From an uncultured Opitutaceae bacterium (GTDB lineage Bacteria > Verrucomicrobiota > Verrucomicrobiia > Opitutales > Opitutaceae): a stretch of 34,332 nt of DNA. This document shows positions 1-34,332 of this stretch, in pieces. Within the stretch, counting starts at the first letter, position 1; each line of letters begins with the position of its first letter. The position numbers were made by a program, and so were the translations under genes. The stretch is from positions 1-34,332 of the forward strand of contig CAIOZY010000029.1 of the NCBI GenBank assembly GCA_903862935.1, in the 5' to 3' direction. The notes under the pieces were generated by a model, which worked only from the letters and a program-made list of their open reading frames with translations, was not told where the DNA came from and ran no database searches.

Positions 1-2
1 AA

Positions 3-77
3 CGCCTCGACATGAACCCGCATCAAAGAGTTGCTCTCCCACCGGAGGATGCGGTATCCGGGAAGAGTCAGGTGTAA
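3..77 (+). CDS. possible 3' end of a gene cut by the window edge
   Basis: An open frame runs in from the left edge and stops with TAA at 75-77, ending in the residues SGKSQV. Only about 24 codons are visible and no family can be recognised. It may be chance open reading in GC-rich DNA. It is listed because the stretch before cydB is otherwise empty. Confidence 0.15.
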   Translation, partial: RLDMNPHQRVALPPEDAVSGKSQV

Positions 78-84
78 GTGCATA

Positions 85-120
85 GGGGACATGGTGGCGC
101 TTCCAACGCCCCATGTCCCC
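85..120. repeat. hairpin downstream of cydB
   Basis: GGGGACATGG at 85-94 is repeated inverted as CCATGTCCCC at 111-120. The pairing continues inward as TGGCG/CGCC with one bulged base, leaving a loop of about seven bases. It lies 30 bases past the cydB stop and could end cydAB transcription. No T-run follows on either strand, so it is not a canonical intrinsic terminator. It may instead be a copy of a dispersed palindromic repeat. Confidence 0.5.
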
Positions 121-149
121 AATCTTTGATCAAGAGCCGCCCTCCGGGT

Positions 150-1184
150 TCAGTAGCTCATCTTGTCGAGGCGCACCTTGCCGCGGAAAATCCAGTAGAT
201 GCTGACGCTATAGGCGAGGACAACGGGCAGGCCGATAAGCGCGATGGTGAGCATGATACCGAGCGTCTTCGGCGATGAGGCTGCGTTGAAGGCGGTCAGG
301 CTGTGCTCTGGCAGCGGGTGGCTGAAGACCAGGTAGGGATAGTTGCCGATGCCGAAAATTGCCATGAGGCCGGCCATCGCTGCGCACGAGGAGAGAAACG
401 CGTAGAACTCGCGGCCGCGGTTGACCTCGCGCGGAATGTTTGCAATCGCGAGCACCACCGGCACGACGAGCGCGAAAAACCACGGCTCGCGGCGGAATGC
501 CTCGGTGACATGAGGCACGTAGAGCAGCGTGGCGAGGGTGAGCAGCACGTAGCTGAGGATGAACGCGATGATGAGCGGATTGACGCGGGCGCGCACCCCG
601 GCCTGCAACTCGCCCTCGGTTTTCAGCACGAGATAGATCGCGCCATGCATGGCGAAAAGCGCAACCGTCGTCACCCCCATGAGCAGCGCGTAGGGATGCA
701 GCAGCCCTAAGAAGGAGCCGGCAAACTCGCCGCGCTCGTCGATCGGCACGCCCCACGCGATATTGCCCATCGCGACGCCGATGAGCAGCGTCGAGCAGAA
801 GCTGCCAAGCGCGAAACTCCGATCCCAGAAACGGCGCCAGCGCAGCGAGGCATGTTTGCTGCGAAACTCGATGGAGACCGCCCGAAAGATCAGCGCGCAG
901 AGCAGGAGCATGAACGCGAGGTAGAAGCCAGAGAAAACCGTCGCATACACGGCAGGAAACGCGGCAAACAGCGCGCCGCCGCCGGTGACAAGCCAGACTT
1001 CGTTGCCATCCCAGACCGGGCCGATGGCGTTGAGAAAGACGCGTCGATCTTCGTCGCGCTTCGCGGCGAACAGGTGCAGCACGCCTACGCCCAAATCGAA
1101 GCCGTCAAGGATGACGTAGCCCGTGAAGAGCACCCCGACGAGGGCGAACCACACGGTGTTGAGATCGAGGGAACCGAAGTTCAC
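150..1184 (-). CDS. cydB: cytochrome bd ubiquinol oxidase subunit II
   Basis: This is the second membrane subunit of the cytochrome bd quinol oxidase, which reduces oxygen to water with quinol electrons at high affinity. The 344-residue product is hydrophobic throughout. It opens with the family signature around GYVILDGFDLGVG (about residues 22-34), followed by GPVWDGNEVWL near residues 55-65, both hallmarks of CydB. The length is normal. The start overlaps the cydA stop by four bases (1181-1184), so the two are translationally coupled. There is no cydX or cydDC in the window. Family assignment is secure. Confidence 0.97.
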   Translation of the reverse strand: MNFGSLDLNTVWFALVGVLFTGYVILDGFDLGVGVLHLFAAKRDEDRRVFLNAIGPVWDGNEVWLVTGGGALFAAFPAVYATVFSGFYLAFMLLLCALIFRAVSIEFRSKHASLRWRRFWDRSFALGSFCSTLLIGVAMGNIAWGVPIDERGEFAGSFLGLLHPYALLMGVTTVALFAMHGAIYLVLKTEGELQAGVRARVNPLIIAFILSYVLLTLATLLYVPHVTEAFRREPWFFALVVPVVLAIANIPREVNRGREFYAFLSSCAAMAGLMAIFGIGNYPYLVFSHPLPEHSLTAFNAASSPKTLGIMLTIALIGLPVVLAYSVSIYWIFRGKVRLDKMSY

Positions 1185-2560
1185 GCGGCACCTCCCTTCG
1201 TGTCTTTGAAGCCGAGCGCGAGTTTTCCAGTCGGCGTGAGATCCGCGGCGTCCGGGCCGTGCCGAATCTTCTCGTTGAGCAGAAAGATGAACGCGGCGAA
1301 GAGCAGCAGATAGACGAGTGTGAACATGACCATCGATGCGATGATTTGGTTTGCGTGCACCACGGCCGACAAGCCCTGCGAGGTGCGCAGGAGCTTATAC
1401 ACGATCCATGGTTGGCGCCCGACCTCCGCAACCCACCAGCCGGCCTGGTTTGCAATCTGCGGGCCAAGCACGGAAATCACAAGCAGCCAGAGGAGCGCGC
1501 GGGAATTCTCCAGCGTCTTCTGCCAGAGTGCCCACGAGGCCCAGAGTGCGAGGCCGATCATCGCGAATCCGATGCCGACCATGAGGTGAAAGAGCTGAAA
1601 CGTGAAATTAACCGGCGGACGCTCGTCCCGCGGGATCTCGCGAAGGCCGGTTACGGGCTGCGCGGTGTCGCCATGCGCAAGCCAGCTGAGCAGCCCGGGC
1701 AAGGCCAGGCCGTGGGTGGCCTCGGCCTTCCCGTCAACCCAGCCGACGACGTGTAGCGGTGCGTTCGGAGTGGTCTCCCAGAGGCCTTCAAGCGCGGCAA
1801 ACTTGGCGGGCTGGTTGCGGGCGACGCCCTTGGCGCTGTAATCGCCGGTTTCGAGCGTCAGCACCGAGGCGAAGAGCGACAGGGCGAGCCCGACCTTCAT
1901 CGAGGCGCGCGCGAACTCGCGGTGTTGCCTCTTCAACAGATACCACGCGCCGATGCTGACCATCAGCCAGGCGCCGGCCTGCCATGCGCCGACGACGGTG
2001 TGCGTAAGGCGATCCATCGAGGATGGGTTGAAGACCATAGCCCAAAAATCGGTGATTTCAGCGCTGGCTTTGAGCCCTTCACCCACGATGTGAAAACCGG
2101 CTGGTGTCTGCATCCAAGAGTTTGCCACGATGATCCATATCGCGCTAAAATGCGCGCCGAGCGCGACCATGCACGTGGCTAAGAAGTGCGTTTTGGGGCC
2201 AATCTTGTCCCAGCCGAAGAGCAGCAATGCGAGAAAACCGGACTCAAGGAAGAACGCAAAGATGCCCTCGGCCGCAAGCGCACTGCCAAAGACGTCGCCA
2301 ACATAACGCGAGTAGGTCGCCCAGTTGGTACCGAACTCGAATTCCATCACGATTCCGGTTGCAACGCCGATGGCGAACGTCAGCGCGAAGACTTTCGTCC
2401 AGAACCGCGCCATCTGGTGGAAGAGCGGATTATTTGTCTTCAGCCAGAGGGCCTCGATCGTCACAAGAAGCACTCCGAGTCCGATGCTTAGCGGCGGGTA
2501 GAGATAGTGAAAGGTTATCGTGAACGCAAACTGGAGCCGGGCGAGGAGTTCGGTCGACAT
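1181..2560 (-). CDS. cydA: cytochrome bd ubiquinol oxidase subunit I
   Basis: This is the haem-bearing, quinol-oxidising subunit of cytochrome bd oxidase in the inner membrane. The N-terminus carries the conserved stretch [11 protein letters not shown] with the haem-ligand histidine (about residue 18). [12 protein letters not shown] and [14 protein letters not shown] supply the acidic residues of the haem pocket, and GRQPW near residue 360 is the family signature after the Q-loop. At 459 residues it has the short Q-loop form often called cyanide-insensitive oxidase type. It is the first gene of the cydAB pair; the DUF134 regulator lies 84 bases upstream on the same strand and may be co-transcribed. 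Confidence 0.97.
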
Positions 2561-2644
2561 GAACGGAGTGGATGGGATTGCGGCGATTAGGGGAGGGCGG
2601 CTGGCGCATTCGTGCGGGGGTAATGGGCAGGCGCAGGTGGACTA

Positions 2645-2977
2645 TCAACGGAGGCGGGTCAATCGGGCTGAGGCCTTGCGCGTGGGAATGGCTGGCGCCG
2701 CAGGTTTGACGATCCGGAGCGCATGGCCCAGCACGAGGGCGCGGGCGACCTTCACGCGGGCCCGGCGGACGATCCGATCGAAGGTCTGGCGCGAAACCCC
2801 CATGCGGGCAGAAGCAGCCGTGTGAAACAAGTCCTCGACGTCGGCGAGACGGAGGGCCTCCAGCTCGTCCGCGGCGAGGACGACCTCTTCCAATTCGTAG
2901 AGCGGGATGCCCGCTGGCTTGAAGTAGTCGCAGGGTGGGTTGTGAGCGATGCGGCGGGGGCAGATGGGACGGGGCAT
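2645..2977 (-). CDS. DUF134-family predicted DNA-binding protein
   Basis: This is a small cytoplasmic protein of the DUF134 (COG1342) family, thought to be a transcription regulator. The N-terminus MPRPxxPRRI and the block LxELExVVLxxDELEALRLADxEDL (about residues 26-50) are typical. The following segment from about residue 52 to 80 (AASARMGVSRQTFDRIVRRARVKVA) reads as a sigma-factor-like helix-turn-helix. The family is often found near NifX/NafY-like proteins, as here, where such a gene starts divergently about 140 bases away. An inverted repeat in the shared intergenic region is a candidate site for it. Its target genes are unknown; cydAB downstream may be one. Confidence 0.88.
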   Translation of the reverse strand: MPRPICPRRIAHNPPCDYFKPAGIPLYELEEVVLAADELEALRLADVEDLFHTAASARMGVSRQTFDRIVRRARVKVARALVLGHALRIVKPAAPAIPTRKASARLTRLR

Positions 2978-3008
2978 AAGACAAAAAACTGAAAGCTTGC
3001 CGAGTCAG

Positions 3009-3014
3009 TATAAT
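3009..3014 (+). promoter_or_regulatory. candidate -10 box for the NifX-like gene
   Basis: A perfect TATAAT lies about 100 bases before the NifX-like start, in the divergent region with the DUF134 gene. No good -35 hexamer is found 16-18 bases upstream. An inverted repeat begins at its fourth base, which fits an operator overlapping the promoter. Confidence 0.4.
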
Positions 3015-3028
3015 GAGCATAAGCTCAT
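3013..3028. promoter_or_regulatory. inverted repeat, candidate operator between DUF134 and NifX-like genes
   Basis: ATGAGC and GCTCAT form perfect six-base arms around ATAA. The repeat overlaps the TATAAT box at 3009-3014 and sits between two divergent genes, one encoding a DNA-binding protein. Placement and symmetry suggest that DUF134 or another dimeric regulator binds here; this is inference. Confidence 0.45.
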
Positions 3029-3116
3029 AACACGCGATGACAACTACGAAGTTTCGAATCGGGGCGCTGCGTCCCATGCAGCCCTGCCTGTTTCGGGGAT
3101 GACACCGCGCCCACGC

Positions 3117-3530
3117 ATGAAACTCGCCCTGCCCCTTACTGCAACTGATGAATTCTCGACGCACTACGGAGCGGCGAGCAAGTTTGCCGTAATGGAGGTA
3201 AACTTGGGTAAACGAACCGTGGAACGCCGGCTGGTGGTTGTTCCGCAAGATTCCGAACCATGCCAGTGGCCGCAGTTGCTGCGTGCGGCGGGCGTTGACT
3301 TAGTTCTGGCGGGCGGCATGGGGCGTGGAGCCCGGCAGCACATGGCCGAGCATGGCCTGCAAGTGCTCACCGGCGTCGCGGCCGACACTCCAGAGGCGTT
3401 GGTCGCCGCCTGGTTGAAGGGGACTCTCGTGGCGGGAGAAAATCAGTGTGATGGCAGCCACGGGCAGGCGCATTCCCATGACCGAGGCGAAGCGCTCGAT
3501 CATGGATCCGGTTGCGGCTGCTCCCACTGA
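3117..3530 (+). CDS. NifX/NafY-like iron-molybdenum-cluster-binding domain protein
   Basis: This is a 137-residue protein of the dinitrogenase iron-molybdenum cofactor biosynthesis superfamily (NifX, NafY, NifB C-terminus, MTH1175-like), small proteins that hold or carry Fe-S or FeMo-type clusters. The family pattern is clear: MKLALPL at the start, FSTHYGAASKFAVMEV near residues 13-28, and LLRAAGVDLVLAGGMGRGARQHMAEHGLQVLTGV around residues 58-92. The tail after residue 110 is rich in His and Cys (HGQAHSHD, GCGCSH) and probably binds metal. The ATG at 3117 was chosen because family members begin MKxA; an in-frame ATG also exists at 3099. No nitrogenase genes are nearby, so a nitrogenase role should not be assumed. 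Confidence 0.85.
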   Translation: MKLALPLTATDEFSTHYGAASKFAVMEVNLGKRTVERRLVVVPQDSEPCQWPQLLRAAGVDLVLAGGMGRGARQHMAEHGLQVLTGVAADTPEALVAAWLKGTLVAGENQCDGSHGQAHSHDRGEALDHGSGCGCSH

Positions 3531-3627
3531 CAGAGCGATTAACGGTCTCCATCTATGTCCAAGCTCTCGTCATGAGCGGAACAACGTACGGTGTGACGGC
3601 TTTGACGGATCCCGAGTTTGAAACAAA

Positions 3628-3747
3628 CTACTTACCCCGGCTGGTCTTATGATCTCGAATTTCCAGTCGTTTGATCTTCCGGAACATCGTACTAGCGTCT
3701 ATGCCTAGTTGTCTTGCTGCTGCTGCGCGGTTATCTTCACGCTGACG
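3628..3747 (-). pseudogene. C-terminal stump of a sigma-54-dependent regulator (Fis-type HTH only)
   Basis: The minus-strand frame ending at 3628 reads about REDNRAAAARQLGI followed by DASTMFRKIKRLEI. This is the standard Fis-type helix-turn-helix that closes NtrC-family enhancer-binding proteins. The AAA+ and sensor domains that should precede it are absent. Upstream of about 3747 the similarity ends and the metallo-beta-lactamase gene begins on the other strand at 3752. The frame stays open to 3933, but those extra residues are the antisense of that gene. The stump therefore marks a deletion or insertion join. Confidence 0.7.
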
Positions 3748-3751
3748 ACTT

Positions 3752-4594
3752 ATGACTACTGTTACGATGTTAGTCGAAAACACGGCACGCGGAGTAGGAA
3801 TCCTCGGGGAGCACGGATCGGCTTGGTGGATAGACACAGGCGGGCACCGCGTGCTTTTCGACACGGGCCAAGGAATGGCGTTACTCAACAATGCTCGTAT
3901 TTTAGGCGCCGACCTGACGCACGCTGACGCCATCGTGCTTAGTCACGGCCATTTCGACCATGTTGGCGGCTTAAAATCCGCATTGGCCGCATCGCAGGGA
4001 GCGACCCTCTATCTTCATCCACTTGCCGCTGAAATGAAATTCTCCGGGACCGGTCCAGCAGCTGGCGCGCGGTGTATCAGCACGCCGTTTGTCGAAACGA
4101 TGCAATTTCTGCGCGATGCATGCCACGTTACTGCTACACGCGAACCGCGCGAGGTTGTTCCGGGGATCTGGACGACAGGCGAGATTCCGAGGACCAATGA
4201 CTTCGAGGATACCGGAGGCCCGTTCTTTCTCGATGAGGCGCTAAAGCGACCAGACCCGCTTCTTGACGACCAGGCTCTCTATTTTAATGCGAGCGAGGGT
4301 GGGGTCGTGGTGCTCGGCTGTGCCCATGCCGGTGTAGTGAATACTATTGAGCACGTCAAAAGACTAACCGGCGGAAGGGCAATTTATGCTGTTTTGGGAG
4401 GCATGCACCTGGAACATGCAAGTCCGCGTCGGCTGTCACAAACCGTGGAGGCTTTCCGCCGCATTGGAATCCAACGCATCGGTCCAGCCCATTGCACAGG
4501 ATTCGTCGCAGCGGCTACATTTTGGCGCGAGTTTCCAACGCGTTGTGTTCCGTGCGTTACTGGGACGAGGCTGGTTTTCGGCAATGCAACGTGA
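3752..4594 (+). CDS. metallo-beta-lactamase-fold hydrolase, dihydropterin RFA-P synthase-like group
   Basis: This is a 280-residue cytoplasmic MBL-fold protein. The metal-binding motif S-H-G-H-F-D-H-V-G-G lies at residues 64-73 (His65, His67, Asp69, His70). Later metal-site regions include CAHAGVVNTIEH near residues 190-201 and a C-terminal GPAHCTG. The overall pattern, including GGMHLEHASPRRLSQT, matches the group annotated as 7,8-dihydropterin-6-yl-methyl-4-(beta-D-ribofuranosyl)aminobenzene 5'-phosphate synthase; members mostly have no proven substrate. The start has no visible ribosome-binding site and abuts the regulator stump, so its 5' end may be newly joined DNA. An in-frame ATG at 3767 is an alternative. 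Confidence 0.88.
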   Translation: MTTVTMLVENTARGVGILGEHGSAWWIDTGGHRVLFDTGQGMALLNNARILGADLTHADAIVLSHGHFDHVGGLKSALAASQGATLYLHPLAAEMKFSGTGPAAGARCISTPFVETMQFLRDACHVTATREPREVVPGIWTTGEIPRTNDFEDTGGPFFLDEALKRPDPLLDDQALYFNASEGGVVVLGCAHAGVVNTIEHVKRLTGGRAIYAVLGGMHLEHASPRRLSQTVEAFRRIGIQRIGPAHCTGFVAAATFWREFPTRCVPCVTGTRLVFGNAT

Positions 4595-4705
4595 CCGGTG
4601 TTATCAGGCTGTTAACCCGAGAGAACTTGGGCGGTTCTGCATGACGAGTTTGTGCGGGAGCGGACAGAGCCCGTCGAAAGACCGGGTGCCAAACGGAGGA
4701 TTGCT

Positions 4706-6262
4706 TTGAAGAAGATCAGCAAGATGGTCAGGCAGCACTGTGATAGCCTGGCCGGCGCAGAGATGACCTCATTGGAGCCCTTCTTTGCTCCCTTCCGCAA
4801 AGAGATTATCGGGATAGACCAGTTGTTTTCTGGGCCCTACGGCAAACGTCGTATCCTTTATGCGGATTGGACAGCGAGCGGCCGCCTTTTTGCGCCAATC
4901 GAGCGCCGGCTAACAGGCTCCTTCGGGCCCTACGTTGCTAATACGCACTCCGAATCCAACGTCACCGGGTCGACTATGACCCATGCCTATCACTATGCCC
5001 ACCGCATTATTAAGGAGCATGTGGGGGCCGGGACAGACGACGTGATTATCACTGTGGGGTCGGGGATGACAGCGGTTGTTAATAAGTTTCAGCGAATTCT
5101 TGGGCTGCGATTGCCGGATCAATTGAGCCCGTTCTGCTTGATTCCAGAGGAAAAGCGCCCGGTCGTATTTGTCACCCACCTCGAGCATCACTCCAATCAC
5201 ACATCGTGGATTGAGACTATTGCCCGGGTGGAGGTTATTCCACCAGATGAACAGGGTCGAGTTGACCTCGGCAAGCTACAGGTGCTGCTCGCTAAGTACG
5301 CCGATCGACCGATCAAGATCGGGGCATTTTCTGCTTGTTCCAACGTTACCGGTCTCACAACGCCGTACCATGAGATGGCTCGGATCATGCACGCGCACGG
5401 AGGCGTCTGCTTTGTGGATTTCGCAGCTTCGGCGCCTTACATTGAGATCGACATGCATCCCGCAGGAGACCCTTCCGCAGGGCTAGATGCGGTCATGTTC
5501 TCACCGCACAAGTTTCTCGGAGGACCAGGATCGCCCGGCGTTCTGGTGTTCAACCGGAGCCTTTACCACAATCGCGTTCCCGACCAGCCGGGGGGCGGCA
5601 CAGTCCTGTGGACCAATCCCTGGCAGGAACATAGCTTCTATGAAGACATCGAAACTCGTGAGGACGGGGGCACACCGGGGTTTCTGCAGGCTATCAAAGC
5701 TGCTTTGGCGATTCGCCTTAAGGAGGCGATGGGGCCGGACCGGATCTTTGCTCGGGAACAGGAACTCACCTCCCTTCTTTTTCGAGGCCTTCGCCAAATT
5801 CCTGGCGTGCATATTCTGGCCGACCGCATCGAAGACCGTCTTGGAATATTCTCATTCTACGTGGAGGACGTGCATTACAACCTGATGGTTCAGCTCCTTA
5901 ATGACAGGTTCGGCATCCAAGCTCGCGGAGGCTGTTCGTGCGCCGGAACTTATGGCCACTATCTGTTGCATGTGGATCCGAGTCGCTCGCTCAGGATCAC
6001 CCGTTTGATAGACAAGGGGGATTTGTCGATGAAGCCGGGATGGGTGCGCCTCTCTGTCCATCCAACAACCACGTCTCAGGAGGCTGAGGCTATTCTTGAA
6101 GGGGTGTCAGAGTGCGTGCTGAACGCCGGACGATGGGCTTCAGATTATGTCTACTCATCGAAGACGAACGAGTTTCGCCATCACAGCCACCAGCCGAACC
6201 GGGCGGCCGATGTTGACCGGTGGTTCTCGGGGCCATGGACAGGCTGCTGTGAGGAGGCCTAA
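4706..6262 (+). CDS. class V aminotransferase-fold PLP enzyme (cysteine desulfurase/selenocysteine lyase-like)
   Basis: This is a 518-residue PLP-dependent enzyme of fold type I, class V. Lys269 in SPHKFLGG is the expected Schiff-base lysine, and the HLEHHSNHTSW stretch upstream corresponds to the cofactor pocket. RGGCSCAG places Cys410 and Cys412 where desulfurases of this class carry their reactive cysteine. The protein is longer than typical SufS or IscS (about 400 residues), with an extra C-terminal section of about 60 residues. The TTG at 4706 was chosen because GGAGG lies five bases upstream at 4696-4700; the frame stays open farther upstream, and an in-frame ATG lies at 4724. Substrate is unknown; no SUF or selenium genes are adjacent. 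Confidence 0.85.
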   Translation: MKKISKMVRQHCDSLAGAEMTSLEPFFAPFRKEIIGIDQLFSGPYGKRRILYADWTASGRLFAPIERRLTGSFGPYVANTHSESNVTGSTMTHAYHYAHRIIKEHVGAGTDDVIITVGSGMTAVVNKFQRILGLRLPDQLSPFCLIPEEKRPVVFVTHLEHHSNHTSWIETIARVEVIPPDEQGRVDLGKLQVLLAKYADRPIKIGAFSACSNVTGLTTPYHEMARIMHAHGGVCFVDFAASAPYIEIDMHPAGDPSAGLDAVMFSPHKFLGGPGSPGVLVFNRSLYHNRVPDQPGGGTVLWTNPWQEHSFYEDIETREDGGTPGFLQAIKAALAIRLKEAMGPDRIFAREQELTSLLFRGLRQIPGVHILADRIEDRLGIFSFYVEDVHYNLMVQLLNDRFGIQARGGCSCAGTYGHYLLHVDPSRSLRITRLIDKGDLSMKPGWVRLSVHPTTTSQEAEAILEGVSECVLNAGRWASDYVYSSKTNEFRHHSHQPNRAADVDRWFSGPWTGCCEEA

Positions 6263-6342
6263 ACAACTATGCTCGCTGCCCGCCAGATCTGGGGCCCATG
6301 GGGAAACGACTCAAACCAGCCCGCCCTGAAGGCGTCCAGCGT

Positions 6343-7260
6343 TCAACAGTGGGATAGCCAACGAGGATGCTGGATCTGAAGATAGTCTCGGTACGCCTCG
6401 AAGTTCTCTTCCGTCGGATACTCGTATGGGGGCAGTAGTCGCAGAGGGAACTCTGGCATCACGATTTTGACATTCATCTTATCGTAAGCCCCATCGATGG
6501 CTTGAAGGCCCACCAGATCCAATAGTTTTTGACGGATCGCTCCAACTTCACGTTCAATGCGGAACAGCGTTTGCGTATCTTGGGCAATACCGGCATCGAG
6601 GTATTGCTGGGCGATCCTAGCGTTGATGGCGGGTATGGCGACAAGGTAGCTGCATTCTCCCAAGAGGCTCGCGTAGGCATAGGCGAGATCCATCAAGAAA
6701 AACTGAATCGGACACGGAGCAGTGATTAGGTCGAAGATGTAGGAGGCGTCCTTGCTGGAAATCTTTGCAGCGGCCAAGTTGGGGATCTCCTCCGCAAGGT
6801 GCAGGTAGTCTCTGATTCCGAGCACCCTTCTGCTACGGCTGATGTTATAATGCATATACCTGCAATCCGGATAGTCATCGCACATGCCGTGAAAGAAGGT
6901 CTCTAACTCGCGATCGTTGAGGGCTCCCCAGCAGGGCAGGGCAAGCTGGAACTCGCGTATCCCGAGCTCATAAGCGAACTGCTGCCGCTCTCTCATCTGT
7001 GCCATAGCAGTGCCAACGAGGCCGATCATGGGGTGGAGACTCGGATCGCGCATTTCCTCTGCGAACACGCGCACAATCTCTGCATATTGTCTGTCCGTTA
7101 GCGCATATCCCTCGCCTGCACTGCCGAAGAGATAGATATGTTTGATCCCACTCGCGACGGTATTCTGAATCTCCAATCGGAAAAGCGAGGCATCGAATTC
7201 ATAGCGCTCGTTCCACGGAATGCACGCTGTTGCCACAAGGACTCGGGGGTATCGCTTCAT
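6343..7260 (-). CDS. dihydrodipicolinate synthase/N-acetylneuraminate lyase family protein
   Basis: This is a 305-residue TIM-barrel aldolase of the DapA/NanA superfamily, which forms a Schiff base with a 2-keto acid. LFGSAGEGYALTDRQYAEIV (about residues 38-57) corresponds to the GTTGE region. YMHYNISRS supplies the tyrosine site, and AAAKISSKDASY contains the probable Schiff-base lysine. The frame is open 36 codons farther upstream, but the chosen ATG gives the family N-terminus (MKRYPRVLVATACIPW) and has GAGGAAA upstream. The motifs depart from true DapA, so it probably acts on another 2-keto acid or sugar acid. The LysR gene upstream, in the same orientation, is a possible regulator. Confidence 0.85.
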   Translation of the reverse strand: MKRYPRVLVATACIPWNERYEFDASLFRLEIQNTVASGIKHIYLFGSAGEGYALTDRQYAEIVRVFAEEMRDPSLHPMIGLVGTAMAQMRERQQFAYELGIREFQLALPCWGALNDRELETFFHGMCDDYPDCRYMHYNISRSRRVLGIRDYLHLAEEIPNLAAAKISSKDASYIFDLITAPCPIQFFLMDLAYAYASLLGECSYLVAIPAINARIAQQYLDAGIAQDTQTLFRIEREVGAIRQKLLDLVGLQAIDGAYDKMNVKIVMPEFPLRLLPPYEYPTEENFEAYRDYLQIQHPRWLSHC

Positions 7261-7433
7261 CAGTTTTGATTTCCTCACGGTTTTCTCATCTCTGGTGGGC
7301 TGAGGCCGCAGCCAATGCGGCTGCTGTCTTCTAACCCAAGCGGTGCGTCGACGACAGTCACAAAGCACGCCGGGCTGAAGAATTATTCTCTCTGATCTCC
7401 AGTATCACATGCATCGGATCAGAAAACCTCCCT

Positions 7434-8351
7434 TTAAGTCCTGTTGCTATGCCGCCGCCGATTCAGGCTCTCCACGAGGATACTTACGAAGTTACGGGCC
7501 AGCGTTGACGATTCCTGATCCCGCCAGACTACAGACACCTCGAATACGAGATCTTCATCCACCTCCCGCAGGGGAATGAGCTTTATACTATCGCCTCCTG
7601 AGATCGGGACATGTTGTGGCATCAGTGAAACCCCTTGACCACCAGCGATCATCGCGAGCAAAGACTCAAACCCCTCCACAGTCTTGCATTGGCTCGTCCC
7701 TAGGCCGTGGGCCTCGAGTATGCCATGGACGAGATCGGCATGGGTTTGGGAGCGTTGGCCCGCGTAACACAGGAGCCGCTCGCTGGCTACTTCGACCAAG
7801 GAAACACGCCTCCTTGCCGCCAGACGATGCCCGATTCCGATTACGGCGCACATCGGCGAGCGCGCAACTGGCGTTCGGCGCAAATATGCAGACAGCACGG
7901 GGTTCTTCTCGATGGTGAAGGCGATCTGAATCACGTTCGCTTCTAGCGACGGTATCTGATCGGCGGGCTCTATCTCGATTAACGTTACGTCGACCTCCGG
8001 AAAGCGGGTGCGGAATCGCTTCAGGCTGGCCGACATGAAACTGGCCGTGATCGGGCCGACGTTTCCGACAGTTAGATGTCCCCGTAGCCCTTTTTCAGCC
8101 TCCCTGGCCATCTCCGCTGCGCTTGCAGTATGCGCCAGGATCTGACGAGCCTCCTCTAAGAAGATGCGACCGGCGTCGGTTAGTCGCACGCGAACCGTGT
8201 CCCGGTCCAGGAGGCGGACTCTCAATTCGAATTCCAAATCCTTAATTTGCCGGCTCAGAGCCGGCTGAACCACGTGGAGGCGCTCTGATGCGCGCCTGAA
8301 ACTCAATTCCTCGGCCACGGCCACGAAATAGCGAAGATGCCGGAGTTCCAT
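7434..8351 (-). CDS. LysR-family transcriptional regulator
   Basis: This is a 305-residue LysR-type regulator. The first 60 residues form the winged helix-turn-helix (MELRHLRYFVAVAEELSFRRASERLHV, then QPALSRQIKDLE). The remainder is the two-lobe periplasmic-binding-protein-like effector domain, with GNVGPITASFMSASLKRFR opening the first lobe. The ATG at 8351 fits the family N-terminus; an upstream in-frame start would add 12 residues. It lies 173 bases upstream of the DapA-like gene on the same strand, so that gene is a candidate target. The effector is unknown. Confidence 0.93.
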   Translation of the reverse strand: MELRHLRYFVAVAEELSFRRASERLHVVQPALSRQIKDLEFELRVRLLDRDTVRVRLTDAGRIFLEEARQILAHTASAAEMAREAEKGLRGHLTVGNVGPITASFMSASLKRFRTRFPEVDVTLIEIEPADQIPSLEANVIQIAFTIEKNPVLSAYLRRTPVARSPMCAVIGIGHRLAARRRVSLVEVASERLLCYAGQRSQTHADLVHGILEAHGLGTSQCKTVEGFESLLAMIAGGQGVSLMPQHVPISGGDSIKLIPLREVDEDLVFEVSVVWRDQESSTLARNFVSILVESLNRRRHSNRT

Positions 8352-8712
8352 TTCGACGACTGATAGCGGAAAGTGATCACCTCGCAAACATCAAAGTCAT
8401 TCCGGCCTGTGGAGGGTAATGATAATCTCTAGACGATGCAGACGGGCAGCCCGATGCAGCCATTTCCCGAATCGCTCAACCACTACTAGCCGAGACCCCT
8501 CGCAATGATATCAGCCTCAATCGTCCTTATCGCTCTCACACTATTTGTCGCATGGGACAGCGCGGAAACGCCGGGAAACTCATGCTCGCCGGAGGCTTCC
8601 ATAAAGAGACCCCTCTTGAGAGCACCAAGGCCTTGATCGTTCGGCGAGACGGTCTCTCTGTCGAGAGAGCACCGTCAAAGATCAGAAAACGTGCGATGAG
8701 AATCAGGGAATC
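8352..8712. other. non-coding stretch between the LysR gene and mobA
   Basis: No gene is convincing here. A 43-codon plus-strand frame (8505-8636) begins with a hydrophobic run but has no ribosome-binding site or recognisable match. Around 8651-8673, GGTCTCTCT and AGAGAGCACC can fold into a short stem with one bulge, about 40 bases past the mobA stop, without a T-run. This stretch separates the patchwork region from the molybdenum/sulfur locus. Confidence 0.5.
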
Positions 8713-9297
8713 CTAGGAGGATTCATCCCCGCAGCGAGGGGTGTTCCAATTCTCAAAAAGATCCAACTCTTCGGGTGTAGCCGTGTGCCTGATGAGCTGA
8801 TGTGACGCCAAACAAGTAAGCGCAAAAGCAGTCACAGCAAGACGTCCAGACTGCAGGTGCTTTTCAGCCAACCGATGGGATTGCTTGGGATAGACTGCCA
8901 CCAACGGCTCGAGATGTCCCCGCACCTCGGGCACGACCCCAACTCTCTCGCTGCACTGGGCGAGCAGGCGGCTCAACATGCTGCCTTCAAGGCGTGGGAG
9001 ATCAACCGCTAGGACTAGTAGGAGGGGCGAGGATGCGTGTGCCAGGCCGCTCTCGATTCCCGCCAAGGGACCTGAGTCTTCGAAACGATCATGCAGGACG
9101 GGGCACCCTAAGTTTCCATAGTCAACCCCCGAGCGTCCTGAGATGAACACCTCCTCAGCATTCAGCGTTCTTGCTAACGCCACTTGACGCTCGATTAGGG
9201 TAACGCCATTGACCTTGATCCAACTCTTGTCGCGTCCCATTCGCTCGGATCTTCCGCCGGCGAGAACAATTGCGCTAAATCTCAAGACACTGGGCAT
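8713..9297 (-). CDS. mobA: molybdenum cofactor guanylyltransferase MobA
   Basis: MobA transfers GMP from GTP to Mo-molybdopterin, giving the guanine dinucleotide form used by DMSO-reductase-family enzymes. The 194-residue protein has the nucleotidyltransferase signature AIVLAGGRSERMGRDKSWI near residues 9-27 and the metal-binding VLAVDLPRL near residue 100. The length is usual. The ATG at 9297 puts LAGG at the normal distance; the frame is open farther upstream but overlaps the preceding gene. It lies eight bases after the P-loop/membrane fusion gene, so the two form an operon. Its likely client is the molybdopterin oxidoreductase encoded at 12995-15190. Confidence 0.93.
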   Translation of the reverse strand: MPSVLRFSAIVLAGGRSERMGRDKSWIKVNGVTLIERQVALARTLNAEEVFISGRSGVDYGNLGCPVLHDRFEDSGPLAGIESGLAHASSPLLLVLAVDLPRLEGSMLSRLLAQCSERVGVVPEVRGHLEPLVAVYPKQSHRLAEKHLQSGRLAVTAFALTCLASHQLIRHTATPEELDLFENWNTPRCGDESS

Positions 9298-9305
9298 GGT
9301 TGACT

Positions 9306-10769
9306 TTAACGGCGACCGTTCGACCGCGCAGGTATCACCGGCAGCATAGCGCGGGAAAGGGCTACCGCTGGGCCCCACATGCCGCGGCTCTGCAGGCGGT
9401 GAGCCCATTGTCCGGGTTTAATGAAAGCGATCGCAATGAAAAGCAGGGCGACGATACCGAACGCCCGAAGTATAAGGCCGGCAATCTCCGGAGGACGCGC
9501 TCCGCTGGCTACGAGAAGTAGAAGCACGACAATCAAGGGGAGCCAGAACGCGCGGGATTTGTATTCCCGCAGAAGCCGCCTCCACCATGGCAAGGCATGG
9601 ATCAGCGTCTTTCCGTGGATATCACGAGTGAGAGCTTTGGCGAGCAGGGCGGGCGGGCGCCTGCGGTATCGGGCCCAAGTGACGATTCCAACGGAAGCCG
9701 AACCCGCGGCGGCGACATAGACTGCGACGGTTAGGGGTAGCGAGGGTATCCGCCAACCAAGCGTTCGGGTGAACCATTCCTGGACCTCTCCGTATGCGTT
9801 GAGAAGCGATTCACCGAGCAACAAGTATTGAAGAAGAACCCCCTGAAGGGCCGCCCAGGCACCCACAAGCCAGGCTCCCGCGGTAACGCCGATCGTGTTC
9901 CAGCCGAGTAGCCGTACAGAGGTGCTGAACAAAGTTCCCTGCATGGCGATCGCGGTCATCGGCCTCAGGCGATTTCCCGCAGGCGACAGGGCCTTAAGTG
10001 AGGCAGCCAGATAAGAAACCCAAATAAGCCGGGTCGGCCGCGCAAGCTTTTCTCCTGCGAAAAACAGGGTTACCGACTGAAGGGAGGCCATGACTACTCT
10101 GCGGAATGGAACCTTTGTGCCGTGAAGCAATGAGCCCAACGTAATCTCTATGCCACCGGCGGCGGCGCCATACCTTCCAATCCTTTGCCAGTCTCTGGCC
10201 GCTGCGCACAACTCGCAAAGGCGCTCGAGTGTGCGCGGTGCCCCTGCCTCGACAATCAGGTCGAAGGGCTGGCCCAAGTGCGTTGAAATCCTCTCAGAGG
10301 CCTCTTGGCGAAGCGCAACAACGACAATGGCCGGCTCAGCCCGCACAATGCTGTCCCAGTGCCGGGCGAAGCCCTCGCCGCGCGCCTCGAGTTGGCCAAA
10401 TTCGTCCAACACGATCACGTCCGGCCTTGGGGTCTGGCTTGCTAGGCCTTCCGCCCAGGCCGCGACCTGGTGCCAGGCTTGGTCCGAAAAACGGTAGGGT
10501 GGGTCGCCCTGCCCGATGCGCTCACAGAGGGGACTTTCCCGGTTGTGCAGAGGCCAGCGCAGCACATAACGCTCCGCGCCACGGCCTTGGGAAGGGCGCC
10601 CCTCCGCCTCGGCAAGAAGCCCATCCACAGCCCGTCCATCCCGGCGGAGGTAATCAAGCAGTCTTGCAAGCAGCGCGGTCTTGCCGCTGCCACGACTTCC
10701 TGTGATTCCTATAAGCAGCGGGCGTCCCAGTTCGGTAGTGCCGGGCTTCCCATCGATCGATACGGTCAT
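9306..10769 (-). CDS. P-loop NTPase (THEP1-like) fused to a multi-helix membrane domain
   Basis: This is a 487-residue two-part protein. Residues 1 to about 185 form a P-loop NTPase with Walker A GSRGSGKT (24-31) and Walker B VIVLDEFGQLE (Asp122-Glu123). The DE-G-x-x-E arrangement resembles the THEP1 nucleoside-triphosphatase family; MobB-type GTPases are the other possibility. From about residue 190 onward the sequence becomes hydrophobic, with about six predicted membrane spans and basic loops; I do not recognise this domain. Placement directly before mobA and beside a molybdoenzyme operon suggests a role in molybdenum-cofactor supply, but that is inference. The ATG at 10769 is preferred; an upstream in-frame start would add 13 residues. 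Confidence 0.7.
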   Translation of the reverse strand: MTVSIDGKPGTTELGRPLLIGITGSRGSGKTALLARLLDYLRRDGRAVDGLLAEAEGRPSQGRGAERYVLRWPLHNRESPLCERIGQGDPPYRFSDQAWHQVAAWAEGLASQTPRPDVIVLDEFGQLEARGEGFARHWDSIVRAEPAIVVVALRQEASERISTHLGQPFDLIVEAGAPRTLERLCELCAAARDWQRIGRYGAAAGGIEITLGSLLHGTKVPFRRVVMASLQSVTLFFAGEKLARPTRLIWVSYLAASLKALSPAGNRLRPMTAIAMQGTLFSTSVRLLGWNTIGVTAGAWLVGAWAALQGVLLQYLLLGESLLNAYGEVQEWFTRTLGWRIPSLPLTVAVYVAAAGSASVGIVTWARYRRRPPALLAKALTRDIHGKTLIHALPWWRRLLREYKSRAFWLPLIVVLLLLVASGARPPEIAGLILRAFGIVALLFIAIAFIKPGQWAHRLQSRGMWGPAVALSRAMLPVIPARSNGRR

Positions 10770-10976
10770 GGCTGGACGATGCGAAACCCTTTCTTGGCGA
10801 GGGCACAACCTTATACGTCAGACAACGGGGTTTGAGGGAGCTGACCATCGCCAGATGACGGGCGCTGAAGTATCGAGGAGAGCAACTGTTGGGCAGGTAC
10901 CGGCCGGACAGTCATTCCATTTGGCGCAACACTGACTTGACTGGCGACGTACATCAGCATCGTCTGGATTCATCGC

Positions 10977-11348
10977 TTGAGCCCTGCCTGTCCGGCATTC
11001 CGACCCCATAAAGTTCGCCCTCTCCCCAACGAGGCGGTCATGCTGATTGCGCGGCAGTTTGCAGCGCTTGGAGATCCGCTTCGGATCAAGATGGTACATG
11101 CGCTTTTCGCGGGACCGATGAGCGTCAACGCGATCGCTCAGGCGACGGGGGGACTGCAGTCCAACGTATCCCGGCATCTGAACAAGCTAACCGCTGCCGG
11201 TGTTCTGGACCGCGACAAGAAAGGCTCCCAAGTTTTCTACTCCATCGCGGATCCGTCGATATACGACCTATGTGAGCAGGTTTGCGGAGCGCTCGAGAAG
11301 CGGCTTGCGAAGCAAGCTGAGGTGATCGGGGCCGCTGTGAGGAGATAG
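10977..11348 (+). CDS. ArsR-family repressor with C-x3-C in the last helix (paralogue 1)
   Basis: This is a 123-residue ArsR/SmtB-type winged-helix repressor: FAALGDPLRIKMVHAL opens the fold, NVSRHLNKLTAAGVL is the recognition-helix region and KGSQVFYSIADPS is the wing. The final helix holds a Cys pair spaced C-x3-C (DLCEQVCGAL). It closely resembles the ArsR at 20604-20981, including that pair. The start is uncertain: the paralogue alignment supports an upstream start such as the TTG at 10977, whereas the only nearby ATG (11040) would trim 21 residues. It probably controls the downstream porin and molybdoenzyme operon through a thiol switch, perhaps sensing sulfide or polysulfide. Confidence 0.85.
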   Translation: MSPACPAFRPHKVRPLPNEAVMLIARQFAALGDPLRIKMVHALFAGPMSVNAIAQATGGLQSNVSRHLNKLTAAGVLDRDKKGSQVFYSIADPSIYDLCEQVCGALEKRLAKQAEVIGAAVRR

Positions 11349-11379
11349 CGTTAGAGTGCCCAACCGGATGGAGATTGGG

Positions 11380-11403
11380 TAGATTTATCAATCAATAAAT
11401 CTA
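11380..11403. promoter_or_regulatory. 24-base inverted repeat between arsR-1 and the porin operon
   Basis: TAGATTTAT (11380-11388) and ATAAATCTA (11395-11403) are perfect nine-base arms around CAATCA. The repeat begins about 30 bases after the arsR stop and 140 bases before the porin start. It is AT-rich inside GC-rich DNA and is followed by AT-rich sequence, not by a T-run. An operator or other protein-binding site is more likely than a terminator. Confidence 0.5.
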
Positions 11404-11438
11404 ATCCTAAGGCTACGCAGTGTTACTGTTATTAATAA

Positions 11439-11456
11439 ATGATCGAATACGCATAT
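11439..11456 (+). promoter_or_regulatory. motif resembling the site in front of the second arsR gene
   Basis: ATGATCGAATACGCATAT agrees at 14 of 18 positions with the minus-strand sequence at 20991-21008, which lies just before the second ArsR gene and has the same orientation towards its downstream gene. A match of this quality can arise by chance between two regions of a few hundred bases, so a shared ArsR operator is only a suggestion. Confidence 0.3.
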
Positions 11457-11544
11457 CCTCATGTGCTATACGGCGGGTTGTCCTCCCGACAATGCCGCCC
11501 TCTGGCGCAGTCGGGAGTCTTACTAAATCAAAGACACCCCCGTC

Positions 11545-12957
11545 ATGTTGTCCCAACTGCACTATCGGCACAGCCGCACCTACCTTACCGCCGCGCTCCT
11601 GATTCTGGGCGCACCGGCCCTTCACGCCACCAACGGCATGAACATGGAAGGGTATGGGCCGATTGCTGCGGCGATGGGAGGGACATCGATGGCTTTTGAG
11701 AATGGAACGGCCGCGGTGATAAACAACCCGGCGACCTTGGGGCTGCAGGGCCAGGGCAACCGTCTGGACTTGGCCCTGGGCATTTTGGGCCCAGACATCA
11801 CCGCAACGAATCCCGGGGGCCAGTCTGCGAAATCGAAGGCGACAGCGTTTTACATGCCCGCCTTCGGTTACACTCGGCGCAGCGGCGATCTCGTATATGG
11901 ATTCGGCGTTTTCGGTCAGGGCGGCATGGGGTGCCAATACGGCCCGGACACCTGGCGCGGGCTAGGGTTTAACCTGGAAAACCGGACGGCAGTTTCCGTG
12001 GGCAGGGCCATCGTGCCGTTGTCTTGGAACGTCAACGACAAGCTCATCATCGCGGCCACGGTGGACTTCATTTGGGGCGGAATGAGCCTGCGCATGGCCA
12101 TGAGCGGCACTCAATTCTCAGACCTCGTAACTCCCACATCCCAGCATTTTGGACGGGCCACGGGCAGCATCGTACAATCCTTCGGCCAGGTCATGCAGAT
12201 GATGCCCGCCGGGACCAGTGTGGATTATGCATACTTCGACTTCTCAAACGGGAACATGGCCTTCGGGGAGGCAAAGGGCTATGGCTATGCGGGCAAGATT
12301 GGCGTTTTGTACCAGCCCTCAAAAGAGCTCGCCATCGGGCTAACACTTCACTCGAAGACCGAACTATCCGACCTCAAGGCGTCCGGCGACCATTTATCCT
12401 TCCAGCTCAATGTGCCCGGCATGGGGCACATGCCTCAAAGTCTGGTAGGTGACTTTCGCGTGCGCGACTTCGAGTGGCCCGCGATGCTCGGGGGTGGAAT
12501 CGCCTGGCGTCCGACGACGCGGTGGCTGCTCGCAGCCGACGTTCGGGAGATCTTCTGGCAGGGCGTTATGCAGGAATTCCACATGACGTTCCAGGCGGCC
12601 AATTCGGCCAGCAACGGCTCGTTCAGCGGCCAGAACCTGGACGCAATGCTCTACCAATACTGGAAGAACGAAACCGTGGTGATGCTTGGGGCAGCCTACC
12701 AAGCCAGCGACCGGTTGACACTGCGCTTAGGCTGCAATCTGGGCAGCAATCCGGTTCCGGACCAATACCTGAACTGCCTCTTCCCAGCCATCGTCAAAGA
12801 TCACCTCACGGCAGGATTCGGGTGGAGGTTCACGGATCGATCGAGCGTCGATGTTGCGGTAAGCCGGGGTTTCGGGATCACCCGCACGAGCGGCTACGGC
12901 ATCACGATTGACCACAGCCAGCTGAATTGGCAGGCAATGTATTCCCTGCGCTTCTGA
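11545..12957 (+). CDS. FadL/OmpP1/TodX-family outer-membrane channel
   Basis: This is a 470-residue outer-membrane beta-barrel of the FadL family, which lets hydrophobic molecules cross the outer membrane by lateral diffusion. A signal peptide covers about residues 1-28, ending near ALHA. The mature N-terminus has the family pattern GPIAAAMGGTSMAFENGTAAVINNPATL. The rest alternates as in beta-strands and closes with an aromatic-rich last strand ending in Phe (MYSLRF), as expected for BAM insertion. No ribosome-binding site is obvious. It starts a rightward cluster, 37 bases ahead of the molybdoenzyme gene. The context hints at uptake of a hydrophobic or sulfur-containing substrate. Confidence 0.9.
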   Translation: MLSQLHYRHSRTYLTAALLILGAPALHATNGMNMEGYGPIAAAMGGTSMAFENGTAAVINNPATLGLQGQGNRLDLALGILGPDITATNPGGQSAKSKATAFYMPAFGYTRRSGDLVYGFGVFGQGGMGCQYGPDTWRGLGFNLENRTAVSVGRAIVPLSWNVNDKLIIAATVDFIWGGMSLRMAMSGTQFSDLVTPTSQHFGRATGSIVQSFGQVMQMMPAGTSVDYAYFDFSNGNMAFGEAKGYGYAGKIGVLYQPSKELAIGLTLHSKTELSDLKASGDHLSFQLNVPGMGHMPQSLVGDFRVRDFEWPAMLGGGIAWRPTTRWLLAADVREIFWQGVMQEFHMTFQAANSASNGSFSGQNLDAMLYQYWKNETVVMLGAAYQASDRLTLRLGCNLGSNPVPDQYLNCLFPAIVKDHLTAGFGWRFTDRSSVDVAVSRGFGITRTSGYGITIDHSQLNWQAMYSLRF

Positions 12958-12994
12958 GGACGTTGGACTGCAGATACTTCGGAGGACTTAGATC

Positions 12995-15190
12995 ATGAGG
13001 TCATTTTCCCGCCGGCAGTTCCTTAAGATCACCGCTGGCACCCTCGCGGCCGCAGGCTTGGCCAGTCGGTCCAGGGGTGTCCTTTGGGGCGGCGGCGGAC
13101 CAGAAAAACCCCGGCAGGGAACCCAGATCATTCCCACCTTCTGCGACCTGTGCTTCTGGAAATGCGGGGCACTGGCCTATGTGAGAGACGGGAAACTGTG
13201 GAAGATCGAAGGCAACCCGCGCGACCCTCTGAGCCGGGGACGGCTTTGCCCGCGCGGCACGGGTGGAGTTGGCGCACACACGGATCCAGACCGGTTGCGC
13301 GCACCTCTAGTCCGAGTGAATCGACGCGGCAGGGATGAGTGGAAAGAGGTGAGCTGGGACGAGGCCCTCGACTATATTGCTCTCCGAATGCGACGGATCG
13401 CAGCAGAGGACGGACCCGAGGCGATGGCCCTTTTTGCCCACGGCCTCGGCGGGGGGTTCTTCCGGCACGCTTTTAAGGCATTCGGGACACCAAACATCGC
13501 TGAGCCGGCCTACGCCCAGTGCCGGGGTCCCCGCGACGCTGGCTACAACCTCACATTTGGCGATGAGGTGGGCTCGCCCGAACGTACCGACATAGCCAAC
13601 GCCGAGTGCCTTGTCCTCATCGGTTCTCACCTTGGCGAGAACATGCACAATACGCAGGTGCAGGAGTTCGCCGAAGCGGTCGGTCGGGGCGTCAGCCTGA
13701 TCGTGGTCGATCCGCGTTTCTCGATCGCGGCCAGCAAGGCAAGATACTATCTCCCCATCAAGCCTGGCACTGACGTGGCGCTCTTGCTCGCTTGGATGCA
13801 CGTAATCGTAAAGGAGGGCCTGTACGACCGCGAGTATGTAACAAAATTTGGGCATGGTTTCGATCAGTTTGTCGCCTCGCTGGAGGGCTATACCCCGGAG
13901 TGGGCATACCCCGAGACGGGCATTGAACCGGGAATGATTCGTGAGACAGCCCGCGAGATGGCCCACCACCGGCCTGCCACGCTCGTGCACCCCGGCCGGC
14001 ACGTTACCTGGTACGGGAACGATGCGCAGCGAAGTCGGGCGAATGCGCTGCTTAACGCACTGCTTGGCAGCTGGGGCCGGCGGGGTGGACTGTATGTGCC
14101 GGCGGGCGTTGACGTGCCGCACTATCCCAGCCCCGCCTATCCGAAGCCCGCCCGTCCTCCTGCGGACAACCCGGATGGAAAGTATCCGTTTGCGAGCGAA
14201 CCCCTCACAACCGGGATCCGCGATGCCACCCTTGAGGGCAAACCGTACCCTATTAAGGGCTGGTTCGTGTATGCAACGAACCTGTTGTATTCGCTGCCCG
14301 ATCAGGCCGCTACGATCCGCGCACTCGAGAAACTGGATCTGGTTGTGGTTGTGGACGTAATTCCGAGTGAAATTGCAGGGTGGGCGGACGTGGTTCTACC
14401 CGAAAATGTCTATCTGGAGCGCTACGATGAAATCGGAGCGAGTCCCTTCCGGGAGCCGTTCCTGACTCTTAGGCAGCCTGTTGTGGATGCGCCCAACGAC
14501 CAGAAGCCGGGTTGGTGGATTGCTCACAAGTTGGCTGAGAAGCTCGGTGTGGGGGCCTATTTCCCATGGCGGGACATTGAGGAATACCTCGATTACCGTC
14601 TCAGGGCTGCCGGTCACAGCTTGGAGGAGCTGAAGCGCGATGGCGTCGTGCGCGGGTCGCCCAAGCCCATCTATTTTGAGGATGGAGCGCCGTCGGAGTT
14701 CGACACGCCATCGGGAAAGATCGAGTTTTTCTCCGAGCAACTCCAGCGGGCGGGCCTGGATCCGGTGCCGCGGTATGCCCCGCCCGAAGCTGGGCCGCCC
14801 GGGGCCTTCCGGGTGCTTTTCGGTCGCGCACCCGTGCACTCGTTCAGTCGCACGGAAAACAATCCCATCCTTGCGGACCTCATGGATGAGAATGAGGTCT
14901 GGGTTAACGCAGCTGCGGCAAGGCGGCTCGGCCTAAAGAGCGGCGACTACGTGAGACTCAGAAACCAGGATGGGGTTGCAAGTGAGCGAATCAGGGTTAA
15001 GGCCACGGAGCGCATCCGCCCGGACTGTGTCTACCTTGTTCACGGTTTCGGACACACCTCGCACCGCCTGCGCCGGACCTTTGGCCGAGGGGCCAGCGAT
15101 GCGCAGATTCTGTCCCGGTACCGGACCGACCCGCTGATGGGCGGAACTGGCTCGAACGTAAACTTTGTCACCCTTGAATTGGAGGCCTGA
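12995..15190 (+). CDS. molybdopterin oxidoreductase catalytic subunit, polysulfide/thiosulfate reductase-like
   Basis: This is a 731-residue DMSO-reductase-superfamily enzyme binding bis-MGD and one 4Fe-4S cluster. A Tat signal is present (SRRQFLK at residues 5-11), so it acts in the periplasm. Cys50, Cys53, Cys57 and Cys85 form the C-x2-C-x3-C-x27-C cluster site. Cys176 in YAQCRGPRD is at the position of the molybdenum ligand, the state found in PsrA/PhsA-type enzymes. The C-terminal part (LMDENEVWVNAAAARRLGLKSGDYV) is the cofactor-binding beta domain. GGAGG lies nine bases before the ATG. With the two following genes it makes a membrane-bound respiratory complex of the PsrABC type. Sulfur-compound turnover is inferred; the direction and exact substrate cannot be read from the sequence. 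Confidence 0.9.
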   Translation: MRSFSRRQFLKITAGTLAAAGLASRSRGVLWGGGGPEKPRQGTQIIPTFCDLCFWKCGALAYVRDGKLWKIEGNPRDPLSRGRLCPRGTGGVGAHTDPDRLRAPLVRVNRRGRDEWKEVSWDEALDYIALRMRRIAAEDGPEAMALFAHGLGGGFFRHAFKAFGTPNIAEPAYAQCRGPRDAGYNLTFGDEVGSPERTDIANAECLVLIGSHLGENMHNTQVQEFAEAVGRGVSLIVVDPRFSIAASKARYYLPIKPGTDVALLLAWMHVIVKEGLYDREYVTKFGHGFDQFVASLEGYTPEWAYPETGIEPGMIRETAREMAHHRPATLVHPGRHVTWYGNDAQRSRANALLNALLGSWGRRGGLYVPAGVDVPHYPSPAYPKPARPPADNPDGKYPFASEPLTTGIRDATLEGKPYPIKGWFVYATNLLYSLPDQAATIRALEKLDLVVVVDVIPSEIAGWADVVLPENVYLERYDEIGASPFREPFLTLRQPVVDAPNDQKPGWWIAHKLAEKLGVGAYFPWRDIEEYLDYRLRAAGHSLEELKRDGVVRGSPKPIYFEDGAPSEFDTPSGKIEFFSEQLQRAGLDPVPRYAPPEAGPPGAFRVLFGRAPVHSFSRTENNPILADLMDENEVWVNAAAARRLGLKSGDYVRLRNQDGVASERIRVKATERIRPDCVYLVHGFGHTSHRLRRTFGRGASDAQILSRYRTDPLMGGTGSNVNFVTLELEA

Positions 15191-15192
15191 CG

Positions 15193-15732
15193 ATGTCGCT
15201 CTACGCTATGGTTATTGACACGCGACGCTGTGTGGGCTGCCAGGACTGCGTCGCTGCGTGCAAGATGGAGAACGGAGTCCCCACCGGGTACACGCGCGAC
15301 TGGATCACGGAAACTGTGCAGGGCGAGTTTCCGTCCCCGTGGATGGAGATCCGCTCTGAGCGCTGCAATCACTGTGATAATCCGCCGTGCGTGGCGTGCT
15401 GTCCAACCGGGGCGAGCCATACGCACGAGCCCGGAAACATTGTCCTGGTCAACCGGGAGAAGTGCATTGGGTGCAAGGCGTGCCTAGCGGCCTGCCCGTA
15501 CAATGCCCGCTTCATCCACCCCGACGGCTATGCGGACAAGTGCACCTTCTGCGTCCATCGAGTTGAGCGGGGACTCGATCCCGCCTGCGTGGCGGTCTGT
15601 CCCACGCGTTGTATGCATTTTGGCGACTTGGATGATCCCCTGAGTGAGGTCAGCCACCTTCTGGCCTCACGCCCCGCCCATGCGCTGACGCAGGCGGCCG
15701 GGACCGCTCCGCGCATCTACTACTTGAGCTGA
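15193..15732 (+). CDS. four-cluster ferredoxin-type electron-transfer subunit (PsrB/PhsB-like)
   Basis: This is a 179-residue iron-sulfur subunit that passes electrons between the molybdenum subunit and the membrane subunit. Four cysteine groups are complete: CVGCQDCVAAC near residue 15; CNHCDNPPC followed by VACCP near residue 57; CIGCKACLAACP near residue 90; and CTFC with DPACVAVCP near residue 118. They account for four 4Fe-4S clusters. There is no signal peptide, as expected for a subunit co-exported with its Tat partner. The ATG follows the previous stop by two bases with GGAGG at 15181-15185, so it is translationally linked. Confidence 0.95.
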   Translation: MSLYAMVIDTRRCVGCQDCVAACKMENGVPTGYTRDWITETVQGEFPSPWMEIRSERCNHCDNPPCVACCPTGASHTHEPGNIVLVNREKCIGCKACLAACPYNARFIHPDGYADKCTFCVHRVERGLDPACVAVCPTRCMHFGDLDDPLSEVSHLLASRPAHALTQAAGTAPRIYYLS

Positions 15733-15738
15733 ACAGCC

Positions 15739-16782
15739 ATGATCGAATTTACGACCACCCGTCACAACCCGATGATCGATCCGGCGCTCCATCTGTGGGG
15801 CTGGGAGGTGGCGGTCTATCTGTTTTTAGGGGGCTTGGTTGCCGGACTGATGATCATTGCTGGAGTACGCCTTCTGGTGATGCGGCCGAAGGAGCGACAG
15901 GCGCTGGTTTGCTGCACCATAGGGCCTCTCCTGGGCCTAGTCCTTCTCAGCCTGGGCATGGGCGCCTTGTTCTTGGATCTCGAGAACAAGCGGCATGTCT
16001 GGCGCCTATATCTGACCTTCCAGGCCACCTCGCCGATGTCCTGGGGCTCTTGGATCCTACTGCTGGTGTATCCGGCGTTGCTCGCCAACGCGCTGACCCA
16101 TCTCCCCGAGGCCATTCCGGCTCTCACCAAGCGAATCCCCCTCTTGGTTACCTGGAGTGACTTCATCCTGGCGCGAACCCGTCTGGTTGTGGCTATCGGC
16201 TTCTCCAATCTGGCTGTCGGCGCCGGACTAGGCATCTACACAGGAGTCCTGCTCGGGACGCTTTCGGCTCATCCCCTGTGGAACAGCAGCCTGCTCGGGC
16301 CGTTGTTTTTATTCTCGGGTCTTTCGGCCGCCGCGGCCCTGCTGCATGGAATCCTTGTGCTGACGCTCCCTGACGAGGAGCTTCCGAACTTTGCGGACTT
16401 TTTGCTTTCGACGCTCTCGCGATGGTCGGAGTCCAAGCCGCTCGATGCCCGAATTGCCCCAACCCTGGCGCAGGCGGACAACAGCTTCTTGACGATCGAG
16501 CTGATGCTGCTGGGCCTCTTTCTTATTGGGCATCTGACCTCCACCGAGGCGGCTCAACAGGGTGCCTATCTGCTGCTCGGGGGCCCCTATACGGCGGCAT
16601 TCTGGGTGTTTGTGGTGGGTATGGGAATAGCGACTCCCGTGTTGCTCCAGTTCCTCGAACTGCGGCACAGGATCCGGCACACGCTGGTGCCGGCGGTTCT
16701 GGTACTTCTCGGAAGTCTGTCCCTCCGGTTCGTGATGGTTTATGCCGGTCAAGCCAGCCACTGGCCGATCGTCCTACGATGA
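15739..16782 (+). CDS. NrfD/PsrC-type membrane anchor subunit
   Basis: This is a 347-residue integral membrane protein of the NrfD/PsrC family, the quinone-interacting anchor of the complex. It has about eight to nine predicted membrane spans. The N-terminus HLWGWEVAVYLFLGGLVAGLMIIAG (about residues 19-43) is characteristic, with a quinone-site-like LDLENKRHVWRLYLTFQATSPMSWGSW stretch near residues 75-101. No haem-binding motif is present. It begins six bases after the iron-sulfur gene, completing the three-subunit unit. It would exchange electrons with the quinone pool; whether substrate is reduced or oxidised is not determined. Confidence 0.92.
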   Translation: MIEFTTTRHNPMIDPALHLWGWEVAVYLFLGGLVAGLMIIAGVRLLVMRPKERQALVCCTIGPLLGLVLLSLGMGALFLDLENKRHVWRLYLTFQATSPMSWGSWILLLVYPALLANALTHLPEAIPALTKRIPLLVTWSDFILARTRLVVAIGFSNLAVGAGLGIYTGVLLGTLSAHPLWNSSLLGPLFLFSGLSAAAALLHGILVLTLPDEELPNFADFLLSTLSRWSESKPLDARIAPTLAQADNSFLTIELMLLGLFLIGHLTSTEAAQQGAYLLLGGPYTAAFWVFVVGMGIATPVLLQFLELRHRIRHTLVPAVLVLLGSLSLRFVMVYAGQASHWPIVLR

Positions 16783-16821
16783 ATGCCTTTCGCCTGATTA
16801 ATCCTGAAGACCTGAAATGCC

Positions 16822-17361
16822 ATGACTGATCCGTCCCACTCCCCGGGTGCTCCCCAACCCCACATGAATCCTTACTGGGCTGGATTTGGCCTAGGCCTCG
16901 TGCTCCTGGCGGCCTTTGTTGTCATGGGCCGCGGCCTCGGGGCCTCGGGCGCGTTTGGCTCCGTGACAGCGACCGTGTTGGGAAAGGTCGCGCCGGCCCA
17001 TGCAGCGCATAACGCATTCTTCGCCCGCTATCTTGGGGACGGCTCGGCAAGCCCGCTTAAGGACTGGCTGGTGTTTGAGGTCCTTGGGGTCTTTGTTGGG
17101 GGCCTGATATCAGGCGCTCTTGCGAACCGGCTGCACGTGACCGTGGAGAAAGGTCCCAGAATCAGTGCAGCGGGGCGCCTGGTGCTGGCCTTCGTTGGGG
17201 GTGCGCTGATGATGATCGGCGCCAATTTTGCCCTGGGGTGTACAAGCGGGCAGGCCTTGACCGGAGGAGCCCTGCTTAACGTCGGAAGCTGGGCGTTTAT
17301 GATGTGCGTCTTCGGAGGCGCCTATGCCTTTGCCTGGTTCATGAGGAGGGAATGGCTATGA
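16822..17361 (+). CDS. YeeE/YedE-family sulfur transport protein, first half
   Basis: This is a 179-residue membrane protein with about four to five predicted spans, of the sulfur-transport (YeeE/YedE, DUF395) family; characterised members import thiosulfate. The signature ANFALGCTSGQALTGGALL near residues 133-151 includes the conserved Cys. The length matches a half-size unit, and the next gene supplies the other half. Its stop overlaps the next start in ATGA (17358-17361), so the two are translationally coupled and probably work as a pair. It lies 39 bases after the NrfD-like gene, in the same transcription direction. Confidence 0.9.
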   Translation: MTDPSHSPGAPQPHMNPYWAGFGLGLVLLAAFVVMGRGLGASGAFGSVTATVLGKVAPAHAAHNAFFARYLGDGSASPLKDWLVFEVLGVFVGGLISGALANRLHVTVEKGPRISAAGRLVLAFVGGALMMIGANFALGCTSGQALTGGALLNVGSWAFMMCVFGGAYAFAWFMRREWL

Positions 17362-18623
17362 TGGCTCCCTTTTACAAATTTGGCCTGTTCGGTGAACCCG
17401 CCAGCCTTATCGTCGCCTTCGTCACGGGGATCGGCTTCGGCTTCTTCCTGGAGCGCGCAGGTTTCGGCAACGCTCGTATCTTGGCTGCGCAGTTCTACTT
17501 CCGCAACCTGCGGGTCTTGAAGGTCATGTTCACCGCCATTGTTACCGCGATGGTGGGACTTTACTTCCTGTCGCGGATCGGCTTTGTCGATCTTTCACTT
17601 GTCTACTTGGTCCCGACCTTTCTTGTTCCCCAGGTGGTGGGCGGGATCATCCTGGGAGTGGGCTTTGTCATTGGCGGCTACTGTCCAGGCACGTCGTGCG
17701 TGGCTGCCGCCACAGGCCGGGTTGATGGCATGGTCTACCTGTTGGGTATGTTCGCGGGACTTTTTGGCTTCGCCGAAGCCTACCCGCACCTAGAAGGGTT
17801 TGCTCATTCGACCGCGATGGGGCAGATCACGCTTCCGAGACTGTTCGACATTCCCTATGGACTCGTCGTATTCGCGGTGGTGGTCATGGCTCTCGGCGCC
17901 TTTGTGGCGGCTGAGTGGGCGGAAACGAAGTTCGGTGACGGCTCGGCAGCGGGGGGAGACTCGCTCTTGGGGGGGCCCTGGAAGCTCACCCCGGTTCGCC
18001 GGTTTGCCTTGGTCCTAGGCGTTCTCGGGCTAGTGGCTGCCGTTGCAGGGAATCCCTACCGAGGCAGTCGAGTGACCATGGACACGCGTGAGCTCGCCAT
18101 AGAGGCTGGAAGGGGAGCGGACCAAGTATCCTCCGATCAGCTGGCCGACTGGATCGTTCAAGGAACTGCGGATTTTCGCCTAGTGGACCTGCGAGGCGAG
18201 CCTAAGTTCGCCCAATACCACATCCCATCTGCCCAGAATGTGCCCCTCGCCTCGCTATCGCCCGATTTCGCGGCCCGAAACGAGAAGATCATCCTATATT
18301 CCGGAGACGGAGTCCAAGCCGCCCAGGCATGGTTCATCCTCAAGGCGAGCGGCTTCTCCTCGGTCTACCTCCTTCGGGGAGGGATGGAGGAATGGAGACG
18401 CAGCATTCTTTTTCCTTCCGAGCCGAAGGGCGCCACGCCTGCCGAATCGATCGAGTTCGCCAGGCGTTGTGCGGTCAGCAAGTTTTTCGGCGGGACACCC
18501 CAAGCCGGTGCTGGAACGCGGGCGCCAGAGCAGCCAAAGCTGGCTGCACCGGTCTTGCCCACAGCCCCGCCGCCTCAGCCGTCGGCTGCGCCAAAGCCGA
18601 AGCCAAAGCGGGAAGGCTGCTAA
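17358..18623 (+). CDS. YeeE/YedE second half fused to a Ser-substituted rhodanese domain
   Basis: This is a 421-residue protein. Residues 1 to about 200 form a YeeE-type membrane unit with the Cys-bearing signature GYCPGTSCVAAATGRVDG. After another membrane span, about residues 255-350 form a rhodanese-like domain (FRLVDLRGEPKFAQYHIPSAQNVPL, then YLLRGGMEEWRR). The active-site loop, which should read as Cys followed by a turn, is ILYSGDGVQ, with Ser315 in the Cys position. The domain is therefore unlikely to be a sulfurtransferase by the usual mechanism. A Pro/Ala/Lys-rich tail ends in Arg-Glu-Gly-Cys. The ATG at 17358 was chosen for the ATGA overlap and a GAGGAGGG seven bases upstream. Confidence 0.88.
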   Translation: MMAPFYKFGLFGEPASLIVAFVTGIGFGFFLERAGFGNARILAAQFYFRNLRVLKVMFTAIVTAMVGLYFLSRIGFVDLSLVYLVPTFLVPQVVGGIILGVGFVIGGYCPGTSCVAAATGRVDGMVYLLGMFAGLFGFAEAYPHLEGFAHSTAMGQITLPRLFDIPYGLVVFAVVVMALGAFVAAEWAETKFGDGSAAGGDSLLGGPWKLTPVRRFALVLGVLGLVAAVAGNPYRGSRVTMDTRELAIEAGRGADQVSSDQLADWIVQGTADFRLVDLRGEPKFAQYHIPSAQNVPLASLSPDFAARNEKIILYSGDGVQAAQAWFILKASGFSSVYLLRGGMEEWRRSILFPSEPKGATPAESIEFARRCAVSKFFGGTPQAGAGTRAPEQPKLAAPVLPTAPPPQPSAAPKPKPKREGC

Positions 18624-18656
18624 TCCGCGCGAGCGGGATCGCAACGGCCTCGGGTC

Positions 18657-20567
18657 TCAATCCGCCCAGGAGGGCAGAATGCACCGCCTGCTCAGCGCAG
18701 ATCGGTAATCCTGGAAGTTTGCAAACGTTGAGGCGACTGCTGGCTCGGTCTCGCGGTGGCACTGCAGGCATGCCCCGACCAGAAGGATCCGGCGCTGCTC
18801 CTGGAGACTAAACGCCCGCACGGTGGTGCGGGTCGCAGAGCCGGAGATCGGCTCACGCAGGAACGCGATCCAGGCGTCGAGAGGCAATCCGTCGCGGTTA
18901 CTCAGCCCGAAGGAAGGGATGAAGGTCCATTCGGCATGGTCTCCCTGGACTAGGTAATCGAGTCGGCCGCGCCCGTACCCGAGGGCAGTCGGGTTGCAGT
19001 GGCACGAGCGGCAGTCGCGAGGCCTCGCGGCGGTCGTGTGGGGCGAGATCGGTGCGTACAGGCGGTGAAACGTGTCCTCAGAACCAGGTGTCTTCAGGGA
19101 TAGGACCATGCCGGGGACCACAGTTGCGACCCGTTCCTGCGGGGTTCCGTCCGGACCCGCGATCGTCTCGACACCGAGGGCCGGGGGTTCGGTTAGGAAG
19201 TTTCCAGCCTGCTCCTGCCAGGCACCTGAAACCGACTTTCCGGACAAGTGATCCCAACCAGCCGCTGTGGCGTCAAATGAGGTGTGGCAGCTGACGCATT
19301 GCGGAGCCCAGGCACTGTGGCAGGCCCGGCATTCCAGCTTCTGATGGGCTGCTATGTCCCGCCCACAAGCCGACGATGGACTCTTGGGCCTGAGTTCTTC
19401 GCCCGTGGACTTGCTCTTGAGCACGACCCGGCCTGTGCCGTCCAAGAACACGTTAGGATACGAGGCCGCCCTTCCTAAAAGGCCTGCCAAGAACCGCCGC
19501 CCAGGCTGATCGAGCTTGCGCAGGGCTATAATCTTGCGGGTTTCGGGGTCGATTTCTACGGAGGCGGCCGAGGGAGGGGGGGCGGTAGCGTGGCAGTCGG
19601 CGCAGGAGATCCGCACAGCATCTTCCTCATGAGCGTGCCGCTGTCCGTCTCCCATGATCTCGGCGGCGACATGGCAATCGATGCATTGCATGCCTCTCTC
19701 GAAGTGCACGTCAGGCGCAATGCGCTCGAGGACGCGGCCATCGGACAATATTCGGTACCTGCCCCGCCATCCGGAGGAGTGCTTCGCCACGCCCTCATCG
19801 AGCAAGGTCTCGTGCCAACCCTCGTAAGAGATTGAAATCCGACCGGATCGGCTGTGACAACCGAAGCAAGCCTGCTCGGAAACCTGGATTGAGATGTCCG
19901 GGTGATGGCGCCATGACCCCGCGGTAAGTCCGGGTTCTCTTCGTTGCTTCAATTCAACCAAGGCTGCGCCGTGATAGTCCAGATGGCAGGCTGAACACCC
20001 TCCGCCGCGACTTGTCGCATCAACTGGGGCTGGATCAGACTTCTCCTGGCCCAGGTGGCAGGAAGCGCAAAGGCTCCGTAGATGTGTGTCTGCCGGCGAC
20101 ATCCCGAGGCGTTCGACATCAAATCCGTGGTTCGGATCGGGGCTTTCGCCAAAGACGAACTTATCCACCGCGATCACACCGCTCATGGTGTTCATCAGAG
20201 ACGCACGGATCCGCGGCTCAATGTCGGCGTGGCATTTGCCGCAGGTGCTATGCACAATTGAAAGATTTCCCGGAGTAAGGGTCATCCCTTTATGGGCGAG
20301 ATTCTTGTCTGTAGCGGCCGGATCCCCGAGGTGGCAGGATGCGCAACCGATGAGCCTCGGGTCGTGGGCCTGCGGGAATCCCCCCATGTTTTCGTGGCAT
20401 GTTAGGCACCCCTCCAGTTGCTGCCCCGCCCGCGGCGACGCTCTATGGAAGCGCGCGAGCGCCCCACCGATTGCCAGGCAAAAGACAAATAGGACCGCAA
20501 GGCCCAAGAGCCCCAGCCCAGGCGCCTTTGTCCAGATCGCGAAAAGCCATTTTCCAGGCCGGATCAC
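18657..20567 (-). CDS. membrane-anchored 12-haem c-type cytochrome
   Basis: This is a 636-residue multihaem cytochrome c. I count twelve CxxCH motifs: CLTCH, CASCH, CGKCH, CASCH, CSACH, CFGCH, CIDCH, CADCH, CRACH, CVSCH, CRSCH and CLQCH, from residue 54 to near the C-terminus. A hydrophobic segment at about residues 16-38 is an anchor or uncleaved signal, placing the haems in the periplasm. No special haem motif such as the C-x15-CH of MccA was seen. It may carry electrons to or from the molybdoenzyme, or act as a reductase itself; no named family was recognised. It starts at GTG 20567 without a clear ribosome-binding site, 36 bases after the second ArsR gene, and converges on the YeeE-rhodanese gene. 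Confidence 0.9.
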   Translation of the reverse strand: MIRPGKWLFAIWTKAPGLGLLGLAVLFVFCLAIGGALARFHRASPRAGQQLEGCLTCHENMGGFPQAHDPRLIGCASCHLGDPAATDKNLAHKGMTLTPGNLSIVHSTCGKCHADIEPRIRASLMNTMSGVIAVDKFVFGESPDPNHGFDVERLGMSPADTHLRSLCASCHLGQEKSDPAPVDATSRGGGCSACHLDYHGAALVELKQRREPGLTAGSWRHHPDISIQVSEQACFGCHSRSGRISISYEGWHETLLDEGVAKHSSGWRGRYRILSDGRVLERIAPDVHFERGMQCIDCHVAAEIMGDGQRHAHEEDAVRISCADCHATAPPPSAASVEIDPETRKIIALRKLDQPGRRFLAGLLGRAASYPNVFLDGTGRVVLKSKSTGEELRPKSPSSACGRDIAAHQKLECRACHSAWAPQCVSCHTSFDATAAGWDHLSGKSVSGAWQEQAGNFLTEPPALGVETIAGPDGTPQERVATVVPGMVLSLKTPGSEDTFHRLYAPISPHTTAARPRDCRSCHCNPTALGYGRGRLDYLVQGDHAEWTFIPSFGLSNRDGLPLDAWIAFLREPISGSATRTTVRAFSLQEQRRILLVGACLQCHRETEPAVASTFANFQDYRSALSRRCILPSWAD

Positions 20568-20603
20568 GACTGGGCAGAACGGACCATGAGGAGAATTGGA
20601 GAT

Positions 20604-20981
20604 CTAGTTTCCATTCTGAGTAAAAGCCTTGGCCTGCTGAGCAAGCTGGCGCTCCAAACTGTCGCACATGAGATCGCAAAGTCTACCGAGTGCCGGATCG
20701 GCGATGGAGTAGTAGACCTGCAAACCCCTTTTCCTGCGCGCGAGGATGCCGGCCTCTGCCAGGACCTGCAGATGCCGAGAGATGTTGGGCTGGAAACTGC
20801 CAGAGCCGCCAGCGAGGTCTCCGGCACTCTTTTCAGCTTCGAACAGCTGTGTCACAAGCCTGAGCCGGGTGGGGTCAGCCAAAGCCGAAAAGCGGCGGCC
20901 CATTAAGCCTATCGCCTCGTCGGTCAGGAGTCGGGCGCGCCCGGACGACGCCCGGGGAACCGATGGACGCGACCTTGACAT
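20604..20981 (-). CDS. ArsR-family repressor with C-x3-C in the last helix (paralogue 2)
   Basis: This is a 125-residue ArsR-type winged-helix repressor. FSALADPTRLRLVTQLFEAE, NISRHLQVLAEAGILARR and GLQVYYSIADPALGRL mark the fold. The last helix has the C-x3-C pair (RLCDLMCDSL), exactly where the ArsR at 10977-11348 has its pair. The two proteins align along their whole length, including the N-terminal extension. It leads an apparent operon with the 12-haem cytochrome. A perfect palindrome lies 18-29 bases before the ATG, consistent with autorepression. A thiol-based sulfur signal is inferred, by analogy with sulfide-sensing ArsR proteins that use cysteine pairs. Confidence 0.92.
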   Translation of the reverse strand: MSRSRPSVPRASSGRARLLTDEAIGLMGRRFSALADPTRLRLVTQLFEAEKSAGDLAGGSGSFQPNISRHLQVLAEAGILARRKRGLQVYYSIADPALGRLCDLMCDSLERQLAQQAKAFTQNGN

Positions 20982-20990
20982 TAGGATCAG

Positions 20991-21017
20991 TTATGCATAT
21001 ATGATCATATTCGTCAA
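20991..21017 (-). promoter_or_regulatory. candidate promoter/operator of the second arsR-cytochrome unit
   Basis: ATATGATCATAT at 20999-21010 is a perfect 12-base palindrome. On the minus strand it is preceded by a -35-like TTGACG (21017-21012) and followed at 20991-21008 by the motif shared with 11439-11456. The palindrome sits between the -35 box and the ATG at 20981, where a bound repressor would block transcription. No strong -10 box was found. An autoregulatory ArsR site is the simplest reading. Confidence 0.5.
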
Positions 21018-21120
21018 AACAATTATAAATGAGCTTTTCGCAAACAGCCCATCGGGGAAGATTCTCTGTAAGGCGATCCCAGGAGCCTGTGCTGGGCCGA
21101 ACGCCAAACGCGCTGCAGAT

Positions 21121-21282
21121 TCACCCGACCCTGCTGATTAACAAAGAACACCAAAGGCATCTTTCTTGATGAGTCACGATATCACCGATTTCGATACTGA
21201 GGTCATTGCCGGAGCCATCTTGCCCCAGTCCTCGTGGATTTCTGGGCGCCCACCCCCTTTGTTGCGGTGTGGCACATCTCAT
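21121..21282 (-). CDS. possible small protein with a strong ribosome-binding site
   Basis: A 53-codon frame starts at ATG 21282, eight bases after a perfect AAGGAGG on the minus strand (21297-21291). The peptide has three cysteines, two of them in ERCLWCSLL near its C-terminus, and matches no family I recognise. It lies between the divergent ArsR and MOSC genes, so the good ribosome-binding site may be coincidence. It would be transcribed towards the arsR gene. Confidence 0.25.
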   Translation of the reverse strand: MRCATPQQRGWAPRNPRGLGQDGSGNDLSIEIGDIVTHQERCLWCSLLISRVG

Positions 21283-21301
21283 TCGGTTTTCCTCCTTCTT
21301 C

Positions 21302-21766
21302 ATGAACATCGTCGGCCTCTACATTTCTCCGGGGCACAATTTTTTTGGTCATCACGGGGGACCCGCTGGCACGCAGCCTGCGATTGAACTGCCTGCGATC
21401 GAGTGCGTCGCTGGGCGTGGCGTACGAAGCGATCGTTTCTTCGACTACGCGCCTGACTACAAGGGCCAGATCACCTTCTTTTCAATAGAAGTCCTTGAAC
21501 GCCTCCGCGACGAGCTAGCGCTGCCCGAGGCGCGCCCTGAGGCAGCGCGCCGCAATGTCTTGGTGCGCGGTGTGGAGCTCAACACCCTTGTCGGCGTTGA
21601 ATTTGAAGTCCAGGGCGTGCGGTTCCTGGGTACTGAGGAATGCCGCCCGTGCTACTGGATGGACGGGGCTCTCGGCCCCGGCGCCGACTCGTGGCTGAGG
21701 GGCCGCGGAGGGCTGCGGGCGCGAATCCTCACAGATGGTGTCTTGCGGTTGGATCCTCCGCGGTAA
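21302..21766 (+). CDS. MOSC-domain protein
   Basis: This is a 154-residue stand-alone MOSC domain, the fold shared by the C-terminus of molybdenum-cofactor sulfurases and by YiiM-type proteins. The block RRNVLVRGVELNTLVGVEFEVQG (about residues 79-101) and the following FLGTEECRPC, with its conserved Cys, are the family core. QITFFSIEVLERLRDEL precedes it as in other short MOSC proteins. The ATG at 21302 was chosen because it gives the usual N-terminus (MNIVGLYISPGH). It may handle sulfur on the molybdenum cofactor and so belongs functionally with mobA and the molybdoenzyme. It is divergent from the arsR-cytochrome pair. Confidence 0.85.
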   Translation: MNIVGLYISPGHNFFGHHGGPAGTQPAIELPAIECVAGRGVRSDRFFDYAPDYKGQITFFSIEVLERLRDELALPEARPEAARRNVLVRGVELNTLVGVEFEVQGVRFLGTEECRPCYWMDGALGPGADSWLRGRGGLRARILTDGVLRLDPPR

Positions 21767-21814
21767 CGCCTCTTGGACCGGCGTTGTCACGAAAGGGAGG
21801 CCCCTCGTCTCTCT

Positions 21815-21943
21815 ATGATGGTCGTTGCCAAACAATCCATCGATGTCGCCATATTCGCCCTGAGTGGCTCGCTTTTTACCTTCTTTGATCTTGCTACCGA
21901 AGAACATCTTCCGGAACTTCTCGAGGCGTGCAGGGCAGCCTAG
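21815..21943 (+). CDS. possible small ORF after the MOSC gene
   Basis: A 42-codon frame from ATG 21815 to TAG 21943 encodes a peptide with a plausible amphipathic composition (IDVAIFALSGSLFTFFDLATEE in two parts) and no recognised family. Its stop overlaps the end of the convergent nuclease gene by four bases. A GGGAGG lies 16 bases upstream, too far for ideal initiation. It may be a fragment of a lost gene. Confidence 0.22.
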   Translation: MMVVAKQSIDVAIFALSGSLFTFFDLATEEHLPELLEACRAA

Positions 21944-22893
21944 CTTCTCGCCGGCCAGTTTATCGCATTCAACAGCTCGGCGAGATGAAACGCGGCCTTG
22001 GCCAGGCGCTCGCGGGCGAGCGGAACGGCAGAGACGTCATAGTTCGCCGGCAGCGTGACGTGGATTCGTCGTAGCTTTCCGCCCTCCATCTCGGCTGGGC
22101 CGAATGAAATGCCGGCGTAAGCCTGCCGGGCCGCCGCGACACTTTCCGTGGCCCATCCTTCCGCCCAGGAGTAGTGGTCCCCGGCGCTGGCCCATGCGCC
22201 GGATTGAATCGCGTCCGACAGTTTTTTGGCGAGGGCCAAAGGATCCTTGGAGCCGGCGACCTTGGCCGGGAGGAGGCCGTCCCAGTAGGCGTGGAGTTCG
22301 TCCATGCGCTGGCTGCCGAAGCTGAGGTCGTTGGCCCCCTTGTCGTCCTCCTTGCCCGCCGCGGCCTTGGGGTCGGTGATGAGGACCGGGTGGGCTGGGT
22401 TGGAAAGGTCGTAGAAGCCGTTCGCCACGTGAAGCGGCTGGTGCACTTCGCCCACCAAATGGACGATCATGTAGATGGCGATCCGCGGGGGCACGGCCGA
22501 GGACTTGTCCTCGAGCACCCGCACCGCGATGTTGATCTCGTGCACCACATCCTCCGGCCGTGAGAAGGGGCCGTCATCGGTGTACTTGGTCTCGCCGAGC
22601 GGCAGGTCTACGTAGTGCCACTGGTCGTTGTGGGGGTAGCGCTGGGCAAACTGGCGGGCCTCGGTGTTGCCCGCGAGTGGGCCAAATCCCTTCGTGGCGC
22701 TGCGCAATTCATCCATCCATCCTGCGATGGAGGCGAGGTCGAAGTTACCCAGGATGTGCTCGATGTGGCGCCGCGTCTCGGGGGTCAGGCGCTTCTCGGC
22801 AACTAGGCCGATAGCGGCATGACTCTGGGCGTCCCAGCAGTAGGCGGTTGAGGAGCCCAGAAGCGCGAGCAGGGCTAGGGAAAGGGTTTTCAT
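21940..22893 (-). CDS. S1/P1-type zinc nuclease
   Basis: This is a 317-residue secreted phosphodiesterase of the S1/P1 nuclease family (related to phospholipase C), which degrades single-stranded nucleic acid with three zinc ions. A signal peptide (MKTLSLALLALLGSSTAYC) precedes Trp20, which as the mature N-terminus can serve as a zinc ligand, as in P1 nuclease (W-x5-H, here WDAQSHAAIG). Other family marks are IAGWMDELRS, WHYVDLP, IYMIVHLVGEVHQPLHV near the middle and NDLSFGSQRMDELHAYWD. The ATG at 22893 follows from the signal peptide; the frame remains open far upstream. No ribosome-binding site is visible. It is divergent from the sulfoquinovosidase gene and probably unrelated to it. Confidence 0.92.
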   Translation of the reverse strand: MKTLSLALLALLGSSTAYCWDAQSHAAIGLVAEKRLTPETRRHIEHILGNFDLASIAGWMDELRSATKGFGPLAGNTEARQFAQRYPHNDQWHYVDLPLGETKYTDDGPFSRPEDVVHEINIAVRVLEDKSSAVPPRIAIYMIVHLVGEVHQPLHVANGFYDLSNPAHPVLITDPKAAAGKEDDKGANDLSFGSQRMDELHAYWDGLLPAKVAGSKDPLALAKKLSDAIQSGAWASAGDHYSWAEGWATESVAAARQAYAGISFGPAEMEGGKLRRIHVTLPANYDVSAVPLARERLAKAAFHLAELLNAINWPARS

Positions 22894-23218
22894 GAGACTG
22901 GAGGAGGAAAGTCGTGACGCATGCCGAAGGAGGGGAGCAAAGCAGGGCCCCTCGCGGGGATCAATCCATAGAGGGAGCAGTCCGGAGCGGGAATTCCGGG
23001 GATTGCGTACGGCCGCGGTCAGAAGCGGAAGCCCAGGGCAATGGACACGTCCCAATTCGAGCGCTTTCTCATGCGGCATCGCCAGCCGCCTTTTCCGGGC
23101 AAGCACAGGGGGGGGCCAAGAAGCTCCGCGCCCCAGTCTTTGTCTTTGATTGCGAGGACAGTTGCTTTGAACCGGCTTGCGTGGGCTGCTGTTGGCGAGT
23201 CGAATTAACCGCGGACCG
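22894..23218. other. non-coding stretch between nuclease and sulfoquinovosidase genes
   Basis: This divergent intergenic region holds no convincing gene. Open frames crossing it are low-complexity Arg/Gly/Ser-rich products of GC-rich DNA. A short inverted repeat (CCGGA with TCCGG, around 22982-22999) is present. No copy of the TGTCTAGACA palindrome of the downstream operon was found here, so the sulfoquinovosidase may be regulated separately. Confidence 0.5.
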
Positions 23219-25456
23219 ATGAACCTCACAAGACTGCCATGGCCAGCTCGGCTCGCATCCTGGGCCCTTCTTGCTGCGTACCCCGGGATGTCTCAGATCT
23301 CCCCGACGACGCAGGCTCCGGATCAGTACCGGGTCGGCAACTTCGTCGTCCGGGTCTCCCCTAGGGAGGACGGCTGCCCCGTCCTCAGCGTGGCTCACTC
23401 GGCTGACACCGGGCGCGCGATCTGGGAAAGTCCTTCCGGCGTCCCCTTCCTTGCCGCAGCGGAGGGCAAGGAGACAATCCGGGTGTTCGGCCGTCCGGAG
23501 GGCGTTTATGAGATCACGGATCGAGTGCTCAGGCAGTCCGATAGGCAGACCATTGACACGATTGCCCTCGAGGACCGCGCACTCATCCTCCGCGGTCATC
23601 TAGAAGGCCGGGACCTCACCACGGCCTACCGGTTCACGCTGCGGCCGGTCTCGGAAAACCAGCTCCAATTCCAGGCGGACGTCGAGGGGCCGGGAGCGAA
23701 AGGCCTCAACCGCCTGTACCTCCGCTGCGCATCCTTCCGGGACGAACGCGTCTACGGGTTCGGACAGCAGCTCACCTTCTTCGACAATAAAGGGCACCTG
23801 GTTCCGATCCTGGTCCAGGAGCACGGCGTGGGACGCGGCCTTCCGGTTATCACCCAGCTTGTCAACGTCACCCACAGCCGAGCTGGAGGCAACCCATTCA
23901 TGACTGAGGCGCCGGCGCCGCACTACATCACGACAAAGCTCCGGTCAGTGTTCCTTGAGAACTACGAATACAGTGAGTTCGACCTGCGGCGTCCGGATCG
24001 GATTGAGATAAAGTTATTCTCAAACACCCTCACGGGACGGATCCTCCATGGCCGCACACCGCTGGAGTTGATCGAGGAGTACACGGCGTACGCCGGAAGG
24101 ATGAGGCGGCTCCCCGACTGGGTGCACGAGGGGGCGATCGTCGGCCTGCAGGGGGGCACTGACCTCGTCCGACAGAAGCTGGCGACCCTGGACCGAGCGG
24201 GTGTTCCGCTCGCAGGGGTGTGGATCCAGGACTGGTGTGGCCGGCGCGTGACCGCCGACGGATCTCGGCTCTGGTGGAATTGGCAGCTCGACGAGACCTA
24301 TTACCCAGGATGGAGCGACCTGGTATCCGAGCTGGGGCGGCGGAACGTGCGCGTGCTGACCTATATCAATCCGTTCTTCGCCAACGATCCGGGCCACGAC
24401 AGCCAGTTCAAGGAGGCGGAGAAAGCGGGTTTCCTCGTCAAGCGCGCGGACGGCACGCCCTACATGAACCGCAACCGCGGTTTCGCAGCAGGAATGGTCG
24501 ATCTCAGCAATCTCAAGGCGCGCGAATGGGTGAAGGGCATCATCAAGAACGAGCTGATTGCGCGGGGCGGATCCTCGGGCTGGATGGCCGATTTTGGCGA
24601 GGCCCTCCCGTTCGATTCGTCGCTCTCAGGAGGCTCCGATCCCGCTGTCTGGCATAACCGCTATGCCGAGCAGTGGGCAGCTGTAAACCGCGAGGCGATC
24701 GAGGAGGCCGGCCGTGGGGACATCGTCTTCTTCAGCCGCTCCGGGTTCACCAGGAGCCCAGCCAGCTCCACCTTGTTCTGGCTCGGCGACCAGCTCCAGA
24801 CTTGGGATGAATACGACGGAATAAAGACGGCGCTGACGGGGCTGCTTTCGGGCGGGGTGTCGGGCTTTAGCCTCCTGCACAGCGACGTCGGTGGGTACGG
24901 CGCCGCGGTGCTGAAGTTGGGCGGGGTCACTCTCCCGGTTGTCGTGCGCTCCAAGGAGTTGCTGATGCGTTGGGAGGAACTCAACGCCTTCACCTGCCTG
25001 CTCCGCACGCACGAGGGCCTCCTGCCGCTCGACAGCGCGCAGTTCGACTCCGACGCCGAGACGCTTTCACATTTCGCCCGGATGGCCAAGCTGTACAAGG
25101 CGCTGGGGTTCTACCGGAAGGCTCTCGTAGACGAGGCGGCCCGTACGGGACATCCCGTCGTCCGCCACCCATTCCTGGAGTTTCCCGAGGACCCCAACAC
25201 GTTCGATCTCCGATACCAGTTTCTCCTGGGGTCAGAGTTGATGGTGGCCCCAGTGCTGGATTCAGGGAAGACGAGCGTCAGCCTGTACCTGCCCAAGGGG
25301 CAATGGGTCAACCTCTGGACGGCCACGCGAACGGATAATCCCTCCGGGGAATGGGTGACGGTCCCCGCCCCGCTGGGCCAACCGGCGGTCTTTTACCGCG
25401 AAGGTTCAGAAATTGGCGAACGCCTGAGATCCATTCTCAGGTCGGAGGGCATCTGA
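23219..25456 (+). CDS. sulfoquinovosidase (GH31, YihQ type), probably exported
   Basis: This is a 745-residue family 31 glycosidase that cleaves the alpha-glycosidic bond of sulfoquinovosyl glycerol or sulfolipid, releasing sulfoquinovose. The YihQ signature is intact: Gln337, Arg350 and Trp353 in QDW-x10-R-x2-W have the spacing of Gln288/Arg301/Trp304, which bind the sugar and its sulfonate in E. coli YihQ. Asp458 in GWMADFGE is the nucleophile, Asp524 in LGDQ the acid/base, and Tyr560 in SDVGGY matches YihQ Tyr508. One difference: YihQ's GEQ turn near its N-terminal domain reads GQQ. The first about 28 residues look like a signal peptide, unlike cytoplasmic YihQ. The ATG at 23219 is preferred over an upstream TTG. 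Confidence 0.93.
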   Translation: MNLTRLPWPARLASWALLAAYPGMSQISPTTQAPDQYRVGNFVVRVSPREDGCPVLSVAHSADTGRAIWESPSGVPFLAAAEGKETIRVFGRPEGVYEITDRVLRQSDRQTIDTIALEDRALILRGHLEGRDLTTAYRFTLRPVSENQLQFQADVEGPGAKGLNRLYLRCASFRDERVYGFGQQLTFFDNKGHLVPILVQEHGVGRGLPVITQLVNVTHSRAGGNPFMTEAPAPHYITTKLRSVFLENYEYSEFDLRRPDRIEIKLFSNTLTGRILHGRTPLELIEEYTAYAGRMRRLPDWVHEGAIVGLQGGTDLVRQKLATLDRAGVPLAGVWIQDWCGRRVTADGSRLWWNWQLDETYYPGWSDLVSELGRRNVRVLTYINPFFANDPGHDSQFKEAEKAGFLVKRADGTPYMNRNRGFAAGMVDLSNLKAREWVKGIIKNELIARGGSSGWMADFGEALPFDSSLSGGSDPAVWHNRYAEQWAAVNREAIEEAGRGDIVFFSRSGFTRSPASSTLFWLGDQLQTWDEYDGIKTALTGLLSGGVSGFSLLHSDVGGYGAAVLKLGGVTLPVVVRSKELLMRWEELNAFTCLLRTHEGLLPLDSAQFDSDAETLSHFARMAKLYKALGFYRKALVDEAARTGHPVVRHPFLEFPEDPNTFDLRYQFLLGSELMVAPVLDSGKTSVSLYLPKGQWVNLWTATRTDNPSGEWVTVPAPLGQPAVFYREGSEIGERLRSILRSEGI

Positions 25457-25588
25457 TAGGAGCACTACGGCAAGGAATTGGAATTTGCGGATTCCATTTA
25501 CTAGGCCGTGCGCTCTTGCGTCAGGGGCACGCCAATTCGGCCCCGTGCGGCTGGATCACCATTGCCGACTCGTTGCCGTCTGCTGGCG

Positions 25589-27298
25589 TTAGGGACGGCG
25601 CATGCCGTCGGGTAGGTCGAGTGCCAGGGTGCCCCCGGGATTCATGATGTTGCTTGGGTCCAGGTGGCGCTTTATCGCACGGAACAACTCGAGCTGGTTG
25701 TGTCCGATCTGACCTTCAAGCCATGGGGCCGTCATCTTGCCGATCCCGTGGTGGTGACTCATGGTGGCCCCCAAGCGGCGGATCGCGTCCAGGATCCCGG
25801 CCTGGTAGGCCTTGTATTCCTCGATCGTCTCCATGCGGGCGATGAAGATGAAGTAGAGGTTCGCGCCCTGCTGGTAACAGTGGGACATATGGCACATGAC
25901 GATGGTGTCCGGGCGGGTGTGGCAGAAGGCCCGGACGCCTTCGTGAACCCTGGAAAGCGTATCCCAGGTAACTGAGCACTCCAAAGTGTCGATCAGGATG
26001 CCGAAGTCCATGAGGTCGTCCCTTAGGTACGGATCCTTGAAACGCCCGTGCTCCCAGGACTTCGCCACAAGGCCCGTCAAGGAGAACCCCCCGTGGGCGC
26101 GCGCGATCCTAGAGACGGTCCGCCGCACTTGGCGTGTATAGCCTGAGCTGCCATCGGAGGAGCCGAGGAGAAGGCAGCGGCGGCCGGGCTTCATGCCCAT
26201 GAAGCCCAAGACGGCCTCTGCGATGGGTCCTTCTACCCCGTAGAGCTTGAGGGCCACGTCCGTCTCCTCGGAGTCGGAGAGGCGGAAAACGCTGGGCCTG
26301 CCGCCTTCGTCCTGAAGGACCTCCCTCGCGGCAAGGCAGGCTGACTCCCAGTCGGGAAACATGTAGCTGAATCGGCGGGTGTTTTCCGGCCGGTAACGAA
26401 ATACCTTAAGGGTCAACGAAGTTAGTACTCCGAAGGCACCCTCGCTCCCCAGGAGAATCTGGTCCGTGTCTGGGCCTGTTGCCGCGGCGGGATGGTCCTG
26501 CGTGCGCAGGATCCCCGCGGGGGTGACCATCTCCTGGCTTATCACGATATCCTCGATCTTCCCGTAGTAGGTGGAGTTCTGTCCCGCTCCCCGGGTTGCT
26601 GCCCAGCCGCCCACGGAGGAGAATTCGAAGGATTGGGGAAAGTGGCCGCAGGTGTAGCGACGTCGGGCTCCCAGGAGCTGTGGGGCGTTGTTGAGGGTGG
26701 CCTCCAAATCGGGGCCCATGAGGCCTGGCTCGACTGTGATCGTCTGGTCCACCTCGTTGAAGCGGACCACCTTGTTCATGTGCCGGCGCAGATCCAAGCT
26801 CACACCGCCCTTCAGGCACTCCACGCCGCGAGTCACGCTCGAGCCTCCGCCGTAGGGAGTGAGTGGAATTCCCCTGGCCGCGCAGTGGGCAACGATCCGA
26901 ACCACGTCGTGACGGTCCCTGGGGTAGAGAACGGCCTCGGGCAAGTTCTCCACGATCCGATCCCTTAGCCGCATGAGATCGAGCATCGTCTTCCCGTAGG
27001 CCACTCCCAGGCGGTCCCGAGGGTTCCCCGAGACGCCCTCATCCCCGAGGATGGCCCGGAAAGCGTGGAGATCCTCAGGGGAAAGACGGGAAGGTGCGAC
27101 GATGTGGACGGGGTCCAAACCCAGGTCCCTGGGCTTGCGGAGATCATCATCGGCAAGGTGGAGGCGCCGCTTCAGGAGGGCGCTAAGGCGGCGGTTGGGG
27201 TGCTTGTACTTGTCCCGGGCGCCCCATTTGAAGATGGCGCGCCAAGACCCCTCCGGTGCGGGAACTTCGTTCCAAGGTGGTGGGAATGGTGTCGGCAT
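25589..27298 (-). CDS. FAD-linked oxidase of the alkylglycerone-phosphate synthase (AGPS) family
   Basis: This is a 569-residue flavoprotein with a VAO/FAD_binding_4 domain (LYPRDRHDVVRIVAHC, LTPYGGGSSVTRG) and a C-terminal FAD-oxidase domain. SFEFSSVGGWAATRGAGQNSTYYGKIED and the His triplet at 515-517 (HHHGIGKM) match the AGPS subgroup rather than ordinary glycolate or lactate oxidases. In eukaryotes AGPS makes the ether bond of plasmalogens from acyl-DHAP; bacterial relatives such as E. coli YgcU mostly have unknown substrates. The ATG at 27298 follows GAGGAA and lies 10 bases after the kinase stop, so it is the last gene of the operon. GlpD upstream could supply DHAP; the real reaction is open. 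Confidence 0.88.
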   Translation of the reverse strand: MPTPFPPPWNEVPAPEGSWRAIFKWGARDKYKHPNRRLSALLKRRLHLADDDLRKPRDLGLDPVHIVAPSRLSPEDLHAFRAILGDEGVSGNPRDRLGVAYGKTMLDLMRLRDRIVENLPEAVLYPRDRHDVVRIVAHCAARGIPLTPYGGGSSVTRGVECLKGGVSLDLRRHMNKVVRFNEVDQTITVEPGLMGPDLEATLNNAPQLLGARRRYTCGHFPQSFEFSSVGGWAATRGAGQNSTYYGKIEDIVISQEMVTPAGILRTQDHPAAATGPDTDQILLGSEGAFGVLTSLTLKVFRYRPENTRRFSYMFPDWESACLAAREVLQDEGGRPSVFRLSDSEETDVALKLYGVEGPIAEAVLGFMGMKPGRRCLLLGSSDGSSGYTRQVRRTVSRIARAHGGFSLTGLVAKSWEHGRFKDPYLRDDLMDFGILIDTLECSVTWDTLSRVHEGVRAFCHTRPDTIVMCHMSHCYQQGANLYFIFIARMETIEEYKAYQAGILDAIRRLGATMSHHHGIGKMTAPWLEGQIGHNQLELFRAIKRHLDPSNIMNPGGTLALDLPDGMRRP

Positions 27299-27308
27299 TG
27301 ATGGTTCC

Positions 27309-28886
27309 TCAGGGGAGGGAAGGGTCCTCGTCGGCGGCCCTCTCGGGATAATTGTGGATGGCGCGAAGATCGGTGTGGAGCGGGTGAAGCCGCCCGAACA
27401 TGCGCCCGTAGACCTTGCGGTAAATTTTCTCGTAGAGAGCGCGGTTAACCGGATGGGGCACGTAGGTTCGTCCCGCGCGCACCATACCCGCCACGGCCTC
27501 GGTGATCGAGGGGTAGAGGCCCACGCCGGCCGCCGTGATGACCGCGGTGCCCAGTCCTGCAGTCTCGTAGGTCTCCCCTGCGAAGAGCTCCCGTCCGAAG
27601 ATATCGGCGGTGATTTGGCAGATTTCGGTGGATTGGGTGGCTCCCCCGGAAATGCCCACATTTCGGATGGAGAGGCGCCCCCTGCGCTCGATCCTTTCCA
27701 ACCCCTCCCGCAGGGCGAAGGCTAGGCCCTCGATGACCGACCGGTAGAGATGCGCCCTTGTGTGCACGTCTCCAAAACCGATGATCGCTCCCTTTGCCCC
27801 GGGGGCCTTGAGGCTGGGTCCCCAATTAGGAAGGGTCGTCAGACCCATCGAACCCGGCGGAACAGCGCGCAGGTGGCGATCAAGAATCACCTCGGGGGCC
27901 ACCCCTGCGGCCTGGGCCTCCTGGATTTCCTTGGCCGCAAACTCCCGCTTGAACCAGCTGATCATCCAGTAGCCCCTGAAAATTTCCATCTCCGGGTTGT
28001 AACAGCCGGGAAGGGCGGCCGGGTAGGGCGGCATGAAAGCAATGGGCTCGAAGTAACGCCTGCTTGTCGTCTGGACCGTGGCCGTTGTCCCGAACGAGAC
28101 CGCGGCCCTGTCCTCGCCCACGCAGCCGATGCCGACTGTCTCGGCCCCCTTGTCGGAGGCGCAGGCCACGACGGGCAGACCCTCGGGAATGCCCGTGGCC
28201 TCGCTGGCCTGGGCGGTCACGCGGCCCAGGATGGACCCCGCAGGCACCAACTCGGGAAGGCGCTCGCGCTCGATGGGAACGAGGAGGGCGGGCAGTTCGC
28301 CCGGCGCGGCCCAGCGGATGGCTTTGTAGTTGAACGGTACGTGCCCGATCTGGGCAGCCACGGTGTCCCGAAACACGCCGGTGAGACGGTAGTTGATGAA
28401 CCCCGAGAGCAAGAGTGCCTTGTGGGTTCTTGACCAAACATCCGGCTGTTCCTGGCGGACCCAATTCGTGCGGCAATCCTGCTGGACCTTCATCACGCCC
28501 TCCAAGATGCCCGCAGCCCGGAAGATCACACGTTTGGGAAGGCTCGGCCGGTAGACAGTCCGGGCCTTGCGGGTATCAAGCCAAAGGATTGCCGGCCTCA
28601 CCGGGTTGCCCTCGGCATCCACCAGAATGTGGGTGTCCCGCTGGGTCGCAACCCCGACTCCGCGGATCCGGGCAAATGGGCCGGGAGCCAAATTTTTGAG
28701 CTCTTTGACAGCGGAGCAGAGAGTTTTCCACCAGAAGTTGGCATCCTGCTCGGCCCATCCGGGCCTGGGACTCACGTAGGGTTCGTATTCCACCTTTACC
28801 TTGTGGAGCAGGTGCCCGGATGCATCGAACAACATGGCCCTCAGGCTCTGGGTTCCGCAGTCGATGGAGAGGAGGGTGGCATCCAT
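27309..28886 (-). CDS. FGGY-family carbohydrate (glycerol-like) kinase
   Basis: This is a 525-residue FGGY kinase with two actin-like domains. SIDCGTQSLRAMLFD at residues 7-21 is the N-terminal phosphate-binding loop. Asp245 in ASDKGAETVG is the catalytic base position, and ISGGATQSTEICQITADIFG is the C-terminal ATP-site motif. True glycerol kinases have GDQ in place of SDK, so the substrate may be a glycerol-like polyol or another sugar. Paired with an AGPS-like flavoprotein it resembles the E. coli YgcE-YgcU arrangement. It begins nine bases after the glpD stop. Kinase followed by GlpD-type oxidation would convert a polyol to a triose phosphate; this is inference. Confidence 0.9.
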   Translation of the reverse strand: MDATLLSIDCGTQSLRAMLFDASGHLLHKVKVEYEPYVSPRPGWAEQDANFWWKTLCSAVKELKNLAPGPFARIRGVGVATQRDTHILVDAEGNPVRPAILWLDTRKARTVYRPSLPKRVIFRAAGILEGVMKVQQDCRTNWVRQEQPDVWSRTHKALLLSGFINYRLTGVFRDTVAAQIGHVPFNYKAIRWAAPGELPALLVPIERERLPELVPAGSILGRVTAQASEATGIPEGLPVVACASDKGAETVGIGCVGEDRAAVSFGTTATVQTTSRRYFEPIAFMPPYPAALPGCYNPEMEIFRGYWMISWFKREFAAKEIQEAQAAGVAPEVILDRHLRAVPPGSMGLTTLPNWGPSLKAPGAKGAIIGFGDVHTRAHLYRSVIEGLAFALREGLERIERRGRLSIRNVGISGGATQSTEICQITADIFGRELFAGETYETAGLGTAVITAAGVGLYPSITEAVAGMVRAGRTYVPHPVNRALYEKIYRKVYGRMFGRLHPLHTDLRAIHNYPERAADEDPSLP

Positions 28887-28895
28887 GGCGGGTGA

Positions 28896-30584
28896 CTAGA
28901 GTTGCGATCTCTGGATGACGTCCAGGTAGCGATCCAATTCCTGACGTTCTCGGGCCGGGGTCCAGCCAAAGCGCCCGCCCATGATCCTGGCCACAGACGC
29001 CGCGAGGTGATTCTGGAGGCTCGAAGCCACGAGAAACTGCATTTCCGTTCGGCGCATCATCACATCCGTGAGGTGGCAGGGGGACTCGAAGGTCAGGATG
29101 TGGTGGATTTCGGCAGGGCAGTAGGGATGTCCGCCAACGAATGGAATGCCCAGAGCGGGGCTGCGCCTAACCTCCCTGAGGATGGCAAGGGCCGCCTGCC
29201 CGTACTGCTGGTGGAGATGGCGGAGGAGGGTTTCGGGCGAAGCAGTCAGACCCTCGCCGCGGGCGGCGTTGACAAAGGCTTTCCAGGTGATGCCCACCTT
29301 GTAGGGCCGCCGACTGAAGTGGCGCCGGGCCTCCCGGCCCTTGAGTTTCCGGATGTGCCCGCCGCGGCTGCAGGCTTGGAGGCACTCGAAGCCCATGGTG
29401 CGGAAAGTGGTGAGTTTGCCGCCAGCTATGGTGACCAGTCCGGTGCCCCGATCGAGGATGACATGCCGGCGGCTCACACTGGACTCGTGGACTCCCTTTT
29501 GGCGGATCAAGGGTCGGATGCCGGCGTAGGTGGCAATGACGTCGGCTTGGGTGAGCCGGGCGTTCGGGAAATAGGCATTCACGGTGCGCAGGAGGTAGTC
29601 GCAGTCCTTCCCCTCGCACCAGGGGGAGTCCAGGTCCCCCCGGTAGTCGGTGTCTGTCGTTCCTATGACCGAGACGTCGTCGCGGCGCATAACAAAGAAA
29701 GTGCGCCCGTCGTCCACGGACCTCAGGGCGAAGGCCTCACGGTTGCCCAAGCGGTCGCTTGGGACCACGATGTGGACGCCCTTGGTTGGCCGGATCATCT
29801 CTGAGTCCACGCCGGCGAGGGCTAGGGTTTCGTCGGTCCAAATGCCCGTCGCGTTCACGACACAGCGGGCCCTTACCCGGAAGGTGCTGTTTCGTTCTCG
29901 GTCCTCGAGCTGCAACCCCGCTACGCGGCCCTCCTCGACGATCACCTTGCGGGCGGCGACGTAATTAAGGGCCACGGAGCGGCCGCCGGACAGGTCCCGG
30001 GCCTCCTTGATTGTTTCGAGGGTGAGCCGGGAGTCGTCCACGTTTGTATCGAAATAGTAGCCCGCCATGAGGAGGTCGTCAGCACGCAGGGCCGGCTCCC
30101 GACGGGCCATTTCGTCGGCATTGAAGAAGCGGTGTGGGTTGTTCTTAAAGGGCGAGAAGGCGTTCGAGAGGAAGTCGTAGAGGAAGATCGCCGCCCTTAT
30201 CTTGCCCGGCGTGTACTTTCCCCCCTTGTGGGCCAAAAAATAGAAGCCCAGGGGCCGCACGAGATTGGGGAGCGCCTGGCGGAGCCAGTTGCGCTCTGTC
30301 GCGCTCTCCCGCACGAGCCGCCATTCCTTCTGCGCCAAGTAGCGAAATCCCCCGTGGGCCAGCTTGCTGGACCGGCTGGAGGTGCCGAAGGCGAAGTCTT
30401 CCTTGTCCACGAGGAGGAATGTGAGGCCGCGGAGGGCGGCCTCCCTCGCCACGCCGGCGCCTGTGACACCGCCGCCAATGATCACCAGATCGAACTCGGC
30501 CGTTGCGGCGCGCTCAAGATCGGCGGCGCGGTCAGAGGGCGCCCAGGAGAGTGATTTGCCCTCCATGGAACAGGGACCGTTCAC
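28896..30584 (-). CDS. glpD: glycerol-3-phosphate dehydrogenase, FAD-dependent
   Basis: This is a 562-residue flavoprotein that oxidises glycerol 3-phosphate to DHAP and passes electrons to quinone at the inner membrane. The FAD-binding loop LVIIGGGVTGAGVAREAALRG lies near residues 33-53, and SSRSSKLAHGGFRYL is the GlpD signature. TKGVHIVVP, IGTTDTDYRGD and FPNARLTQADVIATYAGIRPL follow in family order; a C-terminal helical domain completes the usual length. GTG 30584 was chosen because GGAGG lies six bases before it and GTGA overlaps the GntR stop. It is the central metabolic enzyme of this operon and points to glycerol or a glycerol analogue as intermediate. Confidence 0.93.
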   Translation of the reverse strand: MNGPCSMEGKSLSWAPSDRAADLERAATAEFDLVIIGGGVTGAGVAREAALRGLTFLLVDKEDFAFGTSSRSSKLAHGGFRYLAQKEWRLVRESATERNWLRQALPNLVRPLGFYFLAHKGGKYTPGKIRAAIFLYDFLSNAFSPFKNNPHRFFNADEMARREPALRADDLLMAGYYFDTNVDDSRLTLETIKEARDLSGGRSVALNYVAARKVIVEEGRVAGLQLEDRERNSTFRVRARCVVNATGIWTDETLALAGVDSEMIRPTKGVHIVVPSDRLGNREAFALRSVDDGRTFFVMRRDDVSVIGTTDTDYRGDLDSPWCEGKDCDYLLRTVNAYFPNARLTQADVIATYAGIRPLIRQKGVHESSVSRRHVILDRGTGLVTIAGGKLTTFRTMGFECLQACSRGGHIRKLKGREARRHFSRRPYKVGITWKAFVNAARGEGLTASPETLLRHLHQQYGQAALAILREVRRSPALGIPFVGGHPYCPAEIHHILTFESPCHLTDVMMRRTEMQFLVASSLQNHLAASVARIMGGRFGWTPARERQELDRYLDVIQRSQL

Positions 30585-31312
30585 AGGACACCTCCCCCGG
30601 ATCGACCGGGCAGTTGGATGAATTCGAGGGGATAAATATCGGTGCGCAGGGTGAAGCCGACGGCATAGTAGGCACTTCGCTTGCGGAAGAGGACTCGCTC
30701 CACCCGGAGGGTCTGGCGAGTCCCCAACAGCAGGGCTATCTCCCGATCTGGCTTGCGACGGAAGTCAAGGGCGAGGAAGCGGTTCTGGACCCGGTCCGGA
30801 GAAAGTCCGTAGCTGTTGTGCATGAGGGAGTGGAGGGACCCGGTGAAGTCGGAACCCTCAACCCCGGGGACCGCCCGCTCGAGGAAATAGCTCTCTTCCA
30901 CGGCCAAGGTCTTGTCCTTCACCAGGCGCAGCCTCCGGACCAGGAAGACCTGTCTCTCCGCTTTGAAGAATCCATGGAGGAAGGGGGAGGGAAGTGCCTC
31001 TGGGGAAATCCAGCCCTGTGCGAGGACCTTGTTTGACACGGAGACGTGGGAACGGGCCAGCTCCTCCGTGACTGACAGGGCGCCGGAGAGGGGATTGAAA
31101 CTTGGGGAGGACTCCACAAAGGTGCCCTGACCGTGCATCCGATAGATCAGGCCCTCCGCCTCGAGGACCGCAAGGGCCTTGCGGACAGTCTCCCGGCTGG
31201 CCCTGAAGAGGCGGGCCAGGTCGGGCTCGGAGGGAATGCGGTCTTTCCACTCCCCGGAATGGATCCGCTGGCGGATGCCTTCCTGGATGGTAGAGGAGAC
31301 GGTGGTGGTCAT
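30581..31312 (-). CDS. GntR/UTRA (HutC-type) transcriptional repressor
   Basis: This is a 243-residue regulator. Residues 1 to about 70 form the GntR winged helix-turn-helix (IPSEPDLARLFRASRETVRKALAVLEAEGLIYRMHGQGTFV). The rest is a UTRA effector domain, ending in a typical YYAVGFTLRTDIYPLEF. The ATG at 31312 matches the family N-terminus; the frame is open upstream but overlaps the neighbouring gene. Its stop overlaps the glpD start by four bases. HutC-type repressors recognise GTMTAKAC palindromes; a perfect TGTCTAGACA stands in front of the first gene of this operon. It likely represses its own operon and is released by a pathway metabolite. Confidence 0.93.
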   Translation of the reverse strand: MTTTVSSTIQEGIRQRIHSGEWKDRIPSEPDLARLFRASRETVRKALAVLEAEGLIYRMHGQGTFVESSPSFNPLSGALSVTEELARSHVSVSNKVLAQGWISPEALPSPFLHGFFKAERQVFLVRRLRLVKDKTLAVEESYFLERAVPGVEGSDFTGSLHSLMHNSYGLSPDRVQNRFLALDFRRKPDREIALLLGTRQTLRVERVLFRKRSAYYAVGFTLRTDIYPLEFIQLPGRSGGGVL

Positions 31313-31352
31313 AGGGCGGGTGATTGGATTATTCAGCGCGCCTCTGGGGGGC

Positions 31353-32441
31353 TCAGGAATAAACGGCGCCGAAGCGCCGCTCCACCTCCAGCCCGAGGGC
31401 CTCGGTCCGGCGTTCGTCGGTGAATGGAAGCAAGGCGTAGACGCCTTTCGGACCGATGGCGTCAAGCAGGGGGATCAGCTCCTCCGTCCTGGCCACGAGC
31501 ACCTGAACGGACTTGCCGGCGGCGAGGATCCGCCGGTACAGGTCATACCAGCGGCGGTTTCCGCCGGTCTCGATCCCGGCCTGCGGCGTCCATTCGATCG
31601 CATCCAGCTGCTCGATGGACAGGAGCGAGTCCAGGTGAATCATGGCCTGCGTGCCATCGAGGTGGTACAGCGAATGGTCCAGCCAGGCGCATTGGGCGGT
31701 GAGCGCAGGGACGATGAAACGCTGATACATTGCTGGGGAAAACGTAGCCGACATGTCGCATTGCAGCTTCGCAACCTTGCCCGGACCCCAGATCATGAAC
31801 GGACCAAAGCTCGAGCTTCCGTCCTCCAGCTTGATTCGGTCGTAGATGCGAGCGTACGCGGCGAACCAGACTTCATTGATCTCCCGAACCTTCTGTTCCA
31901 CCCACTCCGGCCGCTCCATCATGTCCATGAGCAAGGTTTCGCTGCCGCGCAGCGACGCGAGCACGTCCACGTTCTCGATCAGGTCCGGACAGCCGACCAT
32001 GTACTTGCCCCTGCCCAGTTCGATGCATCGATCCACGATCTCCATGCTCTTCAGCCACCAAGGATGGCCGGGATCGAATTGCATGGGGGGCAGTTTCTCA
32101 GGCTCCCCTTCGTCCGCGATGTTCGGATGATACCAGACCGTGTCCTCGGCGAATCCGGCCCGGGCGCCGAGGAAAAGGGCGAGCGAGCCGGGGCCAATAT
32201 TGGTGGTGGCAATTGGCAGGAGGTCGAGCGGATACGCCGAGCGCGACAGCCTATAGTTGTTCTCCGCCGCGCGAAACTCGGGATTGCAATACCGCTCCTC
32301 CAGGCTGCGGGGGCGTCCGGGCGGCGCGACCTCGGCGTGGGGCTGGCTGGCCGCGGGGGCCAGTCCGCCAATCAGCAGTCCTTCGTGATTCCACCACCGA
32401 ATGAAGCGGCGCTTGGTTTGTTCCCAGTTTGATTTCCACAT
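31353..32441 (-). CDS. URO-D superfamily protein (uroporphyrinogen decarboxylase-like)
   Basis: This is a 362-residue TIM-barrel protein of the uroporphyrinogen decarboxylase/methylcobamide methyltransferase superfamily (COG0407). The core is recognisable from GCPDLIENVDVLASLRG (about residues 150-166), followed by LYHLDGTQAMIHLDSLLSIEQLDAIEWTPQAG near residue 262. It lacks the heme-pathway HemE N-terminus, so it is not housekeeping HemE. The substrate is unknown; corrinoid-dependent demethylation is one possibility in this family. It sits 12 bases after the MFS gene and 40 bases before the GntR gene, inside the operon. Its part in sulfosugar or glycerol metabolism is not evident. Confidence 0.75.
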   Translation of the reverse strand: MWKSNWEQTKRRFIRWWNHEGLLIGGLAPAASQPHAEVAPPGRPRSLEERYCNPEFRAAENNYRLSRSAYPLDLLPIATTNIGPGSLALFLGARAGFAEDTVWYHPNIADEGEPEKLPPMQFDPGHPWWLKSMEIVDRCIELGRGKYMVGCPDLIENVDVLASLRGSETLLMDMMERPEWVEQKVREINEVWFAAYARIYDRIKLEDGSSSFGPFMIWGPGKVAKLQCDMSATFSPAMYQRFIVPALTAQCAWLDHSLYHLDGTQAMIHLDSLLSIEQLDAIEWTPQAGIETGGNRRWYDLYRRILAAGKSVQVLVARTEELIPLLDAIGPKGVYALLPFTDERRTEALGLEVERRFGAVYS

Positions 32442-32453
32442 ATGAGAATTGGT

Positions 32454-33809
32454 TTAGGGTAGGGACCCGTTGTCCAGGCGCCGGTCCTTGGTCTCCGGCA
32501 GGAAGCGCAGGCACAGCAACCCCAACAGGTAGAGCAGCGATAGGAGACAAACGGCCTCGCGGAGATCGATCCAGGGCCGTGACTTCAACCAGCCTGAGAA
32601 CGCGAGGATCCCCGCTGCGAGGGGGCGCCCGCAATTGAAACAGAATCCGGCGCCAACCCCGCGGAGGTGCGAGGGGAAGAGCTCCGGGAAATAGAAGGCG
32701 AACCCAGCGTGAAAGCCGAACGTCAAGGCGCCATAGAGCGGGAGCATGGCAAGCAGGGCTCCATAGGTCTGCGGAAGATACCACGTGGCCGGCACGACGA
32801 GCATCGCGCCCACCATCGCGCAACCGAACGCCCTCCGGCGTCCCAGCCATTGGGCGAGCGGGCCGAATCCGAGCGCCCCGATGAAGCCGCCGCCATTAAT
32901 CAGAAAGCCGTAGGCGAATTGGCTCCGTTCCATTGCCGCGGCCGTGCCCACGCCCTTCCTGATGAGAAAGTCCTGCACAAGGTCCTGCCCTCCGACTGAG
33001 ATGCTCCAATAGGTTCCCACGCCCACGGCGGCCAAGAGCATGCCGAGAATCGCCCGGTGTCCCCACGGTTGTGTGAACAGGAGCTCGCGAAGGCTACCCT
33101 CGCTCCGACTCTCGCTGGCGCTCGGCTGCCGCCTGCCGTCCGAGGTTTCCGGCACCCCGGCCCGTACGGCAAACACGAGGAATATCGGGAGCACCCCCAC
33201 CAGATAGGCAAGGCGCCAGTTTGCGCCCGCGGCCATTCCGACCAAAGCTGCCAAGCCGACACCGATCGTGCTCGTCGAATGAAAGACCGCGCCGGCCTGG
33301 GCTCGCGCGCGAGGCGGGAAAACCTCCGCCACCACTGAGGCACCAACCACCCACGCTCCCGCGGCCCCCATAGCTCCGAAGGATCGCAGCACCGCCACCT
33401 GCCATGCCGTCCGCGCAAGACAAGTGGCCCCTCCGAAGAGGGTGTAGATCGCGATCGTGACCATCAGCGCCCTGCGCCTGCCGATCCGATCCGCCAGGGC
33501 GCCGAAATAGACCCCGCCGATCATCCCGCCGACGAGATTGATGGCGAGTATGATCTCCCCCCAGAATCGGATCCCGGGGTCGTCCGGCCGCAGCTGCAAC
33601 AGCTCGCCGAGCATGCTGCTTCGCGTGATGTTGTAGATCTGCGCCGCGTAGGAATCGAAGATCCATCCGGCTGACGCGATTGCCAGCACCCACCACTGAG
33701 CGGACGAGACGCTCTCATACCAACGGGAGGAGGACGTCGCGGCCTGACCTGCAGTTTCCGATGAGGCGGTCGGTCGTTCCGGTTGAGGCTGGCCAGGGGG
33801 GGTAGGCAT
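32454..33809 (-). CDS. MFS transporter, probable organic anion or sugar permease
   Basis: This is a 451-residue major-facilitator transporter with twelve predicted membrane spans. The loop between spans 2 and 3 has GALADRIGRRRALM near residue 100, the family hallmark, and the matching half-way motif PLAQWLGRRRAFG appears near residue 325. AGWIFDSYAAQIYN opens span 1 like aromatic-acid and sialic-acid-type symporters. The ATG at 33809 is preferred because the upstream frame is not hydrophobic. It is the first gene of the operon and carries the promoter and palindrome. Uptake of sulfoquinovose, its glyceryl glycoside or a related acid is a reasonable guess. Confidence 0.9.
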   Translation of the reverse strand: MPTPPGQPQPERPTASSETAGQAATSSSRWYESVSSAQWWVLAIASAGWIFDSYAAQIYNITRSSMLGELLQLRPDDPGIRFWGEIILAINLVGGMIGGVYFGALADRIGRRRALMVTIAIYTLFGGATCLARTAWQVAVLRSFGAMGAAGAWVVGASVVAEVFPPRARAQAGAVFHSTSTIGVGLAALVGMAAGANWRLAYLVGVLPIFLVFAVRAGVPETSDGRRQPSASESRSEGSLRELLFTQPWGHRAILGMLLAAVGVGTYWSISVGGQDLVQDFLIRKGVGTAAAMERSQFAYGFLINGGGFIGALGFGPLAQWLGRRRAFGCAMVGAMLVVPATWYLPQTYGALLAMLPLYGALTFGFHAGFAFYFPELFPSHLRGVGAGFCFNCGRPLAAGILAFSGWLKSRPWIDLREAVCLLSLLYLLGLLCLRFLPETKDRRLDNGSLP

Positions 33810-33855
33810 GGCGGGCAGGGAAATTGGGACTGGGGGAAGGATTTTGGATTTAACC

Positions 33856-33865
33856 TGTCTAGACA
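33856..33865. promoter_or_regulatory. HutC-type GntR operator in front of the MFS-glpD operon
   Basis: TGTCTAGACA is a perfect ten-base palindrome whose core GTCTAGAC fits the HutC-subfamily consensus GTMTAKAC. It lies 46 bases before the MFS start and next to the predicted -10 box. The GntR/UTRA repressor is encoded two genes downstream in the same operon, giving a simple autoregulated circuit. Confidence 0.65.
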
Positions 33866-33892
33866 AGCATACATCTTTGGAACCGATGTCAA
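33866..33892 (-). promoter_or_regulatory. candidate promoter of the MFS-glpD operon
   Basis: On the minus strand TTGACA (33892-33887), a perfect -35 box, is followed after 15 bases by TATGCT (33871-33866), a four-of-six -10 box. The spacer is short. The palindrome 33856-33865 begins at the next base, covering the expected transcription start. Confidence 0.45.
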
Positions 33893-34027
33893 GCCTTCTG
33901 AAGCAATTTCGGTTTTGGAGTCCGCTTGAGGCCTCCGACTTGAGGTGCGAAAGATCCCGATCTTCCTGCGTCCCTTTCAACCGCGGTCGCATGTCGCGAC
34001 CTTTGTAATGAGGTGGGCGCGCAGTAG

Positions 34028-34194
34028 GAGCCCGGCGATTTCGATTGGGAAAAGATCGTTGCCCAAGACGTTCGGTGGTCCGCGCGGAATCTTTGCTGCT
34101 TTGTCGCCCACAACTGCCGAGTTGATCATTGAAGGCATGCACGCCGCGAAGTCCTTTGGCGCAGTGATATTCTTCGATTTTGACTACAGGGCTA
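34028..34194 (+). pseudogene. decayed fragment of a PfkB-type 2-keto-3-deoxygluconate kinase
   Basis: From 34028 the frame reads EPGDFDWEKIVAQDVRW. After a one-base frame change near 34078-34086 it continues RGIFAALSPTTAELIIEG, then MHAAKSFGAVIFFDFDYRAS, and the similarity ends near 34194. This is the middle of KDG kinase (family pattern PGDFDW...GI..ALS..TAE...EA..AAK..G..VS.DLNYR). A stop lies directly upstream of the first segment, and both kinase termini are missing. It is the remnant of a sugar-acid kinase gene pointing away from the MFS operon. Confidence 0.7.
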
Positions 34195-34267
34195 GCGGGA
34201 GTTTAAGAGTTATTCGGGGAAAAGCGTGAGATTTTAGAGTGGGGAATACAAAACCCGTGCGTATGAC

Positions 34268-34332
34268 CTATGGAGCCGTTTTGGCGTAACGGGCCAGGCC
34301 GAGCGCGTGGAAGATTTTGCTTTGTTCCTCGT
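34268..34332 (-). CDS. possible 3' end of a gene entering from the right edge
   Basis: On the minus strand a frame runs in from the window edge and ends at the TAG at 34270-34268, reading EEQSKIFHALGLARYAKTAP. Twenty-one codons are too few to assign a family. Composition is compatible with coding, but chance cannot be excluded. Confidence 0.25.
   Translation of the reverse strand, partial: EEQSKIFHALGLARYAKTAP

Follow-up and report, generated by a model that had tools for sequence, protein, structure and literature searches.

Known systems and layout of the locus

In SoxY (GGCGG tail) and DsrC (C-terminal cysteine arm), sulfur is carried by a cysteine on a flexible C-terminal segment. Solved structures include Thermus thermophilus polysulfide reductase, which has a Cys-liganded Mo subunit and was deposited under the name thiosulfate reductase (PDB 2vpw), and the YeeE/TsuA protein of Spirochaeta thermophila (6leo, 8k1r), a member of the Sulf_transp family. 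At the level of gene clusters, a MerR-psrABC-two DUF395-rhodanese arrangement has been in print since 2019 for Ca. Thermonerobacter, whose psrABC genes are most similar to MROS_1774-1776 and IALB_1661-1663, according to the part of the paper available (PMC6338057). The Geobacter ext cluster, extHIJKLMNOPQS, brings together a 12-haem cytochrome, a porin and a rhodanese-like protein and, as described in the accessible portion of PMC5877670, contains no molybdoenzyme.

We analysed a stretch of 34,332 nucleotides from an uncultured Opitutaceae bacterium (contig CAIOZY010000029.1), hereafter the window. An initial annotation had placed a nine-gene sulfur-respiration locus at 10977-20981, and all nine genes were located there. 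The features are:

8713-9408, minus strand: MobA-like nucleotidyltransferase
10977-11348, plus strand: ArsR1, ArsR/SmtB-type repressor with LCEQVCGALE close to the C-terminus
11439-11455, no strand assigned: candidate operator ATGATCGAATACGCATA, upstream of the porin
11545-12957, plus strand: TodX/TbuX-like outer-membrane channel (FadL superfamily)
12995-15190, plus strand: PsrA-like molybdopterin catalytic subunit, with a 4Fe-4S motif and Cys176 at the Mo-ligand position
15193-15732, plus strand: PsrB-like 4Fe-4S subunit
15739-16782, plus strand: PsrC-like NrfD membrane anchor
16822-17361, plus strand: YeeE1 half transporter, with the GCTSGQ cysteine
17352-18623, plus strand: YeeE2 half transporter fused to a pseudo-rhodanese, with the YCPGTS cysteine; rhodanese domain at 18135-18401
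18657-20567, minus strand: 12-haem ExtM-like c-type cytochrome, with a hydrophobic segment at the N-terminus
20604-20981, minus strand: ArsR2, on the same strand as the cytochrome gene and upstream of it
20983-21008, no strand assigned: candidate operator, between arsR2 and the MOSC gene
21206-21766, plus strand: MOSC-domain protein

All subunits of a Psr-type CISM enzyme are present: a Mo subunit with a 4Fe-4S motif and a cysteine ligand, a 4Fe-4S subunit and an NrfD anchor. The Mo subunit shares 45% identity with Thermus PsrA and 32% with enteric PhsA (E. coli plasmid); among solved structures, Thermus PsrA is its best match at 797 bits, with the runner-up at 249 bits. Cys176 aligns with the Mo-ligand cysteine of Thermus PsrA, bearing out the Cys-ligated, PsrABC-type molybdoenzyme proposed initially. 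The window enzyme also keeps His149 and Arg335, aligned to His145 and Arg332 of Thermus PsrA, for which a catalytic role has been proposed. It differs from Thermus PsrA in clade-specific residues such as Arg177 and His332, and its cluster adds the yeeE pair and the pseudo-rhodanese. Arg177, beside the Mo ligand, is near-invariant in the clade, whereas Thermus PsrA has Thr and PhsA has Pro at this position; the substrate may therefore be some other anion. The protein begins with an RRxFLK-type sequence, and its match to the Pfam TAT_signal model (21.5 bits) falls just below the cut-off of 22.7. The PsrA tree took 68 of 81 usable clade sequences, with L019 among those omitted, as a near copy of L018.

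The YeeE pair is split as annotated, into two Sulf_transp halves with the second fused to a rhodanese domain. The GCTSGQ cysteine of YeeE1 aligns with Cys293, the GC-motif cysteine of S. thermophila YeeE, and the motif cysteines are kept in all readable copies (66/66 for YeeE1 and 65/65 for YeeE2). In contrast to the S. thermophila protein, the window has two proteins joined to an apparently periplasmic pseudo-rhodanese, and no TusA/YeeD-type protein was seen among the scanned window proteins.

The core cluster, its porin and its cytochrome across genomes

We compared 83 loci, a non-random sample made up of the 80 most similar in psrA out of 346, together with three others; L007 and L011 are one contig (length 228210), and the count includes L011 only. 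ORF clustering of the loci was weighted by cross-support. The complete core, psrABC-yeeE1-yeeE2/rhodanese, occurs in 54 of the 56 loci whose sequence continues for 4.7 kb or more past psrA; the gene grouping is thus not due to chance. In L048 and L065, psrABC is present and the yeeE pair was not found in the sequence examined of these two loci. Core-bearing related loci span 11 phyla, so that, on co-occurrence elsewhere, the sulfur reading is not refuted. A phylum-level draw gave 4 positive genomes of 387, identical to the four from the class, and a scan of viral contigs with PsrA returned zero relatives.

The initial annotation knew of no described system with exactly this gene set, which needs qualifying, as the core genes of the Ca. 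Thermonerobacter cluster are the same as those of the window (PMC6338057, part available). Its arrangement recurs in L077, a MAG named M. roseus (Melioribacter roseus), as MerR-psrABC-yeeE1-yeeE2-rhodanese, with a PsrA 63% identical to that of the window. In this arrangement MerR replaces ArsR and the rhodanese is a separate gene; no close TodX porin was found in L077. A search of openly licensed full texts for PSRLC2 found PMC6338057 alone.

The proposed FadL porin belongs to the FadL superfamily (Pfam Toluene_X, PF03349, 84.2 bits against a cut-off of 29.7), but it is TodX/TbuX-like rather than FadL: its nearest solved structures are TbuX (174 bits) and TodX (170 bits), with FadL at about 22 bits. 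Close copies are confined to Opitutae and one unclassified MAG, and among the 286 class genomes eight carry a close ortholog (at least 60% identity). Four of these eight have psrA and no SQR match; the other four have SQR adjacent and no psrA, in the context SQR-DsrC-DsrE2. L015 carries, on a single strand, porin-SQR-DUF1641-DsrC-DsrE2-(ArsR-rhodanese)-psrA. Because close porin orthologs adjoin either psrABC or SQR-DsrC-DsrE2, a role in sulfur metabolism is supported. The pairing of the porin with SQR is not strict: SQR occurs in 32 of the 286 class genomes, and only 4 of these also have the porin. One porin family in two sulfur contexts bears on the passage of hydrophobic sulfur; to our knowledge, the route by which insoluble or hydrophobic sulfur gets through the outer membrane to periplasmic enzymes is an open question. 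Openly licensed full texts yielded nothing that ties FadL to elemental sulfur, SQR and the outer membrane.

A FadL-like gene lies near psrA in just 21 of the 83 loci. The cytochrome is likewise an optional partner (19/83), and six loci combine a close porin with a nearby cytochrome (the window, L008, L017, L018, L019 and L021); L030 has a divergent porin and so falls outside this group. In agreement with the annotated haem count, the window cytochrome has exactly 12 CxxCH motifs. A sequence search of solved structures returned no match for it, and its AlphaFold model (mean pLDDT 48.8) was too poor for use.

Loss of the rhodanese cysteine and a near-invariant terminal cysteine

The domain at the end of YeeE2 has a rhodanese fold (Pfam 61.4 bits against a cut-off of 22.2, and Foldseek), and it is the only part of the YeeE2 AlphaFold model that is confident. 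The catalytic cysteine is absent from the rhodanese loop in 61 of 63 readable copies. Among 64 aligned sequences, the catalytic position is occupied by Ser (47), Ala (10), Gly (3), Thr (1) and Cys (2), with one gap; a loop cysteine is nonetheless present in 8 of 63 rhodaneses, at the catalytic position in 2 and one residue before it in 6. The window protein has Ser in place of the catalytic loop cysteine that an active sulfurtransferase would carry.

Of 61 complete copies of the protein, 60 have cysteine as their last residue, a count that excludes L034, L063 and L078 (cut off at a contig end), and in 45 of the 61 this is the sole cysteine of the domain. The window protein ends in EGC, after a Pro/Ala- and Lys-rich tail that is modelled with low confidence. 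As a control, we took 30 rhodanese loci in genomes of the family and examined, for each, the protein that best matched the pseudo-rhodanese HMM, which may differ from the rhodanese that defined the locus. Five of these proteins end in cysteine, all of them members of the pseudo-rhodanese family and one of them the window protein itself; none of the remaining 25 does. The lost rhodanese cysteine together with the near-invariant terminal cysteine appears, against the openly licensed full texts searched, to be a new observation. The Ca. Thermonerobacter paper names a rhodanese sulfurtransferase, and its available part mentions neither the lost cysteine nor the cysteine tail (PMC6338057).

The pseudo-rhodanese is membrane-anchored and, by the positive-inside rule only, predicted to be periplasmic. 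We tentatively propose, as a possibility with slightly less than even prospects, that it represents a new kind of periplasmic carrier: a rhodanese fold, mostly without its catalytic cysteine, that would hold sulfur on the terminal cysteine of a flexible Lys-rich arm and shuttle it between a PsrA-type Mo site and a split YeeE pore, fed in Opitutaceae with zero-valent sulfur by a TodX-type channel. SoxY and DsrC have other folds, whereas the window family combines a rhodanese fold with the frequent loss of its own catalytic cysteine. The terminal cysteine offers a single residue for mutation.

Candidate mechanism, substrate and regulation

The best explanation of the locus, and one we consider somewhat probable, is a periplasmic sulfur oxidoreductase of the Psr type, linked to quinone and equipped with dedicated parts for sulfur delivery. 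The TodX-like outer-membrane channel would let zero-valent sulfur or polysulfide in (or out), and the membrane-anchored pseudo-rhodanese would pick up periplasmic sulfur as a persulfide on its terminal cysteine. The tail could then swing the persulfide to the Mo site of PsrA for reduction to sulfide, with quinol electrons arriving through PsrC and then PsrB. Alternatively, the tail may deliver to the YeeE1/YeeE2 pore, which could pass sulfur inward by way of its two GC-motif cysteines. A second electron route might run through the 12-haem cytochrome. The envelope-spanning sulfur traffic and quinone coupling suggested at the outset still stand as the best reading, with independent support from the psrABC and SQR contexts of the porin.

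The Phs/Psr substrate is not readable from sequence, as stated in the available part of PMC13047784, and we found no clade member with a proven substrate; the available portion of PMC9751042 does not mention psrA. The only expression data that we met for the clade point to arsenate. M. roseus appears to have the window-type enzyme, judging from L077 and the part of PMC6338057 available; its MROS_1774 is strongly induced on arsenate and was proposed as an arsenate reductase (PMC5492636, part available), and its growth is not stimulated by S0, thiosulfate or sulfite (PMC3534657), both of which count against sulfur. The enzyme could accordingly be a respiratory arsenate (or thioarsenate) reductase of non-Arr type, with YeeE and the pseudo-rhodanese handling sulfur or arsenic-sulfur species that arise en route, a reading that the flanking ArsR regulators and the position of Arg177 would also suit. 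We regard it as unlikely: the M. roseus evidence in that part of PMC5492636 consists of transcript levels for the genes of two catalytic subunits, the NCBIfam ArrA model gives the Mo subunit 159.6 bits against a cut-off of 1600, and the other partners of the porin are SQR, DsrC and DsrE2.

Slightly less likely again, in our estimate, is a thiosulfate system in which PsrABC reduces thiosulfate and a TsuA-like YeeE1/YeeE2 imports it. YeeE is a thiosulfate uptake family (PMC13047784, part available), both GC-motif cysteines are kept, and among NCBIfam models the Mo subunit scores best with PhsA. However, that score (501.7 bits) stays under the cut-off of 694, and the two YeeE halves, each equivalent to half the TsuA model, score 42.4 and 22.6 bits against 400. 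The low identity to E. coli plasmid PhsA, the annotation of that plasmid's PhsC as a cytochrome B subunit where the window has NrfD, and the lack of a TusA/YeeD-type protein among the scanned window proteins also argue against it, and a hydrophobic outer-membrane channel should be unnecessary for thiosulfate. Reduction of selenite or tellurite to the element, with the porin, cytochrome and rhodanese-fold protein resembling Geobacter ExtI, ExtM and ExtH in role, seems very improbable. The cytochrome aligns almost end to end with ExtM, which belongs to a selenite/tellurite operon (E 1.3e-80). L052 and L073 carry it as a fusion with an ExtP-like cytochrome b, and in L052 and L028 a Rieske protein precedes it. 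A Geobacter extI mutant reduces less selenite and tellurite, but ExtI is weakly similar to phosphate-selective porins rather than TodX (PMC5877670, part available). The Ext models are far under their cut-offs (ExtM 271.4 bits against 800; ExtP 46 and 64 bits against 290), and the cytochrome is missing from the vicinity of psrA in most of the loci compared. The module occurs in MAGs from many phyla, and its enzyme could be annotated as a reductase of thiosulfate, polysulfide or arsenate; proof of the substrate would decide how these genomes are read.

Under the sulfur oxidoreductase reading, the ArsR repressors, with their paired cysteine, may sense sulfane sulfur and control a porin-psr unit and an arsR2-cytochrome unit. 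ArsR1 and ArsR2 are 42% identical, consistent with the two paralogous flanking repressors annotated. Of 17 chosen porin loci, 14 have a repeat resembling the candidate operator upstream of the porin gene, compared with about 1% of 1944 random stretches, the pattern having been derived from the same sequences used to test it. Among 11 further promoter regions, 5 have a site at 4 or fewer mismatches, two of these sharing a single site, and 6 lack one, including those of arsR1 in the window (best 7 mismatches) and of arsR in L015. Beyond the regulators, 9 of the 83 loci contain relatives of the MOSC protein, some of them distant from psrA, and 19 contain mobA-like genes.

A widespread psrABC–yeeE–rhodanese module

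All nine genes proposed in the initial annotation for the cluster at window 10977–20981 (two ArsR regulators, porin, psrABC, yeeE1, yeeE2-rhodanese and cytochrome) were found at their assigned positions. The yeeE1 and yeeE2 genes overlap by 10 bases, and arsR2 and the cytochrome gene are co-directional with a 36-base gap. An alignment of four PsrA sequences, run against one genome from each of 84,980 species, identified 346 relatives. We retained the best 80 of these 346, which are mostly from metagenome-assembled genomes (MAGs) and, going by their titles, cover 11 phyla; two more loci and the window brought the comparison to 83 psrA loci (L-numbered). psrB, psrC, yeeE1, yeeE2 and the rhodanese domain were all present in 54 of the 56 loci whose sequence continues for 4.7 kb or more past psrA on the downstream side, so the co-occurrence on which the initial annotation depended does recur as a psrABC–yeeE1–yeeE2–rhodanese core. 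L048 and L065 showed no yeeE1, yeeE2 or rhodanese domain within the locus sequence examined. psrA is rare in the window's own class (4/286 genomes, E 1e-60), and a phylum-wide draw (n = 387) found it in the same four genomes. Genome G093 (locus L008) carries porin, psrABC, yeeE pair, cytochrome and two ArsR genes.

The Mo subunit contains the cluster motif FCDLCFWKC...C, and its Cys176 aligns with the Mo-ligand cysteine of the polysulfide reductase subunit PsrA of Thermus. It is 45% identical to Thermus PsrA, 32% to plasmid PhsA of E. coli and 61–71% to relatives outside Verrucomicrobiota, and it scores under every cut-off of the PhsA, ArrA, Fdh and Dms models. Among 271 near-invariant positions in the PsrA clade, 210 match Thermus PsrA, 138 match PhsA and 43 match neither. 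The proposed catalytic residues of Thermus PsrA, His145 and Arg332, have their counterparts in His149 and Arg335. Arg177, immediately following the Mo-ligand cysteine, is specific to the clade. Owing to its just two outside references, our PsrA tree does not discriminate between PsrA, SreA, SrrA and similar groups.

Genomic contexts of the porin and cytochrome

The best matches to the porin are two FadL-superfamily channels, TbuX and TodX. Two PF03349 genes are present in the 3.35 Mb of the window's genome. Orthologs of at least 60% identity occur in 8 of the 286 class genomes. Four of these are the psrA genomes, which gave no match to sulfide:quinone oxidoreductase (SQR) at E 1e-20. In the other four, without psrA, the porin directly adjoins an SQR-type flavoprotein, followed by DsrC and DsrE2, with DUF1641 in two. 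SQR occurs in 32/286 genomes, so the majority of SQR genomes have no porin ortholog. The Cephaloticoccus MAG locus L015 encodes porin, SQR, DUF1641, DsrC, DsrE2, an ArsR-rhodanese fusion (loop YCRG) and psrA on one strand. The closest solved structure to its SQR-like protein is mitochondrial sulfide:quinone oxidoreductase, and Pfam supports DsrC and DsrE2 in both L015 and L119, and DUF1641 in the former. FadL-like genes lie near psrA in 21/83 loci, 15 of them on the same strand and at most 300 bases upstream, including L032 and L034, MAG loci whose titles give no phylum and whose porins are just 21–25% identical to that of the window. Loci L118–L121, from Opitutaceae genomes without psrA, carry porin–SQR–DsrC–DsrE2 (DUF1641 in L120 and L121), an arrangement that resembles a sulfide-oxidation cluster equipped with a dedicated outer-membrane channel.

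The window cytochrome has exactly 12 haem motifs, all CxxCH, in agreement with the initial count; most of its complete relatives have 11 CxxCH and one CxxxxCH. A cytochrome resembling ExtM of the Geobacter ext cluster lies near psrA in 19/83 loci. Family scans showed it fused to an ExtP-like cytochrome b in L052 and L073, with a weak cytochrome-b match in L066. A Rieske protein precedes it in L052 and L028, and Rieske-like genes of the same protein cluster occur in 8 loci. ExtM-like genes were found in 3/286 class genomes, each among the four psrA genomes; in G085 the gene lies ~770 kb from psrA. This pattern speaks for a functional link even where the genes are not neighbours. Cytochrome bd genes and a NifX-like gene (window 150–2560 and 2949–3530) also lie near the cluster, and downstream of it in the near copies L018 and L019 (identity to the window: cydA 88%, cydB 91%, NifX-like 65%).

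The cysteine-tailed pseudo-rhodanese and the substrate

The domain has a rhodanese fold, and the catalytic-cysteine position of 64 aligned domains is occupied by Ser (47), Ala (10), Gly (3), Thr (1), Cys (2; L068 and L077) or a gap (1). Six more (L012, L039, L040, L050, L052 and L060) have a cysteine one residue earlier. The C-terminal residue is cysteine in 60/61 complete proteins (EGC in 59, QGC in 1), the sole exception being L021, which stops inside the domain; in 45/61, this is the only cysteine of the ~180-residue domain. The tail comprises a Pro/Ala-rich stretch, then a Lys/Arg-rich segment ahead of the cysteine, and residues 387–423 of the window protein have AlphaFold pLDDT <50. As a control, 41 family genomes yielded 30 loci, and the best-matching rhodanese protein of each was inspected: 5/30 end in cysteine, all in the pseudo-rhodanese family (the window being one), against none of the other 25. 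In the stand-alone forms scored (L020, L073), lysines precede a single hydrophobic segment and then the domain, which by the positive-inside rule would be periplasmic; the N-terminal starts of other stand-alone forms look similar. L082 has a second YeeE pair, which ends GGC. Adjoining another YeeE pair, without psrA, a protein that combines a metallo-beta-lactamase domain with three rhodanese stretches (L122:6600–8729) starts MSKQPCTSMNRRRFLRN and ends AGC. Given these two ends, such tails may be more widespread.

The core module is already known: the sections of PMC6338057 drawn on here describe MerR, psrABC, two DUF395 genes and rhodanese in Ca. Thermonerobacter, with M. roseus and I. album closest. 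The initial annotation's statement that it knew of no described system with exactly this gene set thus needs correcting as to the core. For the dead rhodanese with terminal cysteine and the porin's dual context (psrA versus SQR), we found no description in openly licensed papers. Three features lead us to prefer a sulfur reading of the cluster: the YeeE pair, the cysteine tail and the occurrence of the porin beside SQR. The six cysteines one residue before the catalytic position, the SQR genomes without the porin and the absence of a site upstream of window arsR1 do not shift this weighing. The main counter-argument is the arsenate data: MROS_1774 of M. roseus is induced on arsenate and proposed as its respiratory arsenate reductase (PMC5492636, in part); the window was compared with L077, whose MAG bears the name M. 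roseus, rather than with MROS_1774 itself. According to an excerpt of PMC3534657, M. roseus growth is not stimulated by S0, thiosulfate or sulfite, and ExtI has been linked to selenite and tellurite (PMC5877670, in part).

Regulators and candidate operators

The motif LCxxxCxxL lies near the C terminus in 8/10 aligned ArsR proteins, including both window copies. An imperfect inverted repeat, TATGMGCANNTGCKCATA (at most 4 mismatches), occurs in the 250 bases preceding the porin gene at 14/17 loci, including SQR-type ones, compared with ~1% of 1944 random stretches, a contrast that overstates the case because we derived the pattern by eye using the sequences on which it was scored. A related pattern, ATGATCNNATAYGCATA, itself derived from the two window candidate sites, gives 3 matches there against 0.01 expected; pattern searches found no candidate operator upstream of window arsR1.

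ArsR-rhodanese-like regulators in L021, L048, L062 and L065 are 52–56% identical to that of L015, and in L048 and L065, which have no yeeE pair, the gene is immediately upstream of psrA. All four loci carry two unknown secreted-looking genes with no Pfam match. A small carboxymuconolactone-decarboxylase (AhpD-like) protein lies near the module in L016, L023, L027, L030, L039, L041, L058, L073, L076, L077 and L081, accompanied in 7 of these 11 loci by an unknown protein of ~353 residues.
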